Positions 1-64,000 of a stretch of DNA of 64,000 bases are shown in pieces. Positions within the stretch are counted from its first letter, which is position 1; every line of letters begins with the position of its first letter. The DNA is from an uncultured Flavobacteriales bacterium (lineage in GTDB: Bacteria; Bacteroidota; Bacteroidia; Flavobacteriales_G; Salibacteraceae). The translations under genes were made by a program, and so were the position numbers. The stretch covers positions 866,861 through 930,860 of the forward strand of contig CALSRJ010000001.1 in the NCBI GenBank assembly GCA_943788725.1. Direction: 5' to 3'. Below the pieces are notes generated by a model. That model had not been told where the DNA came from. It did no database searches and saw nothing but the letters and a program-made list of their open reading frames with translations.

Positions 1-1654
1 CAGGGTTGTCATAGGAGGCCAACACTTCTTCATAACCTGCAGATCGGTAAATATCATAGCCCAAAACGCCATTGCCCAATGTGTCGAATCCTTCGTAGGA
101 CGTCCAATTTAAGGTATTGATCAAGTCTCTGATGTTCTTTGTCCCCGAGAGGTGGACGCTATGCGCAACCTGAGACCATCCGATGATGGCGTCGCATGCA
201 TCGTAGGCTCCAATTTGATAGCGATAGGCCACCTGACCGGCCTGTGCGCTTTGATCCTCTATGTTGAAATTAGACGGCTGATCAGCCGACTCTTTCTCTA
301 CCAACACGAAGCGATCGTCTCCATCGAATGCTCGGAACAAGCCATACTGTAGCGTTTCAGCCGTCGTATCCGCCAAGATATGAACGCGGTTATTCCCCGT
401 CTCGTGGTCATTCTTGACGCTCTTGATGTACAAGAAATCCGGCGCGTTTTGCTTCTTTAGGTCGAAAATCAATTTGTTGGAGAGGGCTTCTTTGCCATTC
501 ATGGCATCGATGCAGGTCACTACGTACGTGTACTTGTTACCCGGCACAAGACCGCTGTCAATGAAGATGCTATCCAAGGCAGATAAAGTCTCAATCTTTT
601 CGGAGGGTCCGCCATTGGTTTGCCGGTAGACTACAAATCCGCCCAGGTTTCTCACTCCCAATGCAAATGGTTCCGCAGGGTGCGACCATTTGATGGCCAA
701 TTTCCCAGCGCAGCGTTCAAAATCGACGGTGTCAATGAAGAGCGTCACAAAGCGAATGCTGTCCGGCGCCTGGTTGTACCACATATTAGTGCTGTCAAAA
801 CAACTGTCAAATGGAGCGACGGAAAGCGTCTCAGGGCGCAGTAGGCCGTTGATTTGGTGATCTGAGTACGTATGGGACAATACAGAATCGCCAAAAGAGG
901 TGTCGGTGCGGACGAAGTCCTCAAAATAAAAGACCAAGTAGCCATAGGTGTCCCCGGACTTACTGGCGTTCCATTCAAGGTTAACCACTCCAGTCGCGGT
1001 GTCCACGCTCGCACAAGCCAGGTTCACTTGCAAGGGAGGTTCTTCATCCACTACTACTTTCTGAGCTCGGTTGGAACGACTGATGCAGCCTCCCACTCCT
1101 TTGGTTTCAACACGGTAGGCTACTTCTTCTGTGCACAAGGCGATAGTGTCACGAACAGCGGTGCCTGGAAAGTCCAATTTCTTGAACAACTGATACACAC
1201 CACCGGTATCCAGCTTGTAGACTCGGTATATCGAGTCTTGGCTTTCCAGTCCAGAATGGTTCCAACCCAGACTCACGCGTTTGCCGTTGGAAGAAATACC
1301 AACCACAATGGGTGAAATCGTATCGGAAGCTAGGCTGGTATCGGCAAAACCGTTGTACACCTGTACGACATAAAAGCTTCCGGAACCCGCAAAACTACCG
1401 TTGACCAACACCGAGGTTTGGTTATAATCTGTGACTTGACTGAGGATCGAGAAGTTGGCGGTTGAACCGGAACGGTAGTAGACGAGGTATTGATTAAAAT
1501 CAGCCCCTGTGTCGGATGGCTGCACCCAATAGAGAGTCACATCATCGTTATCATCCAGAGAAATACAGCGCAGGGAAGGTATGGTCTGCGCATGCGTAGC
1601 AAAGGCGAGCAACACGCAAACTAGGGGAAGAAAGTATGTCGGTATAGCTTTCAA
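1..1654 (-). CDS. Secreted multidomain protein with fibronectin-III-like repeats (3' end outside window)
   Basis: An open frame runs from a TTG at 1654 down through position 1 without a stop, about 551 codons, so the C-terminus lies outside the window. The N-terminus is a clear signal peptide (Lys at residue 2, hydrophobic core, then THAQT near residue 24). The rest consists of extracellular beta-sandwich-like segments of FN3 type, with recurring patterns such as YLVYYRSGS, YRVYKLDTGG, FVVYRQTNGG and YDIYRSAGY. Large Bacteroidota proteins of this kind often end in a T9SS or CHU_C sorting domain; that part cannot be seen here. TTG is chosen because it directly precedes the signal peptide and follows a promoter-like box. 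The gene is divergent from the gene at 1779. Role inferred: cell-surface or secreted adhesin-like protein. Confidence 0.75.
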   Translation of the reverse strand, partial: MKAIPTYFLPLVCVLLAFATHAQTIPSLRCISLDDNDDVTLYWVQPSDTGADFNQYLVYYRSGSTANFSILSQVTDYNQTSVLVNGSFAGSGSFYVVQVYNGFADTSLASDTISPIVVGISSNGKRVSLGWNHSGLESQDSIYRVYKLDTGGVYQLFKKLDFPGTAVRDTIALCTEEVAYRVETKGVGGCISRSNRAQKVVVDEEPPLQVNLACASVDTATGVVNLEWNASKSGDTYGYLVFYFEDFVRTDTSFGDSVLSHTYSDHQINGLLRPETLSVAPFDSCFDSTNMWYNQAPDSIRFVTLFIDTVDFERCAGKLAIKWSHPAEPFALGVRNLGGFVVYRQTNGGPSEKIETLSALDSIFIDSGLVPGNKYTYVVTCIDAMNGKEALSNKLIFDLKKQNAPDFLYIKSVKNDHETGNNRVHILADTTAETLQYGLFRAFDGDDRFVLVEKESADQPSNFNIEDQSAQAGQVAYRYQIGAYDACDAIIGWSQVAHSVHLSGTKNIRDLINTLNWTSYEGFDTLGNGVLGYDIYRSAGYEEVLASYDNP

Positions 1655-1665
1655 ATCCGAAGGTG

Positions 1666-1673
1666 CAAAGGTA
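1666..1673 (-). promoter_or_regulatory. Bacteroidota -7 promoter box TACCTTTG
   Basis: On the minus strand TACCTTTG matches the TAnnTTTG consensus exactly and ends 11 bases before the TTG start at 1654, implying a very short 5' leader. No convincing -33 TTG is seen at the usual spacing. Confidence 0.5.
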
Positions 1674-1759
1674 CAACGCTTTAACCCTCGAATTGATTGT
1701 CCTAGGGGGACTTAATATTCACTCTATAGAAACTTCGTCTGAGGGGTTTGAAAAACTTT

Positions 1760-1767
1760 TACATTTG
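1760..1767 (+). promoter_or_regulatory. Bacteroidota -7 promoter box TACATTTG
   Basis: TACATTTG matches TAnnTTTG exactly and ends 11 bases before the ATG at 1779. It lies back to back with the minus-strand box at 1666-1673, making this a divergent promoter region. Confidence 0.5.
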
Positions 1768-1778
1768 CCAACTGATCT

Positions 1779-2699
1779 ATGCTGCAGAAAACGCTCATCA
1801 TCGCCACTATTATTAGCCTGTTCTCCTTCGGTTCAGCGCGTGCGCAATACGCGCTAGACGTCGGTGTAAACATAGGTGCAGCCAATTACCTCGGCGAAAT
1901 CGGTGGCGGTCCTGGTCTAGCACGTGATTGGATCCTCGACATGGAGCTCAACCAAACACGATGGAATCCAGGTGTTTTTGCGCGTTATCGACTTGATTAC
2001 AACTGGGCTTTGAATTTTGGCCTGCAGTACATCCGACTTCAAGGAGCCGACAGTCTTACGGAGAATCCAAACCGATTTACAAGAAACCTAAGCTTCCGTA
2101 ACGATGTCATCGAATTGGGAACTACGGTCGAGTACTATTTCTACAACCAACCGGATGTCGGTCGAACGGGTCGATACTTACTTGACTTTAAAGCCTATTT
2201 TTTCGGTGGATTAGCTGCTTTTTACAACAATCCTAAGGCGCAATTGGATGGGCAATGGATAGCGCTTCAGCCGCTTAATACGGAGAACCTCGATAAGAAG
2301 TACAGCCGGATTCAGATGGCTTTGCCCGTTGGATTTGGATTTTACTACACCTTTTCGCGTATTCACCGCTTTGGACTGAACGCAGCGTGGCGATTCACCT
2401 TTACCGATTACATCGATGACGCGAGTACGACATATCCCGATCCGCTTGAACTGGAAAGTGAAGAGGCACAATTGCTTTCAAACCGAACGGCAGAAGTAGC
2501 CTCTCATCCGTTGGCGGCGGAATTAGCACCATTCTTTCGAAAAGGAGGTCTAAGAGGCAATCCAGATGCGAACGATAGTTACATTACTATTGGATTTCAG
2601 TACTCCTACGTGATCCGCGGTAAGTCTAAGAGCTTCGGCCGCAGAAAGAACTACCTCTACGGCAGACGTCGTGGCAAATCGGGTAGAGCACGATTCTAG
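1779..2699 (+). CDS. DUF6089-like outer-membrane beta-barrel protein
   Basis: 306 residues. A signal peptide of about 22 residues ends at SARAQ. It is followed by GAANYLGEIGG and by alternating aromatic/hydrophobic strands typical of a small outer-membrane barrel (FARYRLDYNWALNFGLQY, YYFYNQ, GFGFYYTF, ITIGFQYSYV). The N-terminal pattern and length fit the Bacteroidota DUF6089 family, often annotated as outer membrane protein with no defined substrate. The last 25 residues are strongly basic (RRKNYLYGRRRG). The start is supported by the TACATTTG box just upstream. Outer-membrane location is inferred from the family; the molecular role is unknown. Confidence 0.7.
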   Translation: MLQKTLIIATIISLFSFGSARAQYALDVGVNIGAANYLGEIGGGPGLARDWILDMELNQTRWNPGVFARYRLDYNWALNFGLQYIRLQGADSLTENPNRFTRNLSFRNDVIELGTTVEYYFYNQPDVGRTGRYLLDFKAYFFGGLAAFYNNPKAQLDGQWIALQPLNTENLDKKYSRIQMALPVGFGFYYTFSRIHRFGLNAAWRFTFTDYIDDASTTYPDPLELESEEAQLLSNRTAEVASHPLAAELAPFFRKGGLRGNPDANDSYITIGFQYSYVIRGKSKSFGRRKNYLYGRRRGKSGRARF

Positions 2700-2746
2700 A
2701 TCGTCAGCCCCCAATTTCTTCTTATTTTTCAGCAAAATTCAATGCC

Positions 2747-3268
2747 ATGAAGTGGATTACTCCCCTTGCTGTCCTGCTTATCTTCCATGTGAGCCTCACC
2801 GCCCAAGACATCAATCCGGAAATATTTCGGAAGAACGTGGAGGTTCTCTATACGGCAGCCGACGCCGGTTTCAAATCCATAAAGGGCGAAGAAACAGGTA
2901 CTACGGATGAAGGCGATAAGAAATACCACTCTACCCGCAAGGTCTCTGGCGCTATGGATGTTTACATCAAGGTAGACGGCGAAGACACGCATACCTACAT
3001 CGCGGTCTTCGAATCCAAGGACATGAAAGCGGCCAAAGCCAAAATGGAGCAGATGGCCCAGATCATCTTCGAAGAAACCGAGGCAAAGGGTTTTGCACGC
3101 GATTCTGGGACCGATATGTCCTACGAAGGCTATCGAAAAGAGACCGTTGAATTCGCCAGCGACAACATCGACGACCTCGGGCATCACCCTTCCTTTTCTG
3201 TGGGAGTGCTTAGGGGTACTGATCCTCCAATTATTGAGTTGGAAATCAATGAGCCTCTTTGGAAGTAG
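2747..3268 (+). CDS. Hypothetical secreted protein
   Basis: 173 residues starting with MKWITPLAVLLIFHVSLTAQ, a signal peptide cleaved after about residue 20. The mature part is acidic and lysine-rich with no motif I recognise; residues about 70-120 have a mixed alpha/beta look (VYIKVDGEDTHTYIAVF, then a helix rich in K, A and M). It starts 47 bases after the DUF6089 gene on the same strand, so co-transcription is possible, though TATTTTTC upstream resembles a weak -7 box. The long opposite-strand frame over it is a shadow. Function unknown. Confidence 0.65.
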   Translation: MKWITPLAVLLIFHVSLTAQDINPEIFRKNVEVLYTAADAGFKSIKGEETGTTDEGDKKYHSTRKVSGAMDVYIKVDGEDTHTYIAVFESKDMKAAKAKMEQMAQIIFEETEAKGFARDSGTDMSYEGYRKETVEFASDNIDDLGHHPSFSVGVLRGTDPPIIELEINEPLWK

Positions 3269-3501
3269 TGCTGCTGCTGCTGCGGAGCAGTAGGGATTAG
3301 AGATTGGGGATTGGAGATTGGGGATTAGCTCGCTTCGCTCACTGAGCTCGGCTTCGCCTCGGTTGGGGATTAGATCATTAGCTCATCAGTGCATTAGCTC
3401 ATGAGCTAATTGAAGTTGAAATTGGCTGCTAGATTCTGGCTGCAGGCTGCTTCACAGCAGGGATTAGCTCGCTGCGCTCACTGAGCTCGGCTTTGCCTCG
3501 G
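3269..3501. repeat. Intergenic repeat cluster with two 44-base near-identical copies
   Basis: No gene here. The copies are at 3321-3364 and 3460-3503 and differ at two positions. Each carries three tiny hairpins: GCTCACTGAGC, GGCTTCGCC and CGCTTCG-type. Between them lie low-complexity strings (repeated GGGATTAG/GGGATTGG, ATTAGCTCAT, TTGAAGTTGAAA). Similar strings recur at 8290-8400. A short CTG run (ctgctgctgctg) sits at the left edge. The second copy supplies the stop codon of the next gene. Confidence 0.7.
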
Positions 3502-4257
3502 TTAGGGGCTGGGGGCTAGGAACTGTCCGATCTTGGATAATGGTTTTAAGAACCTTGTTAGCAGTCCTGGCTTTAGTCCGTTCTTTTTCCAAGCCCTTGC
3601 GTCTTCTTGGTTGGCATTCCATCTATTGCCTAGCGTTACGTTGCTGGCGCCTCCTACCCTCATCTTGACGAGTAGCTCTGGAATGTAGACCGCATTCAGC
3701 TTTTGCTTCAGTAGCATGCGGAGCATCAACTCGTAGTCTGCGGATTGGCGGAAGCTTGTGTCGTATCCACCGAAGGTTTCGTAATGGGCTCGCTTCAAGT
3801 AGAACGTTGGGTGTGCTGGCATCCAGCCTTTATAAAACAAGGCTGGGTCGAAGGGCTTTGAGCGCCATTTGCGGTGAATCTGATTTGGATCTGCTCTTTC
3901 CACGTAATCGAGGTCACCATATACCGCGTCCGTTCCAGAGGATTGAAAGGCCCGAGCGATCTTGCTTACTACGCCCAGGTCTGCGAACAGGTCGTCTGAA
4001 TGCAAAAAGCCGACTACATCACCCGTTGCCAAGGCGATCCCTTTGTTCAGGGCGTCGTAAATACCACTGTCCGGCTCGCTGATCGAAAGGGAGACGATGT
4101 CGTCATATTCCGCTACAATGTCCATGGTGCCATCCGAAGAGGCGCCATCTACGACGATGTATTCGATGCTTGGATAGTCTTGCTGCCGAACCGAGTCTAA
4201 GGTGTCCCCTATGGTCTCAGCGCTGTTGTAGGCAGATGTAATGACCGAGATCTTCAT
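3502..4257 (-). CDS. Family 2 glycosyltransferase
   Basis: 251 residues, GT-A fold. The N-terminus MKISVITSAYNSAETIGDTL is the nucleotide-sugar binding start of GT2 enzymes. VVDGASSDGT (about 36-45) and the acceptor-side metal motif FLHSDD (about 84-89, a DxD equivalent) follow, then a WcaA-like C-terminal part with ADYELMLRM. It probably adds one sugar to a lipid-linked repeat unit at the inner membrane face. The stop codon (3502-3504) lies within the 44-base repeat copy, so the last few residues (LAPSP) come from repeat-associated sequence. Its start overlaps the end of the acetyltransferase gene by 4 bases, indicating an operon. The donor sugar cannot be told. Confidence 0.85.
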   Translation of the reverse strand: MKISVITSAYNSAETIGDTLDSVRQQDYPSIEYIVVDGASSDGTMDIVAEYDDIVSLSISEPDSGIYDALNKGIALATGDVVGFLHSDDLFADLGVVSKIARAFQSSGTDAVYGDLDYVERADPNQIHRKWRSKPFDPALFYKGWMPAHPTFYLKRAHYETFGGYDTSFRQSADYELMLRMLLKQKLNAVYIPELLVKMRVGGASNVTLGNRWNANQEDARAWKKNGLKPGLLTRFLKPLSKIGQFLAPSP

Positions 4258-4805
4258 GCAATGCTACGATCCTTGATCTTGGTGGCTGGGTTACCTCGGT
4301 AGATCCCATAAGGCTCTAAGTCGCTTGATGCAACAGAGGATACCGTGAGCACTGCATGCGACCCAACGGTCACTCCTTGCGTAACGACGCTTTTCGCGCC
4401 TATCCATGCGCCCTCCTCTATCCGGATTGGTTTCACCATCAAGTCGAAGCTCGCTTTCGAATAATCATGATTGCCCGAAAGGATCAGGGCTCCTTGTGAA
4501 ATGCAGGCATTTGCTCCGATATCTACGAGATCGAGGTTGTCGATCCAGGCATGCTCACCGATCCATGCATGATCCCCGATGGTGAGTTTCCAAGGATATT
4601 TTATTTGAACGCGCGGTTTGACGACTACCCTTTTCCCAATGCGTGCGCCGTAAGCGCGAAGGATATTTCGTTTCCATGCGTAAGGAACCAACATGCCCGA
4701 TTCAAACCAAAACCATGAGGTCAAGTACCAAAGCAAGCGCTTCAAGGCTCCTGCTCCTGGATCAAACCAGCGGTTGTCGAATGTAGATAGGTCAGTCTTT
4801 TGCAC
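4254..4805 (-). CDS. WcaF-like hexapeptide acetyltransferase
   Basis: About 183 residues from a GTG at 4805; a TTG at 4808 is the alternative and no ATG is available. After an N-terminal QKTDLSTFDNRWFDPG, as in colanic acid WcaF-type enzymes, come left-handed beta-helix hexapeptide repeats (IGDHAWIGEHAWI, IGANACISQGALI, EGAWIGAKSVV) with the catalytic-type His in SGNHDY, and the closing GNPATKIKDR. It would O-acetylate a sugar of the polysaccharide using acetyl-CoA. Its start lies inside the end of the upstream glycosyltransferase gene (14-base overlap), which supports translational coupling. Confidence 0.82.
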   Translation of the reverse strand: MQKTDLSTFDNRWFDPGAGALKRLLWYLTSWFWFESGMLVPYAWKRNILRAYGARIGKRVVVKPRVQIKYPWKLTIGDHAWIGEHAWIDNLDLVDIGANACISQGALILSGNHDYSKASFDLMVKPIRIEEGAWIGAKSVVTQGVTVGSHAVLTVSSVASSDLEPYGIYRGNPATKIKDRSIA

Positions 4806-5902
4806 CAAAAAGTTCCAAATACTGCTCGCGCAGTTGTTCAAGGTCAAATTTACGCTTTACGTAGGCTAATGCGTTGCTTGACATGCGCGAATACGCTTCA
4901 TCGTCCATTGCAGCTGCGTCATCAATTACCTTTTTCCAACGTGCCTCATCCTCCAAAGTGATGACCCAGCCAGCTCCCGCCTCTTCTAAGTCCTTCCATG
5001 GTGTGCGATCGGAAATGATAACCGGAAGTCCTGAAGACAACGCCTCTATGATGGCGTGACCGAAATTTTCGCCTGTGGTCATTGAAATGAAAAATCTCGA
5101 CGCCTGATACAGTGCCCCCAATGCTTCGGGCCCTTTCCCTCCTCGCCAACTAATATGATCGTTCCGTTCAATAATGTCGGTGCATTGTTTCAAGTACGCT
5201 TCATCGTCTGACGTGCCCACCAAGGTCAGGGGAATGCTTTCATTGCCATTCATCAACTCTAGTAACGGCAAGGTGTTTTTAACCGGACTGATCCTTCCTA
5301 CAGCTATCAGTCCTCTCCCCTGTGGCTTCATCCGATCCGCTGAATGCGCAGGTACATTCATGGCCTCTTTGATGCTAGCCTTTGGATAGATGGAAAGAAT
5401 GGCTTGGGTTTCCTTTTCGCTTGTGCTGTGGAATATCACTTTCTTCTCAATCTCCAAAAACCGATACAGGCTCAGCAATGCCTTTTTCTTGGATGACTTC
5501 AGTGCAATCGCGTTGGCGTTGAGCATTCCGCGCGGCGCAACGATCAACTGTCTTCTAGAGGAGAAGATCAGACTGCGTAATAAGGGAAGCGCATTGAAGG
5601 TTGGGGAATAAATCCCATTGAAATACAGGATCTCACAATCAGCGTCCTTAACCTCATTCCAAACAGAAGAAAACGCAGCATTCGCGAGGTATTTCACCCT
5701 GTACCCCGCTTTTGAAACCCATTCATCTGCTTCAATATGCATAGGGTTGCGGATCATGCCAATCCGTATTTCGGGTAACCATCGAAAAATCAATCGAGGT
5801 GTGCAGGTGCTGCACCATTTGATAAATCGACGTGATCGGTCCTCCGGCCTTATAACCAGGCACGTACCAATCCGTCAATATGAGTACGCGAGGTTTACGC
5901 AA
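4792..5902 (-). pseudogene. GT4-type glycosyltransferase, split by one frameshift
   Basis: The last 330 codons form a GT4 enzyme: VAPRGMLNANA, a donor-site segment VGRISPVKNTLPLLE, and the EX7E region GENFGHAIIEALSSGLPVII. The true N-terminus lies in another frame: from a TTG at 5902 it reads RKPRVLILTDWYVPGYKAGG and then VTRNTDWHDPQPYA before a stop. The frames join near 5737-5745 at TATGCATAT. The total length is 1111 bases, one too many, so a single extra base explains the break and a 369-residue protein would result. The TTG overlaps the end of asnB. Either a sequencing indel or a real lesion. Confidence 0.75.
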
Positions 5903-7761
5903 TGCGATTGGTTTTCATCCAGTCGGCCAAGGTCACTAAGGGCCATATCCTCGACCAGGTTGTCATTGGATCTCCTTTCAGGAAGCGTTGCCACATGTCC
6001 ATGACGGCTTTTCGATTAAAATATTCTGTTTCGGACAAGAGGACGAGTCGCTCTTCACAAAAGGACTTCAGTTCATGCTTCATCCAATGTTCCCAAGGCA
6101 GGACAAAACCCATTTTGGGTCGATCCACGATTTCAGAGGGCAATAGGTCTCGGAAGCTATCGATCAAGACTTTCTTGGGCGATGTAGGGAACTTTACCTG
6201 GTCGGAAATGAACATGGCGTATTCCACCAATCGATGATCCAAAAATGGCACTCGCACCTCTAGCGCGTGGGCCATCGACATTTGATCGGTATCTCGTAAG
6301 AGCACGTTCTGCATGTACGACTGCATTTCGGAAATGCCGATCCGGCTCAAGGAAGGCAGAGCGCCGAAGTCATGGTATTGCTCCAATGCGTCGACGATCT
6401 CTTTGACCCGATTTGGTTTTAAGCTACTCGTTCCGAGCAATTCAGCCACCCTGTCATCCAAGAGGACCTTTCTGAAGATGGGATAGAGATGTTTGAGATC
6501 GTAGTAATCAGCCGTCAGGATCTCCTTTGTTTTCGCAGAAGGAATTCCGGGTCGATAAAGCTGCAAAAGACTCCCCACCAAGAACGTGCCAGCCCTTCGG
6601 GAAGCTCAATATCCAATGGCGATCCGCCACATACGGGATGCGCTTGAATACGTCGTACCCTGCAAAGAGTTCGTCTCCTCCAAGCCCGGAAAGGGCCATG
6701 GTAATGCCTTGTCGTTTGGTTTCGCGGGAGACGATCCACGTGTTGGGCCCATCTCCCGAAGGATGGTCCATCGACGCCAAGGCCTCTGGCAAAGACTCCA
6801 TCAAGGTTTCTGGTTGCAATAGGATTTCGTGATGCTTCGTTCCAAAACGTTCCGCCACCATCCGCGCATACTTCGCTTCGCTGAAGTCCGATTCGTCAAA
6901 TGACACGTTAAAAGTATCGAGGGGCGAGCGAGGCGTTCACGGATGATGCCCACGATCAAGCTAGAATCGATCCCACCCGATAGAAAGGCACCAAAAGGGA
7001 CATCCGACACCAGTCGTTCTTCGACTGCTGAAGTAAGGCGATCGCGTATTCCTTTTTGAACCACAATCGGATCCTTATCGGCATGGAATTGCTGCCAAGG
7101 CTTCCAGTATTCAGAAGTGCTGATCTCGGCATCGTTGAGCTCCATGTAGGTTCCCGGAAGCAGCATCTTGATGCCGTCCACGAGCGTATCCGGAGCATGT
7201 ACCGTTTGGTAGCGCAAATAATCCGCCAAGGCGTCTTTGTTCAGCTTACGCTCAACCAGTTCGGAGGCCAAGATGGCTCTGAACCTCAGATGCGAACACA
7301 ACAGAGGAACCTGCATGAGCATAATACAGCGGCTTGATGCCCAAGCGATCGCGCACCAGCCAGAGTTTCTCTTCTCGCTCATCCCAGAATGCGAGGGCAA
7401 ACATGCCATTGAATTTCTGAAGCGCTGCCATGCCCCATTGTATGAGGGCAGCCAAGACTACCTCCGTATCCGACTCCGTCTGAAACGAATAATCCGGCAA
7501 TTGAGATCGAAGTTCCTTGAAATTATAGAGCTCACCATTGAAGACCAAGGCATAGCGTCCATCCTGCGAAATCCAAGGCTGATTCGCAGCATCCGAAAGG
7601 TCAATGATCGATAGTCGGCGGTGACCGAGTACTACGTTTTTACCTTCATATATTCCTTCTGCATCCGGACCGCGGTGCGCCAATCGATCGTTCATCCGGT
7701 GAACGCGTTTCGCGCCGTCGGGCAGTTGTTCCAGGCCGTATATACCAGTGATTCCGCACAT
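5895..7761 (-). pseudogene. asnB: Asparagine synthase-type amidotransferase (AsnB), three frameshifts
   Basis: Starts MCGITGIYG with the N-terminal catalytic Cys2 of class II glutamine amidotransferases, then HRGPDAEG and FNGELYN. The synthetase half has the ATP-binding LSGGIDSS and later LSGLGGDELFAGY. In polysaccharide loci such enzymes often amidate uronic acids or other sugar acids. The gene is split over frames at about 7281-7287 (one extra base), about 6910-6920 (one missing) and 6573-6576 (GGGG on the coding strand where GGG restores the frame). Net length is 1867 bases, one over a multiple of three, which fits +1 -1 +1 and a 621-residue protein. I saw no substitution stop; likely error or recent damage. 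Confidence 0.8.
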
Positions 7762-7851
7762 CCGCCGCTAAGGTACAGCGTACGGCTGAGGTTTTGCTTA
7801 ACCGATTTTTTTCCTTTTCTAATCTCAATTTTACCCCACCTTACCTCTTCT

Positions 7852-8255
7852 TTCTTTTGGCTTGACCCAAAATAAAGAAGCAAAGAAAAAGTCAAGGCTT
7901 TGGAATCGTTAAGCAACCTGCTCTTCACAAAGCCTAAGTTCGGCCGGGTGATCTCCCTCACCCATTCGGGAGCTTCCCGGTCTCACTAAGGCTTCGTTTC
8001 GATCAGAACACTCAACAATTCCAAGGCCAATCCTCTCATGAAAAAAAAGGACCGGCCTTGCCGCGTGACCCGTAGAAATACAGCTTCTAGAGAGCGGCCA
8101 TCGAACCCCTGTTTGAGCTCAGGCATCCACTTTTGCGAAGCGAAAGTGGCGAATGCCGTTTGCGAGTTTGGGTGAGATAGCAAACGGAAGCTAGTATTTC
8201 AAGGGAGGAAGGCACAGCCTTGAGTTTTTGGTTCTTTTGGGTCAAGCCAAAAGAA
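7852..8255. repeat. About 404-base structured element bounded by 21-base inverted repeats
   Basis: This fills most of the gene-free stretch 7762-8478. The left end 7852-7872 and right end 8235-8255 are exact inverted copies, and each contains the near-palindrome TTTTGGCTTGACCCAAAA; both are followed inward by (G/C)TCAAGGCT. Inside are further hairpins, for example CCACTTT..AAAGTGG near 8128-8150 and CCGTTTGC..GCAAACGG near 8155-8188. No credible ORF is present. A segment near 8041 (ATGAAAAAAAAGGACCGG) resembles one near 9775 on the far side of the IS. It could be a MITE-like mobile repeat or a structured RNA; nothing shows which. Confidence 0.6.
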
Positions 8256-8289
8256 CAGAAAGAATAATCAAAGTAAAGAAAGCAAGGTA

Positions 8290-8400
8290 CTTGTTCTTGG
8301 GGATTGGTGACTCGAGACTGGGGATTGGTTGATGAGAAAATTAGCTCATTAGCCAATGCGTACATTGAAGTTGAAGTTGAAGTTGAAAATTAACAGCTGG
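8290..8400. repeat. Degenerate copy of low-complexity intergenic repeat
   Basis: Contains GGGGATTGG twice, ATTAGCTCATTAG and a TTGAAG tandem (ATTGAAGTTGAAGTTGAAG), the same word set as 3300-3425. No gene is seen between 8256 and 8478. Confidence 0.55.
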
Positions 8401-8478
8401 CTTGTCCTTCAACAGCACCAGTATTTTAAGTTCGAGTATTCACGCCTCGGGCTTCCCCTCCAGATGTCAGTTCGATTT

Positions 8479-9492
8479 CTATGACACTAGCAAAGTATTT
8501 TTTTCTCTGATTTGGTAGGGTCTATCCTCACGGATTACGGCCATGATTCTGTGTATGATTTTGTTTCTCAACGCGTTAATAACGGCCATTTTATTCTTTC
8601 CTTCTTCCACTTTTCTTCGGTAGTATTCTCCCAACTCTCCTTTCATTTGTGTGACTCTGAGTGCAGCAAGGTGAAGGATACGTTTAAGTGTTTTGTCGGC
8701 AAAGCTCGATACCCTTGTTCGACCTCGAACGGAAGTACCTGATGTATGCTGGAATGGTGCCACACCGGCAAAACAGGCTAACTTTCTTGGGTCATCAAAG
8801 TTTTTGAACTCATTGGTTTTAACCAATAGATACCAACTAAGGATTTTACCTACCCCAGGGATGCTCATTAAGAGTTTGACCTTGTGTTTGAGGTCTTGAT
8901 CTTCAGCGATAAGATTTTCGATTTGAAGTTCAACCATTTGAAGCCGTTTCCTCAATGCAAGAACTGACTTTTTACTATCTGCTATAATGAAGGATCTTAC
9001 CCTGCCCTTACTCACCTGACCCATCTCTTCTATGGTTGCTGACTCGGCTTTGATAAGCTTTTGGAGCTTATTTCTTCGAGCAAGTAGAAGAGATAGTTCT
9101 TCAATGACTTCGCGTGGCTTTTGATAAAGCGATAGCTCATCAAGGTTCTTTTTCAAAAAGCGAGCAATACGCTGACTATCGACAAGGTCAGATTTACCGC
9201 GAACCAGTCCTTGACTTTTACTCAAGTGAAGCGGAGAGAGTAGGTGTAACTTCAATTCACCGCAGCTAAACGCGCGTAATGCAGGCCAACTGTAACGGCC
9301 TGTATTCTCAATGCCTAGGTAGATAGAAGCGTCCTTGACCTTAAAGCGACGTTTTACAGCCTTCAAGTAAGAAGAGAGGGCAGCTACAGTGTTTTCTACA
9401 CACTGGTGCTCAACTTGATCATTCAAAAGGAGCGTAAAATCAATGGTAAGTTTACTTACATCAGCACCAATGAAAATCTTGTCTTCATGCAT
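8479..9492 (-). CDS. IS110-family transposase (RuvC-like DEDD plus Tnp20 domain)
   Basis: 337 residues from the ATG at 9492 (MHEDKIFIGADVSK); an in-frame upstream start at 9531 would add 13 residues from the guide-RNA region and is less likely. The N-terminal DEDD domain shows GADVSK (Asp), GIENTGRYSW (Glu) and KSDLVDSQRIARF (two Asp). A coiled-coil of about 70 residues follows. The C-terminal Tnp20 domain has the helix-hairpin-helix SIPGVGKILSWYL and the serine-bearing AGVAPFQHTSGTSVRG. These enzymes recombine DNA under bridge-RNA guidance. The gene is uninterrupted although its neighbours carry many indels. Confidence 0.93.
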   Translation of the reverse strand: MHEDKIFIGADVSKLTIDFTLLLNDQVEHQCVENTVAALSSYLKAVKRRFKVKDASIYLGIENTGRYSWPALRAFSCGELKLHLLSPLHLSKSQGLVRGKSDLVDSQRIARFLKKNLDELSLYQKPREVIEELSLLLARRNKLQKLIKAESATIEEMGQVSKGRVRSFIIADSKKSVLALRKRLQMVELQIENLIAEDQDLKHKVKLLMSIPGVGKILSWYLLVKTNEFKNFDDPRKLACFAGVAPFQHTSGTSVRGRTRVSSFADKTLKRILHLAALRVTQMKGELGEYYRRKVEEGKNKMAVINALRNKIIHRIMAVIREDRPYQIREKNTLLVS

Positions 9493-9544
9493 AATTTTGT
9501 GTGTTAAGTTTACGAATGGTTGGAACATCATGCTTACTTCAACT

Positions 9545-9660
9545 CCTTGATAATAGGGCTCTATCCCTAAATTTCTATTCGAAGACTCATGATGAATGGG
9601 AAGAGGTCCAAATCGAACTATAGTTCTGAACTAGAGTGACCCTGGTTCACCTCTTCCTTT
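9545..9660 (-). ncRNA. Candidate IS110 bridge RNA region
   Basis: The non-coding stretch 5' of the transposase is strongly structured. A perfect 9-base stem (9599-9607 with 9649-9657, GGAAGAGGT/ACCTCTTCC) closes a 41-base internal region that contains the palindrome GAACTATAGTTC (9615-9626) and GAAC/GTTC arms (9628-9648). A second hairpin, TAGGG-CTCTAT-CCCTA, is at 9554-9569. IS110-group elements encode their bridge RNA at this place with stem-loops that hold target- and donor-binding loops. The exact 5' and 3' ends are unknown. Confidence 0.5.
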
Positions 9661-9813
9661 TCCAACCGTTTTATTCAAACTAATTTCAGAAAACAAGTCT
9701 AAAGGAGTGTCCCCCTGCAGGCGTGATGTATCGAGAACAACCTAACGACGTCCAGTGCAAGCCTCAGCTCTTAAAATGAAAAAGGACCGACCTAGGAAGC
9801 GTTGATTTTTGCT

Positions 9814-9837
9814 CCACTTTGTATCAAGACAAAGTGG
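9814..9837. repeat. Palindrome CCACTTTGT-ATCAAG-ACAAAGTGG
   Basis: A perfect 9-base stem with a 6-base loop, seven bases beyond the stop of the GT4 gene at 9844. It has the same layout as the palindromes bounding 7852-8255 (A/T-rich arms around a CTTGA-type loop). It could act as a transcript end for the minus-strand gene, but no U-tract follows. The rest of 9701-9813 shows only the GGACCG segment similar to 8041 and no gene. Confidence 0.5.
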
Positions 9838-9843
9838 AAAAAC

Positions 9844-10890
9844 TCAGAGCAACGACAATAGCCGATTCGCCCAAACTTCAGGCGTATGTCGCATACCTAG
9901 ATTATGACTCCTAACGCTCATTTGAAGAAGCGCTTCATTAGAGAGCCCCGTAATCCAATGCATTTTTTCAGCAAGTGCATCCCCATTCCCAGAAGGAAAG
10001 ACCGCCCCATTCTCCGCTTCAACCAAGAACTGCTCCTTAGCGCCAATAGCATCACTCAAAAGCATAGGAAATCCAGCAACTCCCATCTCATGAACCGAAA
10101 CCCCCCAAGGCTCAAAATGACTCGGTAGAATATAAACCCCGCACCCCTCCAGTATCGGCAGCATCTCCGAAGGCTGGACAAAGCCAAAATGACGAATGCC
10201 CTCCCCTTCCACTCTTTGGGCGTATTGATCGCCTGTGCCGACGCACCACAGCTCCCAATCGCCGCCAGCCTGCCTGTATTTTGCAAACGCCGACCACAAA
10301 TCGAAAATGCCTTTGTGCTCTACGTAGCGACCCAAGTAAAGAAATCGCTTCGGCAAAGCATTCTTTTTACCCGCACTGAGTTGACCGTAAAAACCATCAA
10401 ATTTCTGGGTATCCGCACTGTAGAAGCCTGTGCGGATTTCACCTTCTTCAAAGCCCAAACGCAAAGCGTATTGCCGCTGTTCCTCACCCGGCACGTAGGC
10501 TTTTGCAAAGGCTCTCCGGATCGTAAAAGGTGCGACTAGTCTCGCCACTTGTTGCTTTGCGCTACCCGTCCAGTGGTTATCCAAACTCAAAACCGTAACG
10601 GATTGTCCACGCATTTTTCTGCAAACCTCTACATAGTCCTTGTCCATCCAGCCGCTGCTGAGGATTAGGTCTGGTTGGAAGGCGCTCACTTTCGTCATCA
10701 ACCCATCGCGATCAAGAGTGTCTCGAGGTATGACCTCGTCAATGAAAGGATAGGTCGAATTGGAAGGGGGCTTCTGGGTTGATGGGCCAGTGGATGAGTT
10801 GGATCTTTGCTCCCGTTGCCTTGAGTGCCTTGCAAGCAAGCTAGAATAGTCGGCTAGTTCGGTGTAGAGGATGGTGATCTTAGCTGACAT
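9844..10890 (-). CDS. Family 4 glycosyltransferase with two compensating indels near the N-terminus
   Basis: 348 codons. The C-terminal GT-B half is clear: FLYLGRYVEHKGIFDLW (donor site) and SHFEPWGVSVHEMGVAGFPM (EX7E-like). The N-terminus MSAKITILYTELADY is also family-like, but residues about 17-47 read as a Ser/Gln/Pro-rich nonsense stretch. In the next frame the same bases read KALKATGAKIQ, IHWPINPEAPFQF and DLSF, which is what the family has. So one base is missing near 10830-10845 and one is extra in the AAA at 10745-10747 (TTT on the coding strand). The true protein probably is normal. Acts in repeat-unit assembly; sugar unknown. Confidence 0.8.
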   Translation of the reverse strand: MSAKITILYTELADYSSLLARHSRQREQRSNSSTGPSTQKPPSNSTYPFIDEVIPRDTLDRDGLMTKVSAFQPDLILSSGWMDKDYVEVCRKMRGQSVTVLSLDNHWTGSAKQQVARLVAPFTIRRAFAKAYVPGEEQRQYALRLGFEEGEIRTGFYSADTQKFDGFYGQLSAGKKNALPKRFLYLGRYVEHKGIFDLWSAFAKYRQAGGDWELWCVGTGDQYAQRVEGEGIRHFGFVQPSEMLPILEGCGVYILPSHFEPWGVSVHEMGVAGFPMLLSDAIGAKEQFLVEAENGAVFPSGNGDALAEKMHWITGLSNEALLQMSVRSHNLGMRHTPEVWANRLLSLL

Positions 10891-10938
10891 TTTCTAATTC
10901 AACATTATCCTTAGGAATCGCAAGAATGGTCAAGGAGA

Positions 10939-12198
10939 TTAGAAAAAAGACTGGTGAACGGATTTAATGATGCCGCCAACCAAGATTCGAAATATGAACT
11001 GAACAATACAGCAAAAAACTATGGGTAAAGTGTAGCTCGAAGATTTAATGCCCGCCACTATAGATCTTACCAGTCCAATGCTAAAATAACACCAAGCCAA
11101 CCAAACCGGTGTTTAGCCAGATAGTTAGATAGGAATTATGTGCGTTTCCTTGATGGCCTAGCTTAGATAGCTCATCTTGAAAGACTTGAAAGACATAGGT
11201 AGTATGATTAAATCCTCCACCAAAGAAAAAGACCCCTTGAATCCTTTCCCATGCAAATCCCCAAGCCAAAAAATCTACCACTACCTTCCTCTAAGGTGTC
11301 TAATCGAAAAAAGTCTTCAAGGCCAAGGGAAAACTATCAGATTTGGAAGGTAGAAAAGCAAATACTCATAGCTTGCTATAAGAATGATGAATATGGTCAA
11401 GGAAAACCGTGTTTGACAAGTACTTTACTCGGTTAAATACGAAGAATAGGATGATTGCGATAAGCGCTGTTCGACTTCCAGTCATTATGACACTTATAAA
11501 TACCAGTCCAAAAAATATCGGCAAAAACCTTTGTGCCGACAAGGCGGGGTCTATCTGACGCAAACACTGGGTAAAAAAACAGAAAATACCACCGTTAGAA
11601 AAATCCCCAAGCCATTGGGGTTCCCTAAAAGACCTCTATATCGTCCAACCAAAGTGGCGAATGAAGGATCGAACAGATACATCACCAAGCCAGAGGCTAA
11701 AATCAGCGCAAAAAAGTATACTAGTTCTTGACCTATCCACTTATTTTCCTCTCTTCCATTTAGCAGTAAAAGAGGAATAATAAAGAAAATACTTCCATAG
11801 GATACAGATTTTTGAAATGCGGTGAATGGAACGCTCGACCAGAAAGTGGCCAATACAGAAAAGAGCAGAAAAGGCAAAAAAAAACTTGAAAATGTGATTA
11901 CGCTTGATCGGCATTGCAGAATACCTGAAGATCGCGAACAACAAGGTTAATATGACAGCTCCAATTTTGGCATTCTCCGCAAATGCAAAAACGTTCGATC
12001 TCGAATCTGAAAAAAATCAGCATCGCTAAAAGTGCAATAAGGATTCGAGTTAAATCCTTGGTGCGAAGTACCAAAAGGAAAGTCACCACGGAATACCCGG
12101 ATGGCCACCACCCGAGGTAAAAAGGCACCGACTACTGCCCAAGACAGCAACAGAAGGTAAATATCCTTTCGTCGATTAATATGCTCTTTCCAAGTCAC
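10939..12198 (-). pseudogene. Wzy/O-antigen ligase-like membrane protein, multiple frameshifts
   Basis: Pieces in all three minus frames line up in order into one polytopic membrane protein: a GTG start at 12198 (MTWKEHINRRKDIYLLLLSW), then VLATFWSSVPFTAFQKS, RYRGLLGNPNGLGIFL, MTGSRTALIAIILF, a loop with GFNHTTYVFQ, and HNSYLTIWLNTGLVG, ending VHQSFF at 10939. The RxxGxxxNPNxLG, SRTA and HNSYL signatures are those of O-antigen polymerase/ligase (Wzy_C, PF04932). It would polymerise repeat units in the periplasm. At least five indels are needed to rejoin the frames. The total length is a multiple of three. Confidence 0.7.
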
Positions 12199-12210
12199 TA
12201 GCTTTTCAAT

Positions 12211-13375
12211 TCACCCATCCAACGCATCATATTCCTTGCTATGTTTTTGCCAATTGAAATCAGTTTTCACCCTATTAAGGACCGTTCATTCCTAATACTG
12301 ACAAATCAGTTTTCTTGAATCGCCAAATTCAATGCATCCCTTAATGCGGATTTATTTTCTGGGTTCAATTAGCCACCCGTTTCGATGCGTCGACCAGTAT
12401 TGAAGAGGCACCTACATCGGTGCATATCACAGCAAGGCCCCCTGGCCATCGCTTCCAAAATAACATTCGGCATGCCCTCTGATACACTCGGACAAACCAA
12501 TACATCATGCTCATCATATATATTTCTCAAGGATGAAGCACTATCAACTCTGCCAATAACGTTAACTCTGCTGTCTTTTGGAATTTCTTTTGTTGGGATA
12601 GGCCCAACCAAGGTCAGTGAGATTTGCATTTCTGGATTATTACTCAGAACATCAAACAACTCCTGTAAACCTTTTTAGTCTATCCCACCTTCCAACGAAT
12701 TAAAGCACGGATAGGGAACACCATGAGAGCCAGCACGAGAAATGTTCCGTTAACCAATCAGCCCCCAATCCCTGATGGAAATTCAACAATCTTGTTTTGC
12801 GTCGGAAACCTCACGTCCGAATTATTTCAGAAATTTTACCTCCATACGAAAAGATATAATCTGCCTCATTCATAATTCTGCGAACCCTACCTCTAAACAA
12901 GTACTTTGTGATTTCTCCTTTGAAGTCAGGCTGTTTCTGAAACATGTTCATTCCATGGAACTTCACACCGATAGGTTACGGTAGGAAAAAGACCTTTTAT
13001 ACTTTGAATATCATAAGCCATGAAGCCTTTAGCATAAATAAAACAAGGTTCTTCGTCTTCAACTTCCAACCTAGTCCGGTATGCCCGTCCAACCTTCTGT
13101 TGAGCCCTTAGGTAATGGCTAGGAAAAGAATCTTCTTCTGGATATAAAAAGGTTCTGATTTCGATATTACCTCTTGCCTCCTTCCCAAATGAGTTAATTA
13201 CTTCATTATCAGAGGGTAGACTGGAACTAGGTAACACAAAATGATAGAGAATCACACGCATCCCCTCTCTTGCTAAAAATTCGCTCAATAATCGAGAATG
13301 CTTCTGCATTCCGCCCATAACATATGGTGGAATACCGTCAGATAGCAATATCAAAGGTCTATTGGACGTGTCCAT
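12211..13375 (-). pseudogene. GT4 glycosyltransferase, multiple frameshifts
   Basis: Begins at the ATG at 13375, MDTSNRPLILLSDGIPPYVM, a GT-B N-terminus with GGMQKHSRLLSEFLAREGM. Further pieces read FQKQPDFKGEITKYLFRGR and NEADYIFSYGGKISEIIRT, then IVEFPSGIG, then LTLVGPIPTKEIPKDSRVNV, and finally VLVCPSVSEGMPNVILEAMA (EX7E-like). The tail NRVKTDFNWQKHSKEYDALDG ends at 12211. All parts are present in order, and each stop I followed is explained by a one-base indel. The gene ends 13 bases before the polymerase start. Confidence 0.72.
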
Positions 13376-13430
13376 GCGCAATTGTAGTCAGAAAAAACCC
13401 ATTCGATTTTCACACAAATTCCTTTTCATT

Positions 13431-14586
13431 TCACTCAGCAATTCCTCCAAAATAATGAGCTTTAAGAGTATCAACAATGAGTAAACAAATCATCTTCAGA
13501 AAGGTGCAAGTGCAAGGGGAGGCGTATGAGTCTTTCTGTAAAGTTCTCAGCATTAATTAGTTCACCCCCTTCGTAGCGATTTGAAAAATATGGACTATTG
13601 TGCAGGCTTTGATAATGGAAACACCGCCCCAACTTCCGCCCGTCTAAAAGTATCCAAAACCTGATCTCTTTCTTCAATATCCTTGGTGAGAAAGAAGTAT
13701 AAATGACCATTGTTAGAAGAAAAAGTCCGGAATCACAGGACGTCCCTATAAATCCTTTTTTTTTCAAGTGGACTCAAGCTCTTCTTGATAGAACTCCCCA
13801 AATTTCACGACGCCGAGAGGTGATTTCTTGAATAAACTCAAGTTGTCCGTGCAAAAAAGCAGCGGTTTAATTCAGAAGGTAAAAACGAAGACCCGAGGTC
13901 AACCCATCCGTACTTATCGATTTCTCCTCTATAAAAGGATGCTCGGTTTGTTCCCTTTTCCCAGATTATTTCCGAGCGTTCAATAAAACGGTCATCATTA
14001 ACCACGAGCATGCCCCCCTCTCCAGATATTAAATTTTTGGTTTCATGAAATGAAAAAAGCAGCTAGATGTCCAATTGAACCAAGAGGTCGGCCTTTATAG
14101 GATGCGTTTTATTGCTTGGGCTGCATCTTCAACTACAAACAAAGAATGCCTCTCCGCTAAATGCATGATTTTCATCCATTTCACAAGATATCCCACCATA
14201 ATGAACAACAACAATCACTTTTGTTTTGGGTGAAATTAACCGCTCTATTTCTGAAACGGGACATGTTAGGGTGCGCGTCTTGAGAATCTGCAAATCGCAA
14301 ACTCGCTCCCCTAAGTAAGAATGCATTTGCAGATGAAACAAATGTGTAAGAAGGAACAATTACTTCATCTCCCTCTTGAATATCCAATAATATAGCCGCC
14401 ATCTCCAATGCATTCTGTGCATGAAGTTGTCAAAAGGCATTTTTTAAATCCATAGGTTGATTCGAAGAAATCATGACACTTGCGGGTAAAAATCACCGTT
14501 TCCCGCTAGACGTCCATGGTTCACAGCTTCTTTGATCCGTTCCCAATTCTGGACCGAATATGTAGGGATGATTAAAATCGAATCAT
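13431..14586 (-). pseudogene. wecE: dTDP-4-amino-4,6-dideoxygalactose transaminase-like (WecE/RffA), multiple frameshifts
   Basis: Ordered pieces give a DegT-fold PLP enzyme: an N-terminus with FNHPYIFGPEL and EAVNHGRLAGNGDFTRKCHD, then GDEVIVPSYTFVSSANAFLL, TKVIVVVHYGGISCEM, the Lys region FHETKNLISGEGGMLV, WEKGTNRASFYRGEIDKYGW, and the C-terminal HYQSLHNSPYFSN and SDRLVRLPL-like ERLIRLPLHLHLS. The HETKN, WEKGTNR and HYxxLHNSP motifs are typical of the WecE/RffA subfamily, which makes TDP-fucosamine. The implied length of about 384 residues fits. The ATG at 14586 directly follows the upstream sulfotransferase stop. At least five indels are needed. Confidence 0.68.
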
Positions 14587-14588
14587 AG

Positions 14589-15323
14589 CTAGAACTTCCA
14601 AGTAGATAAATCTAACCCAAATTGAGACTCGAGAGCAGATACCATTGGTTGATAATGCGAATGCAATTCGTAGAGCAATCCTTCAGGCAAATCTGAATTT
14701 TCTTGAGATGCGTTTATCTTCTTCAAAGGCGCAACTATAGGTTCAAGACCCAGTCGATTCAAAAAATCGCTACGATATTCAGGTTGGGGGGGGTAAGGAA
14801 TTTTTTCAAATACAAGCACGATTAGATCATCCTTAAATCTCTCCGAAAAAGGAACGAGCAAGCTCAGGTAATTGCTGCGAATGAGGTAATTAAATGGGTT
14901 GACTGACACGCATGACGGAGACTCCGGGATATTCAGATTTCTAAGGAACACTTCTTCGATATTTCTCGTTTCTAATCCATTCGCCTTGCTAAACCTGTAG
15001 TTACTAATTGCTCTGTCTACAGGGTCTCTCAATATGGCTATCACCTTCGCATTTGGCAGCAATCGCCATATACGATCTGCCACATGAGGATTCTCATAGT
15101 AGCTAGTCGATTTCTCTAACCAATACCTGGCTTCATGATTAGCACCTTGAAAAAACAATCTTCGATACTCTTCCAAATTAATCTGCTCCCTCAAAAAGTA
15201 TTTCGGCTCTGGGTTATTTGGCTGCGCTTCCGATATCTGGCTACTACTAGCAAGCCAATCTCTCAGCATTGTAGAGCCTGAGCGTTGTGCTCCAATTATA
15301 AAGAGATGTTCTGGACTAATCAA
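14589..15323 (-). CDS. Sulfotransferase (PAPS-dependent)
   Basis: 244 residues. The 5'-phosphosulfate loop GAQRSGST is at residues 11-18 and the 3'-phosphate motif ILRDPVDRAISNYR at about 98-111, the two PAPS-binding signatures of the P-loop sulfotransferase family. It transfers sulfate from PAPS to a hydroxyl, here presumably of the polysaccharide. The start is a TTG at 15323 that overlaps the end of the GT2 gene by 8 bases; no ATG precedes the P-loop. One of six sulfotransferase-like domains in the window. Confidence 0.85.
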   Translation of the reverse strand: MISPEHLFIIGAQRSGSTMLRDWLASSSQISEAQPNNPEPKYFLREQINLEEYRRLFFQGANHEARYWLEKSTSYYENPHVADRIWRLLPNAKVIAILRDPVDRAISNYRFSKANGLETRNIEEVFLRNLNIPESPSCVSVNPFNYLIRSNYLSLLVPFSERFKDDLIVLVFEKIPYPPQPEYRSDFLNRLGLEPIVAPLKKINASQENSDLPEGLLYELHSHYQPMVSALESQFGLDLSTWKF

Positions 15324-16224
15324 TTATCTCGCGAATGTGGTATGGTTGGTCACTGGCCAATTGATTCATGATTCTGGCCAAATATTCACCCATAATTCCT
15401 AGAATAATCAAAACGAAGCCTAACAAAAAGGATATAAGCACAACAATAGTCGTCCAACCTTGTACGCTCACTCCAGCGACCAAAGACTTTACCACATAGG
15501 AAATACCAGCGATAAAACTCAAAACGCTAACCACTATACCCATTCCGCTAACAACTCTTAATGGATAAGAGGAATAATTGAAGAGCAGGCGAGAAAGTAA
15601 TTGAAGAATTTTCCACATACTGTAGTTGGATGCCCCTTTTTCTCGAGGCATATGCGAAGTTGTAACATTCGCTATGCGTCCGGCGCTCATTAACAAAAGA
15701 CCCGGGATATAGGGATACTTCGTACGATACTGCAATGCTCTTTGAGCGGTCTCGTTTGTAAAAATTCTGAAGTTGGTCAGAACGATGTCATCTGGTTTCC
15801 CAAAAATCTTTTTATTCAAGTACCCAACTAAGATACTCCCCAATCTTCTGTGCCTGGCGTGCATCTTTCGTTCAAAACGGGCAAAGACCAAATCATATCC
15901 CTCTCGGATCTTATTCAACAACTTAGGAATCTCTTCTGGAGGGTTTTGTAAATCATCGTCCATAGTAAGCAGGTAATCTCCTTTTGCCAAAGCCATACCA
16001 CAGAGAATCGCAGTATGCTGACCATGGTTATACAAAAGATCTACCGCTTTCACGCAATCAGAAATGTTAGCATAATCCTTGACGACCTTCCAAGTAGCAT
16101 CTCGGCTTCCATCGTTCACAATAATAATCTCAAAAGCCTCATTCTTAAGAACTGCGCAAATACGGTCTAAAGTCTCTGTTATTACCGTTTCTGAATTGTA
16201 TGCTGGAATAATGATCGATGTCAT
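15316..16224 (-). CDS. Polyprenyl-phosphate glycosyltransferase, GT2 (GtrB/ArnC-like)
   Basis: 302 residues. The N-terminal GT-A domain has MTSIIIPAYNSETVI, IVNDGSRDATW and the metal motif TMDDDLQNPPEEI. Two C-terminal hydrophobic helices span about residues 225-250 and 260-285, followed by GEYLARIMNQL. This is the layout of DPM1/GtrB/ArnC enzymes that charge undecaprenyl phosphate with a sugar. It would supply a lipid-linked sugar for side-chain addition outside the membrane. First gene of a minus-strand run, divergent from the deacetylase at 16342. Confidence 0.87.
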   Translation of the reverse strand: MTSIIIPAYNSETVITETLDRICAVLKNEAFEIIIVNDGSRDATWKVVKDYANISDCVKAVDLLYNHGQHTAILCGMALAKGDYLLTMDDDLQNPPEEIPKLLNKIREGYDLVFARFERKMHARHRRLGSILVGYLNKKIFGKPDDIVLTNFRIFTNETAQRALQYRTKYPYIPGLLLMSAGRIANVTTSHMPREKGASNYSMWKILQLLSRLLFNYSSYPLRVVSGMGIVVSVLSFIAGISYVVKSLVAGVSVQGWTTIVVLISFLLGFVLIILGIMGEYLARIMNQLASDQPYHIREIID

Positions 16225-16341
16225 TTCAATGAAATAGCCGCAAAGCTATTTAAACTGCGAATATCAATTCCAAAAAGTGGAGCCTCTGAATGCACCAAAC
16301 TAATTGATTTGTGCTTCTTTTGCGCCGTTCATACATAAGTC

Positions 16342-17277
16342 ATGTCGATTAAATCAAAGCTCAAAGAAATCTATTTCAAGGCAGCTGCCCTAGGAAGAAC
16401 AATTCCCATTGCTCAGCACGCCTTAGTTTTAAATTACCACCATATTGTTCCAGCAGAGCTCATGGAACCAAACTTATTATTTGGATACTCCCATTCCATT
16501 GAAAATTTTGAAAAGCAAATGGAATGGTTGCTAAAACACTATGAGCCTCTATCTGAACCGTCAAAGGAGGGTGGTTTTATGGTAACATTTGATGACTGTA
16601 GTCTTGCTACCTTCGAAAACGCCACTCCAATCTTGGATAAACTAGGAATCAAAGGTCATTTTTTTATTGTAGAAGAGGCGCTCGATCAAATTCTTTGGAT
16701 TGATAAATATTTCTGTTGGATAAGTTATGTTCCCTTTGACACCTACACTCTGAATAAAACGACATTCACAATAACAACGGACAGTGATAGGAAGACCCTG
16801 CACAGCCTACTCTGGAAAATGATCGCGTCCGGAATGCCAGCTGGTCAGTTAATAGAACTAATGAATAATAGCTACGCCTTCAAGGAGCTCTCCGATATTC
16901 AACTCAAACTCAAAAAACGACTTCAATGTCTTGGGAAGAAAGAAATCCAGGCGCTAATTAAAGGAGGTCATCATGTAGGATTTCACAGTCAATCGCACGC
17001 TATGCTGTCAACATTAGAGGAAACAGGTTTGAAAAATGAGATTTCACCCCATGAAGCTTTTTATACGAATCGTTCATTCGCTGTGCCCTTTGGAGATCCA
17101 TCGGCATACACCCCAAAAGTTTTACAAACATTAATAGAGGCCAGATATGACCCCATTTTCTTAAATCACTCCCACGCTCCTAGCGGTCCCGTTTACGGAA
17201 GACTCAATCTCCCTAACACCAGCTCATCAGCGGGAATGAAGTATTATATCCAAAAGCATTTTGAAACCCAATCATGA
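16342..17277 (+). CDS. Polysaccharide deacetylase family protein (NodB/CE4)
   Basis: 311 residues. ALVLNYHHIV near residue 30 opens the NodB fold. The metal motif MVTFDD is at about 74-79, and the second metal motif GFHSQSHAM (HxxxH type) is at about 216-224. These bind the divalent metal in CE4 enzymes that remove N- or O-acetyl groups from sugars. The C-terminal part has AVPFGDPSAY. There is no signal peptide, so it may act on cytoplasmic lipid-linked intermediates. A TTCTTTTG upstream (16315-16322) is one mismatch from the -7 box. It overlaps the next gene by 4 bases (ATGA) and is inverted relative to the surrounding locus. Confidence 0.83.
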   Translation: MSIKSKLKEIYFKAAALGRTIPIAQHALVLNYHHIVPAELMEPNLLFGYSHSIENFEKQMEWLLKHYEPLSEPSKEGGFMVTFDDCSLATFENATPILDKLGIKGHFFIVEEALDQILWIDKYFCWISYVPFDTYTLNKTTFTITTDSDRKTLHSLLWKMIASGMPAGQLIELMNNSYAFKELSDIQLKLKKRLQCLGKKEIQALIKGGHHVGFHSQSHAMLSTLEETGLKNEISPHEAFYTNRSFAVPFGDPSAYTPKVLQTLIEARYDPIFLNHSHAPSGPVYGRLNLPNTSSSAGMKYYIQKHFETQS

Positions 17278-17939
17278 ACTTTAGATACCGCTATAACCAA
17301 ATCAAAAACAGCCTCTTTCCTCCGCGGAATAATGGATTAAAGTGGGTTTTCATATATGGCCTGCCGAGGTCAGGAACCACTTACTATTATCATCAATGGA
17401 TGAATATCTCCAAAGTCGGCATCTCTGATTATGATTTAAGGTGTTTTCTTCCAGTCTTTGACCACTTTCAGTCCGCAAATTACATTCCTTTTGATACAGC
17501 CGCCTTAAAAACACATATTCTTGACCAACTCATCAATACAGGAGCCCCTGGGGGTGGTAGCTCATTTGATTTTGTTGTCAAGCAAGTACATACTGGTCTT
17601 TCAGAATTTGAATTACTGTGCGAAATCCTCGGAAGCAAGCCAAGCATAACCTTCTTTTTGTATCGTGAGCCCATAGGTTGGTATCATTCGGCATCAAGAA
17701 AATTCAATACCACTGCAGAGGATGCTTATAATATGTACAGTGAGAGTCTTAATTCTTATGATCTCATTGGAGGCGAAATCCTCGAATACGGTCTAGATAT
17801 CACGGCCAGCCTTCAAAAGCACGGTATCTCGCTGAATGAAACGTTTGATCCGAAATCCTCGGATTACCTACCGCTTCCAGAAAAATTAGAAGTATTGAAT
17901 GACCTGTATCAAAAATTCCAGCGAAACCATCGTCAATAA
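17274..17939 (+). CDS. Sulfotransferase-like P-loop protein
   Basis: 221 residues. WVFIYGLPRSGTTYYYHQW contains the PAPS-type P-loop GLPRSGTT at residues 29-36; FFLYREPIGWYHSASRKF around 128-145 is the 3'-phosphate-binding counterpart (RxP...S). It is shorter than classic sulfotransferases. It is coupled to the deacetylase by an ATGA overlap, suggesting deacetylation followed by sulfation of one sugar. It overlaps the convergent sulfotransferase by 7 bases. Substrate unknown. Confidence 0.75.
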   Translation: MNFRYRYNQIKNSLFPPRNNGLKWVFIYGLPRSGTTYYYHQWMNISKVGISDYDLRCFLPVFDHFQSANYIPFDTAALKTHILDQLINTGAPGGGSSFDFVVKQVHTGLSEFELLCEILGSKPSITFFLYREPIGWYHSASRKFNTTAEDAYNMYSESLNSYDLIGGEILEYGLDITASLQKHGISLNETFDPKSSDYLPLPEKLEVLNDLYQKFQRNHRQ

Positions 17940-18808
17940 ACTACAGGTCGATTTGACCTAGCTCTTCGGAGTTTTATCGCCACATTGAATATTGTGTGGG
18001 CCACTTTTGACATTGGAGAAATTGGAGGCCTAAAGAGCATCTCATTCAAGTGAATAATGAATCGTGGCGTTTTGGAGATATAAGCATGTGTACGATCCAA
18101 ATGGAGCGTTCTTTCTCTGCTCGATGCTTCAGGAGAAAATGGCCGTTCAATGTACAGTGGCTCCAAATCTATTCCGATGAGCCTAGACAGGTACTTTCGA
18201 GCTTCATCTGGATGGAGCGTCACTAAGTGTTCGTATCTCACTTCATGATATTCGTGGGTTCTTTTGAAACTGGAGATGACATCCATATAGTCGAAACAAA
18301 TGAGCGTCGCCGCTAAATATGGTATCACTCTAAGTCCGTAAATTTCCTTGACCCTTTTTCCTATCAATGGAATCCAACGTGCTTGAACCATGGAGTGGAT
18401 GATTGCTCCTTCTTCACGCACGACGACAACAAATCTGGGTTTTTCAAAATCTACATGAATTTTTGGATAGAACAATGTGTGGATCGGACTCTTTTCAATA
18501 AAAACAGCCTCCTTATGCTCTGAACGGTTCAAGAGATGATCCGCAGCTCTTTTAAGCAAGTTGCTAAATGAACTGGCTCCATCCGCTAGCCATTGGCGCT
18601 CTTCTTCATCAGGGAGTAATTTGACAAAATATGGATGTGCCATTGCCGCCTTGGAAGAATATGCCCTAGCAGCATCCAATGCAAACGCTTGAGATTCGGC
18701 ATCTGCTCCAATAACCCTCGGCTGATTTACCATGAACATCCTCATAAGAAGACTTGTGCCCGATCGCGGGGGTCCCAAGATTATAACATAAGGGCTAGGG
18801 TATATCAT
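17933..18808 (-). CDS. Sulfotransferase family protein
   Basis: 291 residues. VIILGPPRSGTSLLMRMF carries the P-loop GPPRSGTS (residues 12-19); PRFVVVVREEGAIIHSM is the 3'-phosphate segment, where the usual Asp/Pro after the Arg is replaced by Glu-Glu. VFIEKSPIHTLF is also family-like. First of three genes joined by 4-base overlaps (17933-21050). Predicted to sulfate the glycan. The altered motif makes the activity less certain than for 14589 and 30509. Confidence 0.75.
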   Translation of the reverse strand: MIYPSPYVIILGPPRSGTSLLMRMFMVNQPRVIGADAESQAFALDAARAYSSKAAMAHPYFVKLLPDEEERQWLADGASSFSNLLKRAADHLLNRSEHKEAVFIEKSPIHTLFYPKIHVDFEKPRFVVVVREEGAIIHSMVQARWIPLIGKRVKEIYGLRVIPYLAATLICFDYMDVISSFKRTHEYHEVRYEHLVTLHPDEARKYLSRLIGIDLEPLYIERPFSPEASSRERTLHLDRTHAYISKTPRFIIHLNEMLFRPPISPMSKVAHTIFNVAIKLRRARSNRPVVY

Positions 18809-19959
18809 TCCTGAAAAACAAAAGAATACTCAATTTGCTTCTCAAATCTTTCCTCTTGAAAGTCATTTAAAGCCTTCTGACGAATTCGAATCGAATCTGC
18901 AAAGCTCGGCCGACTAAGCTCAATAGAATCAATACGTTTTAGATCAACCACCAATCCCAAAGATTCCTTCTTGACCAAATCAGAGTAATCACCAATCGAA
19001 GGAGAGATGATCACTTGAAGTCCGGATGCAAGGTATTCAGCAAATTTCACAGGGGCTGCCACCTTATTAGTCACTGTTTCCTCCCGAATCAATAAGCCAA
19101 AATCAGCGGCAAGATAAAATCCCAGAACATCATTCGGATCTACCCAATCTTGAATTACGCGGTCTTCAAATCCTAGCCAAATTGATTCATCAACCAACCC
19201 GTTTGATAATAATATCAAGCGCAACTTTGGATTTATTCGGAATAGATTTACCATCGCCGGCGCTATATATCCTAGTGATTGCCAATCAGATTTTGAGGCA
19301 CTGAATAAGAGGACTACCTCATCTGACTTCAAGCCAATTTGCTCTCTGGCCTTGAGCTTGTTTTCCTCGGTAAAATCCATATTTGCAAATTGACTATTCA
19401 AAAGACAAGGTATAACCGTAGCACCTTTCAACATCTCTGCCTCAAGATGATATCTTTCAGTCCAATACTCAAAGAGCCTAACAGAAACTCCAATAACTAA
19501 ATCAGAATGGACCAATGCACATTTCTCGATTCGTTCAATACTTTCCAATGAAATTGGCCAACCCGCGCTTCCGAGATATTCTTCCCATTCTGCAGCAACC
19601 GCTCCTCGACCATCGAAGACAACCCTTCTCGTCATTCCCAACCTTCTAGCGAATTGAGCTAACCTTGTAGCGAATATGGCCCTGCCAACTATCTGTTTCG
19701 GTCTTAAGACAGTGCACACCAAAGACACGGGAAGAAATAGAACCCACCAGAATTTAACACCTCCGATGATTGGCAAAATCGTGCTTTCAGGATACTTACT
19801 TTGAAAAATCAACTTCTGATGACGCCAAGACGAAAGTGAAACAAACACCAATAAATGATATTCTTGATGAAACCTTTCGCGTACAAATGACAGACGGTCG
19901 ATGACCTGACTTTGTAATATTCCTGAATAATTATTGTTGAAGACAATAAAAAGGTTCAT
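18805..19959 (-). CDS. Glycosyltransferase, GT4-like
   Basis: 384 residues. A GT-B-like start (MNLFIVFNNNYSGILQSQV), a segment GRAIFATRLAQFARRLGM, and DGRGAVAAEWEEYL, as in O-antigen GT4 enzymes with a DGRG motif. The C-terminal half has VVLLFSASKSDWQSLGY at the donor site and FYLAADFGLLIREETVTNKVAAPVKFAEYLASGL, an EX7E-like helix region. It lies in a tightly overlapped operon with WecB and another GT4. It presumably uses a sugar nucleotide supplied by the locus. Confidence 0.75.
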   Translation of the reverse strand: MNLFIVFNNNYSGILQSQVIDRLSFVRERFHQEYHLLVFVSLSSWRHQKLIFQSKYPESTILPIIGGVKFWWVLFLPVSLVCTVLRPKQIVGRAIFATRLAQFARRLGMTRRVVFDGRGAVAAEWEEYLGSAGWPISLESIERIEKCALVHSDLVIGVSVRLFEYWTERYHLEAEMLKGATVIPCLLNSQFANMDFTEENKLKAREQIGLKSDEVVLLFSASKSDWQSLGYIAPAMVNLFRINPKLRLILLSNGLVDESIWLGFEDRVIQDWVDPNDVLGFYLAADFGLLIREETVTNKVAAPVKFAEYLASGLQVIISPSIGDYSDLVKKESLGLVVDLKRIDSIELSRPSFADSIRIRQKALNDFQEERFEKQIEYSFVFQE

Positions 19960-21050
19960 GCCATTAACAACTCAAGTATTCTTTTTGAAGATTTACCATC
20001 CCATAGCTCTGGAATTTGACCTTTTAAATTGACGGAGGCTTCAATTCTCTTGCATTCTTCCTCGACCGCAACACTATCAAATTCTAACAAAACATTCGTT
20101 CCAACATCAACTGTAACCGGTCTTTCCGTGCTGGTCCTTAGAGTAATACATGGAATTCTTTGAAAGGTAGTTTCTTCCTGAATCCCACCGCTATCAGTGA
20201 TTACGATGCGCGAGTTTTTTACAACCTTTTGAAATTCGAAATAAGCAAGTGGAGGAGTCAGTATCAAATTTGAAATTGACTCTAGCTCAGCATAAAATCC
20301 ATTTTCAATCAGAGCCATTTTAGTTCTGGGATGAATTGGGAAAACACATGTCTTAAGTTGAGCAAGCATTTCAATCATCTCAATCAATTCTCTCTGAGAA
20401 TCTATCGAATCCACATTGGATGGCCTATGAAAAGTAAGTAAATAGTAGGCGTTTTTTTCAACCTTCAATAATTCCAAAATATTACTCGCATCAATCTGAT
20501 CTTCGAAAGCTACGAGACTATCAATCATTGTATTTCCAACAAAGTATTGGCTCTTTGCAGAAATACCTTCGTTGAGCAAATTCTCTTGCCCGCTTGGCTC
20601 AGTGATAAAATGAAAATCAGAAATCTGATCTGTCATCCTTCTGTTAATTTCTTCCGGCATCGCTCTATCAAAAGACCTAAGCCCACTTTCTATATGACCG
20701 ACCTTCACTCCCTTCTTATATGCAGCATACGCAGCCGCAAATGTCGAATTAACATCTCCTGGCGTTAATAAAATATCCGGCTTAAAGGAATCCAAAACCT
20801 CTCCAACACTTGCCATGATTTCGATAGACTGCGATAATGGGCTTGCTCGCTTTAAGGAGATTTGATAATCAGGTTGAAACTCGAATTGATCGAAAAAAAC
20901 CTGTGACATCATTTGATCGTAATGCTGGCCCGTATGAAGTATGCGTAAATCAAGGTCGTTATAAGATCTAGCTAACTGCTTAAACTGAGTAATCTTAATT
21001 GTATTTGGGCGCGTCCCAATCGAAATAAGTATCTTCCTCTTAGCCTTCAT
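19956..21050 (-). CDS. wecB: UDP-N-acetylglucosamine 2-epimerase, non-hydrolysing
   Basis: 364 residues, the family's normal length. Motifs in order: SIGTRPNTIK (start), HTGQHYDQMM (about 40-49), GDVNSTFAAA (about 98-107), GHIESGLRS and PEEINRRMTD (about 117-141), TFHRPSN, HPRTKM and ITDSGGIQEE (about 286-295). It makes UDP-ManNAc from UDP-GlcNAc, or epimerises a related UDP-sugar such as one leading to N-acetyl-fucosamine or -quinovosamine; the subtype cannot be decided. It overlaps both neighbours by 4 bases. Confidence 0.92.
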   Translation of the reverse strand: MKAKRKILISIGTRPNTIKITQFKQLARSYNDLDLRILHTGQHYDQMMSQVFFDQFEFQPDYQISLKRASPLSQSIEIMASVGEVLDSFKPDILLTPGDVNSTFAAAYAAYKKGVKVGHIESGLRSFDRAMPEEINRRMTDQISDFHFITEPSGQENLLNEGISAKSQYFVGNTMIDSLVAFEDQIDASNILELLKVEKNAYYLLTFHRPSNVDSIDSQRELIEMIEMLAQLKTCVFPIHPRTKMALIENGFYAELESISNLILTPPLAYFEFQKVVKNSRIVITDSGGIQEETTFQRIPCITLRTSTERPVTVDVGTNVLLEFDSVAVEEECKRIEASVNLKGQIPELWDGKSSKRILELLMA

Positions 21051-22237
21051 ACTATCTTAATCTTCCAGTTAACTGATTCAATATAGATGTCCAATAACTC
21101 ATGATTGTGCTTAATCATATTGAATCTTTCATTAATAACTTCTCTATTGACACTTAGCTTTGTCCATCCAACAATCTGGATGATATGTTGCGCGAATGTC
21201 TCAATATCCATCTCGGCACAAAGAAGACCATTTTTTCCATGTTCGACCAATTCGGGTATACCTGCATGCTGTGTGGATAGAACTGGAAGCTCCATTGCCA
21301 TTGCTTCCATTATTGCATTTGGGATCCCCTCCTGATCACCATTACTAGCTGTTACACTATGATGCACAAATGCATTGGCAGTAGCAAGAAGAGATACGAC
21401 TTCATCAGAATTTATATTTCCGATGAACGCAATAACATCGTCTATACCAAGCTCTTCGGCTTGATATCTTAGTTTTACTAGATTCGCCCCCCCTCCAGAA
21501 AACACGACTTCTAGTTTCTCTCGCAATTCTGGTTTTATATCGAGAGCCCTTCGAATGGCTTTTAATGTGTAGACATGTCCTTTTTTCTCAGCCAAAGAGG
21601 AAACTTGAACAATTCTAAACTTATCGCTGAATACAGTAGTATGAACTGGTGCGAACTTATCCAAATCAATTCCATAACGGAGTAAAAATCCTGATCGAAA
21701 CACGACCCCCCCTCTCTCGAGCTTTTGAAGCATGTTCTCAGAGACATATATGATTTGTGCATCATGTCTCCGAATTTCCGTATTCAGTGCACGGATATAG
21801 CTTTTTTTGCGCAGCATTTGGGATGCATCATAACCATGAAAATGAATTAAAACAGGTGGACCCGGTTCAATATTTTGTAAAAACATCAAGGCTTCATAGC
21901 CGAAATGCATGTGCATAACGTCTGGTCGAACATTCTTCAATTTAGACTCGAGCTGAATCTTGAAATTTTCATTCCTAAAATCACAACTTAGATCCAATTG
22001 CCAAAGCCACCAACGCAATTTGCTCACTAACTTCGATCGTTGAAAAGGAATTTCAATGGTCATAGCATTCGCATCGTGATCAAGGATGGCAGTGGCTAAA
22101 TAGATCAACTTATGCTTCTCTGCGAAGAATTGCACCTCGTTTCTAATGAAGGTGGTCGTCAAACTACCAAATGAATGCGAAAACATCGCAATATTCAACT
22201 GTCTGTTAGGACTGCTATCTTTTAGCCCGTTGCTCAT
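21047..22237 (-). CDS. Family 4 glycosyltransferase
   Basis: 396 residues with the whole GT-B plan: the N-terminal LNIAMFSHSFGSLTTTFIRNE, DVMHMHFGYEAL, GYDASQMLRK, the donor-domain start FRIVQVSSLAEKKGHVYTL and the EX7E segment DQEGIPNAIMEAMAMELPVL, followed by HAGIPELVEHGKNGLL. Similar to colanic acid WcaL/AmsK-type enzymes in the N-terminal part. Retaining glycosyl transfer to the lipid-linked repeat unit. Chained to WecB and the GT11 gene by 4-base overlaps. Confidence 0.88.
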   Translation of the reverse strand: MSNGLKDSSPNRQLNIAMFSHSFGSLTTTFIRNEVQFFAEKHKLIYLATAILDHDANAMTIEIPFQRSKLVSKLRWWLWQLDLSCDFRNENFKIQLESKLKNVRPDVMHMHFGYEALMFLQNIEPGPPVLIHFHGYDASQMLRKKSYIRALNTEIRRHDAQIIYVSENMLQKLERGGVVFRSGFLLRYGIDLDKFAPVHTTVFSDKFRIVQVSSLAEKKGHVYTLKAIRRALDIKPELREKLEVVFSGGGANLVKLRYQAEELGIDDVIAFIGNINSDEVVSLLATANAFVHHSVTASNGDQEGIPNAIMEAMAMELPVLSTQHAGIPELVEHGKNGLLCAEMDIETFAQHIIQIVGWTKLSVNREVINERFNMIKHNHELLDIYIESVNWKIKIV

Positions 22238-23142
22238 TTTTCAAACGAAGTCTGAACTTCCACCCAGTGTGATGGTAAAATTTCATCTGGTATATATTCT
22301 AAATCCTTTGCCCATTTTGAAGGAGCAAGTACGAGTCTCTTATCATCTCCGAGAAAGCCACCCCACCATCCAAATGTACTATTGGAAATCACAGCAATAT
22401 TCGTTTTAGAAAGTAGCCATAAATCCGACAACGCATCAGATCCTTCAACAAAGCACACCCTATCTAAGTCTTTAAATTTTGATTTACACCATGAAATATC
22501 ATCAGATACAATCAGAAAACGCAAGTTTTGGTCTGGATATCTTCTTTGAAGCAATGCAAATGAGGATTCATAATAATCCAGCGCAAGTGCTCCAAGCATT
22601 TTTGAATATAGTGGATGTGTGACATAGTCCCCGCGCCGCACATGCACTCCAACCAAAATATCATCCGTGAATTGATCAAATAGATTCCGGACAGACTCCG
22701 AAGGTGACAATTTATCCGGTGAAAAAATATCTTTCACAAGCAAATCGAATGATTCAAAGAATTTGGGACTTTGCCATCTTCCAACTACACAAATTGGCAG
22801 ATTACTCTTCTTCTTGTATTGCTCAGCGTATTCATTTCCTTTTTGAAGCCTCAGTTCAAATGGAAAAATAAACTGAAGAACTCGAGTGAGCACTCTAGCT
22901 AGCAATGTAGCATTCCTCCGAGGAGCAAAACGCAGTTGATCAATTTTGCTTAATGCGCCATTTTTAAGGCCAAACGGCTCCAATGCAAAGGCTCGTTGCA
23001 CCGCACGCATGTTAGACTGCGCATCCTCCAGCAAGCCTGTATCGATTTTTACATTGTGGCTCTGACCCGCTGCAAGCGAGATACCAAAAGCATATTGAAA
23101 CATCTGATTACCCAGTCCTCCCTGAAGTCGAACAACCACCAT
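22234..23142 (-). CDS. Alpha-1,2-fucosyltransferase (GT11)
   Basis: 302 residues. The start VVRLQGGLGNQMFQYAFG and the GDP-fucose-binding VGVHVRRGDYV (about 146-156) are GT11 hallmarks (HxRRGD); the C-terminal NSTFGWWGGFLG is the third family motif. It transfers fucose from GDP-fucose to a galactose-type acceptor. No GDP-fucose synthesis genes (gmd, fcl) are in the window, so the donor must come from elsewhere in the genome. Overlaps the downstream GT4 gene by 4 bases. Confidence 0.92.
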   Translation of the reverse strand: MVVVRLQGGLGNQMFQYAFGISLAAGQSHNVKIDTGLLEDAQSNMRAVQRAFALEPFGLKNGALSKIDQLRFAPRRNATLLARVLTRVLQFIFPFELRLQKGNEYAEQYKKKSNLPICVVGRWQSPKFFESFDLLVKDIFSPDKLSPSESVRNLFDQFTDDILVGVHVRRGDYVTHPLYSKMLGALALDYYESSFALLQRRYPDQNLRFLIVSDDISWCKSKFKDLDRVCFVEGSDALSDLWLLSKTNIAVISNSTFGWWGGFLGDDKRLVLAPSKWAKDLEYIPDEILPSHWVEVQTSFEK

Positions 23143-23796
23143 TTACACTCTAGAATAAATCCCATTAATCGGATTGGAAGCGACCAATTGATACCCTTTT
23201 GAAATCAATAAATCGTGAATTGCCATGTTTTTTTCGTTCGTCTTAGGATCATAAATCTCCACACATATAAGTTGTGGAGATACTTTGTTAAAATTCCATT
23301 GACGAAGAATTTCTAGATCTAAGCCCTCGACATCCAAGCTTAAGAAATCTACCTTATTATTTCCGATTTTTCCCTCCAAGTCACCTAGCGAAATCAACGG
23401 AAGTTTCTTTACACTCTTAATGTCATTTCTGCCCTGATACTTCGCCTGAATAACCTCAGCTTGCTCTTTGTCGAATGTGCTGAAGACATGCCAATTCATT
23501 TCATAAAAATCTGCCTCTTTCAACTTACCAAATCCGATTCCAGCATTAACAAAAATATCACGAGGCCTTGTCCTTTTATACATACGAGTAAAAGCTGGAT
23601 TTGGATCGACACAAACCCCTTTCGCTCCAAGCTTGTAGAATTTGAACGTATTGGAATACTTTACCGGGTCATTAGCGCCAATATCTACGTAGAACATCTG
23701 ACTCCAATCAGGCAGTTTTAGAAGGAATTCAACAACAAGGTCTTCTCCCATTTGTGAGTGTGAACTAATCGATTGGGAATTTCTACTCCAAATCAT
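23143..23796 (-). CDS. FkbM-family methyltransferase
   Basis: 217 residues. The SAM-binding core is FYVDIGANDPVKYSNTF with GVCVDPNPAF; the later LSLDVEGLDLEILRQWNF is the FkbM signature (DVEG.E). Such enzymes O-methylate sugars in polysaccharide loci. It follows the GT2 gene by a 4-base overlap and ends one base before the fucosyltransferase, so it belongs to the same operon. The methylated position is unknown. Confidence 0.86.
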   Translation of the reverse strand: MIWSRNSQSISSHSQMGEDLVVEFLLKLPDWSQMFYVDIGANDPVKYSNTFKFYKLGAKGVCVDPNPAFTRMYKRTRPRDIFVNAGIGFGKLKEADFYEMNWHVFSTFDKEQAEVIQAKYQGRNDIKSVKKLPLISLGDLEGKIGNNKVDFLSLDVEGLDLEILRQWNFNKVSPQLICVEIYDPKTNEKNMAIHDLLISKGYQLVASNPINGIYSRV

Positions 23797-24788
23797 CTAA
23801 TAATAATTTTTAAATAATTCCTAAATCCGTTGACAAATCGCTTATGCAAAAAACGTCCCGTAAACAGAGATATCGCCAATAAGTATTTGCCCGGCCTCGA
23901 TAGGCTGCTAACCTCAGAAAATTTTATCATCAGTGTACCCAATTGACGCATAGAAGTTTTAGAATCAATAGTCGTCGAAAACAAAAATGCCTTTATATCA
24001 TCGTCAATAGGATCATCATATCTGCCAAGTACCAACTCCATATCATAATACAAATCAAGAAGAAGAAAAATACTTTTAATCTTTCCTTCACTCAATATCC
24101 TTGCAGTGATATTGCTCGTATGCTTTCGATAAACGGTCATGACTTCATCTGAAAACTTAATCATTCCTTTATCTGCAAGTAATAAAAACAAAGGCACATC
24201 ACCAACATAGAATCTCTCGAACCCTTCTGGTAATGGATTTGGGTTTCGCATGCACCATGTTGAAGTATGCGGGAATATTCGCATTTGGATATCTCGATAC
24301 GTTAAGGCAGATTTAAAACTCAACCCGAGCCAACTTTCTTTAGCTGCGCAATAAGAGTGCGGAAGATAACCCCGATTAGTCAGGAGTCGCGTATCCGAAG
24401 TTGTAGCAGCATAATCAGGGTGCGATTCTAAAAAAGCAATTTGTTTTTGAATCTTATCCTTACTAATCCAAAAATCATCACCTTCAAAATACATTATATA
24501 CTTCGAAATTGCGCTTCCTATCAAACCACACCAAGTTTTCGCCGCACCCATATTCACCTCATTTATTACTAATTCGATAAACTTCGGATGCCCTTCTCTG
24601 TACTTTAGCAATATATCAGTAGTGCCATCTGTCGATGCATCATCGGCAATCAATATTTTAAATGTATAATCTGTTTCCTGACAAAGAACACTGTCGATTG
24701 CAGCTTCGATGAATTCTTTATGATTGAACGTAATGATGCATACCGTGAGAATAACTTCTTTTCCATTATTATCCTTCACCTTTCTCAC
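23793..24788 (-). CDS. Family 2 glycosyltransferase
   Basis: About 331 residues from a GTG at 24788 (a GTG at 24779 is also possible); the longer frame from 24863 would overlap the methyltransferase by 95 bases and is not preferred. EVILTVCIITFNHKEFIEAA, IADDASTDGT and the metal motif YFEGDDFW are those of GT2 enzymes of the EpsE/WbyL-like type. The C-terminal third is helical and basic. Transfers one sugar in repeat-unit assembly. Confidence 0.82.
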   Translation of the reverse strand: MRKVKDNNGKEVILTVCIITFNHKEFIEAAIDSVLCQETDYTFKILIADDASTDGTTDILLKYREGHPKFIELVINEVNMGAAKTWCGLIGSAISKYIMYFEGDDFWISKDKIQKQIAFLESHPDYAATTSDTRLLTNRGYLPHSYCAAKESWLGLSFKSALTYRDIQMRIFPHTSTWCMRNPNPLPEGFERFYVGDVPLFLLLADKGMIKFSDEVMTVYRKHTSNITARILSEGKIKSIFLLLDLYYDMELVLGRYDDPIDDDIKAFLFSTTIDSKTSMRQLGTLMIKFSEVSSLSRPGKYLLAISLFTGRFLHKRFVNGFRNYLKIIIR

Positions 24789-25521
24789 AAAGAATAAAAA
24801 TACTTGAGCATAGATCTGGATACTTTTGTCCCAACTTAAAACACCCCGTGAGATATTCATCACTAATAATGTCAGTCTTGAGCAATGCGTCCCATTGGAA
24901 ATTTGCTAGAGCCTTGAAAAATATCCCGCCCCGATAAATCACTCGAAATCCAGCCATCTTGGCTTCAGACTCCAACGTATCCAAAGAGTAAGTTATTCGA
25001 TGCCCGTGGTCAAATTCCGCTGGAGTAATTGCTGAATTAGAAGCCAAAACACCCATATGCACAGCAATCTGCCGAGAAGGCGCATTTGCATTCGGACAGA
25101 CTAGGAAAAACCTACCATTATCTGACAACCACTCATCATGAATTCGTTTCAACACGCCAATACGATCATCGATATGCTCCAAAACATGAGTCATAATTAT
25201 ATTATCAAACTTATCATGCAGTCTGACATCTTCAAATCGCCCATGAATAAAATCCACCTTCCCATCTTTACAATTGATACTATTTCTCGATATCTCTATT
25301 GCATCCTTTGACGCCTCAACACCTACAATGCGATCAAAGTATGGTAGCAATCTCTCAGTAAAGAGCCCTTTTGAGCTTCCCAATTCCAAAACTTCTTTTC
25401 TTCCGACAAAATATTTAATAAATGATTCTAGCATAAACCTATGCATCACATCAATATCAAAATCATAGTTGTACTTGTGGCCTTTAGAATCGGTCAATTC
25501 AGCATTAAAATCTCGCTCCAT
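24769..25521 (-). CDS. Class I SAM-dependent methyltransferase
   Basis: 250 residues. Motif I VLELGSSKGLFTERLLPYFD, the acidic loop VGVEASKDAIEIS, and motif IV-like NIIMTHVLEHIDD are visible (Methyltransf_11/23 type). The C-terminal half with HGHRITYSLDTLESEAKMAGF is like small-molecule or sugar methyltransferases. It lies 7 bases after the GNAT gene and is probably part of the block running from the aminotransferase at 29685. Substrate likely a sugar nucleotide or glycan; unproven. Confidence 0.82.
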   Translation of the reverse strand: MERDFNAELTDSKGHKYNYDFDIDVMHRFMLESFIKYFVGRKEVLELGSSKGLFTERLLPYFDRIVGVEASKDAIEISRNSINCKDGKVDFIHGRFEDVRLHDKFDNIIMTHVLEHIDDRIGVLKRIHDEWLSDNGRFFLVCPNANAPSRQIAVHMGVLASNSAITPAEFDHGHRITYSLDTLESEAKMAGFRVIYRGGIFFKALANFQWDALLKTDIISDEYLTGCFKLGQKYPDLCSSIFILCEKGEG

Positions 25522-25528
25522 ATTCCAT

Positions 25529-25969
25529 TTAAATTAAGTCTTTCTGCATTTCAATTTCTTCGCCCAAATTAACTTCTCTCGAATTAACCTCAAATCCTAG
25601 CCCTCTATAAAGTGAAATCGCGGGACGGTTTTCTTTTCCCACCCTCAAAACAATAGATTTTAGATGACGAGAATTGCATTCTGCAAATAATCTCTGCATC
25701 AGCTTACGTCCAACTCCTTTACCCTGAAAATTCGGCAAAACTGAAACATTCGTGATAAATACATCTTCACCCTGGTTGAAGTACGCAGCAACTAAACCAA
25801 CCAACTTAGTTTTCTCGAAAATTTCAATTCGCGTAGCGCGCATCTCCAATCGAATCGAATATTCTTGCAAATCGGTCCGTTCACTCAGAGCTGGCACGAA
25901 TAGTAAATCACATTTTGTCAAATGTTCAAGTATCTGTTCTGAATTGCTGGTATTAATCTGGATATTCAT
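25529..25969 (-). CDS. GNAT-family N-acetyltransferase
   Basis: 146 residues, typical GNAT size. The acetyl-CoA loop is NFQGKGVGRKLMQRLF (Q/RxxGxG/A), preceded by ITNVSVLPN on strand 4 and followed by LRVGKENRPAISLYRGLGFEV. In this setting it would acetylate the amino group installed by the DegT aminotransferase, as in synthesis of N-acetylated aminosugars. The start overlaps the preceding gene by one base. Confidence 0.82.
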   Translation of the reverse strand: MNIQINTSNSEQILEHLTKCDLLFVPALSERTDLQEYSIRLEMRATRIEIFEKTKLVGLVAAYFNQGEDVFITNVSVLPNFQGKGVGRKLMQRLFAECNSRHLKSIVLRVGKENRPAISLYRGLGFEVNSREVNLGEEIEMQKDLI

Positions 25970-26934
25970 TACGGATTATACTCTACACATTCAGCAAGTC
26001 CAAAACCTTCAAGTCCGAATTTATTTCCGTTATACAACAAATACATTTTATCCCCAGAGACAAAGAGAGACGGGTAGCACTGCATTTGAGAGTCCCAAGT
26101 ATATCCATCCGGGTTTAAAATTTCAATTTGCAAATCATCTCGATTCCAATTCTCTAAATCTCTTGACCAGGCATACCCAATCCTATACCCAAGATTCGAC
26201 TTCGTTCTGAATCCCCTATGAGATCTGTAACAAAACACCATATGATACAAGCCCTTATAAAAAGAAACACTTGGTAGAGCTTGACATTCAAACTCTCCTA
26301 TTCTGTCTGGTATAATTCCACCTTGATTCTCCGAGTTCCAATTGGTCAAATCATCTGACTTTGACATTCCGATTTTATAAACACGAGCAACAGGCTCTCC
26401 ATTCATTTCATCGAGCCAATTCGTTCCGTAAATGTAGAACATGTAAAATGAACCCTCAAACTCCCTAACGAATGCATCTCCTACTAAAAATGGTTCTTTT
26501 AACGAAGCTGATTTCACCGGCCCAAGATGGCGCCGAACAAAGTTCACACCCTCATCATTAGATTCGACAATCCCAACAGCTGTCTCCACCGGTACCGATA
26601 TTCTACGACTCCAACCAGTAGTAAAAGCAAACAATTTATCTCTGTAAGTCATCGGGCTAAATGGGAAGATTCCATGCTCATCAAAGGTGCCCAACTCACC
26701 TAATCCGATAACTGGTGAGGGGTTCGACGTAATTATTTTTTCGAAATCAGGTGAAAAGTCTACGTAAAAAGGATAGCTTAAGTAGTTTTCTCCATCCTTA
26801 AGACGAGAAGTGTAATAAACCCTAATCTTAGATTGATGTGTCAGTGCTTGTGGGGATTGAGCAAAAGAATATTGACCACCCATGTGAATAGACGAAACCG
26901 AGAAAATTAAACCCCTATTAACAAACTTGATCAT
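25969..26934 (-). CDS. Five-bladed beta-propeller, GH43/GH32-like protein (copy 2)
   Basis: 321 residues, no signal peptide. Blade-type repeats of the glycosidase clan: KIRVYYTSRLKDG, ELGTFDEHGIFPFSP, AFTTGWSRRISVPV, EPFLVGDAFVREFEGSFYMFYIYG, LYHMVFCYRSHRGF and GYRIGYAWSRDLENWNRDD. It is a tandem paralog of the next upstream gene, with the same order of motifs. Such cytoplasmic propellers appear in surface-polysaccharide loci, and their activity is not settled: they could hydrolyse, transfer or only bind a sugar. Overlaps its paralog by 4 bases. Confidence 0.75.
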   Translation of the reverse strand: MIKFVNRGLIFSVSSIHMGGQYSFAQSPQALTHQSKIRVYYTSRLKDGENYLSYPFYVDFSPDFEKIITSNPSPVIGLGELGTFDEHGIFPFSPMTYRDKLFAFTTGWSRRISVPVETAVGIVESNDEGVNFVRRHLGPVKSASLKEPFLVGDAFVREFEGSFYMFYIYGTNWLDEMNGEPVARVYKIGMSKSDDLTNWNSENQGGIIPDRIGEFECQALPSVSFYKGLYHMVFCYRSHRGFRTKSNLGYRIGYAWSRDLENWNRDDLQIEILNPDGYTWDSQMQCYPSLFVSGDKMYLLYNGNKFGLEGFGLAECVEYNP

Positions 26935-27899
26935 ATCGAATTATTTCTATTCAATTTGGCCACTCCAAAGCCAGTTTTGCCGACAGAATTTCCCAGGTAG
27001 AGCATATATAAATCCTTTTTATGAAAAAAAACATGGGGGTAGCTAATCATTTCAGAATCCCACCCTGACTCTGAAATATCCAAATTCGATGCTCTGTCAT
27101 CTCTTGTCCAATGATACAGATCTGTAGAATGAGCATATCCAATCCTATAACCGTTTTCCCTATTTCTGTAATTAATGCTTCTTCTATAACAGAAAAACAT
27201 ATGATATGAGCCTTCAAACCAGAACACATCCGGACTAGCTTGGGCCTCATCAGACTCTAATTTCACCTCGACTAAGTCTCTGTCAACTTTCTTCCAAATC
27301 TCACAGTCATCTGATTCCGCCATTCTAATTCTATAAACCGGTTCTGCCCTGCCTTCATGCTTCACCCACTTTTTACCCGCAATGTAGAATAGATAATATC
27401 GCTCATTAAACTTTCGAACTTTTGGACCGCTCAAGACAAATGGCTCATTGGGAGAATATTCCAATATAGGGCCCTTTCCGAGCCGCTTGAATGATTTTCC
27501 ATCCAGACTTTCAGCCACACCAATCGAAGTATTAAAAGGGACCGAAACACTTCTGGTCCATCCCGCATAGAACATACGGTATTTCGAGCCAACCTTAATC
27601 ACACTAACCGGATAAATACCAAATTCATCAAAAGTGCCACGGTCACCAAGCTCGAGAACTGGATATCTGGAAATAGTGCGCACGCACATCAAGTTCTCGC
27701 CATCTACTTCAATGAACCCAGAGTTAGAAGTGTAATTGCCATCAGATTCCATAGGGGGCCTTGTGGAAAAATATATCCGATATCCATCTTCTATTTCCAA
27801 CACGGCTGGCGCTTGTGCATACTGGTGCATCCAACTAGGCGATTCAAACTTTTGAGGATCGAACAATAGTCCGAGCTTTATCCAATCGAAATAATTCAT
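26931..27899 (-). CDS. Five-bladed beta-propeller, GH43/GH32-like protein (copy 1)
   Basis: 322 residues, no signal peptide. Motifs shared with copy 2 in the same order: GYRIYFSTRPP, ELGDRGTFDEFGIYPVSV, MFYAGWTRSVSVPF, EPFVLSGPKVRKF, SYHMFFCYRRSINYR and GYRIGYAHSTDLYHWTRDD. The conserved acidic residue in GTFDE and the clustered aromatic residues fit a propeller with a central sugar site. It starts one base after the WbqC gene ends and belongs to a compact block. Duplicated locally from a common ancestor. Confidence 0.75.
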   Translation of the reverse strand: MNYFDWIKLGLLFDPQKFESPSWMHQYAQAPAVLEIEDGYRIYFSTRPPMESDGNYTSNSGFIEVDGENLMCVRTISRYPVLELGDRGTFDEFGIYPVSVIKVGSKYRMFYAGWTRSVSVPFNTSIGVAESLDGKSFKRLGKGPILEYSPNEPFVLSGPKVRKFNERYYLFYIAGKKWVKHEGRAEPVYRIRMAESDDCEIWKKVDRDLVEVKLESDEAQASPDVFWFEGSYHMFFCYRRSINYRNRENGYRIGYAHSTDLYHWTRDDRASNLDISESGWDSEMISYPHVFFHKKDLYMLYLGNSVGKTGFGVAKLNRNNSI

Positions 27900-28607
27900 T
27901 TATATCAGGGTGTATCTTTTAATAAGTCCGTTTTGAATTTCATCCTTTGAATTAAACATCATAACATCCAATATTGACAAACTCGGCTCAAATTCATTTT
28001 GAAATTGTGGGTAAACGATGCCTTCAGGTTTAAGAAAACGTAAATTAATAGCATTGTCAAGAAACCGGTCACGTTCATACAACGAGACACCCCCTATAGG
28101 ATTATGATAATGCGATGCTCCGGTCCTAGAGCATATCTCAAGAACTCTGTCACTTCCTTTACAGCTAGAATCTAAGTCTAATGAAGACGAAACCACAAAT
28201 TGACAATTCAGCTCCAACCAATTCGAAATCTCGAGAATACTGTGCATGACATATCGAAACAGTGAAATCTCATCATACATTATTATACTTTCTATGACGG
28301 AAATCACAGAACCATAATAAGGCGCCTTTCGATAAACTCCCTCAATCTTCCTGAGTATGGAGCGCCTCCCATTCAGCACAAAGTCTGAACTAATTGTTCT
28401 CGATCCAATTTTTTCATAATCAGAATCTTTTACGAGCGGTATTGTAAAATAATCCCACCCATTACTCGACAAAATTCGATTTCTGTTAATCCATCCTCTT
28501 TTGGTATACTCCACATCGTCATAAATAACAAATTGATCCACACTCTCAATAAGTTGAAAATAACCCAAATACGGCATGAAATAAGGCTGCATTATCGCAA
28601 GTTTCAT
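27900..28607 (-). CDS. WbqC family protein
   Basis: 235 residues. MKLAIMQPYFMPYLGYFQL is the family's signature start, followed by VIYDDVEYTKRGWINRNRI and YHNPIGGVSLY. WbqC proteins occur beside DegT aminotransferases and acetyltransferases in O-antigen loci; their biochemical role is not established, though a step in modified aminosugar synthesis is often suggested. One base separates it from the aminotransferase stop. A second, divergent family member lies at 41566. Confidence 0.88.
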   Translation of the reverse strand: MKLAIMQPYFMPYLGYFQLIESVDQFVIYDDVEYTKRGWINRNRILSSNGWDYFTIPLVKDSDYEKIGSRTISSDFVLNGRRSILRKIEGVYRKAPYYGSVISVIESIIMYDEISLFRYVMHSILEISNWLELNCQFVVSSSLDLDSSCKGSDRVLEICSRTGASHYHNPIGGVSLYERDRFLDNAINLRFLKPEGIVYPQFQNEFEPSLSILDVMMFNSKDEIQNGLIKRYTLI

Positions 28608-28608
28608 A

Positions 28609-29685
28609 TCAACTCAAATTGTGTTTAATCAAACTGCAAATCAATTCTACTTCTTTATGGCTTAAATCATAATATAATGGAAGACAAAGAATACAATCAG
28701 CGAGGTTCTCAGAATGAGGCATTGAGATAGGCTCAACATAATCCAGTAAATTCAATGATGGTGAAAAATATATCCTGCTATATATATCATGCTCCTTGAG
28801 CTTCTCATGCACCGCATCTCTTATTGATTTTGAGCTAAAGACCACCGGCATATATGAAAAATTATACTTGAGATTCGAACCGAGACTTTGAAACTTAACA
28901 CCACTATTACTCAAACTGTCTTTATACTGCATATAAAGAGCCCTTCGCTTCTCAAGAATTTCATCAAAAAATGGTAAAACCGAGAGCCCCATGGCCGCGT
29001 GAATCTCCGAGTTTTTGGCATTAATCCCTAATCCGCCGAAGTTCTCAGGCCCATCATGTCCAAAATTTCGCGCCAACTCTATGGCCCGGGTAGTTTCCGC
29101 ATCTTTAGCCACCAAAGCCCCGCCTTCAGCGCTATGTAACATCTTTGTCGCGTGCAAGCTTAAACAGGAGATATCTCCGAAATTCAACACACTTTTTCCG
29201 GCTATTTCTACCCCGATACAATGAGCCGCGTCGTAAATAACTTTTAAATTATATGTTTTGGCTATTCTCTCAATTTTCTCTATATCAACAGGGTTGCCAA
29301 AAACATGAGTAACAAGAATCGCTGTCGTATCATCAGTTATTTTTTCTTCTATATGTTCCGGATCAATATTGAACGATTCTGGGTTAATATCACAAAACAC
29401 AGGATCACATCCACTCCAGATAATACTACTTGTTGTTGCTACATAAGAAAAAGGTGTGGTAATAACCTTGCCTTGAACTCCTAAAACCTTAATAGCAATT
29501 TGCAAAGCCAAAGTACCATTTGACACGAACGTGAAATTTTCAAGGTAAAATCTTTCCCGCATCTCAGTCTCATACATTTTAACAAGTGGGCCATCGTTGG
29601 TTAACAAGCATCTATCCCAAATACCTTCGGTGTAGGCATCAAATATCTTTTTGGGCGGCATAAAGGGTCGAGTCACGGGTATCAT
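28609..29685 (-). CDS. DegT/DnrJ/EryC1/StrS-family sugar aminotransferase
   Basis: 358 residues. PLP-enzyme marks: FVSNGTLALQIAIKVL (cofactor phosphate), VIYDAAHCIGVEI (Asp to the pyridine N) and SLHATKMLHSAEGGALV (Schiff-base Lys). It converts a 4- or 3-keto nucleotide sugar to the amino sugar. With GNAT, WbqC and methyltransferase genes downstream it forms a probable N-acylated aminosugar pathway. Intact, unlike the WecE-like copy at 13431. Confidence 0.9.
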   Translation of the reverse strand: MIPVTRPFMPPKKIFDAYTEGIWDRCLLTNDGPLVKMYETEMRERFYLENFTFVSNGTLALQIAIKVLGVQGKVITTPFSYVATTSSIIWSGCDPVFCDINPESFNIDPEHIEEKITDDTTAILVTHVFGNPVDIEKIERIAKTYNLKVIYDAAHCIGVEIAGKSVLNFGDISCLSLHATKMLHSAEGGALVAKDAETTRAIELARNFGHDGPENFGGLGINAKNSEIHAAMGLSVLPFFDEILEKRRALYMQYKDSLSNSGVKFQSLGSNLKYNFSYMPVVFSSKSIRDAVHEKLKEHDIYSRIYFSPSLNLLDYVEPISMPHSENLADCILCLPLYYDLSHKEVELICSLIKHNLS

Positions 29686-29722
29686 GAATACAGATTATTT
29701 CGAAGCATTTAGAATAGGGAAA

Positions 29723-30400
29723 TCACGCTGAGAAGAAGTTCTCCCAAGGAACGAACAAAAACTCTGAATAACTGCTTGGATCTCTCAGGTTTATTTCTAA
29801 AAATCTATCCTGCTCCCTCTTAAAATACTGGCGAACAGATTGATTATGTAGGTTATATGAAGCTTTCAAAATCGTTTCATTATAAAGGTCATCATCAGGC
29901 GTTCCAAACATTAATTTAGTCGCATCATATGCATATCCTTTATTCACATAATTCGCCTCTCTCAGTTGACCAGCATTTGGCACGCCATTTCCTTTATTGT
30001 AGAAATTAGAATGAAAACGACAAATACTATTATACCAATCCTCATCACTGTCACGAACAGTCAGAACAAACTTGCTATTAGGAAAAACCTGGTCCAAATA
30101 CACATATAAATAAGGGAGACTAAAAGGAATATCTTGAAAAGCCTCGGCAGTTCTGCAATAATTTCTAATTCTGAAATATTCTCTTGCTCGATATGAATAA
30201 AGTAATCTCTCAGCTGTCCTTTGATTTCCTACTACATAACCTAAATCAACAAGTGATCTTTGCACAGAGGTGGTTCCAGTTTTGTTGAATCCAATACAGA
30301 AGACCTTTGGTTCACTTTTGCTCAGCACACGAAGTCGATGTCTCAGGTTTCTCCCCAAGTTTACGATTCTTTTACCCTTGTTCTTCAATCTGAAAGTCAC
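29723..30400 (-). CDS. Sulfotransferase family protein
   Basis: 225 residues from a GTG at 30400. VFCIGFNKTGTTSVQRSLVD carries the P-loop in the NKTGTT form (residues 36-44) of bacterial sulfotransferase-like proteins, and KFVLTVRDSDEDWYNSI is the 3'-phosphate segment. The basic N-terminus (RLKNKGKRIVNLGR) may contact the membrane. A gap of 108 bases with no clear signal separates it from the sulfotransferase upstream. Predicted glycan sulfation. Confidence 0.75.
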   Translation of the reverse strand: MTFRLKNKGKRIVNLGRNLRHRLRVLSKSEPKVFCIGFNKTGTTSVQRSLVDLGYVVGNQRTAERLLYSYRAREYFRIRNYCRTAEAFQDIPFSLPYLYVYLDQVFPNSKFVLTVRDSDEDWYNSICRFHSNFYNKGNGVPNAGQLREANYVNKGYAYDATKLMFGTPDDDLYNETILKASYNLHNQSVRQYFKREQDRFLEINLRDPSSYSEFLFVPWENFFSA

Positions 30401-30508
30401 AATTAGATATAGTTAACATAACCCCACCACAGTTAAAATTTGAAAATTATAAGACTCACAAGAATCTAGATATTCGCAATCAACACATCTATACATTGAA
30501 TATACTGG

Positions 30509-31363
30509 TCACCAATCAGGATTCCAACCAATCAACTCGCTAAGTCTGCTATTGTGCTTAAAGTATATATCTCGCAAGAACTCACGATCGTCAACGCTAA
30601 TATTCGTCTTATATCCACCACTATTAATTTTGACGAATTCTAAATCCCCCTTTCCAAATGGCTCCAAATCAAGAAAGGCACAAGTACGATTTAAAATCAT
30701 TTCGAAGTCCCTCGCAAGGTCTTCAAAATCAACAATTACAAAATTTTTGTCACTGAAATAATTCAAGTATTTTTCAAGTTGTTCGGCATAAAAGCCCCTC
30801 CGGATAATTGACGGTTCTTGAATCTCAGTACCAATAATTTTCAACTCAATTTCCAAACACTCTCTAAACGAAGGGAAACTTAGACGATTTTTAAACAAAA
30901 ATGTGAAAAGACCATTCTCAACTCCAGGGCTCAAGCCTTTTTCAAGCCTCGACACTAGCCCTTTTTCATAAAATTGCCTATACATATTCCATGCTGAATA
31001 GGCCCTATCCACGGGGTTTCGCAATACTACTATAAATTTCAATTTTGGATTATAGCGCATCAACCTGAATGCTACCTGGTCATAGTATAGGTAAGATGGG
31101 CTAGACTCAAAAAACAACCTTGACTTCCAAAAAAAACTTTTAAAGTGCGCCTCATAATCGTTAATTCCAACTCCGTAATTGATCTCTTGGTCAAAATAAT
31201 GCAACTCCTTCGGTGAAGACCCAATCAATTTTGGATGCTTATCGAGATAATAATGCAACGCCGAAGTGCCAGCCTTCTGCGCACCAATAATCATGAAAGA
31301 AGGCGCATTTCCTGGTAGGAAATAATCCATTTTTTGACTCAGCCTTCTTTTAACGTGTTTCAC
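30509..31363 (-). CDS. Sulfotransferase (Sulfotransfer_1 type)
   Basis: 284 residues. The P-loop IIGAQKAGTSALHYYL is at about 25-40 and the 3'-phosphate motif FIVVLRNPVDRAYSAWNMY at about 109-127, both canonical. FFESSPSYLYY and the C-terminal GGYKTNISVDDREFLRDIY fit heparan-sulfate-type and bacterial glycan sulfotransferases. It overlaps the end of the flippase gene by 14 bases. The best-supported PAPS enzyme of the set. Confidence 0.88.
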   Translation of the reverse strand: MKHVKRRLSQKMDYFLPGNAPSFMIIGAQKAGTSALHYYLDKHPKLIGSSPKELHYFDQEINYGVGINDYEAHFKSFFWKSRLFFESSPSYLYYDQVAFRLMRYNPKLKFIVVLRNPVDRAYSAWNMYRQFYEKGLVSRLEKGLSPGVENGLFTFLFKNRLSFPSFRECLEIELKIIGTEIQEPSIIRRGFYAEQLEKYLNYFSDKNFVIVDFEDLARDFEMILNRTCAFLDLEPFGKGDLEFVKINSGGYKTNISVDDREFLRDIYFKHNSRLSELIGWNPDW

Positions 31364-32810
31364 CTTTGCTCACTTTTATGTGTAAAAGACTTGCTAATTG
31401 CTTGAATTCATAGATTACAGGTGACGAAATCATTCGAAGTAGTGCCGCATACGAAACCACATAAACAAGCACTCTTAGTATCCACGAAACAAAGCTCATT
31501 TCCGTCAAGAAAGTATTAAGCAATAATATGATTGCACTCGAAAAAAAGGCATATGTAATTAATGGCAACACCTGTTTTTTGAAAGAGACTTTAAGAATCC
31601 TATGAGTGAGATAGGAGTTTAACACCCCAAATAATTACTGATACCAAAACACTCACTTTGAGGAATTCTAAAAGACCAAAGAAGTATGCAAAGGCAAAAG
31701 GTATAAAAGATAGAACCTTTCTAAGGTTCCCAATATGAAAATTTTCCCTTGAACACCCTCTTGCTAAAAAGGCATTCACTACCAATGACCCTAATGGAAA
31801 AGAAAACGCCTTGAGTATTAGTATCGAAAACAAAGGGATAGACTCTACCCATTGAATACCAAATAGAAATACTATCAGCTTATCAGCGGTGAGGAAGAAA
31901 AATCCCATTAAAAAAAATCGCGATACTAGAAACAACATCCGTCAGTTTAAGAAAAACACTGTTAAACCTCAAAATATCATCCTTAATATTGACCATGGCG
32001 GGGAAAAAAAACTTTTCCGAGGCTTGTTGAAGTGTTCTGGGTAATTAGATTATTCAATCCAAGAGCTCTATTGTAAAAGCCAAGAGTGTTTGCAGAAAAG
32101 AGTCTTCCAATAATCAAAGAGTCTAATTGGGCAATTAATTTATTCAGGGATGTCGCAGTGAACACATAAAATGAAAAACGAAACAATCTTCTTATTTCGT
32201 CAAATGAAAACTCAACTTTCGGCCTCCAACTTACCAGACTCCATACTAAGATGGCCGCAACAATCGACGAAAAAACATGCTGGAATACAAGGGCGTAAAC
32301 CCCAAAGCCAAAATAGGCCAAAATGACAGCCATAAGACCTCCAGACACTTGAGCAGCCAAACTTCTAACTGATAATAATTTAAAATTGAGCTCCTTACTC
32401 AAGATTGCTATATGAACAACAGTTAAACTACTAAATATCAATGATAAAGATAACCATCTTAGCAGGCTCACTACTTCTTCAGTGTGGTAAAAGCGCGCTA
32501 TCAAAGGAGATCCTACAAATAGAATTATTGAAAGTAAGACCGCACTTGTGATGTTCAGAAAGAATACTGAAGAGTAAGTTAAATCTGAGTTATCATCACT
32601 TTGAATAAGAGCTGATGATAGCCCCATTTGAATGAATACATGCCCTACTGAAATGAATACCAATGCCATCGCGACAGAACCAAAATCACTAGGAGTTAAC
32701 ATTCTCGCCAGAAAAATTGATAGAATCAATCTCACAATTTGACCGCCAAAATTCCCTAGCAGGTCCCACAGAAAAGCGATTGAAGATTTTGAACGAAGTT
32801 CACCGCTCAT
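31350..32810 (-). pseudogene. wzx: Wzx-type polysaccharide flippase, three homopolymer frameshifts
   Basis: The first 275 codons (MSGELRSKSSIAFLWDLLGN, then ARMLTPSDFGSVAMALVF) are a PST/MATE-type flippase N-terminus. Two more pieces, LTADKLIVFLFGIQWVESI and SYLTHRILKVSFKKQVLPL, complete a protein of about 485 residues with 12-14 helices. The frames break at an A8 run at 32004-32011, an A8 run at 31910-31917 and a C4 run at 31625-31628; removing one base from each restores one frame with sensible sequence. It moves lipid-linked repeat units across the inner membrane. Sequencing error, or slippage-prone tracts that switch the gene. Confidence 0.8.
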
Positions 32811-32825
32811 ATTTATCGAAATTGT

Positions 32826-35204
32826 CTATTCCCCATGTTCAGAATAGCTTCCATATCCTGATTTACCGTAACTGTACCTACCTCCGTAACCATAGCCACC
32901 GTAGCCATATTGGGCATAATAATAGTCGAGACGAGAAATCTGCTCTTCATTGAGTACTAAGGCTGCCCCATTTACACTATTCGTTGACAACAATTTATCT
33001 ATATAGTCGAGAGATGTTTTAGATGTCGAGCGCGAATTCAACACAAACAAATTCACATCTGAAATCTTCGTCAACATTAATGCGTCCGAAATCAAAGAAA
33101 CAGGGGGCGTGTCCAAGAATACATATTCGTAGTGCTCCCGTGCATAATCTATAATATCCCCGAGTTTCTCTCGCATAATCAATTCCGATGCGTTTGGAGG
33201 AATCGGACCAGAAGTAATAACATCCAAGGTTTGAACTTCCGTTTTTTGCACTACATCTTCTATTCGCTCGTTGTCTATCAATAATGAACTAATGCCTTTC
33301 TCATTTGGCAATTCCATTGCCTTTGCCAATCTTGGTTTATGAAGGTCGAAGTCCATGATAAGCACCCTACGCTCAGCAATTGCAAGCACCGATGCTAAGT
33401 TCACACTAGTGAATGTCTTTCCTTCTCCTGGTAAAAGCGATGTTACTAAGATCACATTACTCTTAGCGTCAGTTACTAAAAATTGAAGATTTGTACGCAA
33501 TGCCCTGAACGTTTGAGATATTTCAGAACGTTCACTTCCGCTTTTTAGGCGAAACGTACTATCCAATTCTTTCAATTTTGGAATACTTCCTAGGATTGTA
33601 ATGCTCGTCATAGACTGCAGCTGTCCCAAACTTTTGATACGCAGGAAGAAAATTTCTTTGATTAATAAGAGTAAAATGGCAAGACCCAATCCTATCACAG
33701 CCCCAATCAAATTCATCTTCAGCTTATTCGGATACACAACACCTACAGCCCTCGACTGCTCGATAATCTTTGTTTCAGGCACAAAACCAGCCCTTGCAAT
33801 GACTGTCTCCGCTCTTCTGGACAAAAGAAACGAGTACAATTCCTCATTTACAGCTAACCTCCGCTCAATATTTAAAATCTGTCTCTGAGTTTTAGGAATA
33901 TTTTTTATCCTTCCCTCCATAGCTGAAATTTTGTCATCCAAATCAGCAATCGCCTCTAGCACAGCAGTTTTTTGTGAATCAATGTATCGGATAAGATCAA
34001 CTTTCATTCCCTGAATTCTCTCGAGTAAAGACAAGGCCTTTGGGCTTTGAGACGTATTACTATTCATCAATTGACCATACTGTCCTCGCGTCTCATATAA
34101 AGCCTTTACTTGACGAACCAATTCAGGATCAGTATTCGCGACAAACAGGTTGGGGGGCAGTAGACTCTCCAAGTCCTCTTCCTTTAGGAGGTAAGTCGTA
34201 AGATCTTCTAATGCGTCAACTTGATCCTGAAACTGTCTACTTTGAACATCCATTTGAATTAAACGGTTAAAATATGTCTCCTCCTCTCTTGATAAATTCA
34301 AAATGGAAGCATCTTGCTTATATTGCTCTAACTCATTCTCGATCTCATTGATAATCCCAGTGACCTCATTAAGTTGAATGTCTATATAACTAAGCGTATT
34401 TTCATTCACCTGACGCTTATTCTCCAAAGTGCTGATGATGTAAATATTTGCAAGTGAATCAAGAACTTCCACTGCCCGCTCGGGAATCTCATCTCTCAGC
34501 GTTACTTCAATAATGCTAGTGTAGTCTAAACTCGAAACGCTCAGCGCAGACTGATATTTCTGAATAAGTTTTGACTTTCTGAGAACGGCAAATTGGTAAT
34601 TGATCTGGGAAAGTGATGGAAGAGATATCGTTGTGAGGTTAGGCTCCTTGTTTATACGCAAGAACAAGCCATGATCCAGAATAAGCTCACCAAACCTGTA
34701 CTTTTTAGACTTCACCTCGTCTTTGTAATTGTAGCTAAGTTGATAATATATCGTATCAATGATGGTTAAATCAAAAACAAGACCTGAAAAGGAACTAGTC
34801 CGTTGATCAGTCTGAACTTTGAAAGGCATGTGCTTATATATTTCAGTGACCTTCAAACGACCAACAATAAAATATGACACATCAAGAGGTAACTTATCAA
34901 GAACCTTTTCGATCAATCCACTCGATTTAATCACACGCATTTGACTTGCCGTCTCTTCATAGGAAGCATAGCGTGAGTTGAAGCCCAAGCCTTTGTACAT
35001 CTCGCTTTGATAATTGTATGTTTCGTTCGACTTAAGTAGGATTTGACATTTTGCAGCATGAATATCAGGCTGCCGATGTGTATATAAGTACGTTATCGCG
35101 AAGGACAGCGAAGGCAACAAAACCAACCAATACCAATTCGAAAAAATAATTGAAATCAGGCGAACTACGTCCTTTCTAGATAGTATCTCGGAGGATTGTG
35201 ACAC
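32826..35204 (-). CDS. wzc: Wzc-type polysaccharide co-polymerase and tyrosine autokinase
   Basis: 792 residues from a GTG at 35204. A Wzz domain with a first membrane helix at about 22-41, a long periplasmic region with coiled coils (about 265-480) and a second helix at about 505-525. The BY-kinase domain has Walker A LLPGEGKTF (about 590-598), Walker A' LIMDFDLHKPRL (about 615-626) and Walker B YVFLDTPP (about 694-701). The tail contains eleven tyrosines in its last 35 residues, the autophosphorylation cluster. It controls chain length and export with Wzx/Wzy. No Wza-like export gene is in the window. Confidence 0.93.
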   Translation of the reverse strand: MSQSSEILSRKDVVRLISIIFSNWYWLVLLPSLSFAITYLYTHRQPDIHAAKCQILLKSNETYNYQSEMYKGLGFNSRYASYEETASQMRVIKSSGLIEKVLDKLPLDVSYFIVGRLKVTEIYKHMPFKVQTDQRTSSFSGLVFDLTIIDTIYYQLSYNYKDEVKSKKYRFGELILDHGLFLRINKEPNLTTISLPSLSQINYQFAVLRKSKLIQKYQSALSVSSLDYTSIIEVTLRDEIPERAVEVLDSLANIYIISTLENKRQVNENTLSYIDIQLNEVTGIINEIENELEQYKQDASILNLSREEETYFNRLIQMDVQSRQFQDQVDALEDLTTYLLKEEDLESLLPPNLFVANTDPELVRQVKALYETRGQYGQLMNSNTSQSPKALSLLERIQGMKVDLIRYIDSQKTAVLEAIADLDDKISAMEGRIKNIPKTQRQILNIERRLAVNEELYSFLLSRRAETVIARAGFVPETKIIEQSRAVGVVYPNKLKMNLIGAVIGLGLAILLLLIKEIFFLRIKSLGQLQSMTSITILGSIPKLKELDSTFRLKSGSERSEISQTFRALRTNLQFLVTDAKSNVILVTSLLPGEGKTFTSVNLASVLAIAERRVLIMDFDLHKPRLAKAMELPNEKGISSLLIDNERIEDVVQKTEVQTLDVITSGPIPPNASELIMREKLGDIIDYAREHYEYVFLDTPPVSLISDALMLTKISDVNLFVLNSRSTSKTSLDYIDKLLSTNSVNGAALVLNEEQISRLDYYYAQYGYGGYGYGGRYSYGKSGYGSYSEHGE

Positions 35205-35379
35205 AGAGTAGATTTTGTGCGAATTTACCGCAATAATGCGCTCGATTTAATCCCCTCATAATTCGGGTAGCGAACTTTGAGAAGTTTTGAAGCCTCATGA
35301 ATTCACAATTCTAGTCCGATTACAAATTATTTCCAACCCTTGCTGATCATTTTACGTAATACACAATCTAAAGAATGCT

Positions 35380-35387
35380 TATTTTTG
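35380..35387 (+). promoter_or_regulatory. Bacteroidota -7 promoter box TATTTTTG
   Basis: An exact TAnnTTTG match ending 16 bases before the ATG at 35404. It lies in the 199-base divergent region between wzc and the T9SS cargo gene. Confidence 0.45.
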
Positions 35388-35403
35388 GCGCAATTTGGAA
35401 ACC

Positions 35404-38400
35404 ATGCCTTTTAAAACATTAGTCTTTTTAATCATATTTTCTTTCGGGAATTATTTCTTGATCGCACAGTCGGGCCCCGGTGGTGTGGGAGGTTCATCAT
35501 CTATCCTCACATGGTTAGATGCCTCTACGCTTGGCTTCTCTAACGGTAATTCTGTTGGCGTTTGGACGGATAATAGTGGAAATGGAAATAGTTTTGGGCA
35601 AGCTAATGCTTCGAGTAAACCGACCTTTCTTACAAACCAAATTAACGGACTTCCAGCATTGGATTTTGACGGGGGTGATCTACTCATTCTCCCTCCGGCT
35701 TCGGATTTTGATAACCAATCGGATTTATCATGGTTTATTGTTGCTGAAACAGATGCGACGTCTAGCGCTCAAAATTTGTTAAGCACTACCTATGCTGGAG
35801 GCTCGGCTGCTAGTTTCAAATGGAATTCTCTTTTCAGGTCTGGGAAACACGAGGAATACATTAAAAACGATAATGGCTCCTACGTATCACGCACAACGAA
35901 CGGCGTAAACACTTCGCCGGTAATTCGGAGTGTTGCATTGACTGGCTCAAGTACGGATGTGATGACACGTTATGTTAACGGTCTACTTACTCACACTGCA
36001 TCCATTTCACCTTTTTCCGTTGGATTCCATAATGGCTCCACGATCGGAAGAAATTCTACTACTGGTAATTGGTATTTAGACGGCAGAATTGCAGAGATTG
36101 TTATCTTCAATGACGCACTGAATGTTTCTCAGATTAAAATCATCAATAACCATCTTTCTACCAAGTATGGTATTGCTGTATCGAATGATTTGTACAGTTT
36201 TGATGGAACTCACCCCAACGAACTAGCCGGCATCGGCCAAGAATCCTCCACCGACAACCACACCGACGCCCAAGGAACTGGAATCGTACGTATTAGCACA
36301 CCAAGTTCTCTCAACGACGGAGATTACATGCTGTGGGGGCATAATGATGGCGCTCTTGCCAGTCAAACATCTGAATTTCCAGCAGCACTTATTTCTGCGG
36401 GTGGCACTCGTTTGACACGTGAATGGGTTGCCGATATAACTAATGGTAACGTGGGTACTGTTACCATGCAATGGGATATTTCTGGTTTCTCGCTTGGGGC
36501 CATGCCTTCACGTTATCGCATCATGGTGGATGATGATGGAGACTTCAGCAATGGGGTTACCTTGAGTATTACCCCCACTGGCACGACTACTTTGACCTTT
36601 ACAGGAGCAGACTTGTATACAAATGGACCGTATTTCACGCTGGTATACTCTGGCGATGACTGCCTGTCTGTAAACGTCTTCAGCACAGATGACTGGACGG
36701 ACGGTCCCGGCGGAATCTGGGATTGTGGAAATACGCCTGACAGTGCGGTAGACGTGACCATTTCAGGCCTTACCACCATTCAGGTCTCCGGAACCCAGTC
36801 TTGTAACAATCTCTTAGTGGAGACCGATGCCACGCTTCAGCTATCGGCTGGAGCAACTTTGATCGTTAAAGGGGATGTAGACCTTCAATCCGGAGCTACC
36901 ATCACCTGCGATGCCGCTTCAACCATCATTTTCAGAAGAAACGACGGAAGCATCCAACTCGTCGACAACAGCACAGGAGGGACTGTAACCTTTGGCAACG
37001 TAACGGCCGCAGCGGCCAACAACGTGCGCTTCTTCGGTGGAAGCTTTGCACATACCGGTGGTCTTTCTTTGAATAAGGCCTTGGCCCAAAATACAGGTTC
37101 ATGGACCTTCGTTTCAAATGCATCGGGAACCGCCCATGTTTCAAACGTTGGGTCAGGAACGATCAGCGGTGGTTCGTACACCATTCAACGCTTCATTGGA
37201 GGAAGAGCAGCCAATTGGGGGGATGTCTCGAATTTTGGTTTGTCGGGCATGACGATCGAAGACATGGATGATAATATCTTCATCTCTGGTATAACTGGCG
37301 GTGATGGAAACGCTGCTGGCTTTGTTTCAATGTGGCGATTTGACAACAGCAGTGACTCCTACGTAGCTCCGACCAACACCTCAGAAGTCATGAGTTTAGG
37401 TACAAATGGTTACGAAACGTGGCTTGCTGATGACCCTACAACTTGGACCGCGAAGCAAATCGACGCAACAAGAACAGGCCTCAACCTCAGCTCCACCAAC
37501 ATCTCCATCAATGGAGTCGGTGGCGGATGGAACTTGATCGGTAACCCTTTCCCTGGATTCTTGAATTGGGGAGACATCAAAGGCACCTACTCCATAGTAG
37601 GCAATGCGTTTTGGTATTACGATGCGGATTCTGCCCAATACAACTTTAGATCTGGGAATACCTTCATTCCACCGGGACAAGGATTTTGGGTGAATACCAG
37701 CTCTAGCTATACCATGACACTTACTACGGCCATGCTTCGCTCAGACCTGAACAACAGTCAGTTCTTTAAGTCCGAGCCTTTGGATGAATTCAAAATCGAA
37801 GTAAAGGACAAGGATGAAATCTTCGGAAGCGCTATTCGGGTTCGCAAAGACGAGTTTGCCTTTGCTGGCGTGGATGAATTAGACATTCCACCATTGAAAG
37901 TCCCTGACGCACGTGCCATCAACATGTGGATGGATTATGCAGGCGATGAAATGATGGTGAACTACATCAATCCAGAAGAACAACACGTTGAGATTCCTGT
38001 GGTGATCGAAGGTGGACTTCCTGGCGAATACACCATGAACTTCAAGGGACTTTCTAAGTTCCGCGACTTCCAATGCATGAACTTGTACAACGAGCAAACC
38101 GGTGATCAGATTGAAATCAGCTCGGGTACGCATTACACGATCAAGATCGATGAGGATTTGGCAGCGCAGCACTTTAAGATATTGTTGAGTAAGCAGGATT
38201 ACGAGGATTGCATGGCGCCAACGGATCTGTCTGAAGAGCAACTGCAAGTATTTGCAACGAACAAAACGATCGTAGCGGACTTCTTCCTCGATCGCAGCGC
38301 CATAGCCAACATCAACGTATACGATGTACTTGGCAACTTGATCTACACTGCTCAAGAGACCGTTGGATACTCCCGTGAAAACATTGATCTCAACCACGTT

Positions 38401-38472
38401 CCCGGTGGTGTATACTTCATTAACATAGACGTTAACGGTACCGTGAAGTCTGAAAAGGTAATTTTGCAGTAA
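35404..38472 (+). CDS. T9SS-exported lectin-like protein with type A sorting domain
   Basis: 1022 residues from the ATG at 35404. Signal peptide about 1-21 (ends FLIAQ). A concanavalin-A/LamG-like domain occupies about 25-260 (TWLDASTLGF, WTDNSGNGNSF, PALDFDGGD, YLDGRIAEIVIFN), followed by LSTKYGI and AGIGQE as in DUF8202-type regions, then beta-helix-like repeats (about 450-590). The C-terminal about 75 residues are a T9SS type A domain: NINVYDVLGNLIY, VPGGVYFINI and SEKVILQ. It is predicted to be exported through T9SS and attached to the surface. Its stop overlaps the next start (TAATG), tying it to the PID-CTERM gene. Confidence 0.85.
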   Translation: MPFKTLVFLIIFSFGNYFLIAQSGPGGVGGSSSILTWLDASTLGFSNGNSVGVWTDNSGNGNSFGQANASSKPTFLTNQINGLPALDFDGGDLLILPPASDFDNQSDLSWFIVAETDATSSAQNLLSTTYAGGSAASFKWNSLFRSGKHEEYIKNDNGSYVSRTTNGVNTSPVIRSVALTGSSTDVMTRYVNGLLTHTASISPFSVGFHNGSTIGRNSTTGNWYLDGRIAEIVIFNDALNVSQIKIINNHLSTKYGIAVSNDLYSFDGTHPNELAGIGQESSTDNHTDAQGTGIVRISTPSSLNDGDYMLWGHNDGALASQTSEFPAALISAGGTRLTREWVADITNGNVGTVTMQWDISGFSLGAMPSRYRIMVDDDGDFSNGVTLSITPTGTTTLTFTGADLYTNGPYFTLVYSGDDCLSVNVFSTDDWTDGPGGIWDCGNTPDSAVDVTISGLTTIQVSGTQSCNNLLVETDATLQLSAGATLIVKGDVDLQSGATITCDAASTIIFRRNDGSIQLVDNSTGGTVTFGNVTAAAANNVRFFGGSFAHTGGLSLNKALAQNTGSWTFVSNASGTAHVSNVGSGTISGGSYTIQRFIGGRAANWGDVSNFGLSGMTIEDMDDNIFISGITGGDGNAAGFVSMWRFDNSSDSYVAPTNTSEVMSLGTNGYETWLADDPTTWTAKQIDATRTGLNLSSTNISINGVGGGWNLIGNPFPGFLNWGDIKGTYSIVGNAFWYYDADSAQYNFRSGNTFIPPGQGFWVNTSSSYTMTLTTAMLRSDLNNSQFFKSEPLDEFKIEVKDKDEIFGSAIRVRKDEFAFAGVDELDIPPLKVPDARAINMWMDYAGDEMMVNYINPEEQHVEIPVVIEGGLPGEYTMNFKGLSKFRDFQCMNLYNEQTGDQIEISSGTHYTIKIDEDLAAQHFKILLSKQDYEDCMAPTDLSEEQLQVFATNKTIVADFFLDRSAIANINVYDVLGNLIYTAQETVGYSRENIDLNHVPGGVYFINIDVNGTVKSEKVILQ

Positions 38473-38693
38473 TGAATCGAAAGCAACTTCTCCTTGGAGC
38501 CCTCATGATTGTGCTCTTTGTCGTTTGTTCTGACGCCGTAATGGCACAACCTGGTGGTGGACCTCCTACGGGTGGTGGCGGACCTGGTTGCTGGCCTCCT
38601 CCCTGTATTCCTATCGATGGTGGAATGAGCTTTCTCGTTGCGCTGGGTCTTGCCTTTGGTGGTAAGAAGATGATGGAGATGCGGGCGAAGTAA
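38472..38693 (+). CDS. Tiny PID-CTERM-like exosortase substrate
   Basis: 73 residues. Signal peptide 1-25 (ends VMA), a Gly/Pro-rich linker 26-45 with two Cys (GCWPPPC), the motif PIDGG at 47-51, a short hydrophobic segment 52-63 and a basic tail beginning KK at 65. This tripartite end matches the PID-CTERM sorting signal of Bacteroidota, likely handled by the XrtF exosortase encoded 550 bases away. After both cleavages only about 20-25 residues would remain. It starts within the stop of the T9SS gene (TAATG), so the two are translationally coupled. The role of the mature peptide is unknown. Confidence 0.72.
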   Translation: MNRKQLLLGALMIVLFVVCSDAVMAQPGGGPPTGGGGPGCWPPPCIPIDGGMSFLVALGLAFGGKKMMEMRAK

Positions 38694-38720
38694 CGCCTAT
38701 CGCTTTCTAAGAAACTTGAA

Positions 38721-38746
38721 GCCATTCCTAACGGGGTGGCTTTTTT
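38721..38746 (+). terminator. Rho-independent terminator
   Basis: GCCATTCC-TAAC-GGGGTGGC forms an 8-base stem (two G-U pairs) followed by six T. It lies 28 bases after the stop of the PID-CTERM gene and ends the T9SS/PID-CTERM transcript. Confidence 0.8.
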
Positions 38747-38800
38747 CATGGATAAATTTTACTGGTCAAAGTTTGACAGCCTGCTTGCCTCGCCCTCAGT

Positions 38801-39265
38801 CTATACCCGCAAGGACTTCCTCAGCATGATCCCTGGAATCATGATCATCAGCAACAAAGGCGATTGAGCAATGCCCATCAGGAAGCGGGCAATGATGTAG
38901 AGGTCTTCTACGCTGTTGGTTACATAACCCAAGCCCATGGCCGCGATGGCGCCTACCGTGAGCACCCCATAGATGACCCCCAGTTCCTTCCAGTAGTTGG
39001 CGTTGAAGATCACCTTCAGGACTCCGACAATCGCCACGTAGAACAACGCAGCAAAGAAGACCGTCAAAAACCACTTCGCGTAGTACAGGGTATAGTAATC
39101 GGTGCTCTTTAAGAAGGGGATCCTATCAGAAGCACGAGACGGTTCATCGTACCACAACGCAAACAATTGCTCGTTGATGTGTACGAAAATGAACTCGCGA
39201 TAAAAGCCGAGGATGATCACGCCAATCACCGAAAGGATGATCCAAAGCCTACGCTTCCCCTTCAT
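38801..39265 (-). CDS. Exosortase F system-associated membrane protein
   Basis: 154 residues with four hydrophobic segments (about 6-24, 65-85, 95-115, 125-145). It sits directly behind XrtF with a 17-base overlap, the place of the XrtF-associated protein in Flavobacteriia. Its N-terminal half reads GFYREFIFVHINEQLFALWY. It probably assists the sorting enzyme in the inner membrane; no catalytic motif is visible. Confidence 0.75.
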   Translation of the reverse strand: MKGKRRLWIILSVIGVIILGFYREFIFVHINEQLFALWYDEPSRASDRIPFLKSTDYYTLYYAKWFLTVFFAALFYVAIVGVLKVIFNANYWKELGVIYGVLTVGAIAAMGLGYVTNSVEDLYIIARFLMGIAQSPLLLMIMIPGIMLRKSLRV

Positions 39266-39815
39266 CGCTCTCTGTCTTTAGCGCTTCCAGACCCGATAGT
39301 TTGGTCGCCCACAAGTACCACAGCCAGAAGACAAAACCATAGACCAACATGGTGAACGTATAGGTATGGTTGAAATCCAAGACCTCAGGATCCGGGAAGT
39401 AGTAGATGATCAGCGAAAGGGCCACAATGCGCACGATGTTGATGGCGTGGATGGCGATCAAGCCCATCGGAATGAACCACAATTTCTTTTTCAAGGGACC
39501 CGGATAAGCGATGACGAATCCGGTGAAGAGTGCAAACAAGGTCAGCCCATTGCACGGATCTCCGATCCACAGGCCGTGGGTGCCATCGATGCCGATGGTC
39601 CTTATGTTTTCTACGTGGCTTGCTGCCAGGGTAACGTACCCGAGGGTATCCAACACGAAGTAGGATGCCTGCTCCAAGGTCTTGATGACGAACATGTCCA
39701 ATCCCCCCAACGGGTGCAGCCATTGGTCATAGACGATGTACCATACGATGTATAAGCCCAAGCCCTTCAACAGGAACTGGTACAGTGGGTCGGCCCATAT
39801 CTTTTTCGGATTCAC
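39249..39815 (-). CDS. xrtF: Exosortase family protein XrtF
   Basis: 188 residues from a GTG at 39815; the open frame extends up to 39908 but that part is polar and unlike the family. The exosortase triad is visible: Cys88 in GDPCNGLTLF, Arg129 in INIVRIVAL and His150 in DFNHTYTF, each at a membrane-helix border. Exosortases cleave C-terminal sorting signals at the inner membrane and pass the protein to an anchor. Upstream TATCTTCG is one base off the -7 consensus. Expected substrate: the PID-CTERM protein at 38472. Confidence 0.88.
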   Translation of the reverse strand: MNPKKIWADPLYQFLLKGLGLYIVWYIVYDQWLHPLGGLDMFVIKTLEQASYFVLDTLGYVTLAASHVENIRTIGIDGTHGLWIGDPCNGLTLFALFTGFVIAYPGPLKKKLWFIPMGLIAIHAINIVRIVALSLIIYYFPDPEVLDFNHTYTFTMLVYGFVFWLWYLWATKLSGLEALKTESDEGEA

Positions 39816-39975
39816 GTTTCGAAGATACGGACGACGGTGCTTGTATTGGAAACGAAATCCTCTTCCATCCCCTACCCATTCCAACAACCACACGGCCGAT
39901 GACAACACCGTTTAACCAAAAAGCGGAGCTTCAACCCGCAAAACTTCGTTTCTTCGCTACGTAATTGATCTACAC

Positions 39976-41559
39976 ATGAATATTGCGATATACAGCATCA
40001 TAGCCATTGGCTACTTCGTTGGATTCTTCTTCCTTTTCCCGAAAGCGGGCAGAAAGTCTTGGGAAGCACTGGTTCCTGGCTATAACTTCTTTGTTCTGAC
40101 ACGTGTCATCCAAAAGCCCTGGTGGTGGATCTTATTGCTCATCCTTCCTGGCGTCAACATCTTGATGCTCATGGTGATGAACTCCAACTTGGCTTCGGTT
40201 TTTGGTAAGCTCGACAAACAATCGCAAGTCTTCGCGATCTTCTTGCCGTTCATCGCTTTTCCGCTTTGGGGCAAACAAGACAAACTCCCCTACCTAGGTC
40301 CCATCGACCGAAAGAAATTTCCTAAATCCAGCGCACGCGAGTGGGGAGATGCCATCGTTTTCGCCGTAGTAGCCGCAAGCATCATTCGAACCTACTTCCT
40401 AGAAGCATTCACCATCCCGACCAGCTCCATGGAAAAGACCTTGCTGATCGGAGACTACCTCTTCGTGAGCAAGATGGCCTACGGCCCCAAGGTTCCTCAA
40501 ACACCCTTGAGTTTCCCCTTTGCACACCACAGCTTGCCTTGGTTGGAAACGCCCAGTTACCTCGAGTGGATGGAATTGGACTACCATCGCCTCCTCGGGT
40601 TTGGGGATGTGGAACGCAACGACATTGTCGTGTTCAACTACCCCGAAGGAGATACCGTACTGCTCGCCTATCAAAGCAATCGAAGCTACAACCAGGTGGT
40701 GCGCGACGTCATGTCTGACCTGAAACGCGCGAGACATCAACGGCAAGGACAGCAGCCGCTCAGTTTTGAGCAATACGACAAGGCAGCCCGCAAGATGATC
40801 AAAGAGCGGATGGAATACACCGTTCGCCCCGTTGACAAGCGTGAACACTACATCAAGCGCTGCGTGGCCGTGCCCGGCGATAAGATCGTTGTACAAGATG
40901 CGCGCCTCTTCATCAACGACGAAATGGCTTTCATTCCACCGGATTTTCAGTTCAAGTACATCGTAGACAAGAAAGGCTTCCTCAACAAGCGCATCCTGAA
41001 GGAGCAATTCGACGTGAATTACCAGGATACTGACCCGCGTGTGGCGCAATCTTCTGAAGGATTTAAGATCCCACTCACGCTCGATGCGTCCACTGAACTT
41101 GCAACCTTGGACGGAGTAAACAGCGTCACCCTCGATGTAACGCCACGCGGCGCCAATGCGCAATACCCGATCTTCCCGAACAACCCGAAGTACGATTGGT
41201 CTGTCGACTATTGGGGGCCACTCACCGTTCCAGAGAAAGGCACGAGCGTAGAGCTCAACCTTATGAACTTGCCTTTCTATGAGCGCATCATCAAAGTGTA
41301 CGAGGGACATAACCTCAAAGTGCGGGACGGCAAGATCCTGATCGATGGTGCGGAAGCTACTTCTTACACCTTTGAGATGGACTACTACTTCATGATGGGA
41401 GACAATCGGCACAATTCTGCCGACTCTCGTTATTGGGGATTCGTTCCTGAAGACCACATTGTAGGCAAGGCAGCCTTTGTGTGGCTATCCATCGATCCTG
41501 AATTGGGACTCTTCGACGGAAAGATCCGCTTCTCACGCATGTTCTCCATTCCTGAATAA
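39976..41559 (+). CDS. lepB: Signal peptidase I
   Basis: 527 residues, the long Bacteroidota form. Membrane helices at about 1-20, 48-68 and 84-97, and another at about 124-140 before the catalytic TIPTSSMEKTL (Ser151). The general-base Lys294 lies in HYIKRCVAVPGD, and MMGDNRHNSADSRYWG is box E. A long insert of about 120 residues separates the two catalytic boxes from box E. It removes signal peptides of Sec-exported proteins. The WbqC-like gene follows 6 bases later. The large antisense frames here are shadows. Confidence 0.94.
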   Translation: MNIAIYSIIAIGYFVGFFFLFPKAGRKSWEALVPGYNFFVLTRVIQKPWWWILLLILPGVNILMLMVMNSNLASVFGKLDKQSQVFAIFLPFIAFPLWGKQDKLPYLGPIDRKKFPKSSAREWGDAIVFAVVAASIIRTYFLEAFTIPTSSMEKTLLIGDYLFVSKMAYGPKVPQTPLSFPFAHHSLPWLETPSYLEWMELDYHRLLGFGDVERNDIVVFNYPEGDTVLLAYQSNRSYNQVVRDVMSDLKRARHQRQGQQPLSFEQYDKAARKMIKERMEYTVRPVDKREHYIKRCVAVPGDKIVVQDARLFINDEMAFIPPDFQFKYIVDKKGFLNKRILKEQFDVNYQDTDPRVAQSSEGFKIPLTLDASTELATLDGVNSVTLDVTPRGANAQYPIFPNNPKYDWSVDYWGPLTVPEKGTSVELNLMNLPFYERIIKVYEGHNLKVRDGKILIDGAEATSYTFEMDYYFMMGDNRHNSADSRYWGFVPEDHIVGKAAFVWLSIDPELGLFDGKIRFSRMFSIPE

Positions 41560-41565
41560 GCGCAC

Positions 41566-42147
41566 ATGGCGGTATTTCCCATCTTTTGCGGCGGAAACAT
41601 CTCCTATTATCGAGCATTGCATCAAGCGGAATCTGTGCATTTCGAAGTGTACGAGCATTTCCCAAAACAGACCTACCGCAATCGCATGGAGATCTTGGGT
41701 CCGAATGGCCTGCAAAAATTGGTGATCCCTACTCTTAAAACAGGAAACCGCCGTCGTACGAATGAGGTATGCATCAGCTACGCGGAAAATTGGCAAAAGG
41801 ACCATTGGAAAAGCTTGGAAGCTGCCTATCGCCGATCTCCCTATTTCGAATTCTATGAAGATCGCTTCCGTCCTTTCTACCACCAAGAGATCGAATCCCT
41901 CTTATCGTTTAACCTGCAGATGCATGCGGTGATTACTGCGTCGCTGTCGCTCGACCTTCCACACACCCTCACAACGAATTACGAAGCAGAAGTATCGGAA
42001 GACATGCGATCCATGGCTTTTCGTGAAAACATCCCGGAAATGGCTTACCTGCAAGTCTTTAGTGACCGGCATGCCTTTCTTCCCAACCTGAGTATGTTGG
42101 ATGCGCTGTTTAACTTGGGTCCCCAAGCTTCCGACCTCTTGCGTTAG
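41566..42147 (+). CDS. WbqC-like family protein
   Basis: 193 residues. It keeps the family body (YRNRMEILGPNGLQKLVIPT, WQKDHWKSLEAAYRRSPYFE, SMLDALFNLGP) but its N-terminus FPIFCGGNISYY replaces the QPYFMPYLGYF of the copy at 27900. In Bacteroidota this shorter type is commonly found right after lepB. Function unknown; its setting suggests an envelope or housekeeping role distinct from the sugar-cluster paralog. Overlaps the convergent methyltransferase gene by 4 bases. Confidence 0.82.
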   Translation: MAVFPIFCGGNISYYRALHQAESVHFEVYEHFPKQTYRNRMEILGPNGLQKLVIPTLKTGNRRRTNEVCISYAENWQKDHWKSLEAAYRRSPYFEFYEDRFRPFYHQEIESLLSFNLQMHAVITASLSLDLPHTLTTNYEAEVSEDMRSMAFRENIPEMAYLQVFSDRHAFLPNLSMLDALFNLGPQASDLLR

Positions 42148-42578
42148 TATATGTAAGGCAAAATCGCATACGTCTCTTCCATATATGTGGCGTACCCTTC
42201 ACCGTAGTGCTTGAGAAGCAATTTCTCTTCAAACCGCAACTTCATCAACTGATTGAACACTAAGAGGGCATATACTGCGAAGCCAGCTTCATCCAATCGA
42301 TCAAAAGCCAAACTGCCGCATACCAATAAAACAGCCGTATACATGGGGTGTCGCAAGATGCGGTAAGGCCCTGTTTTCAGAAGCTTTCCATCGCTTCGTG
42401 GCTCAGGAAAGACGGACAGTTGGCTCCACTTCATGACGACGATTGCCCAAACGCCCAATCCAATCCCCAAGCCTTCAATGGCCAATCCCAGCGGACTGTG
42501 CGCCCAGATGGATCCCGTGAGGAAGAAGAACGCAATGCAAGCGAACTGTACGAATACCAAAACCGAAGAGCGGGACAT
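42144..42578 (-). CDS. Isoprenylcysteine carboxyl methyltransferase-like membrane protein
   Basis: 144 residues from the ATG at 42578; the longer frame to 42647 adds a polar stretch that does not fit. Four hydrophobic segments, with LLKTGPYRILRHPMYTAVLL (SAM-binding G-P-Y-R-x-x-R-H-P-x-Y) and EEKLLLKHYGEGYATYM at the C-terminus, the marks of the PEMT/ICMT family. It methylates an unknown lipid or thiol. A second family member is at 54452. Confidence 0.82.
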   Translation of the reverse strand: MSRSSVLVFVQFACIAFFFLTGSIWAHSPLGLAIEGLGIGLGVWAIVVMKWSQLSVFPEPRSDGKLLKTGPYRILRHPMYTAVLLVCGSLAFDRLDEAGFAVYALLVFNQLMKLRFEEKLLLKHYGEGYATYMEETYAILPYIY

Positions 42579-42709
42579 GGCGCAAAGAAAGTCACTTAAT
42601 CGGTTTGTCACCGACGTTGCGGAAGCATTACACATCCTTGCTTTCAAAAGCTGGTGACAAATTACTTCTGCCCCATTCGAATTACTACTTTAGTCCAAAC
42701 CTCCTTCTT

Positions 42710-43993
42710 GTGAAAGACCGAAGAACTTTTATCAAACAAGTATCTGCACTTGGCGCAGGACTTTGGGCCTGGCCGCTGATCGATCAGGCGTATGCTGCTG
42801 AAGCTGCAGACTTCATGAAAGACGTGCAGCTCACTCCTCCCTCTGAATTGGCTACTAACGAAGATTTTTGGAGTTGGGTACGCCACAACTACACGGCCTC
42901 CTCTAACCTCATCAACCTCAACAATGGTGGGGTTTCTCCCCACCCTACCGTGGTTCAAGATGCTGTTGCTCGATTCACTGCGCTGAGCAACGAGGCCCCT
43001 TCGTATTACATGTGGCGGGTATTTGAAAAGGGACGCGAGTCCATCCGAGAAAAATTGGGTGAATTGGGTGGGGTCTCTGCTGAAGAGATCGCCATCAACC
43101 GAAATACTACCGAGGCCTTGGATACGATGATCTTCGGCTTGGACATGCAAAAAGGCGATGAATTTGTCACGAGCAATTTTGTCTACCCCAACATGAATCA
43201 AGCGTGGAAGCAACGCGAATTGCGAGAAGGCATCGTGCGAAAGGTGGCCAAACTCCCCATGCCAAGTACGGATACAACCGCTATTGTAAAGGCCTACACA
43301 GACCAATTCACTTCGAAGACGAAAGTGGTATTGATCGAGCACGTCATCAACTGGACGGGGCAAGTGCTCCCGGTCGCTGCCATCGCAGCCGAAGCCAAGA
43401 AACGAGGCATTCTGGTCATGGTAGATGGCGCCCACAGCTTCGCCCATTTGGTCTTCAAGATTCCCGATCTAAATTGCGATTATTTCGGAACCAGCCTCCA
43501 CAAGTGGCTTTGCGCGCCGTTCGGCACCGGCATGCTCTGGATGAAGAAAGAACACATCGCCAAGCATTGGGCGCTTTTCCCAGGACCTGAGCCGAGCTCA
43601 GACGACGTCCGCAAATTTGAGCATCAAGGCACACGTGACGTTCCAGCCGAACTTGCGATTGGACAAGCCATCGACTTCCACAACAGTATTGGGGCCGAAC
43701 GCAAGTTTGAACGCTTGCACTACTTGAAGCAATACTGGGTGACGCGGGTGAAGGATCGTCCGGGCATTCAATTTTGGTGTCCTGAAGACCCCGCCTTTAG
43801 CGGAGCGCTGACCACTTTCGGCATCGAGGGCATGACCGGACCGGAAATCCATAATTTCCTCTGGCAAGAAGCCCGTATCCATACCACACCAATTACGCAT
43901 GAAGGAGTAGATGGCGTTCGGGTGACCCCAAATGTCTATACCTCTATTAGCGACATGGATAAATTGATCGCTACGATTGAAAAAATGTGCTGA
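42710..43993 (+). CDS. Tat-exported class V aminotransferase (isopenicillin N epimerase-like)
   Basis: 427 residues from a GTG at 42710, chosen because KDRRTFIKQVSALGAGLWAW is a twin-arginine signal (RR at 4-5). The frame is open from 42605 but that part is not signal-like. The PLP domain has NLNNGGVSPHP, NRNTTEALDTMIFGL, VMVDGAHSFAHL (Asp) and TSLHKWLCAPFGTGML (Schiff-base Lys). It is therefore probably a periplasmic PLP enzyme; the substrate is unknown, and family names such as epimerase are only by similarity. TACTTTAG upstream is near a -7 box. Confidence 0.82.
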   Translation: MKDRRTFIKQVSALGAGLWAWPLIDQAYAAEAADFMKDVQLTPPSELATNEDFWSWVRHNYTASSNLINLNNGGVSPHPTVVQDAVARFTALSNEAPSYYMWRVFEKGRESIREKLGELGGVSAEEIAINRNTTEALDTMIFGLDMQKGDEFVTSNFVYPNMNQAWKQRELREGIVRKVAKLPMPSTDTTAIVKAYTDQFTSKTKVVLIEHVINWTGQVLPVAAIAAEAKKRGILVMVDGAHSFAHLVFKIPDLNCDYFGTSLHKWLCAPFGTGMLWMKKEHIAKHWALFPGPEPSSDDVRKFEHQGTRDVPAELAIGQAIDFHNSIGAERKFERLHYLKQYWVTRVKDRPGIQFWCPEDPAFSGALTTFGIEGMTGPEIHNFLWQEARIHTTPITHEGVDGVRVTPNVYTSISDMDKLIATIEKMC

Positions 43994-44093
43994 TCAGACA
44001 CCTACATCGTGGGGAAAGCATGCTAAAAGGCCACTAAAGGATACCATAGGGGTGCACATTAGGGCCAAGAAAGGTATTGAATAAGCAAGGGGA

Positions 44094-44582
44094 TCATTCC
44101 GGATCCCTCGTCAATTCGATCGATATGGCATCGCCGGCGTTGGAAAGATGACCGAGGTAGATGATCTCTTGATCCAAGGGCAATTCGCCCACCGCTTCAT
44201 CACCGAAGAATAGGTTCCAGCTCAAGCCATCAATCTCCAATGTATACTGATGCGCTACGGTGCGTTGCTCTGCATAGTCAATCACCTTCCAACGGACCAA
44301 GTCGTCAAAATCAGCGAATGCGTAGCAGTCGCCTGTATCGGACAATAGCGCATAATCCCTCTTCATCATCCGATCGTCAAAAGTGATGGAGCCATAGATG
44401 TTTCCCTCTTCATCAAAAAAGTCGCCGTCTTCAGAACAATCGTTCTTAAGAATGCCCGTATACCCGGTCACGGTCCAATCGCCGATGAGGTCGCGTTTGG
44501 CTTGTTGCTTCTTACACCCTGTGCTCATCATCAACAGCAGGGCAATCGCTGCTACGGCTTGAATTTGTCTACGGAAGTTCAT
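44094..44582 (-). CDS. Putative lipoprotein, lipocalin-like
   Basis: 162 residues from the ATG at 44582 (MNFRRQIQAVAAIALLL). The lipobox MSTGC is at about 20-24, with KKQQ after the Cys. The mature part has LIGDWTVTGYTG, ITFDDRMM and TLEIDGLSW, like small lipocalin-type beta-barrels of Bacteroidota. Anchored in the membrane; ligand unknown. Divergent from the carboxylase gene at 44694. Confidence 0.68.
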   Translation of the reverse strand: MNFRRQIQAVAAIALLLMMSTGCKKQQAKRDLIGDWTVTGYTGILKNDCSEDGDFFDEEGNIYGSITFDDRMMKRDYALLSDTGDCYAFADFDDLVRWKVIDYAEQRTVAHQYTLEIDGLSWNLFFGDEAVGELPLDQEIIYLGHLSNAGDAISIELTRDPE

Positions 44583-44693
44583 GTTGGCTCTCAATACACT
44601 TTCGAATATATGCGGTGACACTGTTCTTCACAAGTTGAAGACAATTTAAACATCTTTGAAGCTCATTCCTTTTTCCATTCGAAAACGCAGAAC

Positions 44694-46328
44694 ATGGCGC
44701 AGAAGAAACAAGACATCGAATTCAACAAGCACGAAGACAACATGAAGCTGCTGATCTCCCAGCTCAAGCGCAAGCTTGAGAAGGTATACGAGGGAGGCGG
44801 CGCGAAGCGCATCGAAAAGCACCACGCCAAAGGCAAGATGACCGCCCGCGAGCGGGTCGAAGGATTGCTGGACGACGACCTGCCCAAGGTTGAAGTGGGC
44901 GCATTTGCGGGAGACGGCATGTACGAGGAGCACGGCGGATGCCCCAGTGGAGGCGTTGTGGTGTACTTGGGATACGTGGGTGGAAAGATGTGCATCGTGG
45001 TGGCCAATGACGCCACCGTAAAGGCGGGAGCTTGGTTCCCGATTACCGGAAAGAAGAACCTCCGTGCGCAGGAAATTGCCATGGACAACTACATTCCGAT
45101 TATCTACCTGGTAGACAGCGCAGGAGTCTACTTGCCCATGCAGGATGAAATCTTCCCTGACAAGGAGCACTTCGGTCGCATCTTCCGCAACAACGCCGTG
45201 ATGAGCAGTCGCGGCATCAACCAGATTTCGGCCATCATGGGAAGCTGCGTGGCTGGCGGAGCCTACCTCCCCATCATGAGCGATGAAGCCATGATCGTAG
45301 ACAAGACGGGAAGTATCTTCCTAGCAGGCTCCTATTTGGTGCGCGCTGCGATCGGTGAAGATGTAGACAACGAAACATTAGGCGGTGCAACTACCCATTG
45401 CGAAATCTCCGGTGTAACCGATTACAAATGCGATGACGACCAAGATTGCCTGAATAAAATCAAGAGCATCGTTGACAAGACCGGCGGAAAGCCGCGCGTG
45501 CCTTTCGATCGGAAAGAAGCGAAGCCTCCGAAACTGGATCCAAAAGAGATCTACGGCATCTTTTCCGAACAGAATTACGACACCAAGGAGATCATCAAGC
45601 GCATCGTGGATGACTCGGAGATCGAAGAATACAAAGCCTTGTATGGAAAAAGCATCGTGACCTGCTATGCGCGCATCAATGGTTGGGCTGTCGGTATCGT
45701 CGCCAATCAGCGCACAGTGGTGAAGAGCAAGAAAGGCGAAATGCAATTTGGTGGCGTCATCTATTCCGACAGTGCGGACAAGGCAGCTCGATTCATCATG
45801 AACTGCAATCAGAAGAACATCCCTTTGGTCTTCCTGCAAGACGTAACCGGTTTCATGGTTGGGTCCCGATCGGAGCAAGGCGGCATCATCAAGGACGGCG
45901 CTAAGATGGTCAACGCCATGGCCAATTCCGTGGTTCCGAAATTCACCTTCATTCTGGGCAACAGCTACGGTGCTGGAAATTATGCGATGTGTGGAAAAGC
46001 CTATGATCCACGATTGATCTATGCTTGGCCATCGGCCAACATCGCCGTGATGAGTGGCAAGAGTGCTGCCAATACCCTGCTCCAAATCGAAGTGGCGTCT
46101 CTGAAGTCTAAAGGGGAAGAGATCACGGATAAGGACAAGAAAGAGCTGCTCGATAAAATCACACAGCGGTACAAAGAGCAGACTTCACCCTACTATGCAG
46201 CTGCGCGCCTTTGGGTAGATGGCATCATCGATCCGCTGGAAACACGAACGATCATCGGTATGGGCATTGAAATGGCGAGCCATGAGCAGCATGTGAAGCC
46301 GTACAATGTTGGGGTACTGCAGACGTGA
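44694..46328 (+). CDS. Acyl-CoA carboxylase, carboxyltransferase (beta) subunit
   Basis: 544 residues, two carboxyltransferase domains. The N-terminal domain starts near KMTARERVEGLLD and carries GGCPSGGVVVYLG and DSAGVYLPMQ. The C-terminal domain has LQDVTGFMVGSRSEQGGI, a GNSYGAGNYAMCG oxyanion-type loop and WPSANIAVMSG. Overall it is closest to methylcrotonyl-CoA carboxylase beta chains of leucine breakdown; propionyl-CoA carboxylase is the alternative. The biotin-bearing alpha subunit is not in the window. Confidence 0.88.
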   Translation: MAQKKQDIEFNKHEDNMKLLISQLKRKLEKVYEGGGAKRIEKHHAKGKMTARERVEGLLDDDLPKVEVGAFAGDGMYEEHGGCPSGGVVVYLGYVGGKMCIVVANDATVKAGAWFPITGKKNLRAQEIAMDNYIPIIYLVDSAGVYLPMQDEIFPDKEHFGRIFRNNAVMSSRGINQISAIMGSCVAGGAYLPIMSDEAMIVDKTGSIFLAGSYLVRAAIGEDVDNETLGGATTHCEISGVTDYKCDDDQDCLNKIKSIVDKTGGKPRVPFDRKEAKPPKLDPKEIYGIFSEQNYDTKEIIKRIVDDSEIEEYKALYGKSIVTCYARINGWAVGIVANQRTVVKSKKGEMQFGGVIYSDSADKAARFIMNCNQKNIPLVFLQDVTGFMVGSRSEQGGIIKDGAKMVNAMANSVVPKFTFILGNSYGAGNYAMCGKAYDPRLIYAWPSANIAVMSGKSAANTLLQIEVASLKSKGEEITDKDKKELLDKITQRYKEQTSPYYAAARLWVDGIIDPLETRTIIGMGIEMASHEQHVKPYNVGVLQT

Positions 46329-46414
46329 ACGAACGTGAATCACCGTTAAATTAACATAAGGCGACAATGTCTTAATGTTGTATGAGGTTTGTACCTAAAT
46401 CAAATCCTTACACC

Positions 46415-47779
46415 ATGACAGACAGCAACCTACCTACGTCGCCTACTTCCAACCTATCGGTCTTCGACCGACTCAACAACTGGATCAGCAGCTCGATGAG
46501 CCTTCGCTTGGTCATCATTGGCATACTCATCCTCATTTTGCTCATCCCTTTGGGTATGATTCAAGAACTCATTCGGGAGCGGATGTATCGCTTGGAAGAT
46601 GCCAAGACTGAAGTGGCGCGCTTGTGGGCGAATGATCAAACGATCAGCGGACCCTTCGTAACGGTGCCTTATACCAACTACGATTTTGAGGGGAATGCCT
46701 CTAGCGAAGGAATCTTGCACCTGCTTCCAGAAGCATTGGAGGTCAACACTACCGTAATCCCAGAAATCCGCAAACGCGGCATTTTTGAAATTCCCGTGTA
46801 CCAATCCACCAACGAAGTATCCTTCCAATTCATCCCGAGTGATATCCCACCTGTACCTTCTCGAAAAGTGCATTGGCACTTGGCACGTATTTGTGTAGGA
46901 TTGAGCGATACACGCGGCATTACGGATAACCTGCGTTTCCAACTCGACGGCAAGCCAGTGGAATTCCAGCCCGGAACGCCCAACCTCAGCTTATTCGACC
47001 ATGGCGTTTCCGCACCGATTGCCTTGAACTGGACAGACAGTGCCGCAACAACCATGTCTGGCAAGATCGACCTCACTCTAAGAGGCAGCAACAGCCTATC
47101 GTTCATCCCTTTGGGTAAGACTACCACCGTATCCATGGAGTCGCCTTGGCCAGATCCAAGTTTTGACGGCGACTTCATTCCGATTACCCGAGACATCAGC
47201 GACAAGGGATTTACGGCCGAATGGAAGGTACTCCACTACAATCGGAATTTCCCGCAAGCCTTCTACGGTACCCAACCTGTGCATTCCAGTGCCTTTGGTG
47301 TGAAGCTTTTCATGCCGGTCAACCATTACCAGAAGTCCGAGCGCAGTGCGAAATACGCGGTGTTGATGATCGCATTGACCTTTATTCTTTTGTTCTTCTC
47401 TCAAGCGATCAACCATATTCGCATCCACCCGTTCCAGTATTTCTTGGTCGGACTAGCGCTTAGCCTTTTTTACACCCTCTTGCTGTCCATGAGCGAGCAC
47501 ATTGGGTTTGACGGCGCCTATGCCATCGCAGCGTCCATGGTCCTTGGCTTGGTTGTCCTTTACCTGAAAAAGATCTCCCAATCGTGGAAATATCCATTGA
47601 TCACAGGAGGAGTATTAGGTGGATTGTACATCTACATTTTCACACTTCTACAAATGGAAGACTTCGCTTTGCTGATCGGAAGCATCGGACTCTTCATCAT
47701 CCTTGCGGTGATCATGTGGATGAGTACGAAGATCGATTGGTCAGGTGGCGTTCCCGCAGCAGACGATGCCGAGGGTTGA
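46415..47779 (+). CDS. creD: Inner membrane protein CreD
   Basis: 454 residues from the ATG at 46415. A first membrane helix lies at about 32-48 and a periplasmic domain with ISGPFVTVPY (about 80-89) and FTAEWKVLHYNRNFPQ follows. Then come GVKLFMPVNHYQKSERSAKY, FIPHPFQYFLVGLALSLFY-like (here HIRIHPFQYFLVGL) and a C-terminal block of about five helices. This is the CreD plan, a cell-envelope protein linked to beta-lactam or envelope stress in other bacteria. No regulator gene is adjacent. Confidence 0.88.
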   Translation: MTDSNLPTSPTSNLSVFDRLNNWISSSMSLRLVIIGILILILLIPLGMIQELIRERMYRLEDAKTEVARLWANDQTISGPFVTVPYTNYDFEGNASSEGILHLLPEALEVNTTVIPEIRKRGIFEIPVYQSTNEVSFQFIPSDIPPVPSRKVHWHLARICVGLSDTRGITDNLRFQLDGKPVEFQPGTPNLSLFDHGVSAPIALNWTDSAATTMSGKIDLTLRGSNSLSFIPLGKTTTVSMESPWPDPSFDGDFIPITRDISDKGFTAEWKVLHYNRNFPQAFYGTQPVHSSAFGVKLFMPVNHYQKSERSAKYAVLMIALTFILLFFSQAINHIRIHPFQYFLVGLALSLFYTLLLSMSEHIGFDGAYAIAASMVLGLVVLYLKKISQSWKYPLITGGVLGGLYIYIFTLLQMEDFALLIGSIGLFIILAVIMWMSTKIDWSGGVPAADDAEG

Positions 47780-47799
47780 TCTGACTTAAATCAAGTTCT

Positions 47800-47837
47800 A
47801 GAAAGGGGCACGCCAACTTTTGGTCGTGCCCCTTTCT
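47800..47837 (+). terminator. Strong stem-loop after creD
   Basis: A perfect 13-base stem (47800-47812 with 47825-47837; AGAAAGGGGCACG and its complement) around a 12-base loop, 21 bases after the creD stop. It has no pure T-tract but is followed by GTACTTTTA. Probable terminator, also separating creD from the TPR gene. Confidence 0.7.
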
Positions 47838-47878
47838 GTACTTTTACACCGAGATACACGTTGTACAGACGTCAACCT

Positions 47879-49153
47879 ATGATGAAGCACTTTCACTTAT
47901 TTCGTTTACTCCTCTCCTTTAACCTGTTAGCACTATCCCTGGCATTTAGCCTGCTACCAGCATTGAGTCAGGCTCAGTCCGCGCAGCGTATCGAGGCCGT
48001 GCGTATGATCCAAGAGGGCGACAACAACATCCAACTGGCTCGTTTTAACGATGCCATCTTCTCCTATACCAATGCGATAACCACCGACCCTACCTACGCA
48101 GAGGCCTACATGAAGCGAGCGAGCATTCTCCAACGCTTGGGCCGTTACAGCGAAGCGAAGCAGGACATGGAGAAAGCGAAGCAGATGAATCCTTACTCGG
48201 CTTACGTGATGGATGGCAATGCCAAGCTCAATTTCATTTCTGCGGACTACGCCAAAGGTTTGGAAGAAGTGGAGGCCGCCCTGCGCCTCGATCCTGAGAA
48301 CACCTCTTTCTTAGATCACCGAGCCGATGGGTACATCCTTTCCGGAGAATACGAAGAAGCGATGGAAGACATCGAAGCTTTACTACAGCGTTCCTACCAC
48401 CTCGACCTTACCTACCTCAAGCAAGGATTGGTGTATTTCCTTGCAGGAAAAATGGACCTAGCCGACGCCTCTTTGGAACAGGCATTGGAGCTTTCGCCTA
48501 ACAATGCCCTCGCTTACGACGTACGCGGCATGATTCGCCTGCACAGTGAAGATTTTGAAGAAGCCGACCTCTTTTTTGACAAGGCGCTTGAGGTCAATCC
48601 CAATTTCAGCCTGGCCTTGTACAACAAAGGAGTGGTGCGAAAAATGAGGAGGGAAGACGAAGAAGCTTTGGTCTATTTCGACAAAGCGATCCAAAAGCAA
48701 TTGGCGATATCCAAGACCTATTACGAAAGAGGGGTGGTTAAATCCAACCTCGGCAAATACGAGGGCTCCATCGATGATTACTCCGAAGTAAAGCAGATGG
48801 ATTCGATTTATTTCGACGCTATTTACAACCGTGCTTTTTCTTACAAGATGCTCGGCAACTTCCCTTCCGCTCTTGCAGATGCCAATGAAGCCGTTGAATT
48901 GCGCCCAAGGGATGGAAATGCACTGGCCATGCGGGGCAACATCCACCTGCTGTTCGGAGATTACGATAAAGCGGTTGAAGATTACGATCAAGCACTTCAG
49001 TGGATCAACGACATGCCGGAGATCCGCTTCAATAAAGGCTTGGCCCTCTTATTTGACCATCGATTGAAAGATGGTTGTGCCGAATTGAAACGCGCTGTAG
49101 ACGAGGGGTATACCCGCGGCGATGAAGCCTATCGCAATTTCTGTGCGCCTTGA
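47879..49153 (+). CDS. Secreted TPR-repeat protein
   Basis: About 424 residues from ATG codons at 47879/47882. The signal peptide is about 1-33 (ends LSQAQ). About eleven tetratricopeptide repeats follow, for example NNIQLARFNDAIFSYTNAIT, AYMKRASILQRLGRYSEA and AYDVRGMIRLHSEDFEEA. No other domain. A periplasmic or surface scaffold for protein-protein contacts is likely. TACTTTTA upstream is one base off the -7 box. Confidence 0.85.
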   Translation: MMKHFHLFRLLLSFNLLALSLAFSLLPALSQAQSAQRIEAVRMIQEGDNNIQLARFNDAIFSYTNAITTDPTYAEAYMKRASILQRLGRYSEAKQDMEKAKQMNPYSAYVMDGNAKLNFISADYAKGLEEVEAALRLDPENTSFLDHRADGYILSGEYEEAMEDIEALLQRSYHLDLTYLKQGLVYFLAGKMDLADASLEQALELSPNNALAYDVRGMIRLHSEDFEEADLFFDKALEVNPNFSLALYNKGVVRKMRREDEEALVYFDKAIQKQLAISKTYYERGVVKSNLGKYEGSIDDYSEVKQMDSIYFDAIYNRAFSYKMLGNFPSALADANEAVELRPRDGNALAMRGNIHLLFGDYDKAVEDYDQALQWINDMPEIRFNKGLALLFDHRLKDGCAELKRAVDEGYTRGDEAYRNFCAP

Positions 49154-49221
49154 TCAACGCCTGTCTGCGCATCGAATAATATGCCTCCCCAGCCCTCTAG
49201 TAGCCTAGTTTCGCAGTGGCG

Positions 49222-50208
49222 ATGAAAGGCGTATACATAAACGGGCGGTTTAGTCTGCAACAGATGTCTGGCGTTCAGCGGTACGGACGTGGGATCCTTG
49301 CCCATCTTCCTGTTGAAGGGTACACGCAACTCACGCCGAAAGGGAACGGAAGGCTCGCTGGGATAGCTTGGGAACAATTCACCCTTCCTCGCCAATTGAA
49401 GGCACAAGAAAGCCCGCTCTTGCTGAACTTTTGCAATACGGCGCCCGTCACTTACCCAAATCAAATCGTTACCATCCATGACCTTGCGGCCATGGAACAC
49501 CCCGAGTGGTTCAGCCCTGCATTTGGTCGTTATTACCAATGGCTTATGCCCCGCATTGCAAGCAAGGCAATGCACGTCGTGACGGTCTCAGAATGGTCCA
49601 AACAGAAGTTGATCGAACGGTTCCGTATAAGTGATCAAAAGATAACGGTCATCCCCGCCGCAATTGAAGAAACCTTGGTTCAGGCAAAGGCTGAACCCGT
49701 GCCAGGACTATCCAAGGGGTTCTTGCTTATGGTGGGCAGCGCAGATCCCCGTAAGCAGTTCGCATTGGCGGCGCGCACTTTGCTTCCTGAAGTCAAAAAA
49801 TTGGGATTGCAAATCGTCATCGCCGGCGGGACAGAAACAAATTTCACATCAGAGCCCTTTCCAGCAGACGAGCACATTGTCCTGGTGAAAGCCCCTTCGG
49901 ATGGACAACTCGCTTGGCTTTATCGCAATGCCGAGTTGGTTGTGCACCCATCGCTGTATGAAGGCTTCAGTTTGGTGCCCCACGAGGCGCTGGCTTTTGG
50001 AACTCGAATAGTGGTATCAGATATCCCCGTGCACAGAGATATGCTTGGGGAGAACGCTATCTACCTCGATCCCAAGGAAATGATTGCCTTACCGGAAGCG
50101 ATAAAGCACAGCCTTTCCCTCGCGAAGCCATTGGCACCCGACCCAGCGTCCTTGGGCTACGCATCCTCAGCAGCTAGCTGGGTCAGCTTGGTTCGCTCCG
50201 TCCAATAA
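49222..50208 (+). CDS. Family 4 glycosyltransferase
   Basis: 328 residues from the ATG at 49222. VYINGRFSLQQMSGVQRYGR is the GT4 start (GRFxxxxxSGVQRY), with HDLAAMEHPEWFSPAF and VVTVSEWSKQKLIERF. The donor domain has LMVGSADPRKQFALA and the EX7E segment YEGFSLVPHEALAFGTRIV. First gene of the second small polysaccharide locus; the next GT4 gene follows 26 bases later. Confidence 0.86.
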   Translation: MKGVYINGRFSLQQMSGVQRYGRGILAHLPVEGYTQLTPKGNGRLAGIAWEQFTLPRQLKAQESPLLLNFCNTAPVTYPNQIVTIHDLAAMEHPEWFSPAFGRYYQWLMPRIASKAMHVVTVSEWSKQKLIERFRISDQKITVIPAAIEETLVQAKAEPVPGLSKGFLLMVGSADPRKQFALAARTLLPEVKKLGLQIVIAGGTETNFTSEPFPADEHIVLVKAPSDGQLAWLYRNAELVVHPSLYEGFSLVPHEALAFGTRIVVSDIPVHRDMLGENAIYLDPKEMIALPEAIKHSLSLAKPLAPDPASLGYASSAASWVSLVRSVQ

Positions 50209-50234
50209 TCCTTTACAATGCCTACTTTTCGCTC

Positions 50235-51353
50235 ATGAAGGTCGCTTTCGTTCACGATTGGTTCACGATTCCGGCAGGTGCTGAAAAGGTCGCCCGCGAG
50301 ATCATTGACGTGATTCAACCTTCGCGCATCTTCGCCCTGTTCAACTTCATGGATTTTGGATCGCTCCAACACATCACCCAGGGCAGAGGGGTACGCACCT
50401 CGTTTCTGCAAAATGTACCTGGAGCTGAGGAGCATTATCGACACCTCGCCCCGCTTTACCCGCGTGCGATTTCAAGACTGGATGTATCTGCTGAAGATGT
50501 GATCATCTCTTCTTCGTGGATGGCTGCCAAAGGGGTCCAAAAACGTAAGGGACAAATTCATATTTCCTACTGTCATACGCCCATGCGCTTTGCTTGGGGA
50601 TTGGAAGAAACCTACTTAAAGAAGTATGGCTACAATGCGGGAGTCAAACGACTGCTGGCAAAAGTGATGATCCGACGCCTCAAGAAATGGGACAGTAAAA
50701 CAGCCCTCGAGGTGGATCATTTCATCGCCAATTCCCATTTCGTTGCAGAGCGCATACAGCAGGCCTATGGACGAAAAAGTACGGTGATTTATCCTCCGGT
50801 AGATACCGAGCGTTTCAAGATCCATGAAAAAAAGAAGGAATATTACTTCACGGCCGCCCGTTTCGTCGACTACAAAAACCTTGACTTGATCATCCAAGCG
50901 TTCAATAAGCTTCCGGGACAAAAGCTGCTGATTGCGGGTCGCGGCCCAATGGAAAAGCACTTGCGAAAAATGGCTGGACCCAACATCGATTTCTTGGGTT
51001 GGGTAAGCGACGAACAACTCGTGTACTACATGCAGCGAGCAAAGGCCTTCGTGAATGCGTCCATCGAAGACTTCGGCATAGCCGGGCTTGAAGCGCAATC
51101 GTGCGGCACTCCTGTCATCGCTTTGGGCAAAGGCGGGTATACCGAAACGGTCATCGAGCACGAAACGGGCATCTTTTTTCACCGGGAACACCCAGAGGCG
51201 CTAGCGGATGCCATATTGCGTTCAGAACGGATGACCTTCGACCCCTACACAGTGCGCAGGAATGCCCAACGTTTCGACCGAGAGGTGTTCCGAGAAAAAT
51301 TTCTGAATTTCTTCCTCGACAAATGCTTTGACCATGCGCACACCATGGCTTGA
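50235..51353 (+). CDS. Family 4 glycosyltransferase (WbaZ-like mannosyltransferase)
   Basis: 372 residues. MKVAFVHDWFTIPAGAEKV, ISSSWMAAKGVQKRKGQIHI, SYCHTPMRFAWGLEETYL and IYPPVDTERFKI are the WbaZ-type signatures; the donor domain has YYFTAARFVDYKNLDLII, and NASIEDFGIAGLEAQSCGTP holds the EX7E pair. Mannose is the usual sugar in that group but is not proven here. Its end overlaps the ligase start by 20 bases. Confidence 0.85.
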   Translation: MKVAFVHDWFTIPAGAEKVAREIIDVIQPSRIFALFNFMDFGSLQHITQGRGVRTSFLQNVPGAEEHYRHLAPLYPRAISRLDVSAEDVIISSSWMAAKGVQKRKGQIHISYCHTPMRFAWGLEETYLKKYGYNAGVKRLLAKVMIRRLKKWDSKTALEVDHFIANSHFVAERIQQAYGRKSTVIYPPVDTERFKIHEKKKEYYFTAARFVDYKNLDLIIQAFNKLPGQKLLIAGRGPMEKHLRKMAGPNIDFLGWVSDEQLVYYMQRAKAFVNASIEDFGIAGLEAQSCGTPVIALGKGGYTETVIEHETGIFFHREHPEALADAILRSERMTFDPYTVRRNAQRFDREVFREKFLNFFLDKCFDHAHTMA

Positions 51354-52524
51354 TCGCACAGAGCAATTTCTGATTTTTGTCTTAGCTGGGTTTCTCTTTT
51401 GGCCCCATGCCGTCTCGTCCATAGCGCTCATCCTCTTGGTCGGCCTGCGCATACTCCGATCTGGCAAGGAGACCGTACCTCAAGGAAAGGATTGGCTGCT
51501 CTTCCTCCCCGCAGTGGTCATCTTCATTGCTTGGGGGATCCATGGTGCATCGCCGAATGGACAAGCAGAGCTGCAACTTTGGGCGACCTTCCTCGGCGCG
51601 GCCCTGTACTTCAAGACTTCGCCCTTCAGAAAGACCTTCGTCCAAAGTTTTGCGCTGATGTCACTGATCCAAGCTGCCATAGTCCTTGGGGCCATTGTCT
51701 TTGGAGAAGCAGCAAGCGGTGGCTCCTTTTCACAACACGTCCGCGATCAGATCGATCAACTCTTCCACGTCCACCCCACCTACCTCAGCGCCGTTTGGCT
51801 TTGGGCAGGTACGTGGTTGATTTTAGAAGAAGGTTGGCCCATACGGTACCGCCAAGCAAGCTTGGCCGGATTGGCGATCATGGCCGGGATCACGGGAGGT
51901 AAAATGCCCTTTCTGGCCTTCGCTATAGTCCTTGTATATATCATCCTAACCACCGTTCAGCGCACACGTCATCGCATCATCGTTTCCAGCATCTTGATTG
52001 TATTCATGAGCATCAACGTGCTGCTCAACCCTGGACTTCGCGATCGATTTGCAGAACTCATCGGTCCGACCACCGAATATTCAGAGGGACAATGGTTGAC
52101 CTCCACAGAATTGCGCTTGGGCATCTGGAGGTGTGTAAAGCAAGTGGGCCTTGACCATTGGCAGATTGGCTTAGGTACTGGAAATACAAGGCCTGCCTTG
52201 GAGAAATGCTTCGAAGGCTACGATCAGGCCCAGTTCTTCGAAACCGAGTTCAACAGCCACAATCAATACATGCACTTCTGGTTGGTGGGAGGAATCCTCG
52301 GCTTCCTTTCCATCCTCGGGTGGTTCGCATGGCTGCTCTATGTAGCCATCCAACGCCGCGACAAGGAGTTCATCGCCGCATTGATCTATATGTGCTTGTT
52401 GCTGCTGACCGAAAACTACTTCAGTCGCCAAGCGGGCATGATGCTGATCGCTTTTACGCTGACGGCGCGGTATTTCCGTCCACGAGTAGATGCGCGCTCT
52501 TCGCCCAGCAATCCCGCCACGTAA
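51334..52524 (+). CDS. O-antigen ligase/polymerase family membrane protein
   Basis: 396 residues from the ATG at 51334, about ten membrane helices. ITGGKMPFLAFAIVL is in the place of the SRTA motif, a periplasmic loop with IGPTTEYSEGQWLTSTELRL follows, and NSHNQYMHFWLVGGILG is the HNxYL motif of Wzy_C (PF04932). It would polymerise or ligate the glycan made by the neighbouring transferases. Its last 71 bases overlap the end of the convergent fusion gene. Confidence 0.8.
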   Translation: MRTPWLDRTEQFLIFVLAGFLFWPHAVSSIALILLVGLRILRSGKETVPQGKDWLLFLPAVVIFIAWGIHGASPNGQAELQLWATFLGAALYFKTSPFRKTFVQSFALMSLIQAAIVLGAIVFGEAASGGSFSQHVRDQIDQLFHVHPTYLSAVWLWAGTWLILEEGWPIRYRQASLAGLAIMAGITGGKMPFLAFAIVLVYIILTTVQRTRHRIIVSSILIVFMSINVLLNPGLRDRFAELIGPTTEYSEGQWLTSTELRLGIWRCVKQVGLDHWQIGLGTGNTRPALEKCFEGYDQAQFFETEFNSHNQYMHFWLVGGILGFLSILGWFAWLLYVAIQRRDKEFIAALIYMCLLLLTENYFSRQAGMMLIAFTLTARYFRPRVDARSSPSNPAT

Positions 52525-54352
52525 ACTTCCAGGTTTGTTGCATGCAGCGACCTTCGGCTTCGGCTCGATTTGTCTGAGTCAATTGACCTAATCCTTCCGT
52601 GATGGACGCTTTGCTTTCCGGGTCGCAAAGAATGCCAACCTCGCCTACCAACTCCGGCAAAGAAGCACGGTCGGATACCAATACAGGACAACCGCAAGCC
52701 ATGGCTTCGAGCACCGGAAGTCCAAATCCTTCGTACAAACTCACATAGCAGAATCCATGTGCAAGGGTGTACAATGCGGGCAGGTGCTCTTCCCTCACAA
52801 AGCCCGTGAAGTGAATTTGACCCGCGCAGTCCTTCGGAATGTTCAACTTTGATCGCCAGCCTTTGCGTCCCGCCAATACCAAGGGAAATCGCTGTCTCGT
52901 TGTTGGATCCAGAGCGGCATAGGCATCGATCAGGCCTTGGATGTTTTTGCGAGGTTCGATGGTAGAGACACTCAGTAAAAAAGGACCTTCTGGAAGCCCA
53001 TAGCGCTTGCGAACAAGTGCCTTCAAGTGCGCATTGTGGATGGGGAAAAAGACGCGACGATCGACGCCTTCTGGAATGTGCGCAGCATATGCACCCTCTT
53101 TCAACATGTCGCGCTGCGTAGACTCCGAGACCGCGATGTATGTTCCTTTGTTTTCTCTAATCCACTGCATTCCTTCCTCGGCACGGTGGATGTTGTTGGC
53201 TTCGTGGAATTGAGGAAACTGGCTATGCGTAAGGTCATGGACAGTAGCCACCAGTTTTACAAACCGTGCAGATTGCAGGAAAAGGTAGTGCTGTGGAAGG
53301 GTGAGCCACGCCACATCGTAGCTGTCGTTTGAGACGATTGTCTCATTAAACTTGGGCATCCTCGAAACGGGGGCTACCCTGGCTAACCACTGGTAGGTTC
53401 TATCTGGAAGCGCCAAGCGGAGGACATTTTTGAGGACTTGAAATGCGCCTTTTCTATTTCCAGTATCCATCGCCACGTGCTTCAATGCCTCCTCGCTTCC
53501 AACGATGCGGTTTTCGATCATCACATCCATGTCCACCCTTGGATCCGGGTAGCGTTCCGACGCTTTCAGCACTTCGCGCACATACCGACCGATACCATCG
53601 ATGAAGGGGTCGTTCAATTTGCTGCCTTCCATCAAGACCTTGGTGACTGATGCACGTTTTAGATCAGGAAGTGCATTGATCGCTCCATTCGCCTGGTATC
53701 CGACCCACTCCATGGTCTCTCCGTGCAAGTGCCAAAAAAGCCTTGCCATTTCCTCAGACAATTCTTCGCGCCAGCCGCCTACCACACCCTTTCTAAACCA
53801 ATGCTGCGCAAGGGCTCCGTCGTGGCTATATTTTCCGCTTCCGTATTCGGGCGTGCCTTGTTTTAGTCCCTTGAAATCAGGCAATCTCGCAAGGTCTGGT
53901 GCTGGCAACGGCATCACACGGCTTATCTTTTCACATGCGGCAATTGGGTCTTTGATCAGGTCTTCGAATCGAATGACAACGGCGGCCTTGGGCAGCCATG
54001 CTTCGACGTGGGCACTCCAACCTCCAAAATGACTTCCCTCTGCGGCGTACACGGCCTCTTTTAGATTTTGATTGAAGTCGCTTTCGGGCGCGACCACATC
54101 CTTGCGGTGGTGGGCGAAGGAAACTACGGCATCCCTTCCATCGCGGATGAGGTAAACGATGGGGCGATCCAATAATGCTGTCGGAAGGTTATCCGGAAGG
54201 TGGTGGGTTTTCACCACCTGGGAGTTACTCCAATCCTCATCTGGTCCATGGCCATCGGTCAAGTAGGTTTTGGACGATACGCCATAGACCTCAAACAAGA
54301 CATTCCTTAAAAAGGTATTGCCGCTTCTTGGATAGGATACGAGTGTAATCAT
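52454..54352 (-). CDS. Sulfotransferase-glycosyltransferase (GT4) fusion protein
   Basis: 632 residues from the ATG at 54352 (MITLVSYPRSGNTFLRN); the open frame to 54526 adds an unlikely extension. Residues 1-230 are a sulfotransferase: P-loop SYPRSGNTF (6-14), VVKTHHLPDN, the 3'-phosphate motif LIRDGRDAVVSFAHH (68-82), and RKGVVGGWREELS. From about 238 a full GT4 enzyme begins (VLMEGSKLNDPFIDGIGRYV), with VSTIEPRKNIQGLIDAY and YEGFGLPVLEAMACGCPVLV (EX7E). No start codon is seen at the junction. Both activities on one chain suggest coupled addition and sulfation of a sugar. Confidence 0.85.
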   Translation of the reverse strand: MITLVSYPRSGNTFLRNVLFEVYGVSSKTYLTDGHGPDEDWSNSQVVKTHHLPDNLPTALLDRPIVYLIRDGRDAVVSFAHHRKDVVAPESDFNQNLKEAVYAAEGSHFGGWSAHVEAWLPKAAVVIRFEDLIKDPIAACEKISRVMPLPAPDLARLPDFKGLKQGTPEYGSGKYSHDGALAQHWFRKGVVGGWREELSEEMARLFWHLHGETMEWVGYQANGAINALPDLKRASVTKVLMEGSKLNDPFIDGIGRYVREVLKASERYPDPRVDMDVMIENRIVGSEEALKHVAMDTGNRKGAFQVLKNVLRLALPDRTYQWLARVAPVSRMPKFNETIVSNDSYDVAWLTLPQHYLFLQSARFVKLVATVHDLTHSQFPQFHEANNIHRAEEGMQWIRENKGTYIAVSESTQRDMLKEGAYAAHIPEGVDRRVFFPIHNAHLKALVRKRYGLPEGPFLLSVSTIEPRKNIQGLIDAYAALDPTTRQRFPLVLAGRKGWRSKLNIPKDCAGQIHFTGFVREEHLPALYTLAHGFCYVSLYEGFGLPVLEAMACGCPVLVSDRASLPELVGEVGILCDPESKASITEGLGQLTQTNRAEAEGRCMQQTWKFTWRDCWAKSAHLLVDGNTAPSA

Positions 54353-54451
54353 GGTCGCAGTTGCGAAGATCGAATAAACGGCCAGCTGGCCCAACGAAGG
54401 AAAATGCATCCGCACATCCGCAAGCGTAAAAGGAATGTGCAGTTTTGAAGC

Positions 54452-54940
54452 ATGAGCACTTGGAAGATTGCGCGTTCGTTCATTTTGCCTGTGATCGTAT
54501 TGATCCTCGTCCCATGGGCGATTCACACATGGTTGGAGCCACTGTCTTTCATGAATGGCTATACCACCTTCACAGGACTCTTGTTCCTCCTTGCGGGAAT
54601 GACGATGCTGGCGTGGACGAACGTTCTCTTCGTAGTATACGGCGATGGAACCCTGGCACCATGGGACAAGACCAAGAAACTTGGCGTACTAGGTCCGTAC
54701 CGTTACGTGCGCAATCCGATGATCCTTGGAGTAGTCACAACGCTCTTGGGCGAGACGTTGGTCTTCGGCTCGTTCTACCTTTTCGCCTGGTCAATCACCT
54801 TTTGGTTGATCAACCATCTGTATCTATCCCTGCATGAAGAACACGAGTTGACAAATCGGTTTGGAGAAGCCTACACGAGGTACAAAGCAATTGTACCCCG
54901 TTGGCTTCCTTTATCCAGTCCTGTAGAGTTCGATCCTTGA
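54452..54940 (+). CDS. Isoprenylcysteine carboxyl methyltransferase-like membrane protein
   Basis: 162 residues, four hydrophobic segments. LGVLGPYRYVRNPMILGVV and EEHELTNRFGEAYTRYK are the SAM-binding C-terminal signatures of PEMT/ICMT enzymes. Divergent from the fusion gene; CAGTTTTG upstream is one base off the -7 box. Probably methylates a lipid or small molecule; not obviously part of the glycan pathway. Confidence 0.83.
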   Translation: MSTWKIARSFILPVIVLILVPWAIHTWLEPLSFMNGYTTFTGLLFLLAGMTMLAWTNVLFVVYGDGTLAPWDKTKKLGVLGPYRYVRNPMILGVVTTLLGETLVFGSFYLFAWSITFWLINHLYLSLHEEHELTNRFGEAYTRYKAIVPRWLPLSSPVEFDP

Positions 54941-55004
54941 AATCCTCCTGCTTACTCAACCAAAAGGATATGTTTCTTTGCCTGAGGCAATTGAACACGA
55001 CCGC

Positions 55005-55817
55005 ATGAGCAATACCATCACCGAATCCAGTTCCAACTACGACCGGCTCGAAGAAATGAGCTTTCAGGAACTCATGGAAAACATGAACAAGGAGGACAAA
55101 ACCGTTCCCCTTGCCATTGAAAAAGCCATTCCTTCCATCGAAGCCTTGGCCAAAGTGGTGCACGAGCGCATTGCAGCAGGAGGTCGATTGTTCTATATCG
55201 GCGCAGGAACGAGCGGTCGGTTGGGCATTGTAGACGCCAGCGAGTGCCCTCCTACCTATGGTGTACCCCATGGAATGGTCATCGGCCTGATCGCGGGAGG
55301 TGACCATGCCATTCGCAAGGCAGTAGAATTTGCGGAAGATGATCCAGACCAGGGGTGGAAAGACCTGCAAGCCCATGACGTGTCGCCAAAAGACGTGGTT
55401 ATCGGCATTGCCGCTTCAGGCACAACGCCCTATGTGGTTGGCGGGTTGAGGCATTGCAGGGAACAGGGCATCACCACTGGTTGTGTGACCTGCAACCCAA
55501 ATGCTCCCGTCAGTCATGTAGCCGACTTTCCGGTGGAGGTTGTAGTTGGTCCCGAGTTTGTCACGGGCAGCACCCGCATGAAGGCAGGAACGGCTCAAAA
55601 GCTGACGCTAAACATGATCACGACCTCTGTTATGGTAAAGCTCGGTAGGGTGAAAGGAAACCGCATGGTAGATATGCAACTGAGCAATGACAAGTTGGTA
55701 GATCGGGGCACCAAAATGGTCATGGCCGAAACAGGATTGGGTTATGACGCAGCGAATGCGCTCTTGGTTAAACATGGCAGCGTGCGGAACGCCGTTGAGG
55801 CTGCCGAAAAAAGCTAG
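55005..55817 (+). CDS. murQ: N-acetylmuramic acid 6-phosphate etherase
   Basis: 270 residues from the ATG at 55005. SIS-fold sugar-phosphate enzyme with YIGAGTSGRLGIVDASECPP (catalytic Glu in ECPP), KAVEFAEDDPDQGW (second Glu) and FVTGSTRMKAGTAQKL. It splits the lactyl ether of MurNAc-6-phosphate to GlcNAc-6-phosphate in cell-wall recycling. No murR regulator or MurNAc transporter lies nearby. An upstream TATGTTTC is a weak -7 candidate. Confidence 0.93.
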   Translation: MSNTITESSSNYDRLEEMSFQELMENMNKEDKTVPLAIEKAIPSIEALAKVVHERIAAGGRLFYIGAGTSGRLGIVDASECPPTYGVPHGMVIGLIAGGDHAIRKAVEFAEDDPDQGWKDLQAHDVSPKDVVIGIAASGTTPYVVGGLRHCREQGITTGCVTCNPNAPVSHVADFPVEVVVGPEFVTGSTRMKAGTAQKLTLNMITTSVMVKLGRVKGNRMVDMQLSNDKLVDRGTKMVMAETGLGYDAANALLVKHGSVRNAVEAAEKS

Positions 55818-55871
55818 TGGAGATTTAACATCTCGTCGTCAACATCAATCGTTCATCTGCGTTTTGCTCGG

Positions 55872-55879
55872 TAGCTTTG
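55872..55879 (+). promoter_or_regulatory. Bacteroidota -7 promoter box TAGCTTTG
   Basis: An exact TAnnTTTG match ending 10 bases before the ATG at 55890, in the 72-base gap after murQ. Confidence 0.5.
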
Positions 55880-55889
55880 CACCAGCGAT

Positions 55890-56495
55890 ATGCACAACAT
55901 CGAACCATACTTCAATTGGCGCAACCTCTACATAGCAGAAGAGGACGAGCGTTCCCCCTTCTACGGAAGAGAGTACTCGGAAGTGTATTTCACCGATGCC
56001 ATCTATGACCATTACATCCATCCGCAATGGGACAACATCGGATCAACAACCCTTTTCATCAAGCTGTTGTATGCTGATTACGAAGATGGTTTTGCAGTGA
56101 TAGAACTGCTGGGCGAATGGAACGACACCTTGCACAACGACATCATGACTTTGAAACGTGACTTCGTAGATCTTTTGATCGATGAAGGCATCCAAAAATT
56201 CATCCTTGTGGGCGATAGTGTGCTGAACTTTCACAGTTCGGATGACAGCTATTATGAAGAGTGGTTTGATGACATCGATGACGGATGGATTGCATTGATA
56301 AATTTTCGGGACCACGTCTTGAAAGATTTCGCAGAAGTGGGTATCGATAATTACTTCGTTTCCGGGGGCCCATTGAACGATTTTGACTGGGGTTCTTTCC
56401 GCCCACTCCAGCTGTTTCAGAAGGTCGAAGCCCTCGTTGAGAGGAGGTTTGACACCGGCTACTTACTAGAAGAAGGAAACGAAGAAGAAGAGTGA
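55890..56495 (+). CDS. Conserved hypothetical protein of Bacteroidota
   Basis: 201 residues, very acidic and aromatic-rich, with no signal peptide or membrane segment. Striking stretches are YFNWRNLYIAEEDERSPFYG, IYDHYIHPQWDNIGSTTLF, IELLGEWNDTLHNDIMTLKR and NFHSSDDSYYEEWFDD. Proteins with this pattern appear widely in Flavobacteriia and have no assigned role. The tail is poly-acidic (EEGNEEEE). It has its own promoter box and follows murQ. Confidence 0.75.
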   Translation: MHNIEPYFNWRNLYIAEEDERSPFYGREYSEVYFTDAIYDHYIHPQWDNIGSTTLFIKLLYADYEDGFAVIELLGEWNDTLHNDIMTLKRDFVDLLIDEGIQKFILVGDSVLNFHSSDDSYYEEWFDDIDDGWIALINFRDHVLKDFAEVGIDNYFVSGGPLNDFDWGSFRPLQLFQKVEALVERRFDTGYLLEEGNEEEE

Positions 56496-56528
56496 TTCAT
56501 CGACGGCCAGGCATCCTTTTTCAAAAAA

Positions 56529-56578
56529 TTGGCGTCTTTCATGAAGACCTACTAAATTCGCGTATTCCCCGACGCCAA
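56529..56578. repeat. Separated inverted repeat TTGGCGTC / GACGCCAA
   Basis: Perfect 8-base arms at 56529-56536 and 56571-56578, 34 bases apart, in the 133-base gap before the giant repeat gene. Could be a regulator site or a weak hairpin after the hypothetical gene. Confidence 0.35.
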
Positions 56579-56628
56579 AGGTTCATTACTTTCACGCCGA
56601 ATTAGCCACTGATGCTAATGAGTTGGCC

Positions 56629-59600
56629 ATGCTGCACGCACTGAAGAAGATTTTCTTAGGATTTACGCTAATCGCAATCGTTGCGATGGTTCCAACGCTG
56701 GCACAAGCACAGTGCGGCGATAGCATCGACCTAGGCACATGGGTCCTCGAAGGCGATACAAACAATGGCAATTGGGTCGTCACGAACGGCGGCAATACAG
56801 TCAATCAGACCATCAATGGTGACCCAACATTTTATGTGAGTCCCGACAGCTTCATCAACGTCATCGTCACCGGAAATATTCAGGTAGCAACTACTGCAGA
56901 TGACGATTGGATTGGATTCGTTTTCGGATACATAGATCCAGACACCAACAGCCCTACGAACTACGACTTCTTCTTGTTCGACTGGAAACAAAATGACCAA
57001 AACTTCGGTGGCTGGTTGGGTCAAGAAGGGTATTCCCTTTCGCATATTCAAGGCCCGGTCACGAATTTTCCGCAAGCGTTTTCTTCCAAGGCTGGTCCTT
57101 TTGTCGACCTCCTCGCCACCAACTATGGCAACACACTAGGATGGAATGACCTGCAGACCTACGCCTTTGCATTGACCTATACCAACACGCGTTGCGTGGT
57201 TGCCATCGACGGCGATACAATTTTTGATGTCTACGGCTGCTTTCCTCCGGGTCGCTTCGGGTTTTACAATTACTCCCAATCAGACGTAAACTACTCCGAC
57301 TTTTCATACCGCGTTGCGGCCGCTTTCGAAGTGTTGACTCCGAACGTATGCCTTGGCGACACGGCTTATTTCATCGCCCTGAGTGATTCGTGTGAAAATG
57401 CAGCCGGTGTTCCGGTCAACAACACCATTACGAACTGGTATTGGGAATTTGGAGACGGCACTACCTCCAACGACACGAACGCAAGTCATTACTACCAGAA
57501 CCCAGGCACGTATCAGGTGCAGCTCGTGGTTACCGACTACCTCGGCTGCACGGATACGGCCATTTCTATTGTAGAGATTTATGACGTACAGACCGACTTG
57601 GGCAACGACACGAGTATCTGTACCAATGACATGATCACGCTGGATGCAGGCACTTCTGCCACCGCATACGTCTGGAGTACAGGAGCTACCTCTCAAACCA
57701 TAAACGTCACCCTGCCTGGAACGTATTGGGTAGCGATATCCGGTGCGGGAGGCTGCACAGATTCGGATACCGTGGTGATCAGCAACATTGCCCTGCCCGT
57801 GGTAAACATCGGCAACGACACAAGCATATGCAACAACGACACCATCGTATTGCATGCCGGAAACGCGGGTGCTACCTTCTTGTGGAACGATGGCTCCACC
57901 CTCGACTCATTGATTTTGAACGACTCTGGGACGTATACTGTCCAGGTGACCTACCCATCTGGATGTTCCAACTCAGACACGGCAGTCATTACCAATTACG
58001 CCCAACCGGTGGTCACCCCGCCTAATCCCGAATTGTGCTACGGTGATACGGTGAACATCTCGGCGGCGGGCGCCAATACCTATCTCTGGTTTCCATCAGC
58101 AGGGCTCAGCGCAACTACCGGTGGAGTCGTGCAGACATTTACCTTGGTAGACACCTTCTACAGCGTGATCGGAACCGACACAAACGGCTGTACGGACACA
58201 TCTGTCTTCTTTGTGGATGTGCATGATCTCCCGACCTTCAGCATCATGGGAAGCGACTCCGTTTGCATCGGTGATTCTGTCGCGCTAGACTTCATCCTCA
58301 CTGGCGCCGGACCTTGGGATGTGACGTACTCTGTACAAGGAAACACCTTCGCAATCAACGGCATCGTCAACGATACCCACACCATCGTGGTGACTGACTC
58401 CGGCACCTATCAACCGCTAACCGTCACTGACATTCATTGCAGTGATAGCGGAAACGGCTCTGCCTTGGTACATCACTATCCTCTGCCCACGCTCACACTG
58501 AACACCCTTGACACGGCCATCTGCATCGGCGATACCTTGCCTTTGATGATTTCGGGAGCCCAGACCTATAACTGGCTACCGATATACAATGCGACTTCAC
58601 TGGTAGGCGACAGCATAAGCGTATACCCAACAGTGGATACTACCTATAGCGTTGAGGCTACCGATTCGAACGGTTGTGTAAATTATGATACTGTCAATAT
58701 TGTCGTCAATCCCCTCCCAATCATAACGTTATCGATGACAGGCGATTCCGTTTGCAAATTGGACACAACCACCATCACCGCAGCTGGAGCAGTAGATTAC
58801 GCTTGGGACAATATTTCTGGCCTGAGTGCTTACAACCAAGCGACCGTGCAAGCCTTTCCGACATTGACCACAACCTACGTCGTGTATGGCACCGATGCCA
58901 ACGGATGTATTAACTCGAACGACACGACAGTGACCGTGCTTGTACTTCCAGACATAGATGTTCAGCCTGGTTTTGGCGAAATCTGCGTTGGGGAAAGTGA
59001 AACCATTACCGCCCAGACCTATTATTCATACACCTGGTCGCCGCTGGCCAATTTAGTGCTGGATGGCAACAACAACGATTCAGTGCTCGCATCACCTGTT
59101 GACACGACGGTTTACTTAGTGACCGCAACGGACAGTTTAGGATGTACCAGCGACACGACGTATCAATTGGCGGTAACGCCTCTTCCAGTGCTCTCCGTAA
59201 CAGTGGATGATTCGGTCATTTGCCCCAATATTTCAACCCAACTGCACGTAACTGGCGCGCTTACCTACGTCTGGGGACCGAGTACTGCCATGAGTGGCAT
59301 GTTCAGTGCTTCACCTACCGTAAACCCCAACAGCACCCAAGAATACTTCGTAACTGCCACCGGTCCGGGGGGTTGTCAATCTATAGCTTCCATTACGGTT
59401 GCCGTTTGGGAGATAGACACTTTTTCTGCGGGGGAAGACACTGCTATTTGCCGAGGAGACACCATTCAACTCAGTGGTTTTGGCGGGGTCTCTTACCAAT
59501 GGTTCCCGAACCTATTCATCTCGGATGCTACGGTTCCAGATCCTCTTTGCTTCACAAACAACACTCGGCTCTACTCCTTGCAGATTACTGACCAACACGA

Positions 59601-60867
59601 CTGTGTGAGCTGGGATGACGTTCGGATTTATGTCAACGCACTACCCTTCGCACGTGCTGGGGACGATGATACCTTATGCGCAGGAGATCAAGCGCAATTG
59701 GGTGGTTCGCCAACTGGTCCCGCGGGATCTACCTACCAATGGACCCCTGCCCTCGGTTTGAACAGTGCTATTCTGCCCAATCCAAGTGCTTCCCCTACGC
59801 TCACTACTACCTACACGGTGCTTGTAACGGACAGCAATGGATGCATGAAGGAGAATTCAGTAGACGTTCGTGTCAATGACCTTCCCGTGCTTCAATTGCT
59901 CAACATGCCTCCGTACCTCTGCCAAGGCGATTCGGCAGAATTAGAAGTTACACCAGACCTTGAGGCCTACCTGTGGAAACCGTCCGATCGCATAGTAGAC
60001 CCGACCAAAAGCAACGTCGTCGCATATCCAAAAGACACCTTGATCTATTCGGTGAGTGGCACGGACACGAATGGCTGTACGACCGTCCTGGATATTCCAT
60101 TACCCGTAAAACGGGCGCCCTTCGTGAACATCCGAGGTAATTACGACATGTGTTTTGGCGATACGATTCAATTCGATGCCAATGCAGCTCCAGGCGACTT
60201 GGAGTGGTACCCATCTGAGTATGTTTCTGACGCGGTCACACTCTTGCCGTATGCCTTTCCGGAGGAGCCTGTTTACTTCCGACTAAAAGTTACGGATGAT
60301 CTAGGATGCAGTAATACAGATACTTCCTTGGTCTTCGTGCACCCGCTACCCCGGGCAGACGCTGGACAAGACGTGAGGAATTGTTTCATGGAAGTCGTTT
60401 ATTTGGGAGGTGCAAGCGTGACCGGGCCTGAAAACGAGATATTGTGGACACCTTCAGAGAAGCTAAACAAGAACGACATCGAGCATCCTCGTGTATTGAG
60501 TACCGAACTCGACACCTTCGTCTTGCGGGTTGAAAGTCCAGAAGGTTGCATCAACTATGATTCTGTCATCATCAATTCGGAGTGCTACATCTCCTTGTAT
60601 GCGCCAAATACATTTACACCGGACGACGACGGTGAGAATGATGTCTTCAAGGTATACGGTCGCAACATCTACGAACCGCACCTGGTCATTTACGATCGTT
60701 GGGGACACGTGCAATTTGAATCGAAAGACCTAGAAGTAGGATGGGATGGACGCTTCGTCTCTTCACAGCTACCAGCTCCTATCGGTAGTTATTTCTGGCA
60801 AATGACGTACAAGAGCGAAACCGGCAGATCACTGAGTCACAAAGGGGTTTTCAACCTCATCCGTTGA
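56629..60867 (+). CDS. Giant surface protein: lectin-like domain, PKD, about ten Ig-like repeats and CHU_C sorting domain
   Basis: 1412 residues from the ATG at 56629 (signal peptide about 1-28, ends LAQAQ). A lectin-like N-terminal domain spans about 30-225 (DDWIGFVFGYIDPDTNS), followed by a PKD domain (WEFGDGTTSNDTNASHYYQN). Then about ten repeats of 75-90 residues share the pattern GxDTSIC-x-DTIxLxAG-Y.W.P..G-TYxVxxTDxxGC. The C-terminal about 95 residues are a gliding-motility-type CHU_C domain: NTFTPDDDGENDVFKVYG, VIYDRWGHVQFES, GWDGRF and FWQMTY. Predicted T9SS cargo acting as an adhesin. Ends 11 bases inside the convergent Nudix gene. Confidence 0.88.
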   Translation: MLHALKKIFLGFTLIAIVAMVPTLAQAQCGDSIDLGTWVLEGDTNNGNWVVTNGGNTVNQTINGDPTFYVSPDSFINVIVTGNIQVATTADDDWIGFVFGYIDPDTNSPTNYDFFLFDWKQNDQNFGGWLGQEGYSLSHIQGPVTNFPQAFSSKAGPFVDLLATNYGNTLGWNDLQTYAFALTYTNTRCVVAIDGDTIFDVYGCFPPGRFGFYNYSQSDVNYSDFSYRVAAAFEVLTPNVCLGDTAYFIALSDSCENAAGVPVNNTITNWYWEFGDGTTSNDTNASHYYQNPGTYQVQLVVTDYLGCTDTAISIVEIYDVQTDLGNDTSICTNDMITLDAGTSATAYVWSTGATSQTINVTLPGTYWVAISGAGGCTDSDTVVISNIALPVVNIGNDTSICNNDTIVLHAGNAGATFLWNDGSTLDSLILNDSGTYTVQVTYPSGCSNSDTAVITNYAQPVVTPPNPELCYGDTVNISAAGANTYLWFPSAGLSATTGGVVQTFTLVDTFYSVIGTDTNGCTDTSVFFVDVHDLPTFSIMGSDSVCIGDSVALDFILTGAGPWDVTYSVQGNTFAINGIVNDTHTIVVTDSGTYQPLTVTDIHCSDSGNGSALVHHYPLPTLTLNTLDTAICIGDTLPLMISGAQTYNWLPIYNATSLVGDSISVYPTVDTTYSVEATDSNGCVNYDTVNIVVNPLPIITLSMTGDSVCKLDTTTITAAGAVDYAWDNISGLSAYNQATVQAFPTLTTTYVVYGTDANGCINSNDTTVTVLVLPDIDVQPGFGEICVGESETITAQTYYSYTWSPLANLVLDGNNNDSVLASPVDTTVYLVTATDSLGCTSDTTYQLAVTPLPVLSVTVDDSVICPNISTQLHVTGALTYVWGPSTAMSGMFSASPTVNPNSTQEYFVTATGPGGCQSIASITVAVWEIDTFSAGEDTAICRGDTIQLSGFGGVSYQWFPNLFISDATVPDPLCFTNNTRLYSLQITDQHDCVSWDDVRIYVNALPFARAGDDDTLCAGDQAQLGGSPTGPAGSTYQWTPALGLNSAILPNPSASPTLTTTYTVLVTDSNGCMKENSVDVRVNDLPVLQLLNMPPYLCQGDSAELEVTPDLEAYLWKPSDRIVDPTKSNVVAYPKDTLIYSVSGTDTNGCTTVLDIPLPVKRAPFVNIRGNYDMCFGDTIQFDANAAPGDLEWYPSEYVSDAVTLLPYAFPEEPVYFRLKVTDDLGCSNTDTSLVFVHPLPRADAGQDVRNCFMEVVYLGGASVTGPENEILWTPSEKLNKNDIEHPRVLSTELDTFVLRVESPEGCINYDSVIINSECYISLYAPNTFTPDDDGENDVFKVYGRNIYEPHLVIYDRWGHVQFESKDLEVGWDGRFVSSQLPAPIGSYFWQMTYKSETGRSLSHKGVFNLIR

Positions 60868-61318
60868 GGTAATCCGCACGCAGCATTCCCGCTACAATCT
60901 TATCTACCGGCCATTTGAAATCATCCGGAGAAAGCGCTGATAACGGTATCCATCGCTGTACCTCAAATTGATTTCCAACGTCATCGGGAAAATTAAACGG
61001 CGTAGAACTCGTGGGAAAATTCAGTTCTCCTAGTAAGCGGACTTTATAGTAGATGCTGATGAGCTGGTCTGAATCTTTAAATGCGGACTGCTGGAAGTAA
61101 TCGGTGGTGAAGTAATGCTCCAACACTTCTACTTCTTGCTCTAGTTCCTCCATGAATTCCCGCTGAAGGCAAGCCCTGGTTCCTTCGCCCCACTCCAATC
61201 CACCCCCTGGGAATTTCGTGAATTGGATGCCTTGGATCAGCTCATCGCTCACCAGCAATTCATCGTGTTGATTGATGACAATGCCGTACACCCGTACGTT
61301 GAATCTTTTGTCGCTCAT
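60857..61318 (-). CDS. Nudix hydrolase
   Basis: 153 residues from the ATG at 61318 (MSDKRFNVRVYGIVINQ). The Nudix box spans the segment starting FPGGGLEWGEG and ending REFMEELEQEV (Gx5Ex7REUxEE). It hydrolyses nucleoside diphosphates linked to another moiety; substrate unknown. It overlaps mnmD by 4 bases (ATGA), so it is co-transcribed with it. Confidence 0.88.
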   Translation of the reverse strand: MSDKRFNVRVYGIVINQHDELLVSDELIQGIQFTKFPGGGLEWGEGTRACLQREFMEELEQEVEVLEHYFTTDYFQQSAFKDSDQLISIYYKVRLLGELNFPTSSTPFNFPDDVGNQFEVQRWIPLSALSPDDFKWPVDKIVAGMLRADYLNG

Positions 61319-61989
61319 GGTTTCGTTGCTCTTAACATTTCTCGTTTGCCCGGTGGCCCTTCCAATCGCTCTACTTCGAATCCTGCTGCTTGCATATCTC
61401 TCCTCACCTGCCCTTTGGCGCAATAAGTCACCAACACCCCCTTTGGATTCATCCGCTCAATCAAACTTGTCCAGATCACAGGCTCCCAAAGCTCAGGTTG
61501 TGCGTGGGGTGCGAAAGCATCGTAATAAACGAGGTCAACAGGGTCAATGGTTGGCAAATCTTGCAGCGCCGTTGCTCTCTTCTCAAGGGTGAATCGATCG
61601 TGGATCGCAACCGGCTCATTCCAAGCTGCATTGTGCATGGCTTCAAAAAATGTTTCAGCCTGATCCCTGGCAATAATCGCGGGGTAATTAAGCTGACGTA
61701 CCAAATCCATTTCGAGCGGATAGGTTTCAAGGGTCACATAATGAACAGAAGGACCATTGGCAGAGAGGGCCGTCAACAAGGCATTCAATCCTGTGCCAAA
61801 GCCAACTTCAAGGATGCGGATGTGTTCCCTTTCCTTAAAGAGCTCCAATCCCATTTTCAGAAAGACGTAGTTGCTTTCTTGCACGGCGCCTTTGTGCGAA
61901 TGGTAGTGCTCGTTCAAAGCATCCACCCGAAGGGTGTGTGAACCATCGTCACTTTCGACAATGCGCGGCTTTAGTGGATCGTTTTCCAT
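61315..61989 (-). CDS. mnmD: tRNA (mnm5s2U34) methyltransferase MnmD
   Basis: 224 residues from the ATG at 61989. The DUF752 methyltransferase plan is clear: DGSHTLRVDALNEHYHSHKG, NYVFLKMGLEL, SAM motif I ILEVGFGTGLNALLT, DLVYYDAFAPHAQPELW and VLVTYCAKGQVRRDMQAAGF, ending with GPPGKREMLRA. The free-standing MnmD (no FAD-oxidase MnmC1 domain) does the last methylation of the wobble uridine. It overlaps the upstream gene by 19 bases. Confidence 0.92.
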   Translation of the reverse strand: MENDPLKPRIVESDDGSHTLRVDALNEHYHSHKGAVQESNYVFLKMGLELFKEREHIRILEVGFGTGLNALLTALSANGPSVHYVTLETYPLEMDLVRQLNYPAIIARDQAETFFEAMHNAAWNEPVAIHDRFTLEKRATALQDLPTIDPVDLVYYDAFAPHAQPELWEPVIWTSLIERMNPKGVLVTYCAKGQVRRDMQAAGFEVERLEGPPGKREMLRATKP

Positions 61990-62556
61990 TCGTTGCATGC
62001 ATCGACAAGGTTCGGAAAAAATCGATCGAAATAGGCATTGAATTCGTCCCAAAATCCGTCCGCTGCTTCCATGGCTTGGATCATGTTAGACGAATAAGCC
62101 GTGCGTCCGTCCATTCCTCGAAATACACGTTCAATGCCATCTCGAGTAGCGTAATGCGAAAGGATATCGTTTCCAGCCATGTAGTGATAGAATCGCTCAG
62201 AACGTTTAGGAAGCAATTCACTTTTGGATCCGATGAGGGCATAGCATCTTGTGGCAAAGGCGTCCAAAGCTTCATCGTGGTGTTCCGTCCATTTCAGCGC
62301 CAACAAATGATCGAAGAGCACGTCCACTGCTACCCCCGCTGAATTTTGATTGAGACGGATAGAAGAGCTTTTTGGCATCCAAGACTTCCGGGTGACCATC
62401 TGTGTAGGTATCGATAAACCGGTGAAAGCGCACGCCTCTGGCAACGGGATCTGGAAATCGCTGCAGGTCGCTTCCGCGCACACCGTCGCCGATGAAGTTT
62501 CCGAACATGAGATCCGGCTCTGGATCGGCGAGGTAAAAATGTGCCAGGTAGTTCAC
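61971..62556 (-). pseudogene. acpH: ACP phosphodiesterase (AcpH-like, DUF479), one homopolymer frameshift
   Basis: From a GTG at 62556: NYLAHFYLADPEPDLMFGNF, then IGDGVRGSDLQRFP, FHRFIDTYTDGHPEV and KKLFYPSQSKFSG. The next frame continues GVAVDVLFDHLLALKW, FYHYMAGNDILSHYATRDGI and FWDEFNAYFDRFFPNL. The break is a run of five C at 62333-62337 (five G on the coding strand), where four restore a 194-residue protein of normal length. The enzyme removes phosphopantetheine from acyl carrier protein. A single clean indel in an otherwise intact region points to sequencing error. Confidence 0.82.
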
Positions 62557-62562
62557 GTTCGC

Positions 62563-62570
62563 CAAAGGTA
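62563..62570 (-). promoter_or_regulatory. Bacteroidota -7 promoter box TACCTTTG
   Basis: On the minus strand TACCTTTG ends 6 bases before the GTG at 62556, supporting that start and a nearly leaderless transcript for the acpH-nudix operon. Confidence 0.5.
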
Positions 62571-62611
62571 CTTAACCGCTGCTCCCTGCTCGTTTCCAAT
62601 CGTGTAACAAC

Positions 62612-62644
62612 TTGACCTTGATTAAATGCGCAGGTCTACATTTG
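62612..62644 (+). promoter_or_regulatory. Full Bacteroidota promoter TTG-N22-TACATTTG
   Basis: TTG at 62612-62614, 22 bases, then TACATTTG at 62637-62644, matching TTG-N17-23-TAnnTTTG. The box ends 6 bases before the kinase ATG at 62651, so the mRNA is probably leaderless or nearly so. Confidence 0.6.
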
Positions 62645-62650
62645 AAGCGA

Positions 62651-63688
62651 ATGAAAACCTCGAGGTATTATTACAAGGCGCAATTGGGTGGATGGTCATT
62701 GTACATCCTCATCTCTTCCTTGGTCATCTTGCAGTCGGGAACGTCGATCAGCGTCAGCGTCATTGGAGACATCTACCTGGTATTTGCGCTGGGCTTGATC
62801 ATCTCGCACCTCTATCGCTATGCCATCATTCGCATGGGATGGTTAGAGAAGGACATTTTCTCACTCATACCCAGGGTAGGACTCGCCAGCGTTTTATTGG
62901 CGCTCGGTTTTCACGGCGTATACGTCGTAATCCGATACCTCGCCTTTGGAAAGGAGATCGTCTACTCCTTCACAGATGCCAACTTGATTACGTGGGCCAT
63001 GCTCTTTTTTATCTGGAGCCTGTTCTACTTTACCTACATCTTCTTCCAGCGTTTTCGAAGAGAGGAAATCAAGAACCTCCAATTGGAGGCAGCGCGCAAC
63101 GAATATGAACTTCGCCGGCTGCGCGATCAGATGAACCCCCACTTCATCTTCAACGCCATGAATACCATCCGCGCCTTGATCGATGAGGACCCTCAGAAAG
63201 CCAAGTCGACGGTGACTCAGTTAAGCAACGTTCTACGATCCTCCCTGCAAGCAGGGAAGCAAGAGTTGATTCCGTTGTCGAAAGAAATCGAGATTGTAAA
63301 GGATTATTTAGAGATCGAAAAGGCGCGTTATGAAGAGCGCCTAACGGTAGAATGGAACATTGCGAAAGGATCGGAACGCGTCGAAATACCACCTCTTTTG
63401 CTCCAGACCATCGTTGAAAATTGCATCAAGCACGGCATTGCAAAATTGCCTGACGGAGGTCGGATCATGATCCAATCTACTGTTATGATGGACGTGGTAG
63501 AAATTGACATTTTAAACAGCGGGCAATACGATCCAGAGGGCGAGAGTGATTCCTCACTTGGACTAGAAAATACCAGAAATAGACTGAGCCTTTCCTTCGG
63601 CAAAGAGGGATGGCTTACCATCGGAAACCACGGAAAACAAGAGGTTAAAACAACCGTACGAATTCCTATTAAATCAAGCAAGACATGA
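62651..63688 (+). CDS. LytS-type sensor histidine kinase
   Basis: 345 residues from the ATG at 62651. Four membrane helices (about 12-30, 38-56, 75-97, 108-130), then a coiled linker and the His_kinase domain (PF06580) with the phosphoacceptor in LRDQMNPHFIFNAMNTIRAL. An HATPase end has LLLQTIVENCIKHGIAKLP (N box) and SSLGLENTRNRLSLSFG (G2 box). It senses an unknown envelope signal and phosphorylates the LytTR regulator that overlaps its end by 4 bases (ATGA). Confidence 0.92.
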   Translation: MKTSRYYYKAQLGGWSLYILISSLVILQSGTSISVSVIGDIYLVFALGLIISHLYRYAIIRMGWLEKDIFSLIPRVGLASVLLALGFHGVYVVIRYLAFGKEIVYSFTDANLITWAMLFFIWSLFYFTYIFFQRFRREEIKNLQLEAARNEYELRRLRDQMNPHFIFNAMNTIRALIDEDPQKAKSTVTQLSNVLRSSLQAGKQELIPLSKEIEIVKDYLEIEKARYEERLTVEWNIAKGSERVEIPPLLLQTIVENCIKHGIAKLPDGGRIMIQSTVMMDVVEIDILNSGQYDPEGESDSSLGLENTRNRLSLSFGKEGWLTIGNHGKQEVKTTVRIPIKSSKT

Positions 63689-64000
63689 TACGAGCCATGA
63701 TCATAGATGACGAGCGACTCGCACGCCAAGAACTGCGCACCCTCGTTGAAAAATTAGAAACCGTGCAGATTGTCGCGGAGAGCGGAAAACCTGAAGAAGC
63801 GCTCGACCTCATCGATCGAGAAAATCCAGATTTGATTTTCTTGGACATACAAATGCCTGGAATGACAGGGTTTGACATGCTCAATGAGATCGAGGGGCGG
63901 GCACCAGAGGTCATCTTTGTGACGGCCTATGACGAGTACGCCCTCAAAGCCTTTGAAGTGAATGCATTGGATTACCTGATGAAACCTGTAGAGGAGGCAC
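63685..64000 (+). CDS. LytTR-type response regulator (3' end outside window)
   Basis: 105 codons visible. The receiver domain has MIRAMIIDDERLARQELRTL (acidic pocket), LIFLDIQMPGMTGFDML (phospho-Asp in LDIQMPG), VIFVTAYDEYALKAFEVNA (Thr/Ala) and DYLMKPVEEA (Lys). The sequence is typical of receivers followed by a LytTR DNA-binding domain, which would lie beyond the window. Coupled to the sensor kinase by an ATGA overlap. Confidence 0.9.
   Translation, partial: MIRAMIIDDERLARQELRTLVEKLETVQIVAESGKPEEALDLIDRENPDLIFLDIQMPGMTGFDMLNEIEGRAPEVIFVTAYDEYALKAFEVNALDYLMKPVEEA

Follow-up and report, generated by a model that had tools for sequence, protein, structure and literature searches.

In the window, that is, the whole stretch of 64,000 nucleotides that was analysed, a T9SS type A cargo gene (35404–38472, plus strand), which encodes an adhesin-like protein of 1022 amino acids with a signal peptide, is followed by the gene of a PID-CTERM micro-protein of 73 amino acids (38472–38693, plus strand), the only PID of this genome. 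The two genes overlap as TAATG (38470–38474, plus strand), as the initial annotation had read. The string itself is not rare in the window (115 occurrences against 141 expected), so it was given no statistical weight and the overlap is meaningful only as a gene junction. Facing the pair on the minus strand are the genes of an exosortase of 188 amino acids (39249–39815) and of a membrane protein of 154 amino acids (38801–39265). Between the convergent genes there is a hairpin with a T tract (38718–38743; −15.6 kcal/mol, z −3.7) that is likely to be the terminator proposed earlier as the common end of the pair, although it is absent from the list of a consensus terminator scan. On the other side, a Wzc-type chain-length/tyrosine-kinase gene (32826–35204, minus strand; Wzz, GNVR and AAA_31 domains) diverges from the cargo gene and is followed by an exopolysaccharide gene cluster (14589–32810, minus strand), in which Pfam matches and open reading frames indicate sulfotransferases, GT11, epimerase, aminotransferase, glycosyltransferase and (broken) flippase genes. 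The cassette thus appears to be tied to a sulfated-exopolysaccharide locus.

The assignment of the large protein to the T9SS holds, since its C-terminal sorting domain (residues 960–1022; 38281–38469, plus strand) scores 36 bits against TIGR04183 (cut-off 23), in a match that covers profile positions 13–72 only, and also matches Por_Secre_tail. Secretion machinery is present in the genome (SprA, 2480.7 bits). A Laminin_G_3/ConA-like lectin domain (PF13385; residues 109–245; 35728–36138, plus strand) gives a weak match, 31.1 bits for a cut-off of 27.6, in a region of low pLDDT in the structure model. With a mean pLDDT of 69.9, the overall fold of this model was set aside, and only domain-sized matches were taken as meaningful, namely those to DUF3244 proteins and to the T9SS complex chains 8gl8_D and 8glk_D. 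The N-terminal part of about 250 residues is hypervariable, residues 1–250 being 19–48% identical to those of the sister-species copy (L032), and residues 851–1022 are 96–100% identical. The sorting domain is without the Y/F-P-N-P motif, which is usual but not obligatory. None of the 37 cargos at the first set of loci has xPNP, compared with 57 of 60 T9SS genes from elsewhere in this genome. In a second set, formed by 40 further PID sites that were picked without knowledge of the neighbouring gene, 7 of 23 cargos have it, and tails without PNP are found also in cargo homologs that are not paired with a PID. The PNP-less domain is therefore enriched among paired cargos, but it is not a defining mark of them. 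An RFxLxF strand ahead of the sorting domain was found in 19 of 23 cassette cargos and in 9 of 59 same-genome controls.

For the micro-protein, the match to the PID-CTERM family is above the cut-off (33.9 bits against NF046080, cut-off 26), in agreement with what had been proposed from its sequence. Its sorting signal consists of PIDGG, a hydrophobic segment and a basic KK end (38610–38672, plus strand; residues 47–67 of the protein, matched by NF046080). Removal of the signal peptide and cleavage at the PID motif are predicted to leave a peptide from Gln26 to about Asp49 (38547–38618, plus strand; QPGGGPPTGGGGPGCWPPPCIPID), which with 24 residues, rich in Gly/Pro and with two Cys, is the product that the initial annotation had anticipated at about 20–25. 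Both Cys belong to a CWPPPC motif (38589–38606, plus strand) that lies outside the NF046080 model and is conserved at XrtX loci; of 105 distinct PID proteins, 93 have two Cys at most 13 residues from the PID motif. The gene is a real one, as judged from a comparison with the L032 copy, in which 10 codons differ synonymously and 2 non-synonymously. It was also considered whether it could be a frame-shifted tail of the cargo; this was discarded, since the small frame begins at a start of its own and encodes a signal peptide, and the cargo already ends in a complete sorting domain. A disulfide between CWPPPC and a Cys of the cargo was suggested at first by the Cys ahead of the sorting domain, which seemed to go together with Cys-bearing peptides, but it is unsupported: the cargo has two invariant Cys (891 and 936) that most likely pair with each other. 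A full-length homolog of the cargo keeps both of them in a genome (G001) from which XrtX and PID are absent; a cargo thus does not require the peptide.

The enzyme that had been named XrtF turned out to be XrtX, with 193.4 bits for NF046081 (cut-off 170) and 89.1 bits for the XrtF model TIGR04128, just under its cut-off of 90; the convergent arrangement of the pair with the exosortase gene and its membrane-protein neighbour stands as described. Its catalytic residues are intact, Cys88 and Arg129 being found in all 88 aligned exosortases and His150 in 86 of them. For the accessory protein, the best match is NF046082 with 49.1 bits (E 4.7e-13), below the cut-off of 75, and its position and relatives fit the XrtX-associated family, whose gene is kept beside xrtX in related genomes. 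In other close relatives examined, the cargo, PID, xrtX and associated genes are all co-directional, and only the sister species (L032/G008) has the inversion too; the convergent order in the window is, by this comparison of gene orders, derived. PID proteins depend on an exosortase in the genome: they were found in 56 of 74 genomes that have one and in none of the 45 that lack it. A search of plasmids gave no PID match. The signals occur on small open frames only (50–189 amino acids), one per genome in most cases. From this strict co-occurrence and from the signal itself, we infer that PID proteins are processed by the exosortase.

A survey of recurrence had been named beforehand as the test that could refute the coupling of the two genes; it was run, and the pair recurs. 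The gene order at XrtX loci is Wzc (minus strand), an optional T9SS cargo, PID, xrtX and the associated gene, and of the 96 distinct PID sites that could be assessed, 36 have a cargo in the slot between Wzc and PID. When the 96 assessable PID proteins were checked for a real upstream gene, a same-strand T9SS type A gene lay directly 5' of PID in 36 of 40 tested, and in the second set this was so for all 24 candidate upstream genes, where T9SS cargos make up about 4% of the genes of this genome by a rough gene count; these counts are not phylogenetically independent, and many pairs of the first set are orthologous. Pairs are not restricted to exosortase loci. In fetched stretches free of exosortase genes, a T9SS type A gene stands immediately 5' of PID at 18 of 27 further sites, and several such unlinked pairs may coexist in one genome (four in G107; two each in G172, G135, G160 and G161). 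Altogether the pairs are spread over about a dozen family groups, with gaps between cargo and PID mostly below 100 nt. The cargos have little in common besides the T9SS tail, their N-terminal domains being unrelated (FG-GAP, ice-binding-like, PKD, nidogen (NIDO)/CHRD, LTD, LamG), so a generic service to the cargo fits. We consider the pairing of T9SS cargo and PID well supported by these gene neighbourhoods. The central proposal, that the two genes act as one unit in which two sorting systems meet, has come through its refutation test. The earlier interpretation as a whole is partly supported, as the enzyme was another one than named, pairs occur beyond exosortase loci, and among 78 loci scored on the exosortase tree there are 48 where PID and exosortase stand without an adjacent T9SS cargo. 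Since the cargo is missing at about half of the XrtX loci, the peptide would also work without a cargo in cis. In one cargo-free clade, the genomes are also without a clear cargo homolog extending to the sorting domain, so the peptide must have some role without such a partner.

The peptide may anchor, modify or report on the cargo, as was suggested at the outset. Our tentative preference, to which we give somewhat less than even chances, is that the locus is a display cassette formed by an adhesin-like T9SS cargo and a dedicated XrtX micro-substrate. The C-terminus of the cargo is occupied by the T9SS sorting domain, and therefore there is no room for an exosortase signal too. The small protein would lose its Sec signal and be cleaved near Pro-Ile-Asp, and a carrier, either lipid or saccharide, would be attached to the C-terminus newly formed on the remaining Gly/Pro peptide with its two Cys. 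An exosortase-made linker or anchor would thus be given in trans by a co-translated short peptide, in an amount and at a place matched to the cargo, and through a putative contact with the cargo it would help in retaining it at the surface, here within the sulfated-exopolysaccharide layer. Because the pair recurs with unrelated cargos across many Bacteroidia families, we think that both sorting systems probably work jointly on one surface product. With more reservation, we regard as possible a general split sorting system, in which T9SS cargos obtain their exosortase-made anchor in trans and one exosortase serves several unrelated adhesins, each via its own peptide.

The surroundings of PID allow for another reading, in which the product of XrtX is a peptide, linked to EPS or lipid, that serves to cap, anchor or export the polymer made beside Wzc, and the T9SS protein binds the exopolysaccharide and benefits only indirectly. 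Of 65 assessable loci, 57 have a divergent Wzc directly next to PID on its upstream side, those where no cargo is present included (median distance 116 nt), CWPPPC is kept whether or not a cargo is present, and PEP-CTERM/EpsH exosortases are associated with EPS (PMC1569441). In our opinion this reading is rather unlikely, as T9SS-PID pairs exist away from exosortase genes and a single polymer would not call for multiple PIDs in one genome with a separate cargo for each. It is improbable that there is a neighbourhood without joint function, where surface-protein and EPS genes cluster and a T9SS gene is a frequent passenger before PID. Such genes are certainly abundant (103 T9SS matches in the 2.93 Mb of this genome, 112 in a second genome and at least 150 in a third), and orthology and the empty slots agree with a passenger; the closely spaced unlinked pairs with unrelated cargos in so many family groups do not. 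Finally, a released signal or regulator co-expressed with the cargo, pheromone-like or reporting exosortase activity, would suit a very short product that has the conserved CWPPPC at XrtX loci and is single-copy in most genomes, but it is very unlikely, because the mature stretches of unlinked cassettes are of low complexity, often without Cys and different between copies in one genome, which is better suited to a spacer, and no recurring receptor-like gene was noticed in a non-systematic look at the loci inspected.

Turning back to the display cassette, an action of the peptide on the cargo would mean that two protein-sorting systems so far regarded as separate serve one surface product, and easily overlooked genes of 60–80 amino acids behind T9SS genes would then flag the adhesins so anchored. 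To the question of what Bacteroidota exosortases act on, the locus contributes a small, clearly bounded candidate substrate, which in many genomes accompanies a named secreted partner. In Flavobacterium johnsoniae, mutants that have lost xrtF or the gene of its partner are poor at surface colonisation and biofilm formation, as are T9SS mutants, and the XrtF substrates were left to future work (PMC10936215). In that system (Fjoh_1448/1449; TIGR04128), too, a small membrane protein accompanies a related exosortase. The window enzyme scores higher for XrtX, however, and in XrtF-type genomes, Flavobacteriaceae-like ones among them, PID lies near gldF/gldG or elsewhere, and in most cases the Cys pair is missing; the order T9SS-PID-XrtF does occur at one XrtF locus (L177). 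In P. gingivalis (Porphyromonas gingivalis), PorU attaches cargos that end in a type A sorting domain, as here, and a sugar chemistry shared by T9SS attachment and exosortases has already been speculated (PMC7468200). The difference here is a separate exosortase substrate encoded with the cargo and a sorting domain without the common PNP. With PEP-CTERM/EpsH (Haft 2006, PMC1569441) the locus shares a tripartite C-terminal signal, a Cys/Arg/His exosortase and adjoining EPS genes, including Wzc. PEP-CTERM is, however, borne by many diverse, larger proteins per genome, whereas PID is on small frames only, usually one, and often behind a T9SS cargo. Close to the locus is also XrtX/PID-CTERM itself (NF046081, NF046080, NF046082), as exosortase and small protein exceed their cut-offs and the associated membrane protein adjoins them. 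In the literature searched, no mention of PID-CTERM or of an XrtX exosortase was found. The family models name these parts, but they do not include the T9SS cargo as a recurrent partner, the unlinked pairs or the CWPPPC core, which the locus and its relatives add.

In the window, the gene of a T9SS type A cargo of 1022 residues (35404-38472, + strand) is joined by a TAATG overlap to that of a 73-residue PID-CTERM protein (38472-38693, +), after which come a hairpin and its T tract. Past the hairpin, on the opposite strand, lie the genes of a 154-residue, XrtX-associated-like membrane protein (38801-39265) and, beside it, of an exosortase (39249-39815). The initial annotation had described this arrangement correctly, except for naming the enzyme XrtF: the exosortase scores 89.1 bits against the XrtF profile, narrowly below the cut-off of 90, and 193.4 bits against the XrtX profile (cut-off 170), and it is therefore an XrtX. 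In the alignment, its Cys88, Arg129 and His150 are kept in 86-88 of 88 relatives. A long signal peptidase I (527 aa, 39976-41559, +) adjoins xrtX, as it does in several close relatives. On the far side of the cargo from PID there is a Wzc gene and, on that side, a long exopolysaccharide (EPS) cluster with at least four sulfotransferases. Next to Wzc, a Wzx-type flippase gene (31350-32810, -) is split by frameshifts or an assembly error into three ORFs (31983-32810, 31600-31938 and 31350-31625), and an IS110-like transposase gene (8479-9531, -) is found beside the polysaccharide region.

The coupling proposed for cargo and peptide is strengthened by its wide recurrence away from the exosortase. 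In a class-wide sample, PID was present in 56 of 119 genomes, all of them among the 74 bearing an exosortase. We read 40 further PID sites, selected blind to the neighbour gene, whose upstream genes included 24 T9SS candidates, all matching TIGR04183 (E up to 0.05). A T9SS gene stood immediately upstream of PID at 18 of the 27 assessable sites without exosortase in the fetched stretch, against a share of T9SS genes among all genes roughly estimated at 4% in the window's genome; ancestry makes pair counts non-independent. Unlinked sites spread over about a dozen family groups, with four pairs in genome G107 and two each in G172, G135, G160 and G161; four further examples (L174, L175, L183, L191) had been met before this sample. 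The N-terminal domains of the paired cargos differ (FG-GAP, ice-binding-like, PKD, NIDO with CHRD, LTD, LamG), and several pairs per genome with different cargos cannot all derive from one inherited arrangement.

The PID signal was seen on small frames only, as a rule in one copy per genome. Exactly two Cys occur within the 13 residues before Pro-Ile-Asp in 93 of 105 distinct PID proteins, most commonly as CWPPPC, a core that the NF046080 model does not span; the 11 proteins with no Cys there come from sites with an XrtF-type or sub-cut-off exosortase, or none nearby. In XrtF-type genomes (L172, L179, L181, L182) the PID gene adjoins the gliding genes gldF and gldG (TIGR03518, TIGR03521), beside which G016 has two PID genes, each with two Cys. 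In three genomes of one family (L276, L296, L297) an acyltransferase-like membrane protein precedes PID, with a T9SS gene one gene further upstream in L276.

Compared with its sister species (L032), the window cargo is 96-100% identical over the last 170 residues and 19-48% over the N-terminal 250 (35404-36153), a stretch replaced or fast-evolving between the two; the L033 and L040 cargos diverge comparably from each other in their N-terminal part. This is the pattern that would be expected of a swapped or fast-evolving exposed domain. Paired cargos are enriched for an RFxLxF strand before the sorting domain, seen in 13/37 from xrtX-type loci (controls, 3/60) and in 19/23 from the 40 further sites (same-genome controls, 9/59); at most, this strand is a candidate site of contact. 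The sorting domain of the window cargo (38281-38469) lacks the PNP motif common to this genome's other T9SS type A tails (57/60, versus 0/37 locus cargos).

Exosortases, found in EPS-producing bacteria, are membrane Cys proteases whose presumed reaction is transpeptidation at tripartite C-terminal signals (PMC1569441). From a T9SS cargo the sorting domain is removed, and the new C-terminus is attached to a linking sugar (PMC7468200). Colonisation and biofilm formation by F. johnsoniae require xrtF and its neighbour (PMC10936215). Taken with the pairing, these facts point most simply to a peptide that is an exosortase-made linker or anchor and would be supplied along with its cargo. In the leading rival reading, the peptide serves the EPS instead. 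We compared 80 loci with xrtX relatives in named genomes, plus 60 relatives searched in full. The commonest order is Wzc (-) and then, in the opposite direction, cargo, PID, xrtX and the associated gene; the xrtX-associated block is inverted in the window and in L032, with the cargo-PID junction kept in both. Divergent Wzc lies upstream of PID in 57 of 65 assessable loci, and the cargo, where present, occupies the gap (median distance 3.1 kb with cargo versus 0.1 kb without). Cargo presence is clustered on the exosortase tree (9 changes versus 25 in shuffles), entire clades being cargo-less. In several of these, a homolog reaching the sorting domain sits elsewhere, in three cases on the contig that carries PID and 25-50 kb away from it; in other clades, the search for such a homolog found none. 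XrtX loci without cargo favour the EPS role, whereas the unlinked T9SS-PID pairs favour the cargo role. The two are not fully separated by this evidence and may hold together.

For the recurrent T9SS-PID pair we found no description in the literature searched. XrtX and PID-CTERM are already curated families, so neither the enzyme nor the signal is new in kind.

Follow-up and report, generated by a model that had tools for sequence, protein, structure and literature searches.

A sulfotransferase–GT4 glycosyltransferase fusion conserved in Bacteroidota, a candidate two-activity enzyme of sulfated surface-glycan synthesis

In the usual view of how sulfated glycans are made, glycosyltransferases act first and separate sulfotransferases follow. 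One gene of an uncultured Flavobacteriales bacterium (Salibacteraceae; assembly GCA_943788725.1, contig CALSRJ010000001.1, positions 866,861 to 930,860 of the forward strand; this 64,000-nucleotide stretch is the window below) raises the question of whether a single protein may perform both steps. Its product joins a sulfotransferase domain to a GT4 glycosyltransferase domain. Our reading, to which we give a probability of about 0.6, is of a two-activity enzyme that would extend a growing surface glycan by a sugar and sulfate either this sugar or its neighbour.

The frame is uninterrupted on the minus strand from an ATG at 54352 to a stop at 52454–52456 (ORF listing of the window). A sequence-only reading had described one continuous frame of 632 residues, naming no strand, with a PAPS-type sulfotransferase domain followed by a GT4 domain, and both points were borne out. 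Pfam analysis of the whole protein placed Sulfotransfer_1 (PF00685) at residues 44–214 (8.4e-18; 65.1 bits against a curated cut-off of 22) and Glycos_transf_1 (PF00534) at residues 449–594 (2.2e-27; 96.1 bits against 26.4). No TM-like segment was found in the fusion protein. A longer version beginning with a GTG at 54526 is unlikely, because the position equivalent to 54352 is a start codon (ATG, TTG or GTG) in 14/14 homologs examined; several of these also have stops shortly upstream of it. The same reading had held the join to be free of start codons, which needs correcting: codons 240–241 (53630–53635), where the GT4 domain forms its first strand, read TTG-ATG in frame. Since the ATG recurs in so few of the 16 fusions (Table 1), internal initiation at this site is not conserved, and a separate GT4 protein initiated there was rejected.

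The N-terminal half is a predicted PAPS-dependent sulfotransferase of PF00685. Alignment with the SULT-type structure 1aqu, together with a table of 25 key residues across 16 fusions, located the phosphosulfate loop, K/H stretch, R...S segment and RKG in the window protein, all four being present. We take SYPRSGNTF, like its 1aqu counterpart, to be the 5'-phosphosulfate loop and the histidine of the KTH stretch to be catalytic; the R70...S78 segment presumably binds the 3'-phosphate. An alignment that mixed in paralogs from the window misaligned the sulfotransferases and was left out of the results. The genome itself carries three adjacent genes, for an APS kinase (cysC), a PAPS_reduct-family protein that its context identifies as CysD, and a CysN-like GTPase, indicating that PAPS can be made. 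It also holds eight PF00685 matches. Within the family, an APS kinase was present in 12/13 carriers of the fusion versus 14/22 non-carriers, a weakly informative difference.

The motifs of the GT4 half are likewise intact in the window protein. These include R468 and K469 in the donor half and E541 and E549, which we take for the EX7E motif that marks retaining GT4 enzymes. Among NCBIfam models, TIGR04047 (MSMEG_0565 glycosyltransferase) came out best, at 118.1 bits, below its cut-off of 259.85; the GT4 half therefore fits no named subfamily. An AlphaFold model built from two sequences (the window protein and its relative L028) reached a mean pLDDT of 34.7 and a pTM of 0.27 and was discarded.

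Table 1. Features of the fusion gene and its surroundings, in window coordinates.
Feature	Position	Strand	Evidence or conservation
Fusion gene, sulfotransferase + GT4 glycosyltransferase, 632 aa	52454..54352	minus	open frame and Pfam
Sulfotransferase domain, residues 1–219	53696..54352	minus	PF00685 8.4e-18; profile match to SULT-type structures, 1aqu 5e-16
SYPRSGNTF, aligns with TYPKSGTTW of 1aqu	54311..54337	minus	intact in 15/16 fusions
K48-T-H50, aligns with KTH stretch of 1aqu	54203..54211	minus	15/16 fusions
R70...S78 segment	54119..54145	minus	R70 and S78 both in 15/16 fusions
R187-K-G189, aligns with RKG of 1aqu	53786..53794	minus	R187 in 16/16 fusions
Linker, residues 220–237	53642..53695	minus	14–39 residues long across 16 fusions; 19% mean pairwise identity, nine homologs
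ATG of codon 241, in frame at the join	53630..53632	minus	equivalent ATG in G000, G008 and G010 alone among 16 fusions
GT4 (GT-B) glycosyltransferase domain, residues 238–632	52457..53641	minus	PF00534 2.2e-27, PF13692 9e-24
H372-D373, N-terminal half of GT4	53234..53239	minus	15/16 fusions
R468-K-N470, donor half of GT4	52943..52951	minus	15/16 fusions
E541...E549 (EX7E)	52706..52732	minus	both Glu in 15/16 fusions
O-antigen ligase/polymerase-like membrane protein (Wzy_C)	51328..52524	plus	PF04932 2.2e-12
GT4 glycosyltransferase, conserved neighbour	50235..51353	plus	Pfam
GT4 glycosyltransferase	49216..50208	plus	Pfam
Wzc-like chain-length/tyrosine kinase	32826..35204	minus	PF02706, PF13807, PF13614
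Polysaccharide flippase-like protein (Wzx type)	31983..32810	minus	PF13440 5.1e-73
Free-standing sulfotransferase	30509..31363	minus	PF00685 1.4e-15
Free-standing sulfotransferase	29723..30400	minus	PF17784 9.8e-19
Free-standing sulfotransferase	17933..18808	minus	PF13469 4e-12
Free-standing sulfotransferase, polysaccharide cluster	14589..15323	minus	PF13469 1.6e-15, PF00685 1.2e-9

The same two-domain order was found in 17 genomes, drawn from the genus, from the wider family and from two classes of Bacteroidota, as a single open frame in 16 and frameshifted in one (G004); 17 is the total of named carriers, the genome samples being overlapping. The search for the fusion in other Bacteroidota that had been proposed from the sequence was thus answered positively, and this recurrence excludes chance association. 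It also bears on whether two genes were fused by an assembly or sequencing error, which we regard as vanishingly improbable. Sixteen unbroken homologs from separate genomes of two classes, 17–94% identical to the window protein per domain, reject such an artefact. Nothing in the window favours it, and no indel splitting two genes was seen at the junction there. The frameshift of G004, which falls at nine consecutive T within the GT4 part, is an error or change of the reverse kind.

Among 100 relatives, both halves lay in one frame in 13 genomes and were split over two frames in G004. Every genome of the family that matched the sulfotransferase profile (13/35) had the fusion architecture, counting frameshifted G004 and a decayed copy in G024. 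An even sample of 395 Bacteroidota gave seven matches at 1e-15, three of them fusions (G000, G459 and G296) and four free-standing. Sampling 395 genomes of the window's class gave 18 matches: nine were members of the fusion set, including one frameshifted and one decayed copy, and the other nine were free-standing, in frames of 263–293 aa. G296 was the sole fusion among seven matches in 244 genomes of its own class. PF00685 and PF00534 were both matched in 13/13 fusions of one scan and in G459, G296 and G685, scanned separately.

In a sulfotransferase tree of 46 rows, 40 of them different, the 16 fusions formed one clade with 100/99 support and in 200/200 bootstrap trees; the tree was midpoint-rooted and the G024 row sits on a long branch. 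No free-standing close relative of the fusion sulfotransferase was found in the genomes searched: the nearest matched at 1e-22 or weaker, against 1e-85 or better for those fusions whose domain is intact. The simplest reading is a single origin with later spread across two classes. A contig scan with peptides specific to the window protein matched a single locus, L028, an 89% relative. A viral, phage or plasmid source was rejected, as those three collections contained no fusion: five loci in the viral collection matched the GT4 part only, and none of the 19 phage records and 447 plasmid records that matched spanned 80% of the protein. The sulfotransferase domain alone matched eight plasmid records at 24–30% identity. 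The fusion was not found in G002, G005 and G009 of the genus. The contig of G009 stops 6 bases beyond the neighbouring GT4 gene, that of G005 stops 5 bases beyond a murQ match and the completeness of G002 is 78%, so these absences cannot be called losses.

Gene neighbourhoods point to surface polysaccharide synthesis. In the window the Wzy_C gene and the fusion overlap tail to tail by 71 bases, and this tail-to-tail arrangement recurs in 11/11 carriers of the genus plus G015, its nearest relative. An ortholog of the adjoining GT4 gene (50235–51353) lies beside Wzy_C in 10 of these 11; the eleventh contig ends there. Two carriers, G022 and G024, have a related GT4 gene together with a Wzy_C+GT4 fusion, at a distance of two to five genes on the upstream side. 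Sulfotransfer_2 genes are nearby in 6/6 carriers outside the genus plus G015: one or two stand beside the fusion in G022, G024, G042, G459 and G685, or within ~1 kb of it in G296. ABC-type exporter genes lie near the fusion in G022, G042 and G459. A polysaccharide cluster of the window, at about 14.6–35.2 kb, comprises four further sulfotransferases, a flippase, a Wzc-like protein, an epimerase, an aminotransferase and glycosyltransferases. As to Wzx/Wzy components, Wzy_C adjoins the fusion; the flippase and Wzc, which may serve the same glycan, are ~17–20 kb away in the window. Together, the PAPS genes, the polysaccharide neighbours and the Sulfotransfer_2 genes near the fusion in relatives support well the role in sulfated-glycan synthesis suggested by the sequence-only reading.

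Separately, G004, G006, G010, G012 and G015 encode a multi-TM protein of 500–547 aa directly upstream of the fusion on the same strand. Those of G006, G010 and G015 had no Pfam match.

Comparison of the two closest orthologs, G000 and G008, shows purifying selection on both halves, with dN/dS of 0.079 for the sulfotransferase and 0.168 for the GT4 domain. The linker gave 0.17 over 18 codons, too short to weigh, and in the other pairs compared the synonymous sites of one or both domains had reached or nearly reached saturation. Identities of the two domains correlate across fusions (Spearman 0.66 over 120 pairs, which are non-independent).

Natural variants show that each half can be lost alone. 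G024 lacks K48, H50, S78, other residues and part of the sulfotransferase domain, with its GT4 residues intact; G296 has lost the HD and RK residues as well as the first Glu of EX7E, while its sulfotransferase residues are intact. Such copies are what would be expected if one half were a relic with a structural or regulatory role, leaving the protein in practice with a single activity. We consider this improbable, given the low dN/dS of both halves in G000 against G008 and the residues kept by the window protein and 13 other fusions. These 14 retain all key residues save single changes, namely D71N (G001), K188 to S or R (five fusions) and R256V (G459).

The loss of one active site in G024 and G296 with the fusion kept also indicates that coupling is not obligatory in every lineage. 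Both domains may be active in the same pathway at different residues or steps, the fusion providing co-location and equal amounts without channelling. The flexible linker, variable in length and sequence (Table 1), fits this arrangement, as does the mosaic G011. Its codons ~210 to 520 resemble G007 (77–97% per 60-base block) and its upstream part is mostly nearer G003. The exchanged piece starts at the join and spans the GT4 acceptor half, such that much of the GT4 domain came from a G007-like allele apart from the sulfotransferase. Set against this, the two domains are joined in order in 17/17 carriers, and the fusion sulfotransferase has no close free-standing relative among the genomes searched. 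We judge uncoupled activity to be rather unlikely and retain the two-activity enzyme acting on one glycan as the preferred reading.

Conservation is uneven along the protein. Mean pairwise identity among nine homologs (the genus plus G015) was 63% for the sulfotransferase, 19% for the linker, 40% for the GT4 acceptor half and 58% for the donor half. The boundary between GT4 halves was set by hand for this comparison, and an insertion of variable extent lies in the N half. No comparable drop in the N half was seen in two neighbouring GT4 genes (N versus C halves, 71 versus 70 and 53 versus 41). A conserved sulfotransferase and donor half beside a variable acceptor half is suggestive only, and could reflect a constant sulfated sugar placed on varying acceptors. 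Extending this tentatively, the fusions might form a coupled sulfo-glycosyltransferase family of Bacteroidota, in which GT4 adds a constant sugar that is sulfated at once. The acceptor-reading half would diversify and recombine between lineages, placing one sulfated block on varying surface glycans. We hold this to be possible, with the odds leaning against it.

In the mechanism we propose for the two-activity enzyme, a cytoplasmic, soluble protein would act in surface-glycan assembly. Its C-terminal GT4 domain would take a sugar from a nucleotide-sugar donor and attach it to a growing oligosaccharide, probably a lipid-linked one. The N-terminal domain would then move a sulfuryl group from PAPS to the newly added sugar or its neighbour, ahead of export. 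The neighbouring Wzy_C protein would then polymerise or ligate the exported unit, with ABC exporters serving in some relatives. A single protein molecule would thereby transfer a sugar and sulfate the same sugar or its neighbour. We infer both reactions, the sugar identities, the order of the steps and the use of one glycan for both.

A conserved protein with both activities would give a defined bacterial route to sulfated sugars, and the fusion would serve as a marker for sulfated-polysaccharide loci in Bacteroidota. The natural series of intact, dead-sulfotransferase and dead-GT4 copies is useful for asking whether the steps are coupled. No paper on a sulfotransferase–GT4 fusion was found in searches of an open-access library; the architecture may sit unreported in InterPro or CAZy.

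Compared with known systems, the window protein shares its fold family and its aligned PAPS-binding and catalytic motifs with SULT-type sulfotransferases of PF00685 (PDB 1aqu, 5x2b). Unlike these, its sulfotransferase domain is short (~219 aa) and fused to GT4, and the fusion clade is tight and far from the sampled free-standing relatives. GT-B motifs and donor-half similarity are shared with retaining GT4 enzymes (PF00534; PDB 7qsg and WbaZ-1, 2f9f), whereas the fusion bears an N-terminal sulfotransferase. A deacetylase-sulfotransferase glycan enzyme, as described in an excerpt of its report, is likewise a two-activity protein with a sulfotransferase half, but its partner is a deacetylase rather than a glycosyltransferase (PMC10864358). 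In the synechan xss cluster of Synechocystis, the sulfotransferases XssA and XssE, Wzx/Wzy and glycosyltransferases make a sulfated polysaccharide; in the available portion of that paper the two sulfotransferases and eight glycosyltransferases are separate genes, unlike the fusion (PMC8205485). Capsule clusters of Vibrio sp. KMM 8419 (PMC11641403) and Cobetia marina KMM 1449 (PMC11766843) combine PAPS genes, sulfotransferases and glycosyltransferase genes. The accessible passages of both reports present the sulfotransferases as separate genes and mention no sulfotransferase–glycosyltransferase fusion; in the former, the authors suggest that rhamnose is added already sulfated. Sulfated-polysaccharide clusters of Pontiella, from the excerpted text, also keep sulfotransferase and glycosyltransferase genes apart (PMC7356697). 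Each half of the window protein thus belongs to a known family; the parts are ordinary, and their combination is unusual and conserved.

In the window, the 3' ends of the fusion gene and of the neighbouring, convergently oriented O-antigen ligase/polymerase-like Wzy_C gene share 71 bases, and similar convergent overlaps were found again in most relatives. In three relatives, the gene immediately preceding the fusion, in the same orientation, encodes a multi-TM protein of 500–547 aa without Pfam match (Table), and similar ORFs are also present in genomes G004 and G012. The window lacks such a protein. The flippase-like ORF of the window is short (275 aa), covering positions 2–239 of 293 in PF13440, and a 112-aa ORF lies directly downstream on the same strand. 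This flippase may be a split gene.

In G004, the fusion was read in two frames that part at a run of nine Ts. A sequencing error, a broken gene and a phase-variable switch are listed as the three options. Comparison with loci L059 and L062 showed a mosaic structure for the G011 fusion gene: sequence 5' of about codon 210 is mostly like the G003 allele, and codons ~210–520 are like the G007 allele. One breakpoint coincides with the domain join of the fusion.

Complementary decay was seen in two carriers, G024 and G296, in which opposite halves are degenerate. Two relatives combine Wzy_C and GT4 domains in a single protein. The G003 phosphodiesterase-TPR-sulfotransferase protein is a second unusual sulfotransferase fusion, to which locus L074 of G007 appears similar; sulfotransferase matches also lie in frames of 883–969 aa, with one stop read through, in G005, G009 and G015.

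Table. Coordinates of features in the window and in relatives' genomes (each locus in its own coordinates).
Feature	Genome	Locus	Position	Remark
Fusion/Wzy_C overlap	window		52454–52524	
Flippase-like ORF region	window		31600–32810	
Upstream multi-TM protein	G006	L061	6779–8278	
Upstream multi-TM protein	G010	L064	10376–13527	
Upstream multi-TM protein	G015	L067	7135–8676	
T run	G004	L060	around 9550–9570	
Mosaic fusion	G011	L065	8853–10742	
Wzy_C O-antigen ligase + GT4	G022	L068	6216–8483	756 aa; near sulfotransferase-GT4 fusion
Wzy_C O-antigen ligase + GT4	G024	L069	5482–7728	749 aa; near sulfotransferase-GT4 fusion
Type I phosphodiesterase + TPR repeats + C-terminal sulfotransferase	G003	L075	1256–3937	894 aa
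Fusion	G024	L069	8468–10447	sulfotransferase degenerate, fusion retained
Fusion	G296	L072	7655–9793	GT4 degenerate, fusion retained
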